DNA of 64,000 nt from Actinernus sp. WN-2022 (taxonomy: Eukaryota; Cnidaria; Anthozoa; Actiniaria; Actinernidae): assembly GCA_030867875.1 (NCBI GenBank), contig JAOWCC010000577.1, positions 148,606,344-148,670,343 of the forward strand, given 5' to 3'. The notes beneath the pieces were generated by a model that saw only the letters and a program-made list of their open reading frames with translations, ran no database searches and was not told the origin of the DNA. Each line of letters starts with the position of its first letter. Position 1 is the stretch's first letter. The translations under genes were made by a program, and so were the position numbers. Below are positions 1 to 64,000 of the stretch, piece after piece.

Positions 1-1207
1 CACGATATATACGGAGGTCCAAAGTCCATAGAGCCCACACTGGAACAAACTCTTGTACCATCACTTCGTATTATAAATTTGTGTGAATGTTATCTTTTAG
101 AAAAATGTTGGATTGCACGATTGCTTGTCATCCCACTGTTGGACCAACTTGTTTTGCTTGATTAAATGTCGGATGAAGTGTGCTTTTGTGCCGATAAAAT
201 GTTTGACAGGGTATGGACGCCACCCCAACATCTATTGTTAACTGTACACCAATATGGCGGCTATGACGTAACGTGCAAAGGGTCTTATTCCAAACTAGTG
301 TGATTGTAATTATTTAATTGACAGTTAGAAGCATTCGGCTATAATTGTCATTGCGCTGCCGATCCAACTTATTCATAAATATTTATCGTTATTATAAAGT
401 AGCAGTCAGGAAGGTTGGATGGTAAGAATGATATACTCGTAGTTAGTATAAACCAACTAGTGGACTATTACAAATCCTGCATTCTGATTGGCTACCCTAT
501 AGGTCTATTTGTGATAGCCCATGGAAGAGAAAAACCACGCATTTTCACGAAATAATGTTTTTTCAACTTCAATTTGCTGCTTTCTATTATTTTCTACTGT
601 CCGACTAGTTCGTTTATACTAATAAAAACAATTGGACCTCTCGCCCTCATGGGCTACGAGTTAAATAAGCCCATTCGGCTGCGCCTCATGGGCTATTGAC
701 TCGTAGCCCATTCGGGCTGCGGGTCTAATTGTTAAATATATTACAAGAAACTTAACATTATTGAAGATTGTATCGCTGTGGTAAATAAAAAGACAAATCA
801 TATTGTAAGGCTTGTTATTTTTAGGATGATTTCTATTCATGTAATTAAAGCGCCGATGGACTATAGGAATCGGGGCTATATAAATATTCACTATTATTAT
901 TATTACCGTACTATAGTGTCTAATTGTCCAACAAAATCAATCCTATGGGAAGTGAAATTTAAATGTAGTCAAACCGAGGCTTTGGCTAGGAAGGCCACTC
1001 TTGGGAAAGGCCTGTTAGAAATGTCCCGGATGTGTCGCGGCATTCTAGGCGATGTTACAAATGGGCTCCTGGCAATAATAAACTTCGCATAACACTGACT
1101 AAATAAAATTAGCGGCGCGGTCGAAGTCGCGCAAAGGATCAGGGGAAGGGCGCGTGCTTGATAGATTAGACCGCTCCGCCTCGGTAGCGACTACTAGGAA
1201 CGGGTTT
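1..1207. other. Sequence without a recognisable gene
   Basis: No ORF here shows domain-like composition or a pairing of acceptor and donor. Around 630-725 a short motif reading roughly as tcgtagcccat/atgggctacga recurs in both orientations, consistent with small repeat debris. I see nothing else that can be named. Confidence 0.5.
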
Positions 1208-1318
1208 GCTAGCAAGTTCCTTCTATTCCGCAATGTTTTTAGAATGGCTAAACACGTTTGCATGTTGAACCATGTTTAGCCATTCTAAAAAATATCGGAA
1301 TAGGAGGGACTTGCTAGC
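1208..1318. repeat. Fold-back (hairpin) repeat
   Basis: The left arm (about 1208-1255) is nearly the reverse complement of the right arm (about 1271-1318), separated by roughly 15 nt. This is the form of a small MITE or fold-back element. No coding content. Confidence 0.7.
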
Positions 1319-1405
1319 AGTCTAAAATATTACGATCTTAAGGTTTTAAACGTTTAACAATATTTTATGCACAAGTCACGAGGTCACTTGCACAGCATTC
1401 AGGGA

Positions 1406-1592
1406 TCAATAAAGGAAAGGCTGATTCAACGGTAGTGTTTTTCTTCCAAGTTCGGGGAAAGAGACTCGTTACAATGTATTCAATAAACCAGAACCTCTAC
1501 TAATACATTAATTATGAATTGCACAATCTTACGATAAAACATGGGACCAATAAAAAGAAAGTGTAGAGTGACATAATATGAAATAAAAATAA
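1406..1592 (+). repeat. Repeat copy, inverted partner of 8000-8201
   Basis: This stretch, from the aataaaggaaaggctgattc segment through the tatgaaataaaa segment, reappears as its reverse complement at 8000-8201 with few mismatches. The two arms enclose about 6.4 kb. They are either two insertions of one repeat family in opposite orientation or the ends of a larger composite block. Confidence 0.75.
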
Positions 1593-2416
1593 AATGACAT
1601 GATTGTGAAATACAAGTTGAGTAATGGTCCGCGCAAGAGGTAGGCATATGTTATGCATGGAATGTAAAAAGGTGCTAATTGTGGTATTGTTTCAATCTTC
1701 CACCTCATTGGCTTAGACATTAAAATCAATCTAGACTTGAAGAATAATATTATTTTCTCATTTTGTGAACAGATTTGAATTGCATCTAGTGAAAACACTA
1801 ACTTTTAAAATGACGAACTTTCAATATGGGGGAACATTTTTAAATTGAAAGTTTTCTTGGTTATTGTTTTGGCCTCTTCTGATTGGACGAAATGTTTTCA
1901 CATATAAGAAAGGTACCTTTAGAATGCATTTTTAGTGGATTTAATTTCAGAAATTTATCATTTAAGGGTTGATGAGTTGTCAGTATGAAAAACAGAAAAT
2001 ACTAAAGTGGGGAAAGCAAATTGCATCTGAACAATTACCTCTTGCGTGGACTGTTACTTAAGTTTCATCAAGTTTATTCATACCTAGTGGTTCAAGAGTT
2101 TGACCTATCGATCAGCTTTGCGTATACTGTCTCGCTGAGTAAAAAACAAGTTCTAGTGGAATTAACTGCATATCAGTAAGTGAATGATTGTTACTCGGGC
2201 CAGGCCTTTGGCCGGTACGAGTGAAATCACAAGCGTTCATTTTCCAAGTCGAGATATTTCGCCGCAACCAATCAGATTGCACTCTTTGTTCGATGGAAAA
2301 TATTTCCCGAGGGAGGGTCAACCAATCAGATTCTATATCGCTCGGGACACAGCGGGTCAGTTAATTTAACACAGTGAAAACAAGATGGTGGTCAGACCCG
2401 AAGAGGTTTAGGGGAG

Positions 2417-3830
2417 AAACACGCCGGGCACAAATAATCAAAAAAACTGCGGGGTTCCTATATTTTTTAACGTTTTTGACATAGAAGAATGAATTTTGGT
2501 AGGTGTGTAAAGTAGTGTAAACAAAACAGCCTGATGAATTAAGCTAATATAGCCATCATGATATCCTTTTCTAATAGGTTTCTTTTTCTTTTTAATTACC
2601 TCTAAAAACGTTGTATTATATGCGCCGCGTCAGGCAAAAAAGGTCCGGACGATAATATGTAAATGTCTTTTGAAATTGGACCATGTTTTTTATACTTGTG
2701 GTGCAATTACAATATGCATCGCGAGCGCCACATTGTGCTACTAACAAGTAGTGTTTATTTCACGAAATTGACAAGTGAAATCGAAATTTACGATATTTTT
2801 ACAGAAGGGTGTGATCACAATTTTAGCAGACGCAAATCATTCCCTATCAGACGATTGTTTCAAGGTGTAACTTCTACTATTGCTAAAATCATATGAGCTA
2901 CGGGGAGCAGAATGACTGCAGAAAAGACATTTTTTTGCCAAAACGTGATCATCTGGTTCATCTTATTTATTCAGTTTTACTTTTAATGCCAGCAGGTATA
3001 AATGAATGTCATACATCAAAATCATCCCCTATGACAGGATTCTTAATTTTTGTGGTCATATTTGTAATCGGGCCCTTGCATCAAAATCACGTAAATTTCA
3101 CCCCTGATTTTTGTCTGACATTTGTTGTTTAATATGAATGAAATGTAGCGCTCCTCGTCAAAATCACAATACAATCTTCAACCTGTTATTAGGAACACCG
3201 TTGTAGGAAATATTTAAATTGAATGTCATCCGGGCCCTTTATGCCTGACGCGGCCCATATCTATTTAAAAGCTCTTGTTCATGAGAATGAAAGTATCGAA
3301 AACCCGTTCTCGACTGGTTGAGGTAAACGAAAGTTATTCAAGTTTGAATTTAGGTAATTTTCCTGTCAAAAGTTGGCGTGAAATAAATAACGTAAAACCA
3401 CTTATGAAAATATCGCTTGTTTTAACTTTTAGAGTTCGAAATACTGGTGCATCATATTTTGCACAGTAATAAAGCTCCTTCGTAATAACGTGTTCTTTTT
3501 AGAATTTTGAGTATAACAGCTTAGAATTGAAGCCCCATTTTTTGTAAACGTCATAATGACGTCATAAATATATTTGTGTACCCTCAGAATATAGCCAGTA
3601 CAGATTGTTTGACATTCTATCGATGAAATGCACGTGGCCAACATTCGTAAGTCATGAGTATTATTTTTAATAATATTTTTATAGTCTGCAATTCGAATGT
3701 AGTTTTACTTTGTTACCAATCTGCCAACATTTCGTAAAATTTAGAGTAGAAGTAAGGAAATGGTGTTGCTTTTACTTTTTCTGTTACACTCAACCTCGCC
3801 GTTTTTACAGTTTTTCGTGCCCGGCGTGTT
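2417..3830. mobile_element. Non-autonomous DNA transposon with terminal inverted repeats
   Basis: Both ends carry the same 14-nt inverted sequence AACACGCCGGGCAC, followed by weaker similarity (aaaaactg). A second nested inverted pair built on gcgtcaggca lies near 2630 and 3240. The interior of about 1.4 kb has only short ORFs and no transposase signature, so it looks like a non-autonomous element. A target-site duplication could not be fixed by eye. Confidence 0.6.
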
Positions 3831-4026
3831 AATAATTATATATATTCCCAGTACCGTACAATCAGCCTTTCATCTTATCTTGATATTCGTATATTTTTGC
3901 TGATTAGATCCCATCCAAGGTGATCCGGTTCCTGCACTTCGTCCGAATTGGTCCTTGCATTCAGTACATTACGTGTTAAGTCCGTCTCAGTGGAAATTTC
4001 TCTCAAAAAAAAAACAGCTTAATGTT

Positions 4027-4182
4027 TTATTTAACTTCATTCGTGGGAAAGCCTTCCAACAGGCTCAGGATATTCCAACTGGCGCCCTTGTCGGAGCCGA
4101 AGGACGTTTCCCAGTTCGACACGATCGACGAACACTCCCACCACAGGCTTCCCAGACTCGACGTATTAGTATATTGGGTTAC
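4027..4182 (-). CDS. Orphan candidate exon, unrecognised
   Basis: Read on the minus strand after a plausible acceptor (aaaccacag at 4183-4191), an open frame of 51 codons runs to a TAA. It includes the piece SLWWECSSIVSNWETSFGSD and is followed at once by AATAAA-like sequence. The composition is protein-like, and the LW..C spacing faintly recalls claudin/PMP22 first loops, but the length is too short to decide. It could be a decayed retrocopy, the 3' exon of a gene outside the window, or chance. No partner exon was found. Confidence 0.25.
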   Translation of the reverse strand, partial: VTQYTNTSSLGSLWWECSSIVSNWETSFGSDKGASWNILSLLEGFPTNEVK

Positions 4183-4536
4183 CTGTGGTTTATCGATTAG
4201 TTTCATGAGCGTATATAATTACCCTATATCATTATGACGTCACGGCTTGTTTATGAGGGGGACAGAATCGACAGAATCTTTGCGAGGTTGGCTACTTTTT
4301 TATGCACACTATTTCGCGCCACGAGGTTGTCGTGTTAAGTGTATGACATCACTTCCGCTGAATACTGAGAACGGCTTCCAGTAATGATTTTACCGGTAAA
4401 CACTCCTAAAATTTTGTTTAACATGCCCATTTGGGAATATTTTTTACTATTTTGGATATTTCTAATAGTGATTGACCTATTGACACTGAAAAAGTGGCAA
4501 ATCGAAATGGTAAATTTTCGTCGTAGTGGCACTTTA

Positions 4537-4712
4537 AGCGCTTTGCCACTCACCTCTGTGGCCCAGGTTCGATCCCCGGACGCGGCGCCATATGCGAGTT
4601 GAGTTTGCTGGTATCTCGCCCTTGCCTCGAGGGTTTTCAGTCTCCGGGCTCTCCGGTTTTCCTCCCTCAACAAAAACCAACACGAAAAAATCCCAATTCG
4701 ATCTGTGGTTAA
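4537..4712 (+). repeat. tRNA-derived SINE, family B, copy 1
   Basis: A Pol III B-box-like GGTTCGATCCCC lies at 4566-4577. The body (ggcgcca...gttgagtttgctggtatctcg...ctccggttttcctccctc) matches the copy at 36738-36938 on the opposite strand and a worn copy at 56735-56930. The tRNA-like head here is shorter than in the 36.8-kb copy, so this one is 5' truncated or diverged. Confidence 0.75.
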
Positions 4713-4917
4713 GCCGTGATGCATAAAGCTGGAACCTAATTTACATAAATTCAGAATTTTAACATTTTTAGAAAAATTGACACTGTAACCTGAAAGAGCA
4801 ACTACAATTTATTCATCATATCAATTTAATAGTTTTATCACAAATTTCTCCAAAGTTATTACCATTTAAGGCTCAGGAAAAACATGAAAGCGAGGCTGGT
4901 AGGGCCATGGCTGACTA

Positions 4918-5655
4918 CAACCTCGTGACCAGGGTCTTCTCGGTCAGATCCAAGATGGCGGCTACTCCGAGAGTAGAAGACCCTGGTAAACGCTGAATCA
5001 CGTGACCAAAAATCTCCAGGAGATTTTAATCACGTGATGTGGGCATCCAATATGGCGGCCAAGCTAAATATGGAAATGTTAACACGTGCCTACAAACCAT
5101 AGGTATCCCAATCCGGAGTGAGCGAGATGCGATTAACGGTATTTCCACGCGGCGAACGACGAAGTGAAAACAGGTCTACTAAACAGTTCGAAATGGAGTT
5201 TACTTGGATAAAGAAACAGTGGAAGAGTATCACAAAGCTACCAGGATGTATCTAAGCTAGAAGAGAATCCTAAAAAGCCGTTCATTTTCCGTTAGCGTTG
5301 AAGCGAGGAGATCGATAGCACATGTTCAGATTTAACGGCTTCTCCTGGCTTTCTCACTGATGAAACTTACCAGACAACTACCCAGTAATGCACTTCATCT
5401 ATTGCTCTACCTACACAACGTGTTTTAAGGTTATTTAAAATCGTTTTATTGATAAAATTTGAGCAATCGAATCTATATACAAATGCATCTCTCTGGACTC
5501 AGTCCGTGTGGCCAATAAAAAGCATCGTTAGAACAACCCTTGTGTCATAATCGAAGAACCAATCAGAATACGTGAAAGTTCAGGGTTTACCAGGGTCTTC
5601 TCTCGGAGTAGCCGCCATCTTGGATCTGACCGAGAAGACCCTGGGGACGAGGTTG
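4918..5655. mobile_element. Mutator-like non-autonomous transposon with 9-bp target duplication
   Basis: A 738-bp element begins CAACCTCGTGACCAGGGTC and ends with the inverted counterpart GACCCTGGGGACGAGGTTG. The arms are similar over about 75 nt and include the segment atccaagatggcggctactc. The flanks are identical 9-mers GGCTGACTA at 4909-4917 and 5656-5664. Long terminal inverted repeats with a 9-bp duplication are the signature of Mutator-type elements. No transposase ORF is visible inside. Confidence 0.75.
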
Positions 5656-5903
5656 GGCTGACTATTTTCATACAAATCTCTTATTTCAAAAGTTTATTAC
5701 TCTGTAGCAATGTAATTTACGACACTCAAATTTCACAGGATTACTTATTTGAGCATGTTCTTTTACGTGACAATGTTGGTTTTCACAAATATTCATTGCT
5801 GACAGGAGAAATCCAGTTGTAATCAAAATTAATGTCCTTTATGCATAGGGTGTATATTTCTTCCAGGTCTCGTTAGAAATTTAGAGATCAGTATTTATTT
5901 TAG

Positions 5904-5935
<32 letters not shown>
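5904..5935 (+). repeat. Homopolymer run of 32 C
   Basis: An uninterrupted poly-C tract. Such runs are assembly- and length-uncertain and can form i-motif/G-quadruplex structures. No gene is adjacent. Confidence 0.9.
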
Positions 5936-6951
5936 ACACAAAGGAATTTTGGGTGGGAGTGTGGCTCTCCGGTTTCAAAACCCAGATTTTCCATATCCTT
6001 TTCAGACCTGTACTCTATTTTATAGCAAGAGAAATATATGAAAATGTGCGGTCTCATACTTCCCTGTCAAGATCATACTCTACTCGAGACTAAAAATGTG
6101 ATAATTATGTATGTGACCCTATATCCAAGAGACCATCGTATCACCTATTTCAGACTAAAACAATTGAATTGAATGAGCAAATGTAAATAAACGAATAAAA
6201 AAGTAAAGGCTTGGCCTTCCACAAAAGAAAAGATTATATATATATATTTTTAATGTTCAAAAATGTTTTTAAGACCCTCTCCTCTCCCCCACCTCCTCTT
6301 CCCCCGCTCGATCGATAAAAACAACGTACCTTCCTCAAACATTTAGGACATTAAGAGTACGTTTTCTACATGCAAATAACAGCATAAATGCCCCGGGCAT
6401 TTGTCACGACAACATGTCAAAAGGCCTGGCATAGCAGCATTCAACCGGAAGTCATGTGATACTAAGAGTCAAATCGATGATTCGTTAATTAAATAGTTGT
6501 GTTATCAGTAAGGTACCCTCTCTTAGTATTTTCGGGCTACCTGTGTTATCCATATGGTACCCTTGCTTATAGTTGTTTTTAGTGTTTTTCACTCGTGTTC
6601 TAGATCTACTCGTGTTCACTCGTGGAGTTTTAGATCACATCGGTCAAAGTAACTCTCAATCTAAACTGAACACAGTGGTTTTAAATTTTAAATTGTAACC
6701 GGGCTTGATTCACAACATATTGACTTTGTAGATGGCCGTATATTTGTCATTTTTGGATACATGCCATTCCATGACGTACATTTCGCAAAATTATGTGTTT
6801 TTTTAGAATTTGAGAAAATTTTATAGGGTGGACAGTTTTCTAAAATACACACAAAAAACATGTCAATTAATAATGTAATATTTTTGAGAAAGTTAAGTTC
6901 AGAGACAGTGTTATGTGAAGTTGATTTAGTATCATTAATGGGAGCAGTTAA
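5936..6951. other. Non-coding stretch without recognised features
   Basis: AT-rich sequence with a pyrimidine-rich tract near 6276-6310 and no convincing ORF, splice-site pair or inverted repeat. Confidence 0.4.
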
Positions 6952-7021
6952 ACCGCCTCCCGGTTAGTTCAGTGGTTAAACTCCGGTCTATCGAGCGGGA
7001 GGTCGCGGGTTCAAACCCCGG

Positions 7022-7060
<39 letters not shown>

Positions 7061-7172
7061 GGTGCTGCCTTTGTGAACCAACTGCAAATGGTTAGACCTT
7101 CACGTCTTCTCGGATAAGGACGTAAAATCGTAGGTCCACTCCTATTATAGTCTCGTACTGATTTAGGAGTAA
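6952..7172 (+). repeat. tRNA-derived SINE, family A, copy 1
   Basis: The head resembles a tRNA: A-box-like TTAGTTCAGTGGTTAA at 6964-6979 and B-box-like GGTTCAAACCC at 7008-7018. The body (cactcagggtcttaaaataactgag...ggataaggacgtaaaatcgtagg) is repeated in reverse at 22132-22321. Two copies on opposite strands with Pol III boxes support a SINE rather than a functional tRNA. Confidence 0.8.
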
Positions 7173-7247
7173 CTCATTAAAGAATTAAAGTTGTAATAGG
7201 CCTCAGTTGGCAGGAAACAGTCATGTCCTTGTATAGTACTTCGTTAA

Positions 7248-7655
7248 AGAGAATCTCGGCTGAAAAACAATGTTTGCTCTCAAGTGATTGTTATGCATGT
7301 CTAAGTTTCTGTGTTTGTCTCCAGTAAATTGTACAGTAGATGTCATTTATGATATTCATAAACTCATTTGAATTTCCTGTGCGCAGCCATCTTGGATTTT
7401 ATAACGTCACAGTGTTGCCCCTATTGTCAGAAAACAATAGCTCTTTTGTTGTGTAACAATAGGGGCAACACTATGACGTCATGAGATCCAAGATGGCGGC
7501 GCGCAGGAAATGCAAATGAGTTTTATCGACAGGAATATCGATGCATAAATGACATCCAGTGTACAATTTCGGGAAACAAACACAACAGTAGACTTTAATA
7601 GGCATCCAAAACAAACACTTGAGAACAAACATTGTTTTTCAGCCGAGGTTCCCTT
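7248..7655. mobile_element. MITE with long inverted arms (family shared with 17761-18537)
   Basis: The arms run from gaatctcggctgaaaaacaatg inward and from cagccgaggttccc inward. The centre is tgacgtca plus a paired ataggggcaacac motif around a short loop. The same arms and centre occur at 17761-18537, where the centre is expanded into a minisatellite. This copy shows the unexpanded state. No coding content. Confidence 0.8.
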
Positions 7656-7999
7656 CAAGCCCTTCAACCGAACGAATGAATTGAGCTTGTGATCTCCATA
7701 TGTATCTCCATTACTGTAGTTTTATAAGTAGTTTTTAGTAGTAACTAGACCTTTTGCAGGAATGCAATCACGTGGTGTCACCATTTCATTATTTATAAAT
7801 TATAACAAGCATGAGTAGTGAATCAACTGTCCGACTCCCCTTGCACAAACCATGTTGACAAAAAATATGCTAGAACTCCATGAACTACATGTATTCACCT
7901 ATTCCTAGGTGGCCCGAGTTAAGGCTACTCAGGGCCTCTTGTTAGTTCATAGAAAATGTTCTGAAACGGCAGTGGGTATTTTTTTTGTTTTGATTTTTT

Positions 8000-8201
8000 A
8001 ATTTCATATTATATGTTACTCTCCACTTTCTTTTCATTGGTCTATATATTTTTTATCGTAAGATTGTGCAATTCATAATTCATATATTAGTAGAGGTTCT
8101 GGTTTATTGGATACATTGTAAGTCTCTTTCCTAGACGATCGGCCGTGCCGATCGAAATATTGGAAGAAAAACTCTACCGTTGAATCAGCCTTTCCTTTAT
8201 T
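8000..8201 (-). repeat. Repeat copy, inverted partner of 1406-1592
   Basis: Reverse complement of the segment at 1406-1592, with an extra GC-rich piece (gacgatcggccgtgccgatcg) inserted near 8134-8155 that is itself palindromic. Confidence 0.75.
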
Positions 8202-8931
8202 GTCTATATATATATAAACTCAAACAGATTATAAATAACAGTAGGAAAATTGGAGGGACCACAGACGAAATGATAAACAACCGGATCTCCTAGCGTGTAG
8301 AGTATATATATATATAATCTGTTTGAGTTTATCCCTGTGCCGTTATCTGTTGCTATATAGTTCTCCGACCGCCATTTTGAAAGGCAACCAAGCCTTTGGT
8401 GACATCGAGGCTGGAGTTGAGCGCTTAGTCTAGTTTGCATGATAATCAAAATCTATCCATATTGATAGAAAGATGGTTTGCAATTGTATCAATGCAGGGT
8501 CATCCTCCATACGGTAAAAAGGACTATGGAGACAAATGCATGCAGAGCAACTTCACATTCATGTCCATAAATTTTACCTATAAAATGGCATAAGTCCTCG
8601 ATCGAAAATCACTAAAATTTGCCTTAACTTTGCACAGGAATGTCGAACAACTTCTATTTTTCGCCAGAAGATTAAACTATTCGACCTTGACATTATCTCA
8701 CAGATGTCACGCGATCATCCACGTGATAAAATACTACATTCAATTTGCGGTGATGGGGAAAACAGGAAACGTAATACTTTCAATGTATTTAGACTACACT
8801 CTTGGGTAAATCATGACGATTAGCACCTGGACTAGGTTGATTCGTTAAGGAGATAATAAGAGAAATTCAAAGTCACGTGACTATTTGCATATTTTCGGCT
8901 TTTAAAAAGTCTGCCAGCCAAGACGTGATTG
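8202..8931. other. Non-coding stretch with an AT-rich fold-back
   Basis: Around 8205-8335 (ta)n tracts flank an inverted pair, aaactcaaacagatta and taatctgtttgagttt, a small hairpin repeat. Nothing recognisable follows up to 8931. Confidence 0.5.
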
Positions 8932-9080
8932 GGCCGTCCCTTCATGTAGGACGACACGAATTGCTACCAAATTGTATTCTATTGTATTGTATTGTGTTGC
9001 GTTCTATTGTTGTATTGAATTGTATTCTATTGTATTTTTGGTAAAAATTCGTGTCGTCCTACATAAAGGGATTGCCCGTG
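8932..9080. mobile_element. Fold-back element with TATTG microsatellite loop
   Basis: The inverted arms read tgtaggacgacacgaatt on the left and its complement aattcgtgtcgtcctaca on the right. The loop between them is a degenerate (TATTG)n run. It is probably a MITE whose loop became a microsatellite. Confidence 0.7.
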
Positions 9081-9758
9081 ATTGTGTGCGTTTCAAAGCA
9101 AGACAACAAAGTGAATTACGATTTTACGCATCTGTGATCCCCCCACCTCATATTACTTGAAACTCTACGATCTCAGATGGTCACGTGATAGAGCACGTGA
9201 CCTGGGAGCTCGAAGTATGCAAGTTTTACACTGTCGAGGAGCATTTGATAAAAACTGGGAAGTTTATGTTGTATTTTGTAAGTGAAAATCATGAAATCCA
9301 TGAAATCCCTGGCCTTAACAGGCTGGAGATGCCAAACTACTGATGACTTGACCTCGTACCGGACTGAGTTGAATACCGGACGGGTTGTTTGTTTCTGTTG
9401 AGTTCTCCGTATTTCATGGCCAAGCATTATATTTCACATTATATTTTACCAAGGTCTGAAAAAGCGTATTTGACAATGTAAAACATGTTTGTAAATGTAT
9501 CTGTAAATTTGTACACGTACATACATTTTACAAAGATTACGTTTGAGTGGTAATCGATGAAGATATGCAAACATCGATGATATGCAAACATCGGTAAACT
9601 CGAACCATTTCAGTGAAATAAAAAGCGAACTCTATTTCACGGCGGGTTAAGTAAAATCACTCTAATTACAAAGTAGAAAAAAATATTACTGCAACAACAT
9701 CTAAAGCAAAATCATTGCGTGTTTAAATCGTTTTTTTACATTGTAAACACAACTTACC
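9081..9758. other. Non-coding stretch
   Basis: Only short ORFs without domain character. Around 9545-9600 the segment gatatgcaaacatcg is repeated. I see no gene or clear transposon ends. Confidence 0.4.
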
Positions 9759-10364
9759 TTATATTTGGGACTTGAATATTTCTAGTCCAGCCACGCCATT
9801 GTCCCTCAGATGTCTTTGTATCCCCACACATAGTTGATATAAAGTGTTCGGCGGATATTCTCCCCCTCCTTTCTTCCGAACTTCGTATACAAATTTGCTC
9901 AGCCAAAAGCATAGTTCAAAGTCACACAAAGTATGAACAGTATTGACTGATGGGGCGAAAGAAAACTGATCACTAGAGCTATATGTTGAAGAGCGTTGCG
10001 CTCTGTAGCCCATTCATTCCAAACATTCAGAATCCAATTAGTTACTTTCTTCGTATTCTCTGGAACTCGGTCTTTGTTCAGCTCTAACATTACTTCATCT
10101 TCAATAGCTTCAATGTTTCTTGGACCATTTCCCTTCGCACAACCAGCACTCGAGTTTGTATCCTTATCCGTTTGTGCCAATTCTGCAGGACACTCTTCGA
10201 AATTAAATAAATTGTCGACTATTTCTTCTACCGTAAGATCCACATTTTCCGTCGTTGGCTTTCGTGCCGTCGATTTGAAACAAGGCTTCCAGGTCACAGG
10301 ACGGGTTAATTGAGTCCTGAAACTTATTTTGGGTGAGAAAAATATCCTCGTCACTATCAGCCAT
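9759..10364 (-). pseudogene. Crypton-type (DUF3504-like) recombinase-derived ORF remnant
   Basis: On the minus strand three reading frames in succession carry pieces of one protein. It starts at 10364 with MADSDEDIF, continues in another frame with a TKKVTNWILNVWNEWATERN segment, then in a third with LSKFVYEVRKKGGGEYPPNT and LYQLCVGIQRHLRDNG. These strings match what I know of the N-terminal half of the tyrosine-recombinase-derived DUF3504 proteins (KIAA1958/ZMYM/QRICH1 group and Crypton elements). At least two frameshifts and a terminal in-frame stop, with no catalytic C-terminal half, mark it as a decayed copy. An ordinary gene with undetected introns is less likely. Confidence 0.6.
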
Positions 10365-11556
10365 AACGAAATCGGTACACTGTTCGAAACGAGATCAAAA
10401 TGCAAATAACGCCACACTAGCCAAAGTTCTCATCAAACACACTCAAGTGTAAATTCCATGAAGACATTCTCTATATTGCGTTTTATTCTATTCTATTATA
10501 CTATACTCCTCTATTCTTCGCAAAACTCGCCCAACTGGAAAATAAGCCAGTTATTTCGAGGCATCCTCGGGGGTATGTGAATTCTGTCACCTCGCCCAAC
10601 TGAAAAATAAGCGTCACGCTACATGTCCAATCTTTGACTGTGACGTCATGTTTGCACGTGCGAAAAGTAAAATCTGCACTTCAACACCTAATTCGCCCTT
10701 CTCGCGCGGCGGCCATGTTGAGGCCCAGGAGAATAAAAACCTTTGTTTTTGCGGGCTAAACTCGTTCTGAATCTACTCAGTGCGAGGCTAGCCACGCAAA
10801 CTCTATTGTTTCTTTCCAACATGGCCGCTGTGTGAAATAACCTCGTATCCACGAGTTCTCCATTGCGAGGCTACCTTGTATCCCGTATAATATATTGACA
10901 CGACACACGACAGCAAACTTTTTACGACGCAATAATGAACATGTTATTTTGTCAAGGGTTGGTTTATTTTTCATCGTTATTTCTGCTGTATTAAAATCTA
11001 GACACTAAATAGTACAACACTGATACAGCATGCAAATGAATATCCTACATGTTTTCTCGCACATGAATCTCAATTTATCGTATGTCATGATTTGCTTATC
11101 CAATCACAGCTCTAGTTTACGGTATTTGTATTTTCCTTAAAATATAGCTGTAACTATAGTGTAATTATTGTGTAATTATATTTCTGAATACACGAATTGC
11201 AGTAATTGTGTTGAATATATTGTAATACACATATTTTGTTCATGTTGAGGTATGTGATAAGTTGGTTGTAGAAAACTTGCTGACTTGATTTATGTTTCTA
11301 TTATGAACGAGTGTTTTTTTATGAATTTTACAAAACTTAGTTAAACTCGTGCTGTAAATACTTAGATCCTCTCCTAGAGAGTGTTAATTTCTCGAGGTGA
11401 AAAGGACTGTTTAACTTATTGAAGTTAATCAGAAGGCCATAACCAGAGGTCTCGATATCTCATACTGGGACTTTGCCCTTCAGTTTACGGTATAATCTAT
11501 TTTTAGACAACGATTCTAGCTAAATCGATAGCCAAGCGTATTGCACCTAATAGTCA
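10365..11556. other. Non-coding stretch
   Basis: It contains a direct pair of the segment ctcgcccaactg-aaaataagc near 10527-10550 and 10591-10612, and loosely inverted GC-rich pieces (ggcggccatgttg near 10689, caacatggccgc near 10818) suggesting worn MITE debris. No supported ORF. Confidence 0.45.
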
Positions 11557-11827
11557 AATACTCCAGTTTCGTATTCGAAAATTACTGCTGAATGAAATGA
11601 CTACAGACGCATGTACGCAGGGGGGTTAGTCTCATTCTGAAGTTAAACATTCTTAAATACCAGCGAGAAGGTGGGCTATACACAACACTGTATTGTTGTA
11701 GTTTCACGCTTTGCACCTTCTCGCTGGTATTTAATAATGTTTAACTTCAGAATGAGACTAACCCTGCGTACCTGCGTCTGTAGTCATTGCATTCAGCGGT
11801 AATTTTCGAATACGAAACTGGAGTATT
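11557..11827. mobile_element. Fold-back MITE 1 of an abutting pair
   Basis: A nearly perfect inverted repeat with arms of about 115 nt. The left arm starts aatactccagtttcgtattc and the right arm ends with its complement gagtatt at 11827. The high arm identity suggests a young insertion. No ORF. Confidence 0.85.
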
Positions 11828-11828
11828 G

Positions 11829-12018
11829 CCCACTTTAGAAACGAGTAAGGGACTGGGGCGAGTTCGGTCCACAAGGCGCTTGGAATCATTACTGGGGACA
11901 GTTAATTGCACAATACAAACAAACATGGTAAATATCGCAATTAACTGTCCCCAGTAACGATCCCAAGCACCTTTGCGAAATCGAACTCGCCTCAGCCCCT
12001 ACTCGTTTCTAAAGTGGG
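11829..12018. mobile_element. Fold-back MITE 2 of an abutting pair
   Basis: A second inverted repeat starts one base after the first ends. The left arm runs cccactttagaaacgagtaa... and the right arm closes with ...tcgtttctaaagtggg. An inner arm pair is gggacagttaattg/caattaactgtccc. The sequence is unrelated to its neighbour. Confidence 0.85.
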
Positions 12019-13444
12019 AAATTCATAGTTCTTGAGAGGTAACCAAGCCTTACTCTCGCATGGAGTATGGATTCGACCCTGCACTGATACAAACCCTCTT
12101 TTTATGAATATGAATATATTTTGATTATCATGGCTAACTGTATACAAGGCTCTAACTAAACTGTCTGAACTCCGGCGTCGATGCCACCGCGCAGGCTTAG
12201 TTACATTTCAAAATGGCGGTCCAAGAACTATGAATTAGACTATTGCTACAGCAACTGTAATTGGTCCAAAACATGAAAGTCTTTGTTCTAATGAGAACTA
12301 ATCAGTTTGTGTTTATAAAATAAATATGGCTGCTATTGTTTTTCCATCCATTGCTTATCGAGACTTCTAGTTATGGACTTCTGAGTTAATCTAATAAGTT
12401 TATTCTTCAGCCATGCAATATTTTTCTATCCTTTTCACTTTTTATTATCAAAATAATTTATATATTTATGCATATATAAGCAATAGAGTGTTTCTAACGA
12501 GAGACTATTGGTAGTTGACTGTTATTCGTAGAACATGACAATATACATGTATATAAGCCCAAAGAAACGGGAAGTGACAGGTCTAATTGAAGCCTGTTAG
12601 CTGAGCAGTGACATGTTTTCTCAAAAGGTGTCCCGCTTTATTTTCAGTTTGTTCCGAATCTTTATACAATCTCAAATTAAAGTGTGCATTTCACGAAGAA
12701 ATTAATTTCACACTAAATTCCCTGTATCTCCCGATTCTAGACATTTCCTTTCCGAACATGCCTTCTTATATAGAGTTGTCACGGCTCCCTGTCAAGAAAC
12801 AAAGTTTCTAGATCTTATATAGTCTTACTGAACAGCAACAGATTTCCAGGGAGCTAAACAATGAGACTGGAAGCGCGAGGTTTCTATCAGCTGATTGTCA
12901 GCGAGGGCTGAAGCCACGACTCGATTATCAAAGGTATAGATACCAATGAGAGCGGTCTATATATTTTGGTATCTTTCTAAGGTTTCCTAATGTTTCCATT
13001 GAGAAACAAAGAAAGCTTAGTTCGTCCACTTGCATAATGCGTCTTGTGCTCGTTTATACTACACTTATACTTGACTAAACGGACATACCATATGGAACGC
13101 GCAGTACAATATGCAACATGCACGATGAACGAGAAAACCTTTTGGGAAATAGCTGTATACACTTATTTCAAAAAACGTTGTCTGATTCAAAGCTACAAGA
13201 CCGAAAAGGACTCTCGATGTTATGAATAAAGTTGTTTTGAAATTCATATTTCACGATCATAGCCGCAAAGATAAGTTACAAACTTCATACTGCAATTTTT
13301 CATTTTTGTAAAAATATCCTGACCGCATGCACATCTGAATAAATCAGTTACGAGCACAAAGTCCCGACAACCTTTCGGCCTTGGCTTGTCGTTTTTGATT
13401 GGACAAGCTTTTTTTTAAATAGGTATATATACACCTATTTGGTT
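12019..13444. other. Non-coding stretch
   Basis: AT-rich, with short ORFs that overlap on both strands and no splice context. No named feature. Confidence 0.4.
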
Positions 13445-14216
13445 GGCGATATGATCCAATGGTTTTCTGGGAAGTGGGAAAACTTATTTGCATGCTAAAA
13501 TCATACTGTGATGATTTGCATTTGAGAGCTGTGACTTCATTGTGAAACTCATGAATAATTCATGAAGGGAAATAAAGGAAATGCCTGTGTAATAGGTGAT
13601 TTGCACAAACTTTTGCTTCGCGATACTACCGAATTAGGTTGTATCGCCAAAATAACTGAAAAACATGACTCTGTCCATCTAGACGTTTGATGAGCCATAT
13701 ACAGAATTCATGTCGTGTTTTATTGGATTTACGAACTCAAGCTGGAGGCGAGATAAAACATGGACGCGAATTCTGTATGTATTACTGATTCTGTTGGTTA
13801 GGACCATAGTTAATAGAGTGGAATGGTTAGGTAACTCAGGGACCTTCTTTGTTATTGGTCTTTGTTAGCTTTTTTCGACCACTACCGTGCACAAAACACA
13901 ATAGAAATTCCAACATGTTAGTCAATCAGCCAATAGAAACGTGTGAGTTCAGTCGTTCAGGGGACGCTAATGAACTATGATCGTGCACAATCTTTTGTCT
14001 TACCCCCTTCCAACCTAAATCGCAGCGCCTTTGTTAGCCCTTTTGAAGTTTGCCGGGTTTCCTAACCATTCCACTCTATTAACTATGTTATGACATTGGA
14101 GAGTCTGCATATTTGAAATTTTAAGCACGTGCATTTTTGTTTCAAGCGAATATAAAAAAATAATATTAACGAGCTTGCCAGTGCCGTCTTCCCAGAAAAC
14201 CATTGGGTCGTATCGT
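13445..14216. mobile_element. Inverted-repeat element with a second element nested inside
   Basis: The outer arms are gatccaatggttttctggga (13452-13471) and its diverged complement tcccagaaaaccattgggtc near 14190-14209. Inside, 13803-14088 forms its own inverted repeat: catagttaatagagtggaat and the complement closing near 14088. The nesting implies the inner element inserted into the outer one. Confidence 0.65.
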
Positions 14217-14585
14217 TTATGGTTTATACTTTTTACTTTTTACACGACAACCTTTTTGAATTAGATGAATCAGCATTAAATGTTGGCCAATGAGATGCGC
14301 AAAAAAAAATGAACTATATTTTTCAATATTTTATCAAACTATCAAGCATCAGAGGATTATATATCATAACTCTTCAGCAGTAAATTTAGAAAATTCATTT
14401 CAAATATTCACATTTATGAAAATTATGGCTCGGACCTCAATAATTTCAGAGCAAATATTGATTTTCGGTGGAGGTTTTCTTTAAAGGCGGTAGAGCTTCC
14501 GTAACAACAATATTAGTCCTTTCTTGCAACCGTTTGCCTGTTTCTACACTGGTCGATACTTTTGAAATACCTACACACATGTTGG

Positions 14586-14804
14586 TTAATGCCCGGCGCC
14601 CTCTCCTTGATCTCTCCCATTTCTTGCTCGTCTCTCTTCCGTTGATCTTTCTTTATCGCGCGAATCCTGAGGAGACTTTGATGACAAGAAATGATAGGGC
14701 TGATGATAGTCGGCCAAGAGCAGCGACTTCTCTTTGAGTAATAAGTCTTCCGAGTTCTCCCCATTCTTACGCATCCGTTGCCATCGAGGAGACCCTGAAG
14801 AAGT
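14586..14804 (-). CDS. Gene 1 exon 21: C-terminal tail and stop
   Basis: Follows the acceptor ctctccag and stays in phase 0 from the previous exon. It encodes residues 1928-1999, beginning [20 protein letters not shown] and ending GEGAGH before TAA. The sequence is rich in Lys/Arg/Glu/Ser with one Leu cluster ([15 protein letters not shown]). No hydrophobic segment, so it is cytoplasmic tail. Confidence 0.75.
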   Translation of the reverse strand, partial: TSSGSPRWQRMRKNGENSEDLLLKEKSLLLADYHQPYHFLSSKSPQDSRDKERSTEERRARNGRDQGEGAGH

Positions 14805-17800
14805 CTGGAGAGAACAAATACATTAGAGGAGACTGGTATCATATCAGCGTGTGAAACACATAGTTTCTTGCATTGCTATATAGCATCAGTAGACTCACCT
14901 TTCGACGTTCGTCTGGGTGAACGTTCCGTCTCCTGGCTGCAATCATTTCCTGAGAGAAGAAAATGTTAGCAACTGGAAATGTACCAAGTACGCTACAGAA
15001 GCTATTGCTGTTAGGTGTTTTTGTTATCAACCTTGTGCACATTTGGCAGAATAAGTGGCTTCTTTCGTTTTAATTAAGCTTTCATTCGTGCAAAGGATGG
15101 AAATTTCTTGGAAATAAGAGTTTCCAACAAAAATTTCCATTGTATTTCCAACATATTTCCATCCGTTGGAAGTGTGCAAATCCATGGAACTTACAACTAT
15201 TTTCCAACAAATTTCGGCTCAATCCCAATTTCTGGGAAACTACCCACCCACCCTTCCCTTGGATATGCATCGTTCTATTAATGATTAACCATTAAAGGTT
15301 AGGGTGGAGTGTGGGGGAGGGGTGGGGGTTTCCCACAAACCGTGATTGATTCCAAACTTCCATCCTATGGAAGAGTTTTTGTAGTGGTGTATACTCTACG
15401 ATGTTTTGAAAAGTCACTGTTTTCAACTTTGGTAATCCTCGTGGCTTTATGCTTATGCTCCTCCACATTATTTATTCTTTTATTTTGCGTGTCTTGTTAT
15501 AAATCGTTGTATGTGGAACACTGAAGCTTGGAAATGTCCAGTCCTGCTTACATCAAATTCTTCAGATCCAGTGCTGCTTAGCGTGTCATCGTCCCGTCCG
15601 CTTCGACCGTAGCCTTTCTGTTCATATAACGGTTAAAGATAACAGCGAACAATGTTGATTTGTAAAAAGATAATCTAAAATGCGTGGTAAAACATAAAAA
15701 ACTGGGCCCGGTTGTTCGAAGCAAGGGTAAGCGCTACCCCAGGTTAAATAGCTAACCCGAGGGTAAACTGTACAGATTACAATTACAGATTTAGCGCTAT
15801 CCTAGGGTTAAATAGCTAACCCGAGGGTAAACTGTACAGATTACAATTACAGATTTAGCGCTATCCTAGGGTTAAATAGCTAACCCGAGGGTAAACTGTA
15901 CAGATTACAATTACAGATTTAGCGCTATCCTAGGGTTAAATAGCTAACCCGAGGTTAAACTGTACAGATTACAATTACAGATTTAGCGCTATCCTAGGGT
16001 TAAATAGCTAACCCGAGGGTAAACTGTACAGAATACAATTACAGATTTAGCGCTATCCTAGGGATAAAGTTACCCTTGCTTTGAACAACCGGGTCCAGGA
16101 CAGCAGAACTCTTAGTTTAACTTAAAGTGCCACTAACCCCTTTTGCAATTTTTATACATATAAATCTTTGAAAGGTTTTGAGTACTTCTGCGAAGAAAGT
16201 TTTGGCTTACAGAGAATACTCTATGTTCTATGCGGGTTTGAAATGGTGAAAATTTTACCTTTCCTGACCAATGACCGCGTAAGAAAAAGACTGGGTTGAT
16301 TCTTGATCGTACGTCACCTCATTAATGCATTATTCTCCATGGCGCCTTTCTATCATAAGAACATCGATATCATAGAGAGTATACATAGTCTGTTAGTTGT
16401 TAGTAAAGAAAACAGTTATTTTAGACAAAATGCTATATATTTATTCAAATTATTGCAAAGTCGAATGACTTGGATGACGTAAGATCAAGAATCAACCCCG
16501 GCAGTCTTTTTCTTACGCGGTCATGGGTCAGGAAAGGTCAAATTTTCACCATTTCAAATACGCATAGGACATAGAGTATTCTCTGTAAGCCAGGGGCGTA
16601 GCTTCCTGTACGCATATACGCACGTGCGTACACTTTGAGACGAAAATTCCCTGTTTGGCGTTGTATTGTTTTTACGAGGGGACCCTTAAAACCGGTAGCT
16701 ACTGCACTTGTGCGTACAACATGAAAATGCCTAGCTACGCCCCTGTAAGCCAAACATTTCTTCGCAGAAGTACTCAAAACCTATCAAAGATTTATATGTA
16801 TAAAAATTGCAAAAGGGGTTAGTGGCACTTTAAGCAATCACGATTCAGTTTTTGCAGCTAGATACATCTTTGGTAATGTCATCTTCACTATTTTAAGTTT
16901 TGTGTTTTTAACTGAAAATGGATTTTCTTACGACAGACTGATAGTTATTAACAAGATATATAGCTACGTTATACCTCTCCCTTGCGACCACTCCTAGCTT
17001 CTCCAGATCCTAGATTTGAAAAGAAGGTATTCCCTCATCAATTGTTCAATAAAGCCTGGCCAAACGAACTCGCAAGTCAACGCAAGATCAGTTTAACTTC
17101 GTTCCGTTTGGCCACCCACTTGCGCCGACTTGCGTTCATTTTAATCGAGCTCAAATTTGAGCGCAAGTCGACGCAAGATTTGAACTTCGTTCCGTTCGGC
17201 CACCCACTTGCGCCGACTTGCGTTCATTTCAATCGAGCTCAAATTTGAGCGCAAGTCGACGCAAGATTTGAACTTCGTTCCGTTCGGCCACCCACTTGCG
17301 CCGACTTGCGTTCATTTGAATCGAGCTCAAATTTGAGAGCAAGTCGACGAAAGATTTGCACTTCGTTCCGTTCGGCCACCCACTTGCGCCGACTTGCGTT
17401 CATTTTAATCGAGCTCAAATTTGAGCGCATGTCAACGCAAGATTTTCGCCGTTTATCCTCCAACGCTAGTTGTTCACAAGTTCACAAGCTTTTGTTACAA
17501 AAGCTCAAGAGTCGGTGGGACAATTATCTACAAAAGTAATTCCCGGTCGGAAAAGAAAAAAGAAATCATATGAAAAATAAAAAAACGTATACATCAAAAC
17601 GAAGCTTCGTTTGGCCACGCTTCGCAAGTTGAACGTAAATCAGCTTGCGTTGACTTGCGACTCTGTTTGTCCATGGCTTAGGCCTCATGTAGATATGTTA
17701 CCAGCCGAAGGTATTCTAATATTAATATTTATCAAAAGTACTTGGTCTTCTGTATTTACTGAACCTTGGCTGATAAACAATGTTCCCTATGGATGCCTAA

Positions 17801-20800
17801 ATGTATTGCTGTATTTTGTTTTTGAAAATTGTGCGCTACATATTATTTATAAAACTCATTTTAATTTCACGGACGCCGCTATCTTGGAGTTTATGACGTC
17901 ATCACGTGCCCCTATTATCAGAAAACAACCGTGTGACGTCACACGTGCCCCTATTATCAGAAAACAATCGTGTGACGTCACACGTGCCCCTATTATCAGA
18001 AAACAACCGTGTGACGTCACACGTGCCCCTATTATCAGAAAACAACCGTGTGATGTCACACGTGCCCCTATTATCAGAAAACAACCGTGTGACGTCACAC
18101 GTGCCCCTATTATCAGAAAACAACCGTGTGACGTCACACGTGCCCCTATTATCAGAAAACAACCGTGTGACGTCACACGTGCCCCTATTATCAGAAAACA
18201 ACCGTGTGACGTCACACGTGCCCCTATTATCAGAAAACAACCGTGTGACGTCACACGTGCCCCTATTATCAGAAAACAACCGTGTGACGTCACACGTGCC
18301 CCTATTATCAGAAAACAACCGTGTGACGTCATACGTGCCCCTATTATCAGAAAACAACCGTGTGACGTCATACGATCCAAGATGGCGGCGCGCGGGAAAT
18401 TCAAACGAGTTTTATGGCAGGAAAATCAGTCCATAACTGACATCTAGTGTACAATGTACAGTAGACAAACACAACAATAGATTTAGGCAGCCATAAGGAG
18501 CATTTGAGGTCAAACATTGTTTTTCAGCCGAGGTTCCTTGTTCAGTTAAACATGCATGATATATATAGTTGGCAATAGCCTGTGGTCATATCAGTTACAA
18601 TGCATGTCATGATTAAACACAAAGCAAATACAACACTTTTCCATTCTTTTTTCTCATTTATCTGTTAGCTTACCTCCTCCCACACTCGATCCTGACTTAT
18701 CCCTCTGCTGTCGCCTTTTCCTTCAAACATATATCGAGTCAGCAAATAACATGAATTATTATGATAATGCACTCCACAAAATATCTGGATTCTGATTGGT
18801 CAATGACGAGTGCATAAAAAAGTTATTGAGTGCACAGTCGCACACTCTTAGCAAATGTTTGCTCAGTATCATTATAAACACAAAAAACACACTCATGAAC
18901 TGCTCCGTGTTATACGTGATTTATGGGCACTGAGTGATACTTTTAAAGTTCTCAAATTGCACTCGCCTAAAGGCTCACGTCAAAATATACAAAAGTGCAA
19001 AAACGAGTGCAAATATGAGACCGTATTACACGGGTCACGAACCAGTTTTCACTGGTTTATTTCAAACACTTGAAAGGTCTTGAAACCGCGCGAGCCAATT
19101 AAAATGGGGCGGTTAGAGTAATAGCCAATCACCTTTTAGCGCGCGTAAACAGATTTTTGTCAACGCGCCCGCCCAACGATTTCTTAACTGAAAACTGGAA
19201 AGCATTTTCCTGCAATCTTTGACCGGAGCGTTCGGCAAACTATATAACGTTTTTTCTTTACTTGTCAAACGTCGTATAATAAACAATTTCAAGAGAAAAG
19301 TTGTATAATACGGTTAGGAATTTTCTTGTCCTGATTTCTAGTTTTCCAGTCGACATTCAGACTTATTACATAACTTTTTGTGTAGTAATCTATATAGTTT
19401 GATGTGACTCAACAAATGTAACATCAAATGCATCAAAAATGTTAATTGTTGCTTTGAAGTTGTAGCCCTATTTATTCGCTTTTTTCTCGATTTTTTCTGA
19501 CTAAAAAACTAACACTTTTACCATTTCGTCCGTTACATTACAACAGATGAAGTAATATTAACACCTTATTATAAAATGTTTTAAAATTCACATTTTATAT
19601 AATAGATACTAACGCAAGCTCTGATTGGTCGAAATCCGTTTGTTTATGAGAGTATAGTTCACGAAAATGACGTCTTATTTCACTACTGAACGCGCTCTCT
19701 GATTGGTTTGTGACATTATAGATCATAGAAATGACGTCATGTCCGTGTATCCATAGGAATTGAAAATTAAAATGGAGAAAATGACACATGTTCCACTGGA
19801 CTTTGGTGGTTATTTGAAAGAGAACCAAAAGAACATACCCCGAAAAGAATAACCCAGAGGTCAAGAAAATGTTTGGCCGAAATTTTAACCCTTTCCCTAC
19901 TGGACATGTTTGGCTCAGTTGGTGAAATCCTGAGTGCTAACTCAACCCTCCCCCCTCAGTTCAAGTTTGGCTAGCCCGGGGCAGTTAAATACTGCTGACT
20001 TTTTAAGCCGAGGGCTCAAACATTTCCCACAATGCCATTTGGGAGAATTCTGTGCACTCGTTGACGGTAGGTATGGCTGCTTCGGTAGGGTTTCCAATGA
20101 AATGTGCTCTAATTTTGGACAAAAAAAACCACTGCAAGAGTGCTAGAGGACAGCATTAAGTCTGAGGACGGCTGAAATGTACTTGGCTTGCTTTTAGTAG
20201 GCCTTGTGAGGGGATTTCACAGGGTTTTTACATTGTGTTTCTGCTTTGAGACACATGAAAAAATTATTCAATGAAATCCTTGAAATTCTGCAGTTGGTGA
20301 TCTTTTCCCTCTGCTCAACCTATTAGGATGTGTTTTTGTCACTTTAAAGCAACGGCTTGAGTCCAAATCACCGCTCTTGGTTGTAGGGGTAAAAGACTTC
20401 TAAACAAAAATCTACAGGAGTCCCAGAGGGGGGGACCCCTTGTGATTTTTTGTTGATTACCCATCATGCAATTGGAGGTGGGAGCAGGTAAATGTGGTCG
20501 AGTGAAATGCAGTGTAAACATCGGCGTGGTTCACAGTCGTTTGGTGCGTTTTGTGCAAACAAACCTGCTGGTTGGATGATTAAACAAGGTACTGTAACGA
20601 CTGGGTGGTGATTTTGTATTCGCTTTTGATTTCAAGTGCGAATGGGAAGGGTTTTTTGAGCCGATTTTCAGCTCCTCAAAATTCGTGAAAATCGAAGAAA
20701 TGAACAACGATTTTTTCTCCAAAGTGGGAGAGTCAAGCGATCCCCGTTATAGCTGTGGCTTCGAAGTCATTCATCCCTTGAAATAATATCACAACATCGT

Positions 20801-23800
20801 ATTTCCAGCCGCATGTCTAGGTTTGATGCAATAATTTTCTCCAGGTACATGCTTCATATATATTGGGCGGTTACGGGCGGTGCAGGAGGGAAGGGTTAAA
20901 GTGCTACTATAACGAAAATTAAACAATCTGGTTGTTTGTTTACAGATTATGAAAGATAAACTACTAAAAGATGATACTAAAGCATTGAAAGAAATAGAGG
21001 ACTTAAATGGATTGTTTTTGTCTTCGGATAGGTTACAAGGAAAACATGATTTCTCGAACACCACGACGAAGATTCCGTTAGCTTTCAGTTAACGAAACTC
21101 CTATCTTCGCCAACCTGAATGTAAAGATCTAGATTGAGTTTAAGGTAAGAGCGAAAAACCCGCTTTTGACATGTTGTTTGGGTTTCTTTCTTGTGCGTGT
21201 GCGACAACTCACCATGTTCTTTGTTGTGAGCTTGGAACATTAGGAAATATTTTCATATATCGTTCGTAAAATGAAATGAAAAAGCTAACTCTTATCTGAA
21301 TTATCTAAGTCCAAGAGAACTGAATGATAACAACTGGCTTAATTATTTCGTGACTGCGTTTTTCGGAACACAAAACTGTAGGTTATACGAGGACGTTTGT
21401 GCATTTCGTTCGTAAAAAAGTATCAAATAAAAGCAAATACAACAGGGTTTGCTGTGTTCTGTACTCTGGCAAAAACACTCCTGAAGCTGTAGAACATTCG
21501 AAAAGCTACAGAAATCACTCGCCGCCATGGGCTCGTGATTTCTGTACTCTTTTTTTTCATGTTCTACAGCTCCAATCGTGGTTTTCCCAGAGTACTAGGC
21601 ACAACAAACCCTGTTGTATTTGTTACTTAAATGCTTTAACATTTCACTGAGGAAGCCGTTGAAGTGGTAACATAAATAAGACAAGCAAAATAGAAATACA
21701 TTTATTTCAGCTTATCACTCATACAAGTATCAAGCGTTTGACGATGATCGTTTGTATTGTTTAACTACGTCGGATGGTAATATATAACTGCGAAACGCAA
21801 TTGGTCGATAGCCATGTATTATTAGAGTACATATGCACAAATGACGTCACGTTGTGTGCTCTGATTGGTCGATAGCCAAGTATTATTAGAGTACATATGC
21901 ACAAATGACGTCACACTGTGTGCTCTGATTGGTCGATAGCCATGTGTTAGAGTACATATGCACAAATGACGTCACGTTTTGCTTGGGAACATTTTGTATC
22001 CTGCTACTTTTTTCGCTAATTATTGTATAGCAAATATAATTCATTTTACCGTATGCCCTCTTATAGATTTGATTTGATTTGATTGAGACCTGATCAGAGC
22101 CTGATCACAGAAGTATAAACAATAGGACTCAAGGTCCCTTCCAGGCTTGCCTCCGTCTGTGGACCTACGATTTTACGTCCTTATCCATTTGCAGTTGTAT
22201 CACAAAGGCAGCACCTTCTTCTCAGTTATTTAAGACCCTGAGTGTTGGTCCGGCCGGGGTTTGAACCCACGACCTCCTGCATGACCGGAGATTAACTACT
22301 GAGCAAACCGGGTGAACCGCCTAACTATAGATGCACAGACGGATGACGTCACGTGACGAGAACAGCAGTGACAACAACAACAACTTTATGCTAATACTCT
22401 CACATATAAGTAGATACATCTATAATAATAGTAACAGCAATAGGAGTATTAGGGTACCTGAAATAACTATTAATAGTTAATCTAGGCCAGGAACCCATTA
22501 AACAGAATAATAAGTAATGAAGAAAAGCGGGTTATTAGTTAGCAGCCAAGAAAAAATACAGGGAAAACAAAAGACAACGAAATACATATATACAGTACGT
22601 ACAAATGTACACATATAATAGAAATGAACACACACAAAAATACATGAAATGAACAAGAAAGGAGATACATTCAGATTATCAGCCACTCAACTGCGTTTCG
22701 TCATGTTCTTGTTTGTTATCGAGAAGCTCGAGGTTTCTATATCGGCTGATAGTCTACGATTTATAATTAATTAGTCTACGATTTATTCTCGTATACCCTG
22801 TAATTTTTTAATTTCTTCTATTTTTGTATTATATTGTTGATTTTTGTCTGCGCGCTAGACGGTGCCAGCGTCGCCAATCAGATTGCAAATTTGCCTATAA
22901 TCGGTGGTTATGCTAAAGAGGAGAGTATGACGTCTATGTATTACATACTCCTGTGTCTACGTGCAGGATGTTGATTAACTAGTTACTTTACCTCCATAAG
23001 AAGAACACAGCGGCCAAGATAATAAACACGATAATGAGTATGGCCAGAAGAGCCAGTAGGATGTACAGGATACTGCTACCTTCGTCCGCTGGGGCTACAG
23101 TGGCTGAAGGCTGAGGAGTAACTGGTAGGGTTCGCTGTTTATAAAAAGATAGATCTGTTGGTAAGGTTACGAACGTTTTTTTTTTAAACTAAACTATGCA
23201 CGAAACCATAACGCCCTCGAGCTCCAGTCATCGGTTTTGAATCATGAACGATATCTTTATTTCTATTGCGGTTATCAAGACAATATAATAGTTATCAATC
23301 TAAATAAACGATTGATTGATTGATTGATTGATTGAAGATGTTACACGAGGCAATCTTTCTTACAACTTGCAATGAAACGCCATTGCGAGACAAGTTGCAG
23401 AGAGATGTTACACGCTACTAGTCGCGTAGTATTGCAGAAAGTAGAAGATGGTTCTATTTTTCCTGCAACTTATCTCGCAATTTTTCGTTTCGAGAGAAGT
23501 TGCAAAGAGGGGTGTTACACGCGCAATTTCAATTTCTGCAACAGGTCTCGCAATGGCGTTGCGTTGCAAGTTGCAAGAACAATTGCCTCGTGTAACAGAA
23601 TGAGATACATTTCACTAACGGATTAATGAATGTCAGATTATCATTGGAGACATGTTCTATTATTCCTTCAAACCCTGTGTAAGATTCACAGACCTGCTTA
23701 ATGAAAGACGTTAAATTCCTTCGAGTATGAGCATGCTAAGTCGAATGAATGATGACAGGCAATGTATGGCAACTCAACATGCTCTTTACAGGCATGTTAT

Positions 23801-26800
23801 ATATTTTGTACCCAATACGTTTTTAAAATTCTTATAAACTGTCAAAACCTCGCGATTTCCGAGCTGTTCTCACTATACCGTGTGTCCCATTTTTCTTCCC
23901 TCTTTGAGAAAGTTTATCTAAACATGAGGCCGTATCATCTTTGATCTTTATACGTCAGGTTTGACATTTCTATTTACCTTCACTTTTGATGTATCAGCGA
24001 TAACAGCGAATGTTGTCATGTGACTGCATGTGCATGTAGTATGAGTGAGGTTGGATCCCACGGTAGAACATCCTTTGCTCGACCATGTTCCACTTTTGGA
24101 TCTGCAACGGCATCAGAACAATATACGTTTAGGTAAAAAAAGTGATGTTCATTGACTCAGAGCAAATGACGCTTATGATCGATGGAAATACTGAAGGACG
24201 TAGTCACGCTATCTTGACTTCAGTTTTCTTGAGCCTGGCTTCCGTATGATCGCTACATTACTGTCAGTGGCGTAGGGAGAGGCGAGGCGAGGGAAGCAGT
24301 TGCCTCCCCCCTCTGCCCAGCCTAGTCCCAAGGTGTTCTGACTGGTATTTTTTCTGATGGGTTAATGGGATCCCTGTGGTTTGTACTGGTTGGTGACGTC
24401 ATGGTCATCAAGTCGAGCTGTGACGTCACAAACCAGTACAAACCACAGGCATCCCATTATAATTAATTAACCCATAATAAAAAAATCCAGCCAGAACGCC
24501 TTGGGACTAGGTTGCCCTCTGACCAGTCTCACAAGAGAGATTGACAGAAGTCATCAATGAACATGTCACAGAATTCATCATTTTGCCTCCCCCCCCCCCC
24601 CCCCCCAATTTTCAGGAACTCCCTACGCTCCTGATTACTAGCGATCACATGGAAACCACTCTCCAACTATCATAACAATAACGATCACTGGGATAGCCGA
24701 TAACTATTGTTGTACTATAGAGTTTCCATTTGATCGTTACAATTTCTACGATCGCTGAGTAATTATTTCAGCGATCGTAACGACCATATGGAACCAGGCT
24801 TTATGCTCTTCGTTATTACAATACATGATTTGCAAAACTGGAGTATGGTATCATGAAAGCGGAACTCCAGGACAAATAAACTGCACTTTAAAACAACAAA
24901 AACTTTCGATAACTTACGTGGAGTCTGTCTTCCAAAACACACACTTCTGTTCAAAGCGACCAAGATTTTCCTGTAAACGTCATCCAGACACAAAATATCA
25001 ATTTTTGTGTCAATAATTAGCTATTGCATTAGTTTTCTTTCCGCATTAAAAAGAGTTATTAAAGTAACCTTATTACATAATAGTCAGTGGGTTAAAACCG
25101 GCTGATAGCAAAATCGTAAAAATGATATCACACTGCCTCCAGTGGAGATATATATATCAACACGCATGCGCATGTGATATCACTTCACTTTTGTGTGATT
25201 TGCTCTTGTTTACACCCTAATGGTTCTAAAATGTGAAAAACATTACTTTTAAAAAGAGGCACGACCATCTTGAACATATTTGTTTGATTTTGAGTTGGTT
25301 TCACAGGCTTTGAAAGAAATGTTGGTGATGTTACTTAATAATATCTTCAAAATTAGAAATGAAAATCCTCATCGGGCGTTAATAAAAAAGTAAATTACAT
25401 GGCTGCTTGGAGATACAGAGTTTATACAGAGTTTGTTGCATTCACTCGTAAGTTATCAAGCTAAACACTCGAAAATAGATTCCGTATCTCCACGCGGCCA
25501 CGCAAGGGCTACCGAATGATCAGTCAAAATTGCTCGTCCAAAAGTGCTCGTCCAAAAGTGCTCGTCCAAAAGTGCTTGTCCTTTTAGGCCTTTGCTCGAA
25601 TGCTCGCAAAAAGGATTGTGTGTGCTCGAATTGCTCGTACTTGCTTTTTCCCAAGGTGCTCATTTGCTCGTATTTTGTATAGAACGTTGTTCGCAGCTGT
25701 GATAAAATAACATTCCTAGTGCTGGTCCTAAAAACAAGATGCTCGCCTGCGCCTCGCCAATACTCGAATTTACAACAATTTGGTAGCCCTCATGTAGTAT
25801 CCTCTATATTTTTATATCTCATTTCCAACATCAGACCCAAAGTTGGACACTAAGAGGTTTCGTTAATTCACAGGCTACTTACGTTGACGTGGGTGAGTAT
25901 GATCTTGATAGGAGGGTCGATGACATTTCCCAAGGAAGGTCTGGTGTTTATTGAAAACACGTTGCCACTTAGGGCGCTGTGGTTACCGCTATAAACACAG
26001 ATAATGATGTGCTGGATTTATGTTATCTTATTGTAAGTACACATACGCTAGCGAAGAATTATGAATTCATACTTTAAAAAAAAAAAGAGTAATAAATGTT
26101 TCAGAATAATAGATTCGTTCCAACGATAGTTGAGCGTATGTCTTGATGAAATTAATAATAGAATATGTCATATTGTTATGTATATGTACAATGTTCTATG
26201 CCTGGCCCCCAGTTGTTCCAAAAGTGGATAACTTACTTTCCACCGCATAAATTCCTATCCAGTGGATAAGATAGGTTAGTTTGGTTAATACTTATCCATT
26301 GGATTCAACTGACTTATCCACAGAGGCCAAATGTTTATCCGTGAACTGTACTTTGGAGACTTAAATCTACTGGTAACTTAAAGTGTACCCTGCGAGCAGA
26401 GGTTTCTCATCTTTTTGCCTTTCCTGTCGCCGAAAGAAACCTCTGCCACGAAACGATTGCTTTTCGCGTTGAGCATGCGCCACAGTATCTGGATTTCCAT
26501 TGGCCGAGAAAAACGGGACGGTAAACATTGTAAATTCATTGTAGATTTCAGATTGTTCATTTCCTATTGTTGGCGAAGTGGAGAAAATATAATATATTTC
26601 CTTCTCAGCCCCTTCTTCGAGGGTATAAATCAAAACTTTCTTTAGGATAAATTAAGGTAGATTTATTGAGTCTTCCGAGCAGTTCAGCAAAATAAGAAGA
26701 CGCCAAAGCCGGAGTTTGAAGCCCTTTCGTATCAATCGTCGGCAAAACAAAAACTGCGTGATGACATAAATAACGGCTGCGAAGGATACTGTGGGCTCTT

Positions 26801-29800
26801 GCAGAACCAGCGAAGATCGCCAAAAAGTCATGCCCGAGCGATATCAAACAGGTAAAACCGGTTTGTAACTGGTTTATCACGTGGTTTACCTCCAAGATTT
26901 TGGAGGTTGCAAGTGCGCATGTTCAACGGGAAAAGCAATCGTTTCGTGGCAGAGGTTTCTTTCGGCGACAGGAAAGGCAGAGAGATGAGAAACCTCTGCT
27001 CGCAGTGTACTTAAAGTGCTGATACGGCTAAAATTGTTATCATTTATATCGATTCTCCGTCAAGTAAATAGTTGAATAGTAGAAGATTTCTTGATTTGAG
27101 TGTTACGGCTATGAGTTATAGAGGTTGATATTTCCAATTCATCCTATAAATATTATATTTCAGCCAATCAGAACAGGGCGATATTTCATGGTTTTTCTAT
27201 GAAATACAGAGCGGTATTTCATGGCTAGATCAGGCCAATCAAAATGTAGGAAATTAGATTTTGAATACATAATTAGTCTGCAGACACGTCCGCCATTCGA
27301 AATTTTGTTATTCGCAGTCTATCGTCCGGTCAGTTACCTTGTTTTCGTGATAAATCTTCCCGTAAATTTGTTTTTATAGGATAATATATATATGGTTATT
27401 TCTTGGTTTTCTATGAAATACCGGCGAAAATTTCACTTGAAATTCATATTATTTTGGTACAAATAATACCAATTTCTCGTGAAATATTCGACGGTATTTC
27501 ATAGAAAACCAAGAAATATCCAGTAAATATATGCTAATGATGTGACGTCAAACCTGTCATTTCTTTCTCCTTGTGAGTGAAACTATTTTCTGATTTAGAT
27601 AAAATATTTGGTAGAATCACTGATATAAGCTTCAAACAATTTGTCTCAACTAGGATGTTTTGGTATAATAAATGATGCTGGCTTGATGTCACACATTAGC
27701 ATATTGGAAATATAAACCTTAATAACTCAGACGCAACACTGAAATCAAGAAATGTTCTACTATTCAACTATTCTAGAACTAGAATATTGATGATAAAAAG
27801 ATTTGGTTGTGATTGGCTAGGGAAGTGTTTGTGTATGATGGTAAGTTTTCAAAACAGTTCCACACTTTAGCTAATTAAAAGTAATGTACAAGTAACAACT
27901 GTGTCACTATGCTGCTTATTAGCAACACAATATGATCAAATAAACATGATAGACTGAACTATTAGTGACTTAAATAGCAAAATGTCACATCTTTAACGAC
28001 TCACCGCGTCTTAGTGACCAGGACGTTTGGCAGCAACTCGGACAACTTCCGCACGTGACTGCTAATGAGCCGAACGTGTTGTCCAGGTCCACCTGGAAAT
28101 AAATTTACGAATTATATCATGAGATGCTTGTATGAGTATCCATCGCTGACAAATGATTTAAACGAGTCTTCGCTTATCGCCACTTCGAGTACAGAAAGAG
28201 CGCAGCTCACGAAATCGAACTGACAGCATGTGAAGGCGCCACGGGTAGCCGCTATAGAGTTCATGTGTGACCTCGGAGCACAGGCCTAATCAGTTTGAAT
28301 TAGCTAGGACTGTTTGAAGAGAAGGGAGGTAAAATCGACAAGCCGAATGGGATGAAAAACCCTTGGAGCCAGAAAGAGAACCAACTAACTCAGCCCACAT
28401 TCGACCTTCGCCACAGTCGAACCCGCCCGCAGAGGTGCATAGGAGGCGGACGATGTACCACTCACACCATTCTGACTCTGCAAACTAATGCAAATTAATT
28501 GATGTTGCCCCTGGACTGCACTGTCCTTGTAATTATACAATGTTTCTAATTTGCAAAGAAGACGAATACAAACACAATTTGTACTAAAGAAGAGTACAAT
28601 AGCAAATCCGGCGTTCATAAAGGAGCAAGCTGAAAATGGCGTGCAACCGAATGTCTCACCTTGCACAGCGGCAATTAGTGCTCTCGGTGACACGATGAGT
28701 GTGTTCGTCGACCCAGTCCAGTTAGCAATTGCTGGATCGGAGTAGTTTGGAAACGAGATGTCCTTGTTTGGATCGGCTTCCATGAGGTTGATGGAATGCA
28801 AGGATACCACTAAAAAGAACATACCAAGTACTTGATATATGAAACTGAACGAGACTGTCTGGATCGTTAGCAAATATACTACTTCTATTCTACCTGCTTT
28901 TCAGTTCATTGAGTAGAGAAACGCCTCTGTCAGTATCTCAGCTACATGGCTATTTTGGAAGGAATTACATTGTTATGCTAAATGTCTTATTTCTTGTTTC
29001 ATTTTTTTACTTTTTTACTTTTACTTATTCTTCTCCTCGAGCGGAACTTGTACGTCTTCTCTCAGAAGTGTTTCAAGGATTTCTTGACTTACTGATATTT
29101 GTAGTCAGCAATGGAGTTTTCATGTCGTTAGGATGTAGTTTTTCAGACACAGATGTGCTGTAATCTTCAATAGTGCGCACCACATCCAGGGCTGACACTG
29201 CAGTATGCGACTCCTATAAAATGAAGTTTTGAACGCGAAGTGAGACCAAGTAAGGGGGCGGGTACATTACCAATTACACTTAACGAAGAGTACACTAGAG
29301 GACGCGGTGTTGATTTCCTAGAATTTAGCATGTTGTAGGTGACGACTATTAACAAAGAATAACAGTGAGCTTGTAAATGTTGAGATGAGAACATCAGCCG
29401 GAGCCGCAAGGCTCGCTGTTTAGACGCACTCTGACTCTTACTGACCCATAATAGTTAGTCACAGTAGTTTTGTGATCATTTTTATTCATTTATGAAATAC
29501 CTTAATTCAAAATTGTGAACCAACCTTGGCAACATGTCTCCATTCGTACTTGTTCCTTTTATCCAGTATGTGGCTACCGACTTGTAGAAATTGCTGAAAT
29601 GATAATATTATTAATTTGCAACTGACACGGCACACGCCAATCAATGGAAACTAGGAGTAACACCAACTTCCCTTCATTTATATAGCAGTGCATTCCAATT
29701 GGGATCTCTCGGTCACATAACCAATGACTTCCCTTCATTTATATAGCAGTGCATTCCAATTGGGATCTCTCGGTCACATAACCAATGACTTCCCTTCATT

Positions 29801-32800
29801 TATATAGCAGTGCATTCCAATTGGGATCTCTCGGTCACATAACCAATGACTTCCCTTCATTTATATAGCAGTGCATTCCAATTGGGATCTCTCGGTCACA
29901 TAACCAATGACTTCCCTTCATCTATATAGCAGTGCATTCCAATTGGGATCTCTCGGTCACATAACCAATGGATCATCAACGTCCATCGGCCTCAGGATCA
30001 AAGTTCTCCTGTTTGGCTCTGACTTAATAATTTGTGAGAAACGTTCTGTCTGTTATAAGTATTACACTCTAACTTTAGGACGTCTACGAAAATTTGGGGG
30101 TTCGTTTTCTTTACATTCAGGTTAATTGCTGTTAAATATAAAAGACTGGAATGGAACTTGAACAGTATTCTGGCTCCTAAAAAGGAATTCATACTTCCGA
30201 CTCAAACAAGAGCGAACTAATCAGAGCGTAGCAGTTTTCTCACAGGAATATATCATGTCCCACAAACATAAACACAGACTGGCTATTTTTAGAAAGGTGT
30301 TTGGCATTTTACGAGGTTAACGATGATATATGATTAGAATACCTAAAATTTAAACAAGACACATTTAAGTATTTTTGTAATCATGTATTTTTTGTGCCGT
30401 TTTCTGGTAACAATTCAATTGTATTTCCCATAAATTAAAAAAATAATGCCTTTTGATGTTGTAATAACAGGTTGCCTTGTACATTGGCATCTGCACGCTA
30501 CTACATACTGTCCGGCAAAATTTAAAAGTACGAATCAAACCTACCTTAAGGGTACCCCTTGTCTCGGGAGGTTGGGTGTACTTGTTGTAATCCGCCAGAT
30601 ATCTTAGAATGTCAGCCGTTAGAGTAAGGTCACCACCGAACATGGGAGCTCTGTGCGTCTCCTGCACGGTGTCTCTTAGTAAATGGCCCACCAACGTCGT
30701 TTGATTCCCTTTACTAGTATTGCTAACAACATTATTAGACATTGCGGATAGGGTTTTGGTTAGTGTATCCATTAGATTACCGTCGATTTTAGGAGTACTT
30801 GCCTTGGGTGCAGTAGTCGAGATAGGCGTCGGAGGTTTCAAACTTGGTTTAACACCATTCTTCATTACGTTATCCTCAGATTTAACCGGTTGTTGTGGTT
30901 TTTTGGTCGGAATCTTTAAGGGCACATGCTTTGTGATGACCATAGGCTTGGCCGTGGTGACAGGGGGAATACCTTGAGGAGTACCTTGAGGAGTACTTAA
31001 ACTGTTTGTATTTTCTAAACCCTTGTTTACTGTAGGAGGCTTTGCTGTCACGGCAAATGGGTTGCCACGAGGACGACCTAAACTATTGATTTTTTCCAGA
31101 CCCTTAAGACCTGAATTCATTTGGGTCCCAAAGCTTTGCGACGCCGTCCCAGGTGTAGAAGGAGAAGGACTTCCCAAACTTCCAAAGGTGCCAGGCTGAC
31201 TGGGTGCCTTATTCGTCGGAGTTTTAAATGTCGAGGATGCAGTTTGACGTTCGCCATATGTTTCCCTGGTAGGAGTGAGAGATGGTGCCATATCGAGGGG
31301 ATAAGTAGCCGGCTGGTAGTCAGGCGTCGGTCGTGCATAGTGGATATTGTACGAACCGGGATAGCGTTCCTTTGGAGCTTGTTGGTCGTTATTATAGGAT
31401 GTCTGAACATTCGTTAGGAATGGATCCTGGAAGTTGCCATTATTATGATTTGGATCATAGAGCTCGCTCCTAGACGTTCCTTGGACGTCGTTTTTGTAAC
31501 CATTATACCACACCGTATTTCCTCCCTGCCTCTTATTTCTAGTGCCCATCGACTCAGTATCTCTCTTCCTTCGTCGTCCAATGTCGAATTGTTGGTTAGC
31601 GCTGCTTATTGAAGGCCTATAATGTGAAATAAATCCCGCTGCTCCGTACCCAGGTATACCACCATAGGACATCTGCTGACCTTGACTACCCTGCCAAGCC
31701 TGGTTACCTTGCATGCCCTGGTTACTTTGCCAAGAAGCCTGGTTATTCTGCAAGGTTTGGCCGTTCGGATTCTGCCACTGTTGACGATATGTTCCAGCAT
31801 ACGGTGATTGCGATTGGGTAGGTTGAGGCTGTTGAGCATTGAGGTATCCGTGCTGAGTTATATAAGGAGCCCTTGCATCAGGAACGTTAGCGGGAGAAAT
31901 ACCAGGTCTGTTATACCCATGAGAATTAGAGTATCGCGGAGAACTAACACGATGAAGAGGCTGTCTTGGAGGATTTTCTCTACCAGGCATGTTTCTGTTA
32001 TCCAAGCGATAGTTTTGCGCCGGGATATTTCGGTTGGGAACATTTGCACCCGTTGTAACTTTAGAACCAGTACCAGGGGACAGAACCCTGGCATTAAACA
32101 TCCGAGTCTTTGGTAACAAAGGTTTTATGGGCGGGGGTTTTTGTGCCAAGGGTTTCGATACCACAGGCTTTCTAGTAATTGTCTGTTTCTTTGGAATTAC
32201 TCGCTGTTTGGGAATTTTTACATTTGGTTTAGGAATGCGCGTTCTTGAGAACGTCCGAGCTCCTTGACTTTTATTTTGAAGTTTTAGAGGAAGTTTCCCA
32301 ATGTTGGTAGTACCTTGTTTGCTAGGCAGAGACGTCTCAGGTAACGGAATATTAAGTATTTTATCCGTAGGATGGACAGTAGTTGTGTTAATCGATGGTT
32401 TATGTTGCAGTACGACGCCTTTATGAGATTTTCCATTATGGATGGTTTGATCTCTCGCTGCAGTAGAGTTCGTGACATTTGACCTGTTGTGTGCTCGGTC
32501 CAGTAGCTCACGGTAAGTGTCTACAAAGGTTAGTTTTTGAATCTTGATGAGTATCTCGCTTGGTGTGATCCCCAGCTTGGAGTGCAATGTCTTGAAAGGC
32601 GTTTTCACCTTTGCCCCATCAGCAAATCCTTTTGCCTGAAATGGTACCAAAAATAAGCCCCGTTTCAGTTCGAGTAAACAATAAGTAAATAGTGATGTTC
32701 AGATCTGTAGGTGCCCAGATAAGTAATAGGTAATAAGTAATAACGCGCATGTAGGTACTGAGTACATTTGAGCGCCGGAGTTCGTAACTGGAGTGAAGGA

Positions 32801-35800
32801 ATACGGACGTAGTACGGTCCATTCAGGTACGGCACAGCTACAGTCCTGCCGTATTTATTGAGTGGATTTCGTACGAGTGGGCAAGTTTCGGCAATAACTT
32901 ACGGTATGGTTACTTTACGGCATGCTGTGACGTTGAAATGGTTTCCCTATTGCTTTTGTCTTTCTGATCCAATCAAATTACATAGTTACGGTACAGTAAG
33001 TGGCAGTACGGTTACGGTAAGATTACGGTAAGATAACGGTAAGATTACGGTAAGATTACGGTAAGATTACGGTAAGATTACGGACATGCCGTATGTTTGT
33101 TCTACTCATACGAAATCCGCTCTATTCACCTCATACGAAATGTTCTCTATATATGACATACCGTAACATTGATAATGTGGATCAATCACGGTTTCTGAGA
33201 AACGTTAACCCCCACACTTCACCCTACCTTTAATGGTTAATCATTAATAGAATGGTGCATACCCAAGGGAGGGGTGGGTAGAGACCTAACCCTAACCTAA
33301 CCCACACTCCTCCCCCACACTTCACCCTACCTTTAATGGTTAATCATTAATAGAATGGTGCATACCCAAGGGAGGGGTGGGTAGAGACCTAACCCTAACC
33401 TAACCCACACTCCTCCCCCACACTTCACCCTACCTTTAATGGTTAATCATTAATAGAATGGTGCATACCCAAGGGAGGGGTGGGTAGAGACCTAACCCTA
33501 ACCTAACCCACACTCCTCCCCCACACTTCACCCTACCTTTAATGGTTAATCATTAATAGAATGGTGCATACCCAAGGGAGGGGTGGGTAGAGACCTAACC
33601 CTAACCTAACCCACACTCCTCCCCCACACTTCACCCTACCTTTAATGGTTAATCATTAATAGAATGGTGCATACCCAAGGGAGGGGTGGGTAGAGACCTA
33701 ACCCTAACCTAACCCACACTCCTCCCCCACACTTCACCCTACCTTTAATGGTTAATCATTAATAGAATGGTGCATACCCAAGGGAGGGGTGGGTAGAGAC
33801 CTAACCCTAACCTAACCCACACTCCTCCCCCACACTTCACCCTACCTTTAATGGTTAATCATTAATAGAATGGTGCATACCCAAGGGAGGGGTGGGTAGA
33901 GACCTAACCCTAACCTAACCCACACTCCTCCCCCACACTTCACCCTACCTTTAATGGTTAATCATTAATAGAATGGTGCATACCCAAGGGAGGGGTGGGT
34001 AGAGACCTAACCCTAACCTAACCCACACTCCTCCCCCACACTTCACCCTACCTTTAATGGTTAATCATTAATAGAATGGTGCATACCCAAAGGAGAGTGC
34101 GTGGGTGGTTTCCCAGAAACTGGGATTGAGCCTAAAATATTATGGCTTTTCCATTACTTTAGCTCTTGCGTCAAGATATTGTTACGAGCACTGAACGGCT
34201 TCTTCCACAGCTAGCACAACCCATTTTCAAAAATAATTGTTTTGTTGTTATGAGTACGTTATTTCATGAAGTTTATAACGATTGTATCAAATAAAGATAG
34301 AAATTGATGATATTTGAAAACGGATATTCCAGATATTTCAGCACGCAGCCAGCCGATGTTCGAAGAACACATGTGTCCTTGCCTTAGTCTGCAACGTCTT
34401 ATATTCGGCTGTAATACAGTTCACGAAGCTAGGATTCCCCCATGTTGCATTGCGATCTTCGCCACCGTGACATCCTCGTCTTGCTTGTCCTAATATGGGA
34501 TACAAAGTCTGTGTTGTAGAAAACGTCTGGTACTTAAACTATCTATAGAGGCACAGATGACGTCAAAATGTGACGAGAATAAAACTCACGACACTCGGCT
34601 ATGTCTCGTGGAGTACTTGTTTGCTCTCATAACGTTTTGACGTCATCTTTGCTTCGACTGATTAAGCAAAAAAAATACACGGGGCTAAAATGACATATAT
34701 TTCTTGAATGGAGCATTCTGACATCGTACAATCGGACCGCTCACAGATAATTCCGACTGTTGCCTCTTAATCATAGATGAACTCGCACAAGTAGATCTGG
34801 TTGGCCAAGATCTAAGAACAAAACATAAACAAATAAAGAAAGGAGAATTACAGATATGTAGAGAAAAACAGACATATGGTATGGAAACCTTGAGCCTTTC
34901 TTGGACACGGCCTAGAGTTTAGCTCGTTGAAGACGGTCAGAGTCCAGTCTACATCAAAGTCTTGTTCAGGGTCGCACACCAAGTTGAAGCCTGACAACGA
35001 AATATACCTTCATGTCATTTTGTTATTGTAGTAATGTTGTTTTCTTTAACTTAGCTAATTTAGCTGGCTGAATAGTATGATGTTTTAGCATTCCTACCCC
35101 CTCCCCCTATAAACGTTACTCCCATATAAAAGTGATGGCGGGATACTCGTCGGAAATTTTAAAAGGAACCCCTAAAGGAACCAGAATCTCGTTCTGTGGT
35201 CATGGCTCAAATGCGTTTTAACCCCTACGAGGTACCAATCCCAAAACACAAAATCAACTGACATTTGATCCAAGTGCAATAGACTGTAAAAATACCAAGA
35301 CGTGAAGCAAGTTCAAGAGATCGTGCATTATAAACGATAATTTTATTTTCTAACAAGTAGTTCTTATCTTACTTTGAATATCCTAAAGATACCACGATAA
35401 TCACAACTATGGACGTTTCAAATTGAACCCCCTAAGTGGTACGCCTTTTATCCCTTAATAATAGTAACACAAAAATCTCACATCGATCTGATTGGCTAAG
35501 AGAAGTGCAATTTCTTTGAAACACCAGTGCAAAATTTTGAAACAGATTTTTAGTAAACATGTAAACAAAATTATTCACAACTGAATGACATTTTCCGACT
35601 ACGGTACTGATGCTAACATTGGAATAATCGAACCTTTTACAGACTTTGAACAACTATTGTAAAATGTGAATATTTTATATACATTTTACAACCTTTGTAA
35701 TATGTTTGTGAGTGTACAATTTTAGAGACATTTTGCAAACATTTGAAATAGTTCTTCAGCGTCTGAATTGTTGAATTTTTCCAGTGTAACAAGCTACAAA

Positions 35801-38800
35801 AGTCATTATCGCTGACAGAGAACGCTTCCTGATTATAAACCAAATGATCGTGATTTGACAGATCCAACCAACCACGACAATATCACATGCTGCATGTGTT
35901 TGCCTGGCTAATGTTTTCTTGTAGACGTGTCACTTTGCGTGCTTTAGAAAGGCTATGTTTATTAGCTAGTGAGAGTTATCCTTCCAGCGACTTACCGTTT
36001 GGTGTCAAGAACTTGAATCCTGCGCCGCTTAGTAGGAAAGTCATCACTGACCCGTCGATGGATGAGATCATTTTGCCAGCCTTGACGGTGTCCACAAGAG
36101 TTGTTAGAATGTTCTTTATGGAAGCTCCCTTCCACACTGTCAACTGTAGCTTGGTCATAAGGGGACTGGGCCTGGGGTTGTAAGGATAGGATTGTAAGAA
36201 CGTGACAGTGTGACTGAGTTACTATATTAACTGTAAATTGCTCGTACTCAACAAAGACGGGATGCAAAAGCTATCACGTGCCCTTCATAAATGGTACATA
36301 TATTGGGATACGACGTTTGCATTATGGCGTCATTTAACTAAAACTACCAGAATCCTTTTCAAATTATTCTTATTCAGATTTTATACTCCTTTCAGAATCC
36401 CAAGACAATGGCCTAGATGAGAGGAACAAAAGGATCCACGCAAGAGTTCTGGTTGACGGCATCATGCAAATGTCCTATTGATTTAACTTTTCTTGACTTA
36501 AATGAAATAAAAACTATTATTACAGTACAATTAAATGAACAGTGTTTTGTGTCGTTACCTGAAGGAGATGACTTCAGATTCTTTGTAATCTTTGTATGTG
36601 CCAAGAACCATGGATAACTAAATTGCAATAATACACGCAGTCATGCAGATGATAGAAGAGATGGAAGAGACATGTACTGAACACTGAATTTCTAACGGGA
36701 TCTGAAACAACCATAGGAGCTGATCAAATCCAGGACCTGGCTAATCCACAGATCGAATTGGAATTTAGCGTGTTGGTTTTTGTGGAGGGAGGAAAACCGG
36801 AGGACCCGGAGAAAAACACTCGGAGCAAGGCCGAGATACCAACAAACTCAACTCACATGTGGCGCCGCGTCCGGGGATCGAACCTGGGCCACAGAGGTGA
36901 GAGGCGAAGCGCTTAACTACTGCACCACCCCGGCTCCCTGTGAATACCCTGGTGTGTTTTACCGTTTGTATGTGCCAAGAACCATGGATAACTAAATTCC
37001 AATAATACACGCAGTCAGATGATAGAAGAGATGGAAGAGAAATACTCTGTGAATACCCTAATGTGCTTAACCTTTTCAAATCGCCTTGATAAAGGATGTA
37101 CAATTAAAATGGATTACAAAATATTATCCTAGTAACTCCTGATTACTGTCGACCGTGGATTGACTGAAATAAAGTGTTTTACACTTAAATCTCTAATTTA
37201 GCAGTATTCTTCACTTTTTCGAATCTTTGCCTTCCTTCATCAAAATAGTTTTGGAGTTTCTTCACTATTCCTGGAAAGCATACTCTGCTAAGTTGAGTAG
37301 TTTTTCGGTGCCGTGGACATGCGAAAGTTTTCCTTTTTCGGGTTGGTAGTGCCCCTTTAAAGAAATAAAGCGCACCGGCGTGAAGGGCAGGTTACTTCAG
37401 ATACACAGGATTATATTTTGATACATTGTTCAAATAGATGCCACTCTGAGGACAAAGTGCCGCAAGTTGAATCAGATGATGTGTCACACGGGGCGACGTA
37501 TTCTACGTCCCTTTAATGTGTAATAACATCTCAAAGAGGCTTTCAACCTTGCAATGGATTGTACGAAGGATAATGTGCAAAAATATTAGAAGCTATTAGT
37601 TTAAGCACCAGACGTTCGTGAATTTTGGCGTCATCGGTAACGTCAAGTCACATATGTCAGATCAAGGGTCTTTCCGTTCGTATTAAGTAGCTAGAAACGT
37701 GTACGAGGTGAAGTAAGATTTAACAAAAAAATCCTTCCAGTCTTCTCTCGGTCTTGTCACGTCCGTGTTGTCGTCAAAAGCGACTGGTGCTAAGCTCTCC
37801 GGAGTTTTCAACAAAATTTCCAAGGTACTTCCAAAATATTTCCATCCATTGGAAGTGTGCAAAACCATGGAAATTCCAAGCAACTTCCAACTATTTTCCA
37901 ACAAATGTCCATCCGATGGAAGATCGAGGCACAGTTTGTCCAGTTCTCTAATAGCTACCGTACCCATGAGCAAACAGCTCCAGGGCCAACTCGATGGTCC
38001 AACTGTGCTTTGCCCACGAGTATGTCTCTAGAGTTTTAATAATGAGCTTTAACCAGGGTAACTCCGTCAGTTATAACTGTTCTTCCTATAAGGCGCTGAC
38101 ATATGTTTTTATAGGAGATGCTCACCGCTATTTGAATTCTCTCTGCCAGGTTTAGAAATTCAAGGGACTCGAAGTCACCAAGTGGTTTGCTAAACACCTG
38201 GTTTGTTATGTTCAGCACTGTCGTGAGCTTCACCTCTGAAAGAAAAGGTTATATTATTACACTGATAATGCATTTAGGTTAATAGCGGAGCACCATACAC
38301 ACAGCGAGCGATAAAAAAAATTGCTATCTTTTCTTCCTTACGATCGCACTCAGACCGCCCCACCTCTGCTATTTGTGGCGTTTTTTCAGTTTTCTCCTAA
38401 CGAATCGATTTGTGTCGATAGCTCACGGTCGAACAGCGCTATCAACTCAAGAGTTCCCAGTTCGCAAGGCTTCGAATCCACGACTAAAACATGTTTTTTA
38501 ACCTCAGTTATCACTACATTTATCTCCTCTTGCCTCATTCTGGTATTTTTCTCAAGAAAAAGAAGAAAATAAAATGTACCTACATCTGGTCTCCGTCGGA
38601 CTTGGGCCACTTGCTTGTAAGCCCAATGCATCAAGTCCAATGCACTAGCAGATGACGTTTCCATCAGTAACAAAAAGGACTTTTGTTTCTTTTTCTCTAT
38701 TATTTCCCTTTTCACTAGCCGTGATTATACTGATATAAATAACATAGCCTGTATGTACATGTTATGTATGTGTTATGTATATGTTATGTATATGTTATGT

Positions 38801-41800
38801 ATGTGTTATGTATGTGTTATGTATATGTTATGTACATGTTATGTACATGTTATGTATGTGTTATGTATATGTTATGTATATGTTATGTATGTGTTATGTA
38901 TATGTTATGTATATGTATTCTGAATTCTTAATGCGCGCGTCAAGAAGAGACGATACGTACCTACTTGTGGGATTTGCTGTCTCTCTAGAAAAAAAGAAGA
39001 AAATATCAGGTTATAGTAATAAATAATTGTGTTTAGAATGCAATGAGAATGGTCGAGTTAAGAGTGTCACACTGCTCTTTTTTAATCGTACTTCAATTGT
39101 CCGATTTAGCTTGTACATTTGTTGTCCCAATTCAGGTCACCTGACTTTTCCCTTGATTAATATTTTTCTGTATCCCAAGAGGTAATGCGCAAATTTTAAA
39201 TCTCGGGAACAAAGCACTGAATCCTCTGGAGAGCTGTCACATGATCTGAACTGGGACACCAAATCTACAAGCTAAATAGGTCAATTCGCCTCTAGAACAA
39301 CAAATGCCGAACTAGTACGATCTGTGATGTTCTTCTTCGACTATAACCAACAATACACAATGCTTCAGATAATAAAATGCGAACTGCTGAATCTAACACT
39401 GTTGGAATATCAACACTAGTATTCATAATGAGACAACAAAACTGGGACAAAGGACGTTTGGTATAAGGTTTAAAGTTTATTTGATGCTGTTTTATATTTA
39501 TAGATTAAAACCATTATCATGACCCTTAACAGCAACGCGCGCACTTTACTTTCAAACCCATTTACAAAAGTCACGTGATGGGGTCGTACGTGTTTGACGT
39601 TAGCTAACTCAGCCATTAAGATTTTTATCATATGGTCGCCGTTTCAAATGGCAAAACAGCAAGCACAAAATCGAGAAGGGTAGGCCGGGGAATATTTGGC
39701 TCGAGGTTATGACGTATGGAGCGCAGCGAAACATCAAGGAGAAAAATCGAGCAGGGTCGGACGGCTTTTTCCGGCCCGTTCACGTCAAACACGTACGGCT
39801 CCCATCATGTGACGTTCGTACATGGTTTTGAAAGTAAAGCGCGCGCGGGGCCATACGGATCATGATAATCAGTAGTACTTATTAATAAAACAGTATCGTA
39901 AGGTGACGTAATCAAGAAGCTCGCTGGCAAGGTAATGCCAGAACTGATAAATCCGAGATTACGAATAAATTTGGAAACAAAAATTACTTACTGTCATTTA
40001 CTGGAGCTATCTTGCTACGGACGAGCACTAACTGGGAACGAACGCCAATGGATCGAGCCTTGACTACGTTGCAGTCCTCTTTACTGTGGCATTGCACTGA
40101 ATAACATGAATGACCAATGAGAAACGCCACATTGCACTTCGAATCCTTGCAGCATAGCTGCAAACAGGAATCCATGTCTGTGGCTTTCGGGCGAAGTCTA
40201 AAAATTCCCGCCTTTTGTCCCTCGCTAAGCGTGACGTCGTGTTGAATGGCGCCATGTTTACACCTCGAGCCCTTCACGCGCTTCGAGATAGACGGACTGG
40301 ATGTAGTCACTTGTAGTCGCGTGCCAAATTTGGCAGGAACGTTTCCCGCCTTAGATTTTACTCTCAGAGCCCTGTCTCTGACGACGAATGTTATTCGTGG
40401 ATTCAAAGATGAAGGATGAGCCGGTCGTACTTTACAAAGATTTAAATCACTGCAGTGTAAAGTGTAGCAAGTCAAGCCTAGCATCAAAGACATGTCACAT
40501 TCCTCATCAAGGCAGCAAAACGTCACGCACGTGCCCATATTTTTGACTTTACCATAGTCTGTAAAATCGCCGGATTTCAGTCCAGCAACTAAAGTCTTGT
40601 TATATAAAATCCCACTAGCTCTGCAGTTGGATTTCTTGTGTCCTGCTAAAGGATTATTTACACTCATGCTAATTTCCGAAGAAGAGTTGATCCTTTCGGC
40701 GATTGTACTGAAGTTTTTTGCTCGTACTACGTTCCCGGCTTTGCCAGGAATTACAGACGACGTTGGAATGCTCAAATCGAATTCAGTTCCCTTTTCATTA
40801 CTCAGAAATGATTTTCCTTTATGGACGACTTTTCCATGAGGTTTTGAAGTATTGCTGAAATCCTCTTTAGTTCTTTCCATATGCGATGAAGAGGTATTTG
40901 CATTCATGAATCTCGAGGTGTTGCCCAAAGCTTCAAAACTTTTCTCAAGGAGTTCGTTCTCTGATAATTCTTTCTTCTTCGATGCATTTTTCGCAGCTTC
41001 ATTCATGCTTGATGCTGCTCCGTGTGAACTGATTGAAGTATTTATTTTCTTAACAGGGACATTCATCGCATCAGACAACGCGTATTTTCTGTCAGACGAA
41101 TTTCCAGCAGCATCGTTATTTTTATCGTTCTCCACAAAAGTTGTCACGTTTTTCGAAGTCACCTTCTGCACTGAATCCACACTCTTTGTTCTGTTGGCTG
41201 TTTTTTGGAAGGCTTTTATTACTGTTAAATTCGTTGACACATTCCCATGGTTTGATCCTATCAAAACTGTTTTATTGACCGTTGATTTTGCTTCCAACAG
41301 ATACTTTGACTCATTCCCATTATTTGGTCCTATCAAAACTGTTTTATTGACCGTTGATTTTGTTTCCAACAGATACTTTGACTCATTCCCATTATTTGGT
41401 CCGATCAAAACTGTTTTATTGACCGATGATTTTGCTTCCACCAGATACTTTGACTCATTCCCATTATTTAATCCTATTAAAACTATTTTATTACCCGATG
41501 AACTGTTTACTTTATTTGCGAATGAAAAGTTCTTCGAATTGTCTACATGTAGCGATACATTCCCAGTCGCTTTCTTTATGCCCTCAGAGGTTCTGTTTCC
41601 ATCTGTCGAATTGACAAGCGTTCTGTTTTTATGTAACAGCACGTTTCCACTTTTTGTCGAGTCCATTTGTTTTGGTATCGATGTATTGGTAACTCTTGTG
41701 TTATTCTCACGTGTTAAGGCATCCCCTTTTGAAGTTAGTACTGTCTTTGCTTTTCCTCCATTTGTCACCTTAGACTTATCACTCCCTTTAGGCGCCATCA

Positions 41801-44800
41801 TATCCAATATGGTTCGACCTGCGTTACCAATTCCCCGCTTGACATACGTGACGGTCACCAAAAAGCGTGACTCCAAAGCCGGCCGTGTCTGACACAATTT
41901 AGCACTATAACATTGTAAATTATAACACATACTATTGGCCATAAAGGCTACGTCGCAATCGGAGTTCTGGCAGCAGATGCGCGCGCATGCGCGTGGGCTT
42001 ATAACGCTGCCAACCTTCGTATAGTCTCCGGCAGCGATACCGCCCCGCATGGTCACGTGACTGATGGTCGAGGTGGCGACGCATTGCGTCGACCTTCCCT
42101 CTGCACATGAGGCACTAGCTGAAACGGGAAACAACAAGACTGGTATTTTATTCGCTGCTTTTAGTTTTACTTATAACAAGTCGCATACATTTTTCCTATG
42201 TCTGTACTCTTACTGATCATAGTTTAAGTCATAAAAGGTGGCAAAACTCAAGTGGAACTGAAAACGAGCGTTTGCGATTTGATTTTTTCACTAAAACTTG
42301 ACTTGTGAACTGTGCTTCGAGTTACAAATCACGTCCCCATCATTATCTGTACACTTATTGATCATGACCAAGATGAGCCAACCAGCTGAAAGCGAGAAAT
42401 CTGGGTCAGTTTGTTCGATACTGTTATTGATTTGCATCGTTCCTTGAAGGAAGATCGCAACAGGCCATGGTAAATAACCATCTTTCGAAACCTCTGGAAA
42501 TCAAATGCGGTGTATCAATCATAGGCCCGTTGCGGTTTCTTCTTCGTATAAATCCCCAATAGACCTTTATCACGTAGCGGCCATTTTGGCTACAAACAAT
42601 AGCTTTTCCACTTCCAGCCTCGTCTCTGTGTCGAGTTTGGAAGTGCAAGAACAAAGGATTTTATTCTCCTGGGCCGCAACATGACCGCTGCGTGATAAAG
42701 GGCTATAGACCGACTTAGCTTGTACATTTGTTGTCCCAATTCAGATCATGTGACAGCTCTCCAGAGGATTCAGTGCTTTGTTTTCAATTAGAGAAATTTG
42801 TACATTTCCTCTTAGGATGCAGAAAAACAAGAAATTATTACTCAAGCGAAATTTCAGGTGACCTGAATTGGGACAACACATGTACAAGCTAAATCGGTCA
42901 ATTGCTTACAACATTCTACCCCGAATTTATATGCAGATGATACCACTGGTATCCACAAGAAATCATTAGCAGTAATTATTGACCAAGCTAAAATGAAAAC
43001 GATTTCATCAGCCCTTGGTGTCATTAGGCGCGCTAAGCCCTTTGTATCGCACTCCATGTTATTGACATTATACCATTCACTAGTGCTCCCACACTTTGAC
43101 TATTGTTCCGGGGAAATTTAAATAAAATACTTAATGATAAACTGCAAAAGCTTCAATTTCAAAATAGAGCAGCAGAATAATTACGGGGGCAAACAATAAA
43201 GAAACATCATCAGACATTTTGAATGATTTAGGATGGCATAATATACCTACGACTAAGAAGAGAGGAAAGGAAAGCAATTAAATATTAAATTAAAAATCGC
43301 CTTGCGCCTGATTATCTAAGTTCCTTCTTTCTCGTAGTTGCAATGTGCACAATCAGGCGCGGATCCAGAAAAAAAACTGACCGGTTTCCGACTTCCCAAC
43401 TCAAACTCCAAAATTGGAAATTTTACTTACTTACTTACTTTTTTTTTCGAAAGTAAAGCAAGTGCGTCCGCAACAAATGAAGATCAATAGAGATTAGATA
43501 AATCATAATGTATTAATAATATTCACCCGACCTCAAGATCACTAAATATACGTTGCCTTGCACATTACGTTAGATTTAATTCCCTTGAAAGTGCTACAGT
43601 TACACATATAATACACAGTTTTGCCTAATCGACTGGCTCAATTAATACTGTTAAAGTACTGTTTCTAATCAGTGCTAGTTTCGAAAAATTACCGATCCTT
43701 TCCCCCTAGATTCGAAGTAGCACTAACGGAGATGTTTTAGGCGACGACCTTAGAAATTAAAGGCGTTCAAAGAAAGCGAAAATGCTTTCACCATACACCA
43801 ATACCTAGCCTATACCTATATATCACCTGTAACTAGCTGAAACGTAAATCTTTATTGTAAGTCGTGAGTAATTGCCTCATAACACCTCGTCTCGACTATT
43901 TTAGCCACTTAATATTGCTTCTTTTATTGGAGACATGCGTATTCGTGAACCAGTCTAACCAAGCGGGCGCGGCGAATCATGTCAGATCAGTTCTAATGAA
44001 ATAATTGTGAAAAGAGAGGAAACACATGAAAAACTAACATGACGCCGATATCAAAATGTCCAAAATTGTTGTGATAAAAATCATTAGATTACAGACATTG
44101 ATGGTTACCGTATATACGGTTGTCACCCTAGATTTAATGTTACCAAGCGGTCGGTAATTGACGTTACTCTTCCTAATAAATCTGGTGCTGAAACTGTCAC
44201 TTTGGGGTATACCTTTTTACTGCTCTTATGACGATATATTTCTAACTTCGTATATACATCAGCCTGTCATTACTATCAATACACACATTGAAATTATATC
44301 CAAATCGGTTAAAAGCCCGGATTAAAGGTTTCTGGATGCTTTGATATTTGGAACCAGTGAGCTCGTTACCACCCGAAGTGTTCACCTATTATCGAACAGG
44401 TTGCTCAGCAGGTAGACAGAAAGAAGCTATTTGTCAAATTTAGACACCTTTAAATCCACCTTTTACACGGCGCTATCTTGAAAAACTTCCAGGGTTCGGT
44501 TGTTCGAAGCAAGGCTAACTTTATTCCAAATCTGTCATTGTAATCGGGGTTAGCCGCATTTAACCCGGGGTAGTGCTTTCGCTTGTTTCGGACAACAGGA
44601 CCTTGGAAGACACTTTCTCGCTTGTAATCAGTAGTCTATGTAGCTTTACCAAAATTATTTGTGAATTGGATGCATTTCTACTAAATAATGGTTAATTCCT
44701 GTTACCTCAAGCGTTTTGCACACCGTGGTTCATATGATGCAACACAAGCAAAATCACTAACAAACGAAATAAATAAATAAACAATTTTCAGTGTTGAAGT

Positions 44801-46805
44801 TATCGTTTGTTCAGTCGTTCAAACTAAACTAGTTGCAGTTTCATTTTGCAACAAAATGATCGCGGCGGAACGGTATCATAAATATCTCGAGTGAAACCGA
44901 CCCAAACAAGTTGCCTGGTTTGCATATATACCACAGGGGCGGATTTAGGGGAGGGGGGAGGGGGCGAGGGGCCTCCCTTTCGTTGGCTGGGATACATGCC
45001 CCTGCATCCCCTACGGCTATAATCAATCGCCCCCTCTTTCTGCATTTCCTGGATCCGCCCCTGAAACATATTTTACTCGTTCAGACTGCAAACTTAAAGT
45101 GCACCTAACCCCTTTTGCGATTTTTATACCTATGAATCTTTGAAAGGTTTTGAATACTTCTGCGAAGAAATTTTTGACTTACAAAGAATATTCTATGTTC
45201 TAGGCTTGTTTGAAATTGTGAAAATTTGACCTTTCCTGACCCATGACCGCGTAAGAAAAAGCCTGGGTCAATTCTGGATCCTACGTCATCTAATTCATTC
45301 GACTTTGCAAAAATTTGAATACATATTTAGCATTTAGTCTCAAATAACTGTTTTCTTTACCAACAACTCACAGACTGTATAAATTTTCTATATAGCGATG
45401 CTGTCGTGATAGAAAGGCACCATGGAGGATAATGCATTAATGAGGTGACGTAAAATCCAGAATCGACCCAGGCTTTTTCTTACGCGGTCATGGGTCAGGA
45501 AAGGTCAAATGTTCACCATTTCAAACAAGCCTAGAACATAGAATATTCTTTGTAAGCCAAAACTTTCTTCACTGAAGTACTCAAAACCTTTCAAAGATTC
45601 ATATGTATAAAAATTGCAAAAGGGGTTAGGTGCACTTTAACTGCACATGCAGAGAAAGCCAAAGTAGCCGATAACTGGCTTAAAACAAGACTCGGACAAT
45701 AGTCACTCATATATATATATATAAATAAACAGGATTTAAAATACGATGGGTGACTAGTTCCTGTAAAAACTAGTGCTGATCTGCGTCGGCGGGGAAGATA
45801 AACACTGGTCATTTGCTCCGACTTAGGGCTAGCGTTCGAAACGTCAGCTGCTACTCACTCTCCACGGCGGTTAGCATATACCTTAATCGGCTTTTAGTCA
45901 TACCAGGATTTAAAATATCTTGATATTAGTAACCACTCAAATAAACTTTGCGCTGAGCCAAAGTTTCGGGGAAGTCGTAACCCGATTTAAAGCAAGTAAC
46001 AACAACGCATGCCAAGTGAAATACTTTTTCAACAGAACGAGAAAACGATATAGAGTGAACAACTAAATCTGTTCTTTGAACTGAGATGGTAACAAGCCGA
46101 TCCAATAATCATATAATAAATACATAGAGAAAAAAAGGGTTGAATTGCCGAAGATATAATCTCTGTGACTGATCGATCTAACCAAAGTTGTTAACTTTCA
46201 TGAGATGTTAACCCGCCTAGAAAAATTAAAACTTTTGCCAAAAGTTGTTTATAGGGTGACTTTTGACTCCCGCTATTTTTGTTGCTTGACTGTAATATAA
46301 AATGTGAGATAGTTCGTTCTTAGTTTTATTGAATTGCTTGTTTAAGTACAGAGCTAGTGTATGCTATTTAGGTACGATTTTAACTCGATGAAATCAAGCA
46401 ATTCTGCTCAAATTCCGTGCATCGAAGGGTTCTGGACGACGCTTACTTCCAACAAGTTTTCAGATCAGCATTTGCTGCCAAACTGAAGACATTTGCTCAC
46501 AATGCCACATAAAGTCACAGCAAAGGGTTAAACAAAATAGGCAAAGGTTACATATAAGCCACATAATTTGCAAGGGATCATGATTTTTTACCTCTTATAT
46601 TCAAACACAATTAACTGATGGCAGGTACTCTGTTCAAGATTGTAAACACGGCTTGCCCGACGTGGAAAGGAAAAATATTTCACAAGAGCAAACAGTTAGA
46701 TTCGGGATACTTACCTATGAATACGACAAATAGCAAAGACGAGCTAAGGTAGCTGAGAAGTCTTTCGCGTGTCGATTGCCCATTTTCCTCTCCAAATCCA
46801 AGCAT
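14586..46805 (-). CDS. Single-pass MANSC x3 - GAIN/GPS receptor-like protein (21-exon model)
   Basis: Twenty-one exons on the minus strand join with matching phases into 6000 nt, about 1999 residues. Order: hydrophobic signal-type N-terminus (1-30); three MANSC/MANEC-like Cys domains (about 34-126, 528-613, 649-739); tentative SEA-like segment (748-835); long low-complexity linker with RRRKR and RNKR cleavage motifs (about 1233-1248); GAIN domain (about 1530-1813) ending in a GPS with four Cys, two Trp and an HM/T cleavage point; one membrane helix (1835-1860); basic, Ser-rich tail to 1999. Family knowledge: GAIN domains self-cleave at the GPS and hold the two chains together at the cell surface. 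MANSC occurs in KIAA0319, LRP11 and SPINT1. I infer a cleaved cell-surface adhesion or sensing receptor. It is not an adhesion GPCR: one helix is followed by hydrophilic exons to a stop. Confidence 0.85.
14899..14949 (-). CDS. Gene 1 exon 20: basic tail segment
   Basis: A 51-nt exon between cag and gtgagt, phase 0 on both sides. It encodes [17 protein letters not shown] (1911-1927), a strongly basic juxtaposed piece of the tail. Confidence 0.75.
15083..15330 (+). repeat. Interspersed repeat related to 33.2-34.1 kb and 37.8 kb
   Basis: The segments ttccatccgttggaagtgtgc and aaaatttcc recur at 37800-37925. The following part (gggaaactacccacccaccc...ttaatgattaaccattaaagg) is the reverse complement of the unit tandemly repeated at 33212-34100. 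A moderately worn transposable repeat in an intron of gene 1. Confidence 0.7.
15552..15617 (-). CDS. Gene 1 exon 19: acidic/serine tail segment
   Basis: 66 nt bounded by gaacag and gtaagc, phase 0/0. It encodes residues 1889-1910, [20 protein letters not shown] then FD. The [12 protein letters not shown] run resembles casein-kinase-2-type phosphorylation clusters; that is inference. Confidence 0.7.
15706..16094. mobile_element. MITE with internal 64-bp tandem array
   Basis: The outer ends are cccggttgttcgaagcaagg and its complement ccttgctttgaacaaccggg. Between them, a 64-bp unit (agcgctatcctagggttaaa...acaattacagattt) repeats about five times at 64-bp steps (starts near 15792, 15856, 15920, 15984, 16048). 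A diverged relative without the array lies at 44496-44605. Confidence 0.85.
16121..16834. mobile_element. Long-armed MITE (family shared with 45093-45640)
   Basis: The arms begin cttaaagtgccactaacccc and end with the complement agtggcactttaag. Similarity between arms extends over about 230 nt. The 45-kb copy is the same family with arms of the same order. This copy is lengthened by a nested element at 16592-16743. Confidence 0.85.
16592..16743. mobile_element. Nested hAT-like MITE with 8-bp target duplication
   Basis: 152 bp starting AGGGGCGTAGCT and ending CTAGCTACGCCCC. It is flanked by identical TGTAAGCC at 16584-16591 and 16744-16751. The uninterrupted counterpart in the host MITE copy at 45.5 kb reads tttgtaagccaaaac, which shows the empty site. 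An 8-bp duplication with CAGGGG-like ends fits hAT elements. Confidence 0.85.
16975..17009 (-). CDS. Gene 1 exon 18: short tail exon
   Basis: 35 nt between tctag and gtataa. It takes phase 1 from exon 17 and returns phase 0 to exon 19, encoding [12 protein letters not shown] (1877-1888). The donor GTATAA is weak, but the exon is needed to keep the frame between its neighbours. Confidence 0.6.
17080..17440 (+). repeat. 88-bp tandem array, about four copies
   Basis: The unit gcaagtcgacgcaagatttg...atcgagctcaaatttgagc repeats at about 88-bp steps. Flanking inverted pieces (gcctggccaaacgaactcgcaagtcaacgcaag near 17054 and cttgcgttgacttgcgac near 17644) suggest the array grew inside an inverted-repeat element spanning about 17054-17680. 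It lies in an intron of gene 1. Confidence 0.85.
17761..18537. mobile_element. MITE whose centre is expanded into a CRE-bearing minisatellite
   Basis: The ends gaaccttggctgataaacaa and ttcagccgaggttcc and the flanking body match the unexpanded copy at 7248-7655. The central 39-bp unit is expanded to 12 copies (see the separate entry). It sits in an intron of gene 1. Confidence 0.8.
17905..18372 (+). repeat. 39-bp minisatellite, 12 copies, each with a TGACGTCA palindrome
   Basis: The unit cgtgcccctattatcagaaa acaaccgtgtgacgtcaca repeats 12 times with very few changes. Each unit contains gtgTGACGTCAcac, a perfect cAMP-response-element consensus set in a longer palindrome. Because 39 is divisible by three, several frames stay open on both strands (for example [13 protein letters not shown] repeats). 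Those ORFs are by-products, not proteins. Confidence 0.95.
18674..18720 (-). CDS. Gene 1 exon 17: stop-transfer segment
   Basis: 47 nt, receiving phase 2 from the membrane exon and leaving phase 1. It encodes [16 protein letters not shown] (1861-1876) directly after the helix, a classical cytoplasmic positive cluster. The acceptor tttgaag is weak but the phase and sense are right. Confidence 0.65.
18721..20603. other. Intron 16 sequence, right-hand part unclassified
   Basis: Part of the 4.3-kb intron between exons 16 and 17. Near 19610-19740 two ctctgattgg segments each precede an atgacgtc motif. No inverted-repeat element with clear ends was resolved and no exon of gene 1 is expected here. 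Confidence 0.4.
20604..21092 (+). pseudogene. Unrecognised coding-like segments on the opposite strand
   Basis: Two plus-strand open segments have protein-like composition. 20604-20786 (61 codons with stop) contains [20 protein letters not shown] and ends VIHPLK. 20949-21092 (48 codons with stop), preceded by a good acceptor (tgtttgtttacag ending 20945), begins [20 protein letters not shown] and ends KIPLAFS. A further piece, [18 protein letters not shown], lies just upstream in another frame near 20540-20595. They could be a decayed gene or transposon ORF inside an intron of gene 1. No family recognised. Confidence 0.35.
21432..21626. mobile_element. Fold-back MITE
   Basis: The left arm gcaaatacaacagggtttgc...gaagctgtagaaca and right arm tgttctacagctc...aaccctgttgtatttg are complementary over about 65 nt. 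No coding content. It lies in intron 16 of gene 1. Confidence 0.8.
21787..21985 (+). repeat. Three tandem copies of a CCAAT/CRE-containing unit
   Basis: Units of about 60-71 bp, each with attggtcgatagccatgt (inverted CCAAT), tagagtacatatgcacaa and tgacgtcac. The third copy has a short deletion. The elements resemble promoter modules but lie in an intron. Confidence 0.8.
22132..22321 (-). repeat. tRNA-derived SINE, family A, copy 2
   Basis: Reverse complement of the family-A SINE at 6952. The B-box (ggtttgaaccc on the plus strand, about 22257-22268) and the shared body from gacctacgattttacgtcct to ccctgagtgttggtccggcc are evident. It lies in intron 16 of gene 1. Confidence 0.8.
22992..23134 (-). 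CDS. Gene 1 exon 16: transmembrane exon
   Basis: 143 nt, phase 0 to 2, between aaacag and gtaaag. It encodes residues 1814-1860: a Pro/Ser/Thr-rich juxtamembrane piece ([19 protein letters not shown]) then a 26-residue hydrophobic helix starting [16 protein letters not shown] and ending FFLW. This is the only membrane-spanning segment after the GPS. Confidence 0.85.
23340..23596. mobile_element. Inverted-repeat MITE
   Basis: The ends gttacacgaggcaat and attgcctcgtgtaac are perfect complements. A second pair (gccattgcgagacaagttgc / caggtctcgcaatggc) lies inside. Preceded by a (attg)n run at 23311-23334. Located in intron 15 of gene 1. Confidence 0.8.
23978..24101 (-). CDS. Gene 1 exon 15: second half of GPS
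   Basis: 124 nt, phase 2 to 0, between gttgcag and gtaaat. It encodes residues 1772-1813, including [17 protein letters not shown] and [12 protein letters not shown]. This is the GPS core: W, C, C.C, then H-M-T with the predicted cut between M1800 and T1801. The TTFAVI run matches the stalk (Stachel) position of adhesion GPCRs. HM in place of the usual HL is a tolerated-looking variant. Confidence 0.9.
24265..24633. mobile_element. hAT-like MITE with a second fold-back nested inside
   Basis: The outer ends are cagtggcgtagggag and its near-complement ctccctacgctcctg. 24321-24511 is an independent inverted repeat (cctagtcccaaggtgttctg / cagaacgccttgggactagg) whose arms also share ggtttgtactgg. 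A run of about 18 C lies at 24589-24606. Located in intron 14 of gene 1. Confidence 0.75.
24918..24970 (-). CDS. Gene 1 exon 14: first half of GPS
   Basis: 53 nt, phase 0 to 2, between gtttacag and gtaagt. It encodes [17 protein letters not shown] (1755-1771). The C-V-F-W core is the first Cys/Trp of the GPS. Splitting a GPS between two exons is common in adhesion-type genes. Confidence 0.85.
25883..25988 (-). CDS. Gene 1 exon 13: GAIN subdomain B
   Basis: 106 nt, phase 2 to 0. It encodes residues 1719-1754: [18 protein letters not shown] followed by [15 protein letters not shown]. The closing P-x-I-x-L-x-H-V pattern is the beta-strand that precedes the GPS in GAIN domains. Confidence 0.85.
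26378..27013. mobile_element. MITE with ~100-nt inverted arms
   Basis: The left arm cctgcgagcagaggtttctc...aaacgattgcttttcgcgtt and right arm closing ...gagaaacctctgctcgcag are nearly complementary. TGTAC borders both ends. Located in intron 12 of gene 1. Confidence 0.8.
27070..27769. mobile_element. Inverted-repeat element, about 700 bp
   Basis: The arms gttgaatagtagaagatttc and its complement closing near 27769 pair. Additional internal inverted copies of tatttcatggttttctatga lie near 27185, 27408 and 27496. No ORF with domain character. Confidence 0.65.
28005..28092 (-). CDS. Gene 1 exon 12: GAIN domain
   Basis: 88 nt, phase 1 to 2, between tttccag and gtgagt. It encodes [20 protein letters not shown] and PNVLVTKT (residues 1690-1718). 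Fits GAIN subdomain B strand order. Confidence 0.75.
28660..28809 (-). CDS. Gene 1 exon 11: GAIN domain
   Basis: 150 nt, phase 1 to 1, between tttttag and gtgaga. It encodes residues 1640-1689, with [20 protein letters not shown], and [16 protein letters not shown]. The v.FP..........v.lp..l arrangement is the usual start of GAIN subdomain B. Confidence 0.8.
29093..29213 (-). CDS. Gene 1 exon 10: GAIN subdomain A helix
   Basis: 121 nt, phase 0 to 1, between ttttatag and gtaagt. It encodes residues 1600-1639 starting [20 protein letters not shown]. Amphipathic helical pattern typical of GAIN subdomain A. Confidence 0.8.
29525..29593 (-). CDS. Gene 1 exon 9: GAIN subdomain A helix
   Basis: 69 nt, phase 0/0, between atttcag and gttggt. 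It encodes [18 protein letters not shown] and HVAK (1577-1599), matching the v.s.ll....w helix found in GAIN/HormR-linked regions of adhesion receptors. Confidence 0.8.
29658..29968 (+). repeat. 61-bp tandem array, five copies
   Basis: The unit cttcccttcatttatatagc agtgcattccaattgggatc tctcggtcacataaccaatga is repeated five times with almost no divergence, in the intron between exons 8 and 9 of gene 1. Low divergence means recent expansion. Confidence 0.95.
30545..32635 (-). CDS. Gene 1 exon 8: long linker and start of GAIN
   Basis: 2091 nt, phase 0/0, acceptor tttcag and donor gtaggt. It encodes residues 880-1576. Order: a charged helical start ([20 protein letters not shown]); Lys/Pro-rich then Gln/Asn/Tyr/Gly-rich disordered sequence; RRRKR at 1233-1237 and RNKR at 1245-1248, fitting proprotein-convertase sites; a Pro/Thr/Ser-rich stalk; and [16 protein letters not shown] near the end, where GAIN subdomain A begins. 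Several N-x-S/T sites. The only gene 1 exon besides exon 2 over 250 nt. Confidence 0.85.
32998..33084 (+). repeat. Short tandem array of an 11-12 bp unit
   Basis: ggtaagattac(g) repeats about seven times. The unit resembles a 5' splice site but lies on the strand opposite gene 1, in intron 7. Confidence 0.8.
33212..34130 (-). repeat. 103-bp tandem array, about 8.5 copies
   Basis: The unit acttcaccctacctttaatg gttaatcattaatagaatgg ... ctaaccctaacctaaccc repeats with a 103-bp period and near identity up to about 34090. The unit is the reverse complement of part of the interspersed repeat at 15083-15330, and the array ends in that repeat's next segment (cccagaaactgggattgagc). It is therefore an internal expansion of a transposable repeat. 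It lies in intron 7 of gene 1. Confidence 0.95.
34783..34811 (-). CDS. Gene 1 exon 7: 29-nt exon (tentative)
   Basis: Acceptor ttcttag and donor gttcat (weak) enclose 29 nt coding [10 protein letters not shown] (870-879). It converts phase 1 to phase 0 and is required to join exon 6 to exon 8. Another small exon could do the same job. Confidence 0.45.
34889..34990 (-). CDS. Gene 1 exon 6
   Basis: 102 nt, phase 1/1, between gttgtcag and gtttcc. It encodes [20 protein letters not shown] and [13 protein letters not shown] (836-869). Two Cys residues. Not assigned to a family. Confidence 0.65.
35996..36149 (-). CDS. Gene 1 exon 5: SEA-like segment (tentative acceptor)
   Basis: The donor gtaagt at the 3' end is strong and the open frame is [20 protein letters not shown] through [12 protein letters not shown] to FKFLTPN. 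With the acceptor placed after accaag the phase fits exon 4. The better-looking acceptor at 36171 would need an extra upstream exon. The L...v.aGk....dgS pattern loosely recalls the end of SEA domains. Confidence 0.5.
36590..37041. repeat. Direct duplication of ~80 bp flanking a SINE
   Basis: The segment gtttgtatgtgccaagaacc...gatgatagaagagatggaag occurs at about 36590-36672 and again at about 36964-37040. Between them lies the SINE-B copy. This is a local tandem duplication of intron sequence with a SINE inserted in or beside one copy. Confidence 0.8.
36738..36938 (-). repeat. tRNA-derived SINE, family B, copy 2 (most complete)
   Basis: Read on the minus strand it begins gggagccggggtggtgcagt (A-box-like) and has GGTTCGATCCCC (B-box, plus-strand 36873-36884), then the family body ending in the cacaaaaaccaacac segment. 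It is the best template for the family of three copies in this window. Confidence 0.85.
37800..37930 (+). repeat. Fragment of the 15.1-kb interspersed repeat
   Basis: The phrases aaaatttcc, aatatttccatccattggaagtgtgc and ttccaactattttccaac match 15120-15215. A worn copy in intron 4 of gene 1. Confidence 0.7.
38126..38235 (-). CDS. Gene 1 exon 4: SEA-like N-terminal segment
   Basis: 110 nt, phase 1 to 0, between tctttcag and gtgagc. It encodes [20 protein letters not shown] and [16 protein letters not shown] (748-784). A strand followed by F-x-S-x-E-F-x-x-L helix resembles the opening of SEA domains, whose middle portion is not visible. I therefore call it SEA-like only. Confidence 0.6.
38758..38916 (+). 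repeat. TATGTRTTATG microsatellite
   Basis: A run of tatgt(a/g)tgtta units in an intron. It produces a spurious [12 protein letters not shown] ORF. Confidence 0.95.
38961..38984 (-). CDS. Gene 1 exon 3: 24-nt microexon (tentative)
   Basis: A good polypyrimidine acceptor (cttctttttttctag) and donor gtacgt enclose 24 nt, phase 1/1, coding KRQQIPQV. It can be included or skipped without changing the frame. Supported only by splice signals and phase. Confidence 0.4.
   Translation of the reverse strand, partial: RDSKSHK
39101..39283. mobile_element. MITE, copy 1 of the family at 42708-42899
   Basis: The ends ccgatttagcttgtacattt and its complement aagctaaataggtc, with the inner motif tgtcccaattcaggtcacctg, match the copy at 42708-42899. 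Confidence 0.8.
39484..39897. mobile_element. Inverted-repeat element, about 410 bp
   Basis: The arms tgatgctgttttatatttat...gcgcgcactttactttc and gaaagtaaagcgcgcgc...ttattaataaaacagtatc are complementary over about 70 nt, with a second pair cgtacgtgtttgacgt/acgtcaaacacgtacg inside. It ends about 95 bp from gene 1 exon 2. Confidence 0.75.
39992..42118 (-). CDS. Gene 1 exon 2: three MANSC/MANEC-like domains
   Basis: 2127 nt, phase 1 to 1, acceptor cgtttcag, donor gtaagt. It encodes residues 31-739. Three copies of a module with a G..tkvG turn and a CC..s.C.v.f....CY...C.....C core: [20 protein letters not shown] (first), [20 protein letters not shown] (second), [20 protein letters not shown] (third). 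This matches the MANSC/MANEC pattern known from KIAA0319, LRP11 and SPINT1. Residues between copies 1 and 2 are Asn/Ser/Thr/Lys-rich with many N-x-S/T sites and four 24-residue repeats. Confidence 0.85.
41220..41510 (-). repeat. 72-bp coding repeat, four copies, inside exon 2
   Basis: Four in-frame copies of a 24-residue unit of the form [20 protein letters not shown] plus KSTV. The outer copies are more diverged than the two central ones. Each carries one or two N-glycosylation sequons, so copy number sets the length and sugar load of the linker. Confidence 0.9.
42561..42706. mobile_element. Small inverted-repeat element
   Basis: ctttatcacgtagcggcc and its near complement accgctgcgtgataaag pair around about 100 nt. 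It abuts the MITE at 42708. Located in intron 1 of gene 1. Confidence 0.6.
42708..42899. mobile_element. MITE, copy 2 of the family at 39101-39283
   Basis: The ends gaccgacttagcttgtacat and atgtacaagctaaatcggtc are complementary. The interior aligns with copy 1 in the outer thirds. Confidence 0.85.
42924..43350 (+). mobile_element. Decayed non-LTR retrotransposon (LINE) reverse transcriptase fragment
   Basis: The plus strand contains [14 protein letters not shown] (RT catalytic YADD box), then abruptly [17 protein letters not shown]..., [13 protein letters not shown], and, after stops, [33 protein letters not shown] and APDYLSSF. This is the order of motifs at the end of CR1/L2/RTE-like RT ORFs. 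Most sequence between YADD and KTISSAL is deleted and several stops are present: a dead fragment in intron 1 of gene 1. Confidence 0.8.
44496..44605. mobile_element. MITE relative of 15706-16094 without the array
   Basis: The ends gttcggttgttcgaagcaag and cttgtttcggacaacaggac are inverted, with the core cattgtaatcggggttagccgcatttaaccc. It shows the family form with a single core unit. Confidence 0.65.
44934..45063. mobile_element. hAT-like short MITE
   Basis: 130 bp with ends CAGGGGCGGAT and ATCCGCCCCTG, and a purine-rich inner tract. Same end type as 16592-16743. The target duplication is not clear here. Confidence 0.7.
45093..45640. mobile_element. Long-armed MITE (family shared with 16121-16834)
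   Basis: The arms cttaaagtgcacctaacccc and the complement aggtgcactttaa extend inward past ttcctgacccatgaccgcgt on both sides. CTGCA lies just outside each end and may be the target duplication. This copy lacks the nested element of the 16-kb copy. Confidence 0.85.
46715..46805 (-). CDS. Gene 1 exon 1: start codon and signal segment
   Basis: ATG at 46805-46803, donor gtaagt after 91 nt (phase 1). It encodes [20 protein letters not shown] then [11 protein letters not shown] hydrophobic run follows a short polar/basic lead, and joining exon 2 supplies A/S-A-S-C at the likely signal-peptidase site. The start is the first ATG of the only frame that joins exon 2 in phase. About 4.6 kb of intron 1 follows. 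Confidence 0.7.
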
Positions 46806-49800
46806 AGAGCGAGATTGAGTGGTCCACACACATAGATCTTGCCTACGAGCTACCACTCACGTCAAATGCGAGTACACGATTGTCTTCGAGGAAACGACAT
46901 AAATTCTCCATGGAATCCCCCATATGAAAGTTATGTATCTAAACTGGACCTATAGTCGAAAATTCCGTGTTCTTCGCTCACATTTCAAATAAGAAGCAGT
47001 AGCAGTGCTTTCCTAGATTCAATGTTCCGGAACCGGAGAATTCTTTTTTTAAAAATTCATGTGCTCACCGAGGGAAATCATCTATGATGTCATGTGATAA
47101 ACATCAATTGAAGTGCTTTATCGAAGCCAAAGTTTTACATATATTTTGTCCGCCAGTTGTGTTGTTACTGCGCGATGTTAAAACTTGATGCACAATTGCA
47201 AGTGAAGATTTTGGAATTAAGATTTTAAAAATGGATGTTGTTCTTAATAAGCTACCAGGGGCAGTTGTGTTTTGGTAATTAAAGAAGAATGGTTGGTTCG
47301 GTGGAGGTTTATTGGTTGTGAACACAGCACCTGTTGGTAATCAATTCACTTACTTCCCGCCAAAATACTTTGGATGACGCTGGCTCATTAAGAAGCTTTT
47401 TGCAGGAATGCAATCACGTGGTTAATTGTACTGGACGGCAAAAAAATCCGACTCGTTTATTTAAACAAGAACCCGCACTATATAAGGGCCTCGACCAGGT
47501 TAAAACGCCTTCAATTGTCAGCCTTTGTGCGAGTGAACATCTCTTTTCAAAACTCTGCAACATGTGATGCTCCGCTCGAGTGGTCTCTAACACTTTGGTA
47601 TCGCGCGAAATTCAATCGAAAACTGGAATGTTTAAAAAACGCTAAGAGTTTGCAAACGGTTCTAAAACGTTATTGACAGGCATAATGCAAGGGCACCCAA
47701 CGAAGTTTTCGGTTAAAAAGCTGTTCGGGAGAGTAAGTTAGCCTAAAACTTTCGGATTTGAAAACATTGTTCCTAGAAAATGGTTTTCTGAAATACTGGC
47801 TAGAAAATTTGTTTTCAATCCCTAGAAAATTATAGAAGAAAAGAGAGACTAAAAGGTTTCCCCTAAAATATTCGTACGTCCCAATTCGTCTGATCAATAG
47901 AGTCAGAACAACACATATTCATTCCCTAAGAATTTCCTAAAGGAAAAAAGAATCCTAAAAAATTCGTACCTCAAAACTTTGCAACATGAAGTTACTTGGG
48001 CTAGAAAATTCTTGTTTATGTTCTAGACTATTAACAAATTCGTAGGCCGGGAATATTTTGCCATAGTATTTTCGGTTGACGCCATTTTCATCTAGAAAAT
48101 CCGAACAGCTACATTGTAATAGCTTTCTAGAATACGTCAAAAGACATAGTAGGCGCCTTAAAATGGCTAGATATGCTGCAGACAGCTGGTTTCAAACGAA
48201 TTTCAAAAAGTACCCGTTGGGTGCCCTTGATAATGGAGCAACTATAGCTTCCTGCCGTTTACTTTTTCTCGGCTTATTTTAATTTTTCCTTCAGCGATTT
48301 AGCATTCTGCTCGACTGTTCTGAATTTTAAAATTCAAATCTGGAATCCCAAAGAGCGAGAAGAGCCGGGCACTTGCACGAGATCTGTAGTATTATTCGAA
48401 AAACCTGTTTGTAAATTTCGATCGATTGTCGATCTTTCTGAAACAGCATTTTGAAGTTTGCTTCTCGTCCAGTATTTTCCCATGGGATCGTAGCAAGTTT
48501 TTCGCGCGCAAAAGATTATGGCTTTTTACTTCATTATAAAATCGATTTGTTTCCCTTTCCCAATGAGGCAACCTCATTTCCAGGGGTCATTACGCGCCTA
48601 ATCAAAGTACTTTCGACGCCATCTTTGATTAGGCGCGTAAAGACCCATGGGAACGAGGTTGCCTCCGAGCTTACCACTTTACATCACATTCTTTACACTT
48701 ACTAGCGCTACGCGGCAAACATGATTTCATATCATAACTACACATGCTAATGAGGCAGTTTGTACTTTTACCCGCAATCCTTTGTTGTCAAATGTCAGCG
48801 CAGCCGCCATCTTTTTCAATGATCAGCACATGTCCGTTTCTTGCAAAAACCCGATTGGGACGTCTGCTGAATATCAAAGAGAATGGCCTCCTGCGTATAC
48901 CTATTATTTTGTACAACTGCGTGTACCATAGATAGATCGATGGCGTTTCGGACTTGGGATTTTGACTCAAACTAGCTTTCTCAAAAGTGCTGTCCTTTGC
49001 GCAAAAATAACTTTGAAACCATGAGCACACGTGCAGGGGTCCTACCCAGTTATCCTGTATTTCTTGGTGGTCTGGACTTTTTTTCGATTATAAAGGGAGG
49101 TGCCTGCGGAGGCGGCTAGATCACACGCAGCATTTTTACTGTATTACACTTTAGCCCCAGACCACCCCCGCAGGCTGCTTTGTCTCTATAGGTTTGTCCT
49201 TTGTGTACCTCTAAGCGTTTAGCTACGCCCATTCAGCCCTAATTTGCTACGGTAACGGCAAGATTTGCTACGGCAACTGAATATAGAACATGCCGTTGGA
49301 TTCAGTGCCGCTATCCAAAAGTGGGTAAGTGTAAAGCTTTTCAGCCAACAGCTAAGTGGTTTGACTACATTTGCGGGCCGACGTCGATTGCATGTGGGCC
49401 GAGGTAGTTCACGTTTGTGGGCCGAGGTGGAGCTCGAATGCATTTGTGTGTTGTACAGGCGGGGCTTTATTACTCAGGTAGTGTTGTGTGTGATGGAATC
49501 GTATTAGAATCAAGTATTTGTTTAGTTTCTGTCTCTTGTTTTTCTAAACCATTGACTCGATCGACATTGCTGTGTCTTCGTTCATCTTCACTTTCTCTTT
49601 TCCAGTATTTACCGATTCTTATAATTAAAACTAGCCTTATCCTAGAAAGAGTGCAACTAAACAGGCTAAAAGATAACGGTTTATTGATGTGATGGTATTT
49701 TACTCAGTATGCTTCCTTCCACATTACAACTTACTTCATGAAATGTACAAGAACCATGAAACGCTTGCTACGCAGGCTACATTTGTTTACGAAATACAAA

Positions 49801-50853
49801 CTCTAGATTATCATTACAATTAACATGCAATGCCCTTTGGAGTGAATAGTATACAGCTATTTCAATTAACGTTGTCTAGGAGAAGGGAATATAGCAATAG
49901 GAATAGGGCATTTTTTAAATGTCGGACGGATGTACACAGGCTGAAAATGGATAATTAAAAAAACCGTAAGCTATGTCGACTAAGTCGTCCAGGTCGTAAC
50001 TTGTAACCATAATTCATTTCGGTATGGAAATACCCAGTGCCCTATTCCAAGAAAACATTCATTAAAATAGCTGTATGTTTAGGTTTGAATAAATCTAATC
50101 TGGGTATACATGTAGGTTTCATCTATTACATTTTGAACTAAAACAAACAGTGTATATAACTAAAAATATCGTCAGCCCATAATGTACGGTAAAATCTGCA
50201 CTGATTGTTAATTAAACACGTTCAGCCATGCAAGAGGGCTTTAGATATCAGAAGTGGGTTGGAGAAACAAAAAGACGTGAAAAGAACAAACATCTGGTCT
50301 TGTATCTTCCTGCAGCCTTACAGAGTATGTGAAGTGCACATTTTTCGGTAACACGAAAATGAGTGATCAAGAGTTTTAAAATGCGAATCCGATATCGAAT
50401 TTGCTGAAATACAATGTAGCCGCCAAAGCATATATTTTTTATACAATTTAACTAACCGTAGATCATATTCACAAATATCCATAATTCTGCCAAATGATTT
50501 TTTGTTTGCTAACGATACTTTTTTTAACCACCTAACCTACCATTTTAAAGCACATTTTGATTTCACTTTCAGAAAACACGCATGGCGATTCGCACGTGGG
50601 CATCCTACAGAACTTGAACAGACGTTGACACGTTCTCAGGATTTGTTGCCACTGTAATCTTGGTGTTCTCAGGAGCTTTTGCTAATATCTCAATATAAAA
50701 AAAGAACTGGTTTTAAAGGATTATGGGAGTATCATGCAAATCGCACGTTCAAATCCAAAACCTATTATGTACATGTAGCATGGTACATGTACATGTTAAA
50801 ATCGCACTGCACAACTGCATAAGGTTGTCAAACTTGTGCAACATTTAAGGACT
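46806..50853. other. Intergenic region and probable IST1 3' UTR
   Basis: Between the start of gene 1 and the stop of IST1. It includes a fold-back at about 48548-48662 (gcaacctcatttcc...ggaacgaggttgc around a second pair cgcgcctaatcaaag/ctttgattaggcgcg). On the minus strand an AATAAA lies at 49685-49680, about 1.2 kb past the IST1 stop, and could be its poly(A) signal. A 20-nt phrase, ttttgcaggaatgcaatcac, is shared with 7751-7770. No ORF is supported. Confidence 0.45.
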
Positions 50854-51041
50854 CTATTTTCTCTTCTTGAGTTCTTCGAATCGCCGTGTCAAGTCATCAA
50901 AGTCCACATCCTCCCCTCCTCCACTGTTGGCTCCCGGGACACTGTTAGAAGGTAAACTGTTGCTTGGTACGGAGGGGAGATCAGGGAAGCTGGGACCTAC
51001 TGGTGGTGCTGATGGGGTTGGTACATGTGGGTTCACTGATG
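50854..51041 (-). CDS. IST1: IST1 last exon: Pro-rich linker, MIM motif, stop
   Basis: Acceptor ttctaatctgcag, phase 1, 188 nt to the TAG. It encodes TSVNPHVPTPSAPPVGPSFP ... and the acidic-then-basic MIM-like end (DFDDLTRRFEELKK). Its first bases and acceptor are the template of the 81-bp array immediately upstream. Confidence 0.95.
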
Positions 51042-54000
51042 CTGCAGATTAGAAGGGATATCAATCAGAAATAAGAAGTGGAGGGGAGATCAGGGAAGCT
51101 GGTACAGATGGGTTCACTTATGCTGCAGATTAGATGGGATATCCATCAGAAATAAGAAGGGGAGGGGAGATCAGGGAAACTGGTACAGATGGGTTCACTT
51201 ATGCTGCAGATTAGAAGGGATATCCATCAGGAATAAGAAGGGGAGGGGAGATCAGGGAAGCTGGTACAGATGGGTTCACTTATGCTGCAGATTAGAAGGG
51301 ATATCCATCAGAAATAAGAAGGGGAGGGGAGATCAGGGAAGCTGGTACAGATGGGTTCACTTATGCTGCAGATTAGAAGGGATATCCATCAGGAATAAGA
51401 AGGGGAGGGGAGATCAGGGAAGCTGTTACAGATGGGTTCACTTATGCTGCAGATTAGAAGGGATATCCATCAGAAATAAGAAGGGGAGGGGAGATCAGGG
51501 AAGCTGGTACAGATGGGTTCACTTATGCTGCAGATTAGAAGGGATATCCATCAGAAATAAGAAGGGGAGGGGAGATCAGGGAAGCTGGTACAGATGGGTT
51601 CACTTATGCTGCAGATAAGAAGGGATATCCATCAGAAATAAGAAGGGGAGGGGAGATCAGGGAAGCTGGTACAGATGGGTTCACTTATGCTGCAGATTAG
51701 AAGGGATATCCATCAGAAATAAGAAGGGGTGGGGAGATCAGGGAAGCTGGTACAGATGGGTTCACTTATGCTGCAGATTAGAAGGGATATCCATTTGGAA
51801 TAAGAAGGGGAAGGGAGATCAGGGAAGCTGGTACAGATGGGTTCACTTATGCTGCAGATTAGAAGGGATATCCATCAGAAATAAGAAGGGGAGGGGAGAT
51901 CAGGGAAGCTGGTACAGATGGGTTCACTTATGCTGCAGATTAGAAGGGATATCCATCAGAAATAAGAAGGGGAGGGGAGATCAGGGAAGCTGGTACAGAT
52001 GGGTTCACTTATGCTGCAGATTAGAAGGGATATCCATCAGAAATAAGAAGGGGAGGGGAGATCAGGGAAGCTGGTACAGATGGGTTCACTTATGCTGCAG
52101 ATTAGAAGGGATATCCATCAGGAATAAGAAGGGGAGGGGAGATAATGAGGGAAGCTGGTACAGATGGGTTCACTTATGCTGCAGATTAGAAGGGATATCC
52201 ATCAGGAATAAGAAGGGGAGGGGAGATCAGGGAAGCTGGTACAGATGGGTTCAATTATGCTGCAGATTAGATGGGATATCCATCAGAAATAAGAAGGGGA
52301 GGGGAGATCAGGGAAGCTGGTACAGATGGGTTCACTTATGCTGCAGATTAGAAGGGATATCCATCAGAAATAAGAAGGGGAGGGGAGATCAGGGAAACTG
52401 GGACCTACTGGTGGTGCTGATGGGGTTGGTACATGTGTATTGTATTGTATTGTATTTTTGTATTGTATTTCATTGATTCGCCACTAATAACATTTACAAA
52501 GTAAATAATACAAAGTAAAATATACAATGGTTAGTGGTGAGGAAGCCTAAAAAGAAACCATTAGGGGCTTACATGTATGTAAATTTAGGCTTCCTCATAA
52601 AATTAAGTGGATAGATATAACGAGTAACTATGACGAAATGGCAGGTTTTTTTCCTCGTTATTTTTTTGCGTTACATGTAATCTTAATAATAACTAATCAT
52701 GATTAATATTTACGAAAGAGATAAGATTTTAAATTTACTTTGAAAAGAGAAAGGGAGGCGGAGTTAATAAGTTCAGTCTCAAGTGAATTAAGTAACTTTG
52801 GACCTTGAAAGTATACAGAAAACTGCCTTATGTTGGTTTTGCATAAGGGAGTGCGAAAAGCTGGAGCATTTCTAGTGTTGTAATTATGGACTAAAAACAT
52901 GTTGTTGAATTTGATTGGCAAAATACCATTTTTGTAGGAGTACATAAATTGTCCTATCTGTAACAAAAGAATGTCATGGAATTTAAGTATGTTTAGTTCT
53001 TTGAAAATGGGATCAGTGTCTTCATTAGGATTCTAATGACACGTTTTTGAAGTAGTACCTATGTGGGTAGTAGTACTTTATGTGGGTTGACTGATGCTGC
53101 AGATTAGAAGGGATATCCATCAGAAATAAGAAGGGGAGGGGAGATCAGGGAAGTGGGACCCACTGGTGGTGTTGATGGAGTTGGTACAGAACTAGAACAT
53201 AGTGCCACAATGTCAAAATAGTGGCCGTAAAGTGTATTTTAGTGTGTTCTCAAGGGTAAACACGTCGAAATATTCAAAGTTGAAGTTATTATTGCTGTTG
53301 TGATAGTCAGTGTAGCCTGTAAAACCACATGACCAATGACATCATCGTTAATTATGACATACCATCTCACCAAACATCTTCACAACAGAAGGCAAGCTAT
53401 TTCATATCTGGTATCCAGGGTAATTGAATCATGAAAGTGGAATTGGTTGGTGCAGGATGGACAATTTACCTGTTTTTGTGCTATTCTCAACATTTCAAAA
53501 TTTAGAAATATTTCTTAAAACAAATGATAAGGGGCACTTAAGTCAAAGCCACTGTGTAAATTTTGGCAAAAATGAAAACAGTTAGAATGCCCAGCCTTGC
53601 TTTCATAATTCAAATGACCCTGCGATGGGTTCTACATGTGGTCCATAGTGCCTAACTCTCTTACTTATACATGTACTGTATGTAATAAATGAGAAACACA
53701 TAATTTACTCACTTGGGGGACCAGGTATGTCTTTCCTTGGGAGCCCTGGATCGCCAGGGTAAGGGGGAACCTATATTTTTGAGATACTGTTAGTCTACAT
53801 GTAGTCTGTATTGTTTATGTTTGTGTATATGAAGTTCAACATTACACCAGGAGCCCATTACCTGAGGAGCGTCCATCTCCCATACTTGGTCTGTGAGTCA
53901 GCACATTCCCAGATCAGGTTATTTTTAGAACACCCGAGGTGTAAATAAATCCCATACCCCAAGCAGTAGGCTGATAAAATTTTCCAACTTTTTGACAATG

Positions 54001-57000
54001 GCAAGGTTTTCTCATTGTACGCCATAATCATCTCTCTTCATAAATCATTAGGAAGCATTGTTTGCCTAGTACACTGCGGCATGAAATTACTGTTCACAAG
54101 GCTTCTCATTCATGTTTTTTTGTGGCTAAAAATAGCCTGATCTGGGAACACGCTGACTCACAAATGCATAACAGATAGACGCTACTGATTATGTACATGT
54201 AAGTATACAGTGTAGCAAAGCAAAATTAATAAGAAAACAATGTTGATGGATATAGTGATCCTAAGGAAAGCCACAGCCAAATTTTAATGTTACATATACA
54301 TGTAGTGAAACCCCTCTATACGATTTTTATTAATTTAGTTATTTTGCTGCCCTGGAGAAAAAAAATATGTCTTGAGCCTTGAGGAAATGAAGAACACAGA
54401 TATCTATTATGTTGAATAATACTTTAAACTGAAACTTCCAAACAAACTAATTAAGGACCTACAATATGTACATGTGTACCAGTGCAAATATACATGCAGG
54501 AACATTAATTTTGGCAGTGGCCTAAATGTAGCTATAGTTCAATATACATGTAATGTACCTAGAGTTATTTTGTTAGAATTTTATACTACATTGTATCTGT
54601 CAATTGTCCTACAAGTAGCTAGGGTTAGATCAATAGGACAATAATTTAGTAGGGCAGTACTAAGACAGTAATTCTGCACATTTTGCAAAAACATCACACA
54701 GAAGGAAACAGAAAGTAATCGGACCTAAATCCTGTCACATTGAAAGTTTATTGGACATTTCTTTGCAAAATGAGTGGTCAGTCTGTTTTCCAACGATCTG
54801 AATCCCTGTCTACATCATGGTTACCTTTTTGTCCATAGGGTATAGATCTGCAGGGCCTGGGATTGGAGGATGTCCTACTGCAGTTGGTGGGGGGTAGGGT
54901 AAATTTCCACCAACCTGAGGGAAAACATGATCCTGGAGCTATTGACTGACTTACATGACTTTTTTTACATGTACCTGTACAGTGTATGTCAATACAACAA
55001 ATAATATGCTATCATGCTGAAACTGTATTTAGTCTATAATTATAAGTACTGTATGCATGTCTGCAAGTACATGGATTGTATCATATTCGGTACATACACT
55101 TAAGATGGCAGCAATGTCTTCAACTTTGAAACATTGCATGGAATACTAAAAATGACATTAAAAGCAACCAACAGGAGAGCTACATTTAAATGCAGGGCTT
55201 TCAAAACAAGCTCTGCCAGCTGCCAGCTTGTTTTGAAAGCCCTGCATTTAGATGCCTGTACCTGTTTAGAAGCTTAAGGCACTGCAATGCAAATGAATGA
55301 CTTTAGTGAACAAGCAGTACATTGTACATATTGCCCACAACCTTTGCACTAAAGTATAGATCTACATGTACATGACACAAATACAGCGTGTACAATGAAT
55401 ATTGAATAAGAAAAGTCCCTTACATGTAAAGGGTGTGGTGGGTAAGCAAATCCTGGATTGGCACCGACAGTAGCAGGCACACTAGGCATGTTATTTATTG
55501 AACTACCTCCACCACTGTTATACCCTTCAAATCCAATGCCAAACCCACCACCTCCTGAGCCACCTCCCCCTGATCGGCCTCCTTTTATGTCATCCAGGTC
55601 GAGCATTTCCTCACACTGTAGCAAAAATCACAACCATCACATAATTACATACAGGAATAAACTAGTTACAGTAGTAACATAGTAGTTTTTAGTTGGCTAT
55701 AAGCATCTAATTCGGTTGTGTATTTTTACTTGTCATTCGTATTCTATCGAACTTGCCAAAATAAGAATGTGGAGTACAAATACACTGCCAGCTGTATTAG
55801 ATTCTTAGCCAACTAATACATTGTGAGCTGGTTATTATTTTAAATTCTACCAAGAAACAAAATTTTCTTTCCATAATAACCAAAAACCTTGTGTGCTTGC
55901 TGGATAAATGGGATTTACCATGGTCGACTGGTGATGGAAAGCCATTTGACTGTAACTATCTGAAATATGGTCTCATATTTGGTGTGTCCTTGTGCATATT
56001 TCCCACATTCTTGGTAGAATTATAAATGTAGGGCTGGTTTTAGTACAACTGTACATGCAAGTTAAAAAAATTGTACTTCACTGACAATGTTCAGGTATAT
56101 ATACTATGTAAAGCAATAAAGTATGAGTGCATGATTTAAATTAATAAATACAAGAACTGTACTTACAGCCATGGCAGTTGAGTCAGGTTCAAATGCCACA
56201 TTATGACTCCGGGCTATCTCTATCAAGTATCTCTCAACAAGGATTTTTGGTGGAGGCTTAGGACTCAACTTATGTATTAACTGAAAATAATTATATAATT
56301 ATAAAAAGATGAAATCAGAAACATTCAATGACAACATAAAATAGAAAAAATATATAAACAACTTTATTTACATGTCTAGTCTTCTAGTTGACCCTACATG
56401 TCAGTAATCCTGTACCGCTCGAGACCTGTATTCTGATTGCACCATTATAATACTGTAGCTCTATTGTTTTCGTACTGCACGTTCTAAAGGTTAGGGTGTT
56501 TTGTATTGTTGGGTAAGCCAATGCTGTGGCTCGTTTCGAGTGGTACAGGAGGGTCTACTAAATGGGGATTATAAGATGCTTAATCTGGTGTTTATTCCCT
56601 AACTTTGGATCTCACACTTTTGTGCTCTACATGTAGTTCTTACAATACGGTCTCCTCTCCTGCTCTAGTGTGCATGACTGTAACGCAATATGGTGTCAGG
56701 CAAGGACACTTCAGGGACATGGATTCCTTGATTGAATCGGAATTGGGTTGGTTCTTGGGGAGGGTCAGGAAAACCAGAGAACCCGGAGAAAAACTCTCAG
56801 AGCAACACTGTGGCGAGATACCAACAAACTAACATACATTTTTTTTTTTATGCTGTGTTGCAGGAATTGAACTTGAGGCAAAGAGGTGAGCATCACAGTG
56901 CTTACTGCATATAACCACTATGTCACACAAAAAATGTACATACATGTACATGTAGAAACATACACACACACAGTCTTTTCACTGCAAGAAATCAACTGAT

Positions 57001-60000
57001 CAGGCAATTAATCCAATCAAGCACAATATTGTTTGGAAGTACATGTAGTACAAAGATTATGGCCTGCCTTACCCTCTCATTTACTGTGTCATTTGCATTG
57101 GTGCTTGCTTCATGTGAAAATTTCTTTCCATACTTCAGACTGAGATGCTCTGCAATCTAAACATTGAAAAGAATAGGAAAAAATCATATAATATTATATG
57201 CAATATATGTCTGACAATAAATGGCCCAGTTCTAAGGATGTCTGCAGGTTCTTACATGTATACATGTATATATGTTGTCTGGTGCATGTTGCATTGTGCA
57301 AGTTGCATAAAAAAATACCAACTCCAAGACAGACATGCAGTGTACGAGTCTTGTCCATTCCGCTTCCGTTAAAAAGCTTCCCATGCGTCTTTGCAGCAGG
57401 TGGGCAGAGTTAGTTGAAGGAAAGCAAAACATGTCAATGTGGGAATCGTTTGCGAAGTAATTAGAGCGAGAAGCGAAGATTTCCGAGAGCAAGCAGCGAT
57501 GGACGCCAGAGAAGAGGGACTGGAGACGTGCTGACTTAGACAAGAAAGATAATCGGAGGGAAACAAAGGCGAATGATAAGCAAACATCAGGACTGTTTGC
57601 TGGAGCGACGAAAGAATCTCCATCATATACAAGCAGGATGGCAGAGAAAAAATGTCTTATCCACAATTCCACGAATCATACGCTACAAGAGTGCAAAAGG
57701 TTCGAAAGCATGCCAGTGGATGAGAAAGAGAAGGTCGTACAAGATTACAAACCCTGTTTGTCTTGTTTGTTACCAGGCCACTGCCTGAGCAAGTGTCGAA
57801 GCAAGGAAAAGTGTAAAGTTGAAGACTGTGGCATGCTCCATCACACAACTGTACACAACGTCGACCTAAGGTTTATCGGAAGATCTAAGGCTAGAAATCC
57901 TCAAGGTAATAGTGATCCAGAAACCGCCTCTCAGAATAACGAAACCACTGCAACGAATCTAGCGGAGGAACCGCACGAACAGCATCATGGAGCATCTTAC
58001 ACGGGTTGTGAGATAGAAGGATGTGCACTGGTTGAAGTTTTACCCGTAGTCATCTTTGGAGGAAAAGAGAAGCTAACAGTAACGGCAATGCGTGATTTCC
58101 GGCTGCAAGACGATGCTACAGTTGTAATAGATGAAGAGTTTAAGCGCAAACATTGGGTCTTGAAGGCAGGGAAGTAGACCTAGAGCTACAAGGAGTGAAC
58201 GCACCGAAAACTGTTGCGTAAAAACACGTCAAGAAATGCTGAATTGCAAGAGTTGGAAGAGAAGAGACAAAATACTGTTTGCAAGATGTCAAGACAATGC
58301 CAAATTTGAGCGGACCTGCTCAGAAACTTAAATGGACGAAGATAAAACAACGGTATCCCCATTTTACGGCACCTTGATCTGAAAGACACGGACACAGGTC
58401 CAGTACAGCTGATAATCAGAACGAACAACTCTGACTTAATTCTACCAAACCAAGTAGTTAAACCGAAACGTGATCCAGGCTCCGAACGTGTCCCATACGC
58501 TGTTGAAACTCCTTTGGGATGGGCGGTCACCAACTCAGGTTGCCAGCCCTTGTGATAGAGTAGTATCACAGTATGGCGCGTTCAAGGTGTACGAAAGAAA
58601 TGTGAGTGAAGATGAAGATCTGAAGCGATTGGTTCAAGCACAATCCGAAGTAGAAATCATGGGCGTGGTAAAGCTAACAAATCCAACCCGTTCAATTGAG
58701 GACAAACGTGCTTTGTCACTGATGGAGACAACAATATTTACTGGTAAGATGGAGGGCGAAGACGCTTACCAGTCAGGACTGCTCTGGAGAGAATGTGATC
58801 CATCATTACCAGATAACTATGGCATGGCCAAACAGCGTTTAAAGTCCTTAGAGAAAAGGTTCGAGAGAAACCCCGGAATTAGAGAAAGATATGCTAACTA
58901 AAATCAATTAAGGATGACGTTGAGAAAGGTTACGTCAAGAAGTTGAGTGAGGAAGAAGTACAGATACATGTAGATAGCAAAGTCACATGGTATCTACTGC
59001 ACATATTCATAATAAACCCCAAGAAGCCTGATCGCCTTCGTCGAGTGTATGATGCATCAGCAAAATACATGGGTCAGAGTTTGAATGACAAGATTTACAC
59101 GGGTCCAGACCTATTTTTGTCATTGTTTGGCATTATGCTTAGATTTTGCGAGGGCCGCATCGCGATGGTGGCGGATGAAAAGGAGATGTATCACATGTTA
59201 CGATTATCCGACCAAGACAAACCAGCAATGAGGTTTCTGTGGAGCGATGCACCTGGCAAAGAACCTGATGTATATCAGTTTGAGAGAACAGTGTTTGGAG
59301 AAGTGTCTGCTCCTTCTAGGGCAAACTATGCGATGCAGCGAAATACAGATGACAACGGAGAAGACCTACCACTACGAGTCAAAGCAGTTTACAAGCACTT
59401 CTATATGGACGATGGTTTACCATCAACAAATTCTCGACAAGAAGCTATCGAGATGCGAAGGCAGATGACTGAATTACTGGGATTTCGCCTGCATAAGTGG
59501 CTAACGAATGACCCAGAAGTTCTAGCTACGATCCCTGAGGACGAAAGATCGCCACGGTTCCTAGAATTGAGCAAGAACTGCCAACAGACAGAGCGTTAGG
59601 TGTCACATGGGACGCCCAAGAAGATGTGCTCAAGTTCTCTGGGCTTTCGGGAAGTCCAGGTACCATGAAACGGCAAATCTTGAGTCAAGCTTTCCCTATA
59701 TATCTGGGATTCAAGAGGGCTACTTTTGTCATTCTCAATCAGGAGCAAGATTATACTGCAGAACCTGCATCATACAAGGAGTGGCTGGGATGAAGAGCTG
59801 AAAGAAACTGAACTTCGAGAATGGCATGACTGGTGCAAGGAAGCAGAGGAGTGCAGACTCATTGCAGGGAAAGGACGTGTCACACCCCTGAAGGCACAAT
59901 CTATCTGTACGCTTGAGCTTATGGGAGCTCTTATAGCGGCACGGCTCGCCGAGACGTTTAAACTACAGAATCGATGACAAAGATAGAGAGGATAACGTTT

Positions 60001-63000
60001 TGGAGAGACTCTTCAACTGTCCTGCACTGGATTCACCAGACAAGTTCTAACTACAAAGCATTCGTTGGTAACCGAGTATCGGAGATTCATACGATAATGA
60101 GTGATCTGGAGACCACACTGGGGGCGGGTACGGTGAGTTGGAGGTACGTACCTATGAGGGACAATCCGGCCGATGATATTACGTGAGGCTTACGCCCCAC
60201 AGAACTTACAACGGGCTAACGCTATGAAGATGGACCGAAGTTCCTAAGTAAGTCGGCAGAAATTTGGCCAAAGAACAGAGTAGGCACTCCAAAGGAGGAA
60301 GACGATGAGAACGAGAGGAAGAGAGAGAGATGGGCTGGGGCATCTCAAGAAGCTGAGCCTGTCTTGGGATGGAAGAGGTATTCGTCGTTGTCTAAGTTGA
60401 GAAGGGTGACAGCGTACGTGTTTTGTTTTGTAAATAATGTACAAGCGAGAAAGGATGTGTGTCTAACAGGACCACTTTCCTCAGCAGAATATAAAGCTGC
60501 ACATAATTATCTCGTGAAGAAAGTGCAAGATGAATCATTTGGGGATGAGTTACGGAGTCTGCATAAAGATCAAGAAATCTCTAAGCAAAGTAGGTTGAGG
60601 TCCCTTGATCCAAGAGTTGAAGATGGTTTCCTTGTCGTTGGAGGGAGATTGGAAAGGGCACATTCTCTACCGTACAAAGCACAACACCCTAAAGTTATGG
60701 ATTCAAGACATGAGCTTGCAAAGCTTATAATCAATGAGATGCACCATGTCTACCACCACCCACCAATTGAACAATTGCTGAATCAGATTCGCCAGGAGTA
60801 CTGGATAATCCACAGGCGGCAAGCAATACGGAACATGAAGTTCAAGTGTAATTACTGTCGTCGACAGACATTCAGGCCGCAAGAACAGCAAATGGGAAAT
60901 CTTCCTGAATGCAGAGTCGAACCAGGGGTGGTGTTCAGAAATACTGGAGTTGATTTCTTCGGACCGATGTTAGTCAAAGAGAGACGGTCTGAGGTCAAAA
61001 TTTATGGTTGCTTGTTCGTGTGTATGAGTACAAGAGCGTGTCATCTGGAACTGGTGGATAACTTGTTGACGTATCATTTCATTATGGCACTCAAGAGATT
61101 CATTGCGTGGCGCGGAAGGCCGCAGAGGATCTATAGTGATAACGGTACAAATTTTGTACGAGCCAACAACGAGTTACATACAATGTAAGTGCTTCAAACA
61201 GCATGATCAAGAGACTGCAGAACTTTTGCGTGCCACGTAAGATAGAATGCACCACACTTTGGAGGTGTGTGGGAGCGTTTGGTGCAGTGTACGAATAAGA
61301 CGCTGAAGGCGGTGTTGAAAGACAGTGTCGTCCCTAAAAAGGCACTACAAACTGCTCTAACAGAAGCAGAGGGGATCCTCAACAGTAGACAGATTACTCA
61401 CGTATCGGGCAATGCGAATGCTATCGAAGCTCTGACGCCAAACCATTTACTACTCCTGCGTGCTAACCCCATCTTCGAAGATGCTGTTGTTAGTGACAGA
61501 GAAATAAATTCGAAGAAACTTTGGCAACAACGCACAAGCACTGGTGAATTTCTTTTGGAGGTGCTTCATTAGAGAATATATCCCAAGTCTAACAGAGAGA
61601 AGCAAATGGAGGGATAAAAGACGGAACTTGAGAGAGGGGGACATATAGTGCTGGATGGTTAGAGCGGTTACCGTGCATATTCAGTACGGAGAGTACAAGA
61701 GGCCCGTGACAAAGCTTTGTCTGGACAAAGCTTTGTATGCTGGAGGAAGCGGAGGGCTGATATCATCTCGACACATTGTCTCGACTGGAGTTGGGGATGC
61801 CCATCCCGCTTCCAGCACATTTATTTCCGGTTAAAAAACTAACTTCCGTTACTAAGAAGCATTGTAATTTTGATTGACAAGTTACGCGCATTGCTAAGAG
61901 GTAGAAGAGAACTTGTGTGTGGCGAAGGTTAGTATAGAGTCAGATCGAGCGAGTGTAGGGCATTAGAGTTGTAAAAGTCCACTAGTTGTGCTGACTTTAG
62001 AGGCTTTTCGCAAGTGTTGAGTTATAAATAAAGGGCATTTACTTCAAACTACATGTAGGTCTGAATAAGTCATGATCTTGAGAATTAATGATGCAAAATG
62101 AAGCATGCACAATGCAACTAACACCACCTTTTTTTAATAGCTGTTATATATGTATACAGATCATGGAGCACACCATATACATGCATGTACAATGTACATT
62201 TGGGTCTGTAACACTACATGTATATACTGTAATACGTCATACACATACATAACTCTATTTATACATGGACATTCCATCAATTACAAATTGCTTTTCGTGA
62301 AAGCCAATGTTAAAACTGTGTTTACAATTATACATGTAATAAGGTTGAGGATATTCACAATAGTGAATAAAAATATATAAAATCAATACAGCTGTATGCG
62401 ATAAAATTATTTGAATACAAACAAGCCATACCACTTTGAATTCTTGAATGTCAGACTGCAGTCTAGGGGCCACCCATATGAGACTGGTTACTGCCTCAAT
62501 CATCCCCTCATCACAGTACCTATAATGTGTGAAACAATCACTTAATTGTTTGACTAAACAGCACAATCATAAACACATTTCACACTGAAATCAAGAGTGA
62601 ACAAAGATGAAAGTGGCTTTCTTACAATTAATAAATCATTCGAGTTTTATTAATTTTAATAGTATATTAATATACTGAGCAAAGTAAAGTAAAGAAAACA
62701 ATTACCATAAAATGTGTTTTTAATACTTAAACAATCGTACAATCATCTACATGTACATATATTTGTATCACTACTTTTTGACTAGATAATATTACCCAAC
62801 AGTTGTGCAGGAAAGGTAAAACAAGATATCAAGCTGAGCAGTGTATCGAGGACAAGACAAAAAAAATATACACAAAGGTTTCAATAATTATGAGGCTATG
62901 GGGTAAATTAAATTTATACTTTTCTCTCTTAAATTTAATTTACCTCGGAGCCTCACAATGAATTTTTTGTGCATGACAAGTAAAGCATAATAATTATATT

Positions 63001-63500
63001 GAAAGTGGGATATTACATTTGTACATGTAAAAGTTTTATTCATTTCTATGTCCACAGTCACAATACTACTTAAGGCCTTTTGCAGGAAATTCTCCAGTGT
63101 AGTTCAGGTGTATTTAGACTCATTCTATTAATGATTTTATGTCAAAAATGGTTAGGGTTTTTGCAATGTTTGGGTTAGGCTTTTGAAGGTGTGTGTTAAA
63201 AAAATTGAGAAATGAATCATATTTAATGAACCACTGGAGGGGGTATTCTGAAAGTACTCCGTTCTACAATGCAAGTGGTCATGCATGGTTAAAATGTTTC
63301 ATCAGCAAGTCAAGCATATTTGAGTAGTTTAATTTGTCTTATTGTTTTAAAAGCTAGAAAAATAAGTGAACACTGATCCTCAAGAGAAACACTTACGACA
63401 TAGTCTCTATTAATCCAAATCTTGCCAGAAGGAGATCACAGTATAACTCCAAAAGTTCCAGAGCTTCAACCAGATAGTCCTCCCTGATGATGTGTTCAAC
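50854..63500 (-). CDS. IST1: IST1, ESCRT-III-associated factor (5' end off the window)
   Basis: Eight minus-strand exons with consistent phases give about 305 residues. The conserved core reads VEHIIREDYLVEALELLELY, CDLLLARFGLIETM, EAVTSLIWVAPRLQSDIQEF, NERLIHKLSPKPPPKILVER and YLIEIARSHNVAFEPDS, which match the IST1/DUF292 domain almost word for word. Then a Gly-rich and Pro-rich linker and a C-terminus DVDFDDLTRRFEELKKRK, the MIM-type motif that binds MIT domains of VPS4 and LIP5. IST1 acts in the cytoplasm at ESCRT-III filaments in endosomal sorting, tubule scission and cytokinesis. Roughly the first 55-60 residues, judged from the usual animal protein, lie beyond the right edge. Confidence 0.95.
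51042..52436 (-). repeat. 81-bp minisatellite built from the IST1 last-exon acceptor, 16 copies
   Basis: The plus-strand unit ggggaggggagatcagggaa gctggtacagatgggttcac ttatgctgcagattagaagg gatatccatcagaaataagaa recurs at 81-bp steps. On the minus strand each unit holds ttctaatctgcag followed by cataagtgaacccatctgta, a copy of the IST1 last-exon acceptor and first exon bases with an internal deletion of about 27 nt. Relative to the true exon (catcagtg), the unit has cataagtg. Sixteen acceptor copies fall between 51.12 and 52.34 kb. Confidence 0.95.
52436..53045 (-). mobile_element. 5'-truncated LINE tail inserted in the array
   Basis: A minus-strand ORF of 87 codons (52966-52703) with upstream continuation contains LLQIGQFMYSYKNGILPIKF, YNTRNAPAFRTPL and TNIRQFSVYFQGPKLLNSLE, the usual C-terminus of CR1/L2-like LINE ORF2. 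The 3' end is an ATACAATACA-type tail (52436-52470). A tatgtg-like sequence appears on both sides. It splits a copy of the IST1-derived repeat. Confidence 0.85.
53085..53190 (-). repeat. Displaced copy of the IST1 last-exon start
   Basis: Beyond the LINE tail, the sequence tgtgggttgactgatgctgc agattagaagggatatcc...gggacccactggtggtgttgatggagttggtac resumes the array and resembles the true exon more than the 81-bp units do (catcag kept, the accccactggtggt part retained). It is the oldest-looking copy. Confidence 0.85.
53713..53770 (-). CDS. IST1: IST1 exon: Pro-rich linker
   Basis: 58 nt, phase 0 to 1, between aatatag and gtgagt. It encodes VPPYPGDPGLPRKDIPGPP. Immediately upstream of the last exon in the spliced order. 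Confidence 0.85.
53890..54164. mobile_element. Inverted-repeat MITE in IST1 intron
   Basis: tgtgagtcagcacattccca...ggttatttttag and its near complement ctaaaaatagcctgatctgg...gctgactcaca pair across about 200 nt. Confidence 0.8.
54825..54914 (-). CDS. IST1: IST1 exon: Pro-rich linker
   Basis: 90 nt, phase 0/0, between ccctcag and gtaacc. It encodes VGGNLPYPPPTAVGHPPIPG and PADLYPMDKK. Confidence 0.85.
55187..55250. repeat. Perfect 26-bp hairpin with 12-nt loop
   Basis: The arms 55187-55212 (taaatgcagggctttcaaaa caagct) and 55225-55250 are exactly complementary. It could be a tiny fold-back or a hairpin-RNA precursor. No further support from sequence. Confidence 0.8.
55424..55615 (-). CDS. 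IST1: IST1 exon: Gly-rich linker
   Basis: 192 nt, phase 0/0, between gctacag and gtaagg. It begins CEEMLDLDDIKGGRSGGGGS and continues Gly/Ser-rich to PGFAYPPHPLH. The DLDDIK piece corresponds to the short acidic stretch that follows the IST1 domain. Confidence 0.9.
56167..56280 (-). CDS. IST1: IST1 exon: end of IST1 domain
   Basis: 114 nt, phase 0/0. It encodes LIHKLSPKPPPKILVERYLI and EIARSHNVAFEPDSTAMA, the highly conserved C-terminal part of the helical core. Confidence 0.95.
56735..56930 (-). repeat. tRNA-derived SINE, family B, copy 3 (worn)
   Basis: The plus-strand order attgggttggttcttgggga...aaaccagagaacccggagaa...ggcgagataccaacaaact...gaattgaacttgaggc mirrors the family-B copy at 36.8 kb with more changes in the B-box. 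In an IST1 intron. Confidence 0.75.
57073..57156 (-). CDS. IST1: IST1 exon
   Basis: 84 nt, phase 0/0, between gtttag and gtaagg. It encodes IAEHLSLKYGKKFSHEASTN and ANDTVNER, matching the helix and VN(D/E)R turn of the IST1 core. Confidence 0.95.
57345..58177 (+). pseudogene. BEL/Pao gag end, zinc knuckles and degenerate protease
   Basis: A conserved gag piece (KKLPMRLCSRWAEL) is cut by a TAA at 57458-57460. The frame then stays open to 58177, with Cys/His clusters (C-LIHNSTNHTLQEC; C-LSCLLPGHCLSKC; CKVEDCGMLHH) typical of Pao gag zinc knuckles. It ends in the protease region LVEVLPVVIFGGKE, where the expected D-S/T-G active-site triad is absent. Inactive relic. Confidence 0.85.
58434..58901 (+). 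pseudogene. BEL/Pao pre-RT region (peptidase A17 type)
   Basis: PYAVETPLGWAVTN (about 58493-58534) in one frame, then SIEDKRALSLMETT and SGLLWRECDPSLPDNYGM in another, are the linker motifs between protease and RT in Pao elements. A stop and frameshift separate the two. Confidence 0.8.
58943..59599 (+). pseudogene. BEL/Pao reverse transcriptase fragment
   Basis: 218 codons covering RT palm motifs: RRVYDASAKYMGQSLND, LRLSDQDKPAMRFLW, FGEVSAPSRANYAM and the catalytic FYMDDGL box. The catalytic Asp pair is still present. The frame ends at a premature stop before the RNase H region. Confidence 0.9.
59779..60186 (+). pseudogene. BEL/Pao RNase H fragments
   Basis: Two frames: CTLELMGALIAARLAE (to 59977), and ITFWRDSSTVLHWIH through SWRYVPMRDNPADDIT (59974-60186). 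These are the E...D...D and N-P-A-D parts of the Pao RNase H. A frameshift lies between and a stop follows DIT. Confidence 0.85.
60364..61188 (+). pseudogene. BEL/Pao integrase fragment
   Basis: 274 codons. A zinc-binding region with H-H-V-Y-H-H and CNYCRRQT, then the catalytic core: GVDFFGPMLV (first Asp), YSDNGTNF (second Asp). A stop at 61186-61188 cuts the frame before the catalytic Glu. Confidence 0.9.
61267..61770 (+). pseudogene. BEL/Pao integrase C-terminus and tail
   Basis: AEGILNSRQITHVSGN and LTPNHLLLLR (61267-61572), the typical post-core region with the catalytic-Glu helix motif (E-x-x-LN-x-R), followed by a decayed stretch (to about 61770) where a GHIVL-like DUF5641 start can be read around stops. 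Confidence 0.8.
62432..62519 (-). CDS. IST1: IST1 exon
   Basis: 88 nt, phase 2 to 0, between attatag and gtatgg. It encodes YCDEGMIEAVTSLIWVAPRL and QSDIQEFKV, a hallmark helix of the IST1 domain. Confidence 0.95.
62893..62957. repeat. Short inverted repeat
   Basis: gaggctatggggtaaattaa and its near complement ttaatttacctcggagcctc form a 25-nt-armed hairpin in an IST1 intron. Confidence 0.7.
63397..63500 (-). CDS. IST1: IST1 exon (first one visible)
   Basis: 104 nt, donor gtaagt, acceptor cacttag. It encodes VEHIIREDYLVEALELLELY and CDLLLARFGLIETM. In the usual animal protein this segment starts at about residue 57, so one or more upstream exons with the initiator Met are beyond the window. 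Confidence 0.95.
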
Positions 63501-63736
63501 CTAAGTGTACAGTATGCATGTTAAAATAATTATAGGATTATTATGTGAACCTAAAGAAATTAAATTTAGCAATATGGCAAAAAAATTTCTGAAGTCCAAA
63601 ATATGTACAAAATGTATGTACATGTATATACAGTAGTTAGTTAATTTAAGACAAATAGCTGATATTACAGTGGCGTCTATGTTGTGGGACAATTTTGATG
63701 ACTGGTTCAAATATTTTTGAACCGGGGCAAATATGT

Positions 63737-64000
63737 TTACCTGTGAGCTTATGTTCACTGACTGGTCAGTCTCTTTTTGTTGGGGTATTAGCTATTGTAT
63801 TTTGATAAATACAGACAAACTCACATGTTTACCTGTGAACTCTAGTCACCAATTAGCTCTATAAACCCGTTGTTTACCTGTGATATTATGTTCACTGACC
63901 GGTTAGAGTCTTTTTTATATTGGGGTAAGCTATTGTATTTTGATAAATACAGACAAACTCACATGTTTACCTGTGAACTCTAGTCACCAATTAGCTCTAT
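63737..64000 (+). repeat. 138-bp direct repeat, two copies, running off the edge
   Basis: The segment from ttatgttcactgac through gggataaatacagacaaactc-like sequence to gaactctagtcaccaattag occurs twice, offset by 138 bp (acatgtttacctgtgaactc at 63823 and 63961). The array may continue beyond the window. Confidence 0.85.

Follow-up and report, generated by a model that had tools for sequence, protein, structure and literature searches.

Introduction

Minisatellites that extend across the intron-exon boundaries of protein-coding genes have been described in amphioxus under the name of 'mirages', with Adh3, BflGb6, and BflGb9 as examples in the sections of PMC3087553 available to us, and TnC as a further case in those of PMC3902484, which also mention similar imperfect repeats in PGBD5. 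On the basis of Adh3 data and globin RT-PCR, the former sections suggested that mirages do not interfere with splicing, and the latter state that the Adh and TnC mirages generated no aberrant mRNAs. In the accessible parts of this literature, amphioxus mirages are also reported to be unstable in length and somatically. Intron gain by tandem genomic duplication, in which splice signals are duplicated along with the segment, was proposed for mirages in the same portion of PMC3087553. Within the literature we searched, outside of which most subscription papers lie, no report of mirages beyond amphioxus was found; a paper on pines contains the word 'mirages' once in its accessible text (PMC13078855).

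The human CBS gene provides two further comparisons, both taken from an excerpt of PMC2630376. In the 844ins68 variant, the intron 7/exon 8 junction is present in duplicate, with a strong preference reported for the more distal of the two copies; the sites concerned are called donor sites in the excerpt, although the junction named and the title cited there indicate that they are 3' splice sites. A 31-bp VNTR of the same gene, c.1444_1467+7(16_21), occurs in 16 to 21 copies.

Here we describe an array over the last splice junction of an IST1 gene. It shares the hallmarks of the amphioxus cases: it is a minisatellite within a gene, it spans an intron-exon boundary, it abuts the authentic exon, and its units have kept the acceptor AG. 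We read it, with a probability of about 0.75, as a mirage-type minisatellite that is largely neutral and in whose presence the authentic acceptor is mainly used.

Results

The IST1 gene and its last intron

The window, by which we mean the whole 64-kb stretch of DNA analysed, carries eight IST1 coding exons on its minus strand, and tblastn gave two further N-terminal exon matches beyond the window edge. In gene order, the exons are as follows:

63397..63500, minus strand: IST1 coding exon, identified in part by tblastn of Actinia IST1; its N-terminal-side neighbours lie beyond the window
62432..62519, minus strand: IST1 coding exon
57073..57156, minus strand: IST1 coding exon
56167..56280, minus strand: IST1 coding exon
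55424..55615, minus strand: IST1 coding exon
54825..54914, minus strand: IST1 coding exon
53713..53770, minus strand: penultimate IST1 exon, placed by frame and phase of the joined exons; its donor CAA/gtgagt is the partner of the acceptors considered below
50854..51041, minus strand: last IST1 coding exon, with the authentic acceptor at 51041, placed by frame and phase and by 80% identity to Actinia tenebrosa

The joined exons encode 305 amino acids, lacking the N-terminus, and match the Pfam Ist1 domain (PF03398). Among the 120 matches listed of 1,699 in a protein search at E up to 0.001, the nearest relatives were the IST1 proteins of Actinia tenebrosa (70%) and Nematostella vectensis (66%), from which the host would be a sea-anemone-like hexacoral; a search for IST1 relatives in viral contigs found none. 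The donor after position 53713 and its phase, as given in a preliminary description of this DNA, were confirmed from the joined exons. The penultimate-exon acceptor (53770) has 6 pyrimidines in 15 positions, the lowest count among the eight IST1 acceptors examined.

Two other IST1 introns contain repeats of their own. Retroelement remains occupy 57461-61572 on the opposite (plus) strand, with several open frames; two of these were scanned and matched RVT_1, Integrase_H2C2, and rve, all below the Pfam curated cut-off, and we take the element to be BEL/Pao-like. A 138-bp minisatellite covers 63734-64000 and the first 633 bp past the window edge, starting about 230 bp upstream of the IST1 exon at 63500.

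A minisatellite that repeats the last acceptor

The last IST1 intron found contains the minisatellite, which extends to 51019 and thus ends inside the last exon. The elements of this region, all on the minus strand, are:

53080..53188, minus strand: distal, unshortened junction unit that carries the CATCAG form and the decoy acceptor 53096, from the acceptor search and copy alignment
52432..53058, minus strand: LINE-like dispersed repeat, 5'-truncated, with an ATACA-type repeat at its end, from genome matches
52379..52429, minus strand: stretch of the first array unit that resembles the exon, retains the 28 nt deleted from the short units (see below), and still reads PTPSAPPVGPSFPDLPS, from tblastn with Actinia IST1
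51019..52401, minus strand: 81-bp minisatellite, 17.0 copies, 96% matches, from TRF and unit alignment
52340, 52259, 52178, 52094, 52013, 51932, 51851, 51770, minus strand: first 'exon' base of array decoys 1-8
51689, 51608, 51527, 51446, 51365, 51284, 51203, 51122, minus strand: first 'exon' base of array decoys 9-16

A search of the whole minus strand of the window for the acceptor core CCCTTCTAATCTGCAG, allowing up to three mismatches, returned 18 copies, 15 of them exact and three with one mismatch: the true site at 51041, the 16 array decoys from 52340 to 51122, and the copy at 53096. As sequence matches, these repeats are far beyond chance. From -20 to +3, 14 of the 17 decoys are identical to the true acceptor, CTGCAG is kept by all 17, and the decoys retain the AG, the pyrimidine tract, and branch-like motifs. 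The preliminary description held that 16 units of 81 bp carry the same acceptor and that the spliceosome meets them all before the true site. The order stood for all 17 decoys, and so did the number of array decoys; the claim of sameness required correction, since the 13-mer ttctaatctgcag is exact in 13 of the 16, with one mismatch in 52259, 51608, and 51122, and the spacing is 81 bp in 15 units and 84 bp in one, which has a 3-nt insertion.

By hand count, a complete unit consists of 71 nt of exon start and 38 nt of intron end, and the 81-bp unit consists of 43 nt of a shortened exon start and the same last 38 nt of the intron. The difference is a deletion of 28 exon nucleotides between two CCA triplets, plus a few other changes; in addition, the 81-bp unit carries CATAAG where the exon has CATCAG. 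The 28 missing nucleotides are A/C-rich and contain CAGCACCACCAG, a kind of sequence that can serve as a splicing enhancer. This architecture is directly observed, as are the reading frames that follow from it: joined to the donor at 53713, every array decoy (16/16) gives ACA TAA, the immediate stop already claimed for them, and the acceptor at 53096 reads TSVNPHKVLLPT and then stops.

The fifteen 81-bp units each differ from their consensus at 0 to 4 positions (16 of 1,215 sites overall, 1.3%), and their mean pairwise difference is 2.5%. The retention of all decoy AGs carries no information on selection, as the chance of zero AG-base losses in 17 decoys is about 0.64 at a divergence of 1.3%. 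Assembly errors are common in tandem arrays and a single assembly is at hand, so that an array that is an artefact, or that has the wrong copy number, has to be considered; we regard this as highly improbable, as the units are individually distinct, one of them has its own 3-nt insertion, and the array runs into the last exon at one end and into the LINE-like repeat at the other. The existence of the array is fairly secure, its exact copy number less so. Searched against the genome (1.39 Gb, 1,772 contigs), the array gave two matches, both at this locus.

The strand opposite the array is open for 285 codons (51619-52476, plus strand) with a 27-residue repeat. It is open because 81 is divisible by 3, and this frame is most likely a by-product.

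The dispersed insert and the distal copy

Of 512 candidate matches in the genome to the repeat at 52432-53058, which we take to be a LINE, 40 were scored; one of these is the insert itself, and the remaining 39, a lower bound on its relatives, show 87-89% identity. The insert is 5'-truncated, since five examined copies have common upstream sequence that is absent from it. The preliminary description had placed a 17th acceptor copy beyond a LINE: the copy at 53096 and a dispersed repeat in between were both found, and the name LINE is an assignment made without a Pfam match, none being obtained for the 109-aa frame of the insert. Measured against the five copies, the private branch of the insert amounts to 0.041 substitutions per site.

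The insert lies between two unshortened copies of the junction, and the first junction duplication is therefore older than the insert, which is as firm as the architecture itself. For the shortened unit, the sequence pattern points to either of two histories: it would have spread after the insert arrived, or uniformity among its copies has been maintained from then on.

The copy at 53096 is the acceptor closest to the donor, at 616 nt by coordinates. By hand count, it shows no differences in the 57 nt around the acceptor and five in the 53 flanking nt (Fisher p = 0.023, with the boundary picked post hoc). The unchanged segment could be a sign of use or of gene conversion. One explanation built on it is that the distal copy alone is a selected alternative acceptor, of which the array is a neutral by-product; its proximity to the donor and its unchanged acceptor segment are what one would expect. 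We consider this very unlikely, because the support amounts to one post hoc test, zero changes in 57 nt are not rare when about 2.3 are expected at the insert's private rate of 0.041, and gene conversion from the array would look alike. Moreover, the gene strand contains neither AATAAA nor ATTAAA between 53712 and 50300; the first signal of this type past the IST1 stop codon is at 49685.

Decoy use would remove the MIT-binding tail

The last exon encodes a 62-residue tail that aligns with human IST1 tail chains in PDB and is 80% identical to Actinia tenebrosa IST1 across 61 residues. Across the 14 aligned sequences, namely 13 relatives and the Actinernus IST1, DFDDL and RRFE.LKK show no variation. 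According to passages of PMC9477494, human IST1 has two MIT-binding elements, type 2 at 316-343 and type 1/3 at 344-366, which jointly bind many MIT proteins, including VPS4B, LIP5, SPASTIN, and CAPN7. Loss of the first element lowers LIP5 and CAPN7 binding more than 10-fold, and the second is the source of most SPARTIN binding (same passages).

The stretches that align to both elements sit within the single last exon of the gene described here, so that joining any decoy would drop both. The earlier claim that the C-terminal exon and its MIM would be lost through decoy use holds accordingly, with the addition, from the human tail alignment, that two elements are concerned. Being intact and conserved, the last exon must be spliced in, which implies that the authentic acceptor is used.

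What distinguishes the true site from the decoys

Since 14 of 17 decoys equal the true acceptor from -20 to +3, no score over this interval prefers the true site. A crude count gives 11 pyrimidines in 15 positions for the true site, and hence for the 14 identical decoys, which equals the highest value among the window's eight IST1 acceptors and exceeds the 6 of 15 of the penultimate exon. A TTGAT branch-like motif 20 nt from the junction is present at the true acceptor only (1/18), and the substitution that makes it is private to this site, as a different base occupies this position in all other units, the distal copy included. In classical duplication experiments, the donor-proximal acceptor can win when exon sequences are equal.

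Concealment of the decoys by RNA structure was considered and not supported: folding of four array units (51041-51364) gave z = +1.27, and 90 of 100 shuffles folded at least equally well. The array RNA is not unusually structured, and the decoys are thus not visibly hidden by folding. No processed IST1 copy that would record the choice of junction was found in the genome, as a query of the last three exons gave five matches, all at this locus.

These results bear on a functional alternative in which the decoys are appreciably used and yield an IST1 without both MIM elements; array length would set the ratio, and the short product might compete with the full form when ESCRT-III assembles. Seventeen complete acceptors ahead of the true site, stops after every one of them (immediate or following TSVNPHKVLLPT), unremarkable folding, and the importance of the human tail elements for LIP5, CAPN7, and SPARTIN binding in the cited passages of PMC9477494 all fit such a scheme. 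Nevertheless, we judge it unlikely: in the accessible accounts of the published relatives, splicing is normal (mirages) or the downstream copy is favoured (CBS 844ins68), and truncated IST1 forms may be unstable.

Minisatellites are frequent in this genome

To place the array in context, we sampled 20 random stretches of 10 kb (200 kb in total) from the same contig and recorded TRF arrays with a period of at least 20 and at least 2.5 copies. The sample contained 41 arrays covering 8.2% of bases; one stretch (L004) gives 6,363 of the 16,397 array bp, and the density without it is 5.3%. L004 holds arrays at 5-3154 and 7008-10000, listed in that order as 34 bp x 92.6 and 40 bp x 72.9. The window itself has nine arrays totalling 4,272 bp.

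With ten coding exons counted, one of 18 IST1 junctions lies in an array, compared with about 1.0 to 1.5 expected; the expectation assumes random placement, takes no account of the purging of exonic arrays that selection would be expected to cause, and for the two exons beyond the window uses edges from tblastn only. In a genome this dense in minisatellites, one junction covered by an array is thus close to random expectation, and the placement of the array across such a junction does not clearly exceed chance. By the same token, further arrays across junctions are to be expected in this genome. An acceptor-like site equally good by crude count was present in 2 of 27 random arrays with a period of at least 30, and in one of eight window arrays, namely the IST1 array itself.

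Several other features of the window concern arrays or long frames. A 728-aa open frame at 39984-42170 (minus strand) has three KIAA0319_N stretches and a MANEC match, and contains a 72-bp minisatellite at 41234-41492 that is in frame and encodes 24-residue repeats. This minisatellite was examined as a candidate acceptor array and rejected: it is acceptor-like on the plus strand, yet lies inside the opposite-strand open frame. An 11-bp array of TTACGGTAAGA at 33012-33083 (6.5 copies) forms a row of donor-like GTAAGA motifs on the plus strand and adjoins a 103-bp array at 33209-34095; it was rejected as a splice-site array because, although donor-like, no exon was found touching 33012-33083. 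A 777-aa open frame at 30365-32698 (minus strand) had no Pfam match at E up to 0.001. Finally, a 39-bp array at 17894-18374 (12.3 copies, with a period that is also a multiple of 3) has several open frames on both strands.

Discussion

The mirage-type reading implies the following course of events. The IST1 intron-exon boundary (71 nt of exon and 38 nt of intron) would have been duplicated in tandem; one copy would then have lost 28 exon-derived nucleotides between CCA microhomologies and gained the TAA. Unequal exchange or slippage, the presumed mechanism, may have amplified the resulting 81-bp unit to 16 spacings, leaving an array that is now intronic and lies upstream of the authentic acceptor. 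The authentic site is probably preferred, plausibly because it has the sole complete exon downstream, is nearest the 3' end, and has the sole extra TTGAT. The short units, for their part, lack the A/C-rich stretch and with it a possible splicing enhancer.

On this basis, some leaky use of decoys giving IST1 without the MIT-binding tail is likely, though minor. The preliminary description offered two outcomes, an array silenced by its context or an array that tunes the amount of a truncated IST1; silencing by context is the more probable of the two, as it is favoured by the intact last exon and by membership in a published class reported to leave splicing undisturbed. Regulated truncation of IST1 is possible. 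A stronger version, in which copy number is a genetic dial, with each further unit contributing an equal rival acceptor so that longer alleles give more tail-less IST1, is doubtful, as is its lesser form, in which 53096 is conserved and used. If the dial were real, there would be heritable, and perhaps somatic, variation in the recruitment of ESCRT-III co-factors; more generally, were the decoys used, the length of a repeat would set the dose of the functional tail of an ESCRT-III subunit. The locus also amounts to a natural minigene, with 18 acceptors in one intron, of which 15 share the same sequence from -20 to +3, and IST1 junction counts could reveal which cues govern the choice: exon context, position, or branch motif.

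Compared with known systems, insofar as the accessible portions of the reports describe them, the IST1 array resembles human CBS 844ins68 in having a duplicated intron/exon junction with competing sites, and differs in scale: CBS has one extra copy, polymorphic in people, and IST1 has 17. The CBS VNTR, judged from its name, is likewise a minisatellite over an exon-intron boundary, on the donor side (1467+7) with a 31-bp unit, whereas the IST1 array is on the acceptor side with an 81-bp unit. Relative to intron gain by tandem duplication, it is an already existing intron that appears lengthened in IST1.

The likeness to amphioxus mirages is closer. In both, tandem repeats extend across the border between an intron and an exon of a protein gene, many units keep splice signals, and the authentic junction lies at the end of the array; in BflGb6, as in IST1, the unit joins the 3' end of the intron to the 5' start of the exon. 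The unit of 81 bp compares with 150-160 bp in BflGb6, 157 bp in BflGb9, and 10-72 bp in Adh3, and the 16 spacings plus a distal copy compare with 6 and 3 units in the BflGb6 haplotypes. Unlike the amphioxus mirages, the IST1 array gives an in-frame stop from every array decoy and has had one copy split off by a LINE-like repeat. The lineages differ as well, the described mirages being cephalochordate and the IST1 array cnidarian-like (Actinia 70%, Nematostella 66%). Taken together, the IST1 array would bring the mirage class, described in amphioxus, into a cnidarian-like genome, and its copy number exceeds that of the described globin cases.
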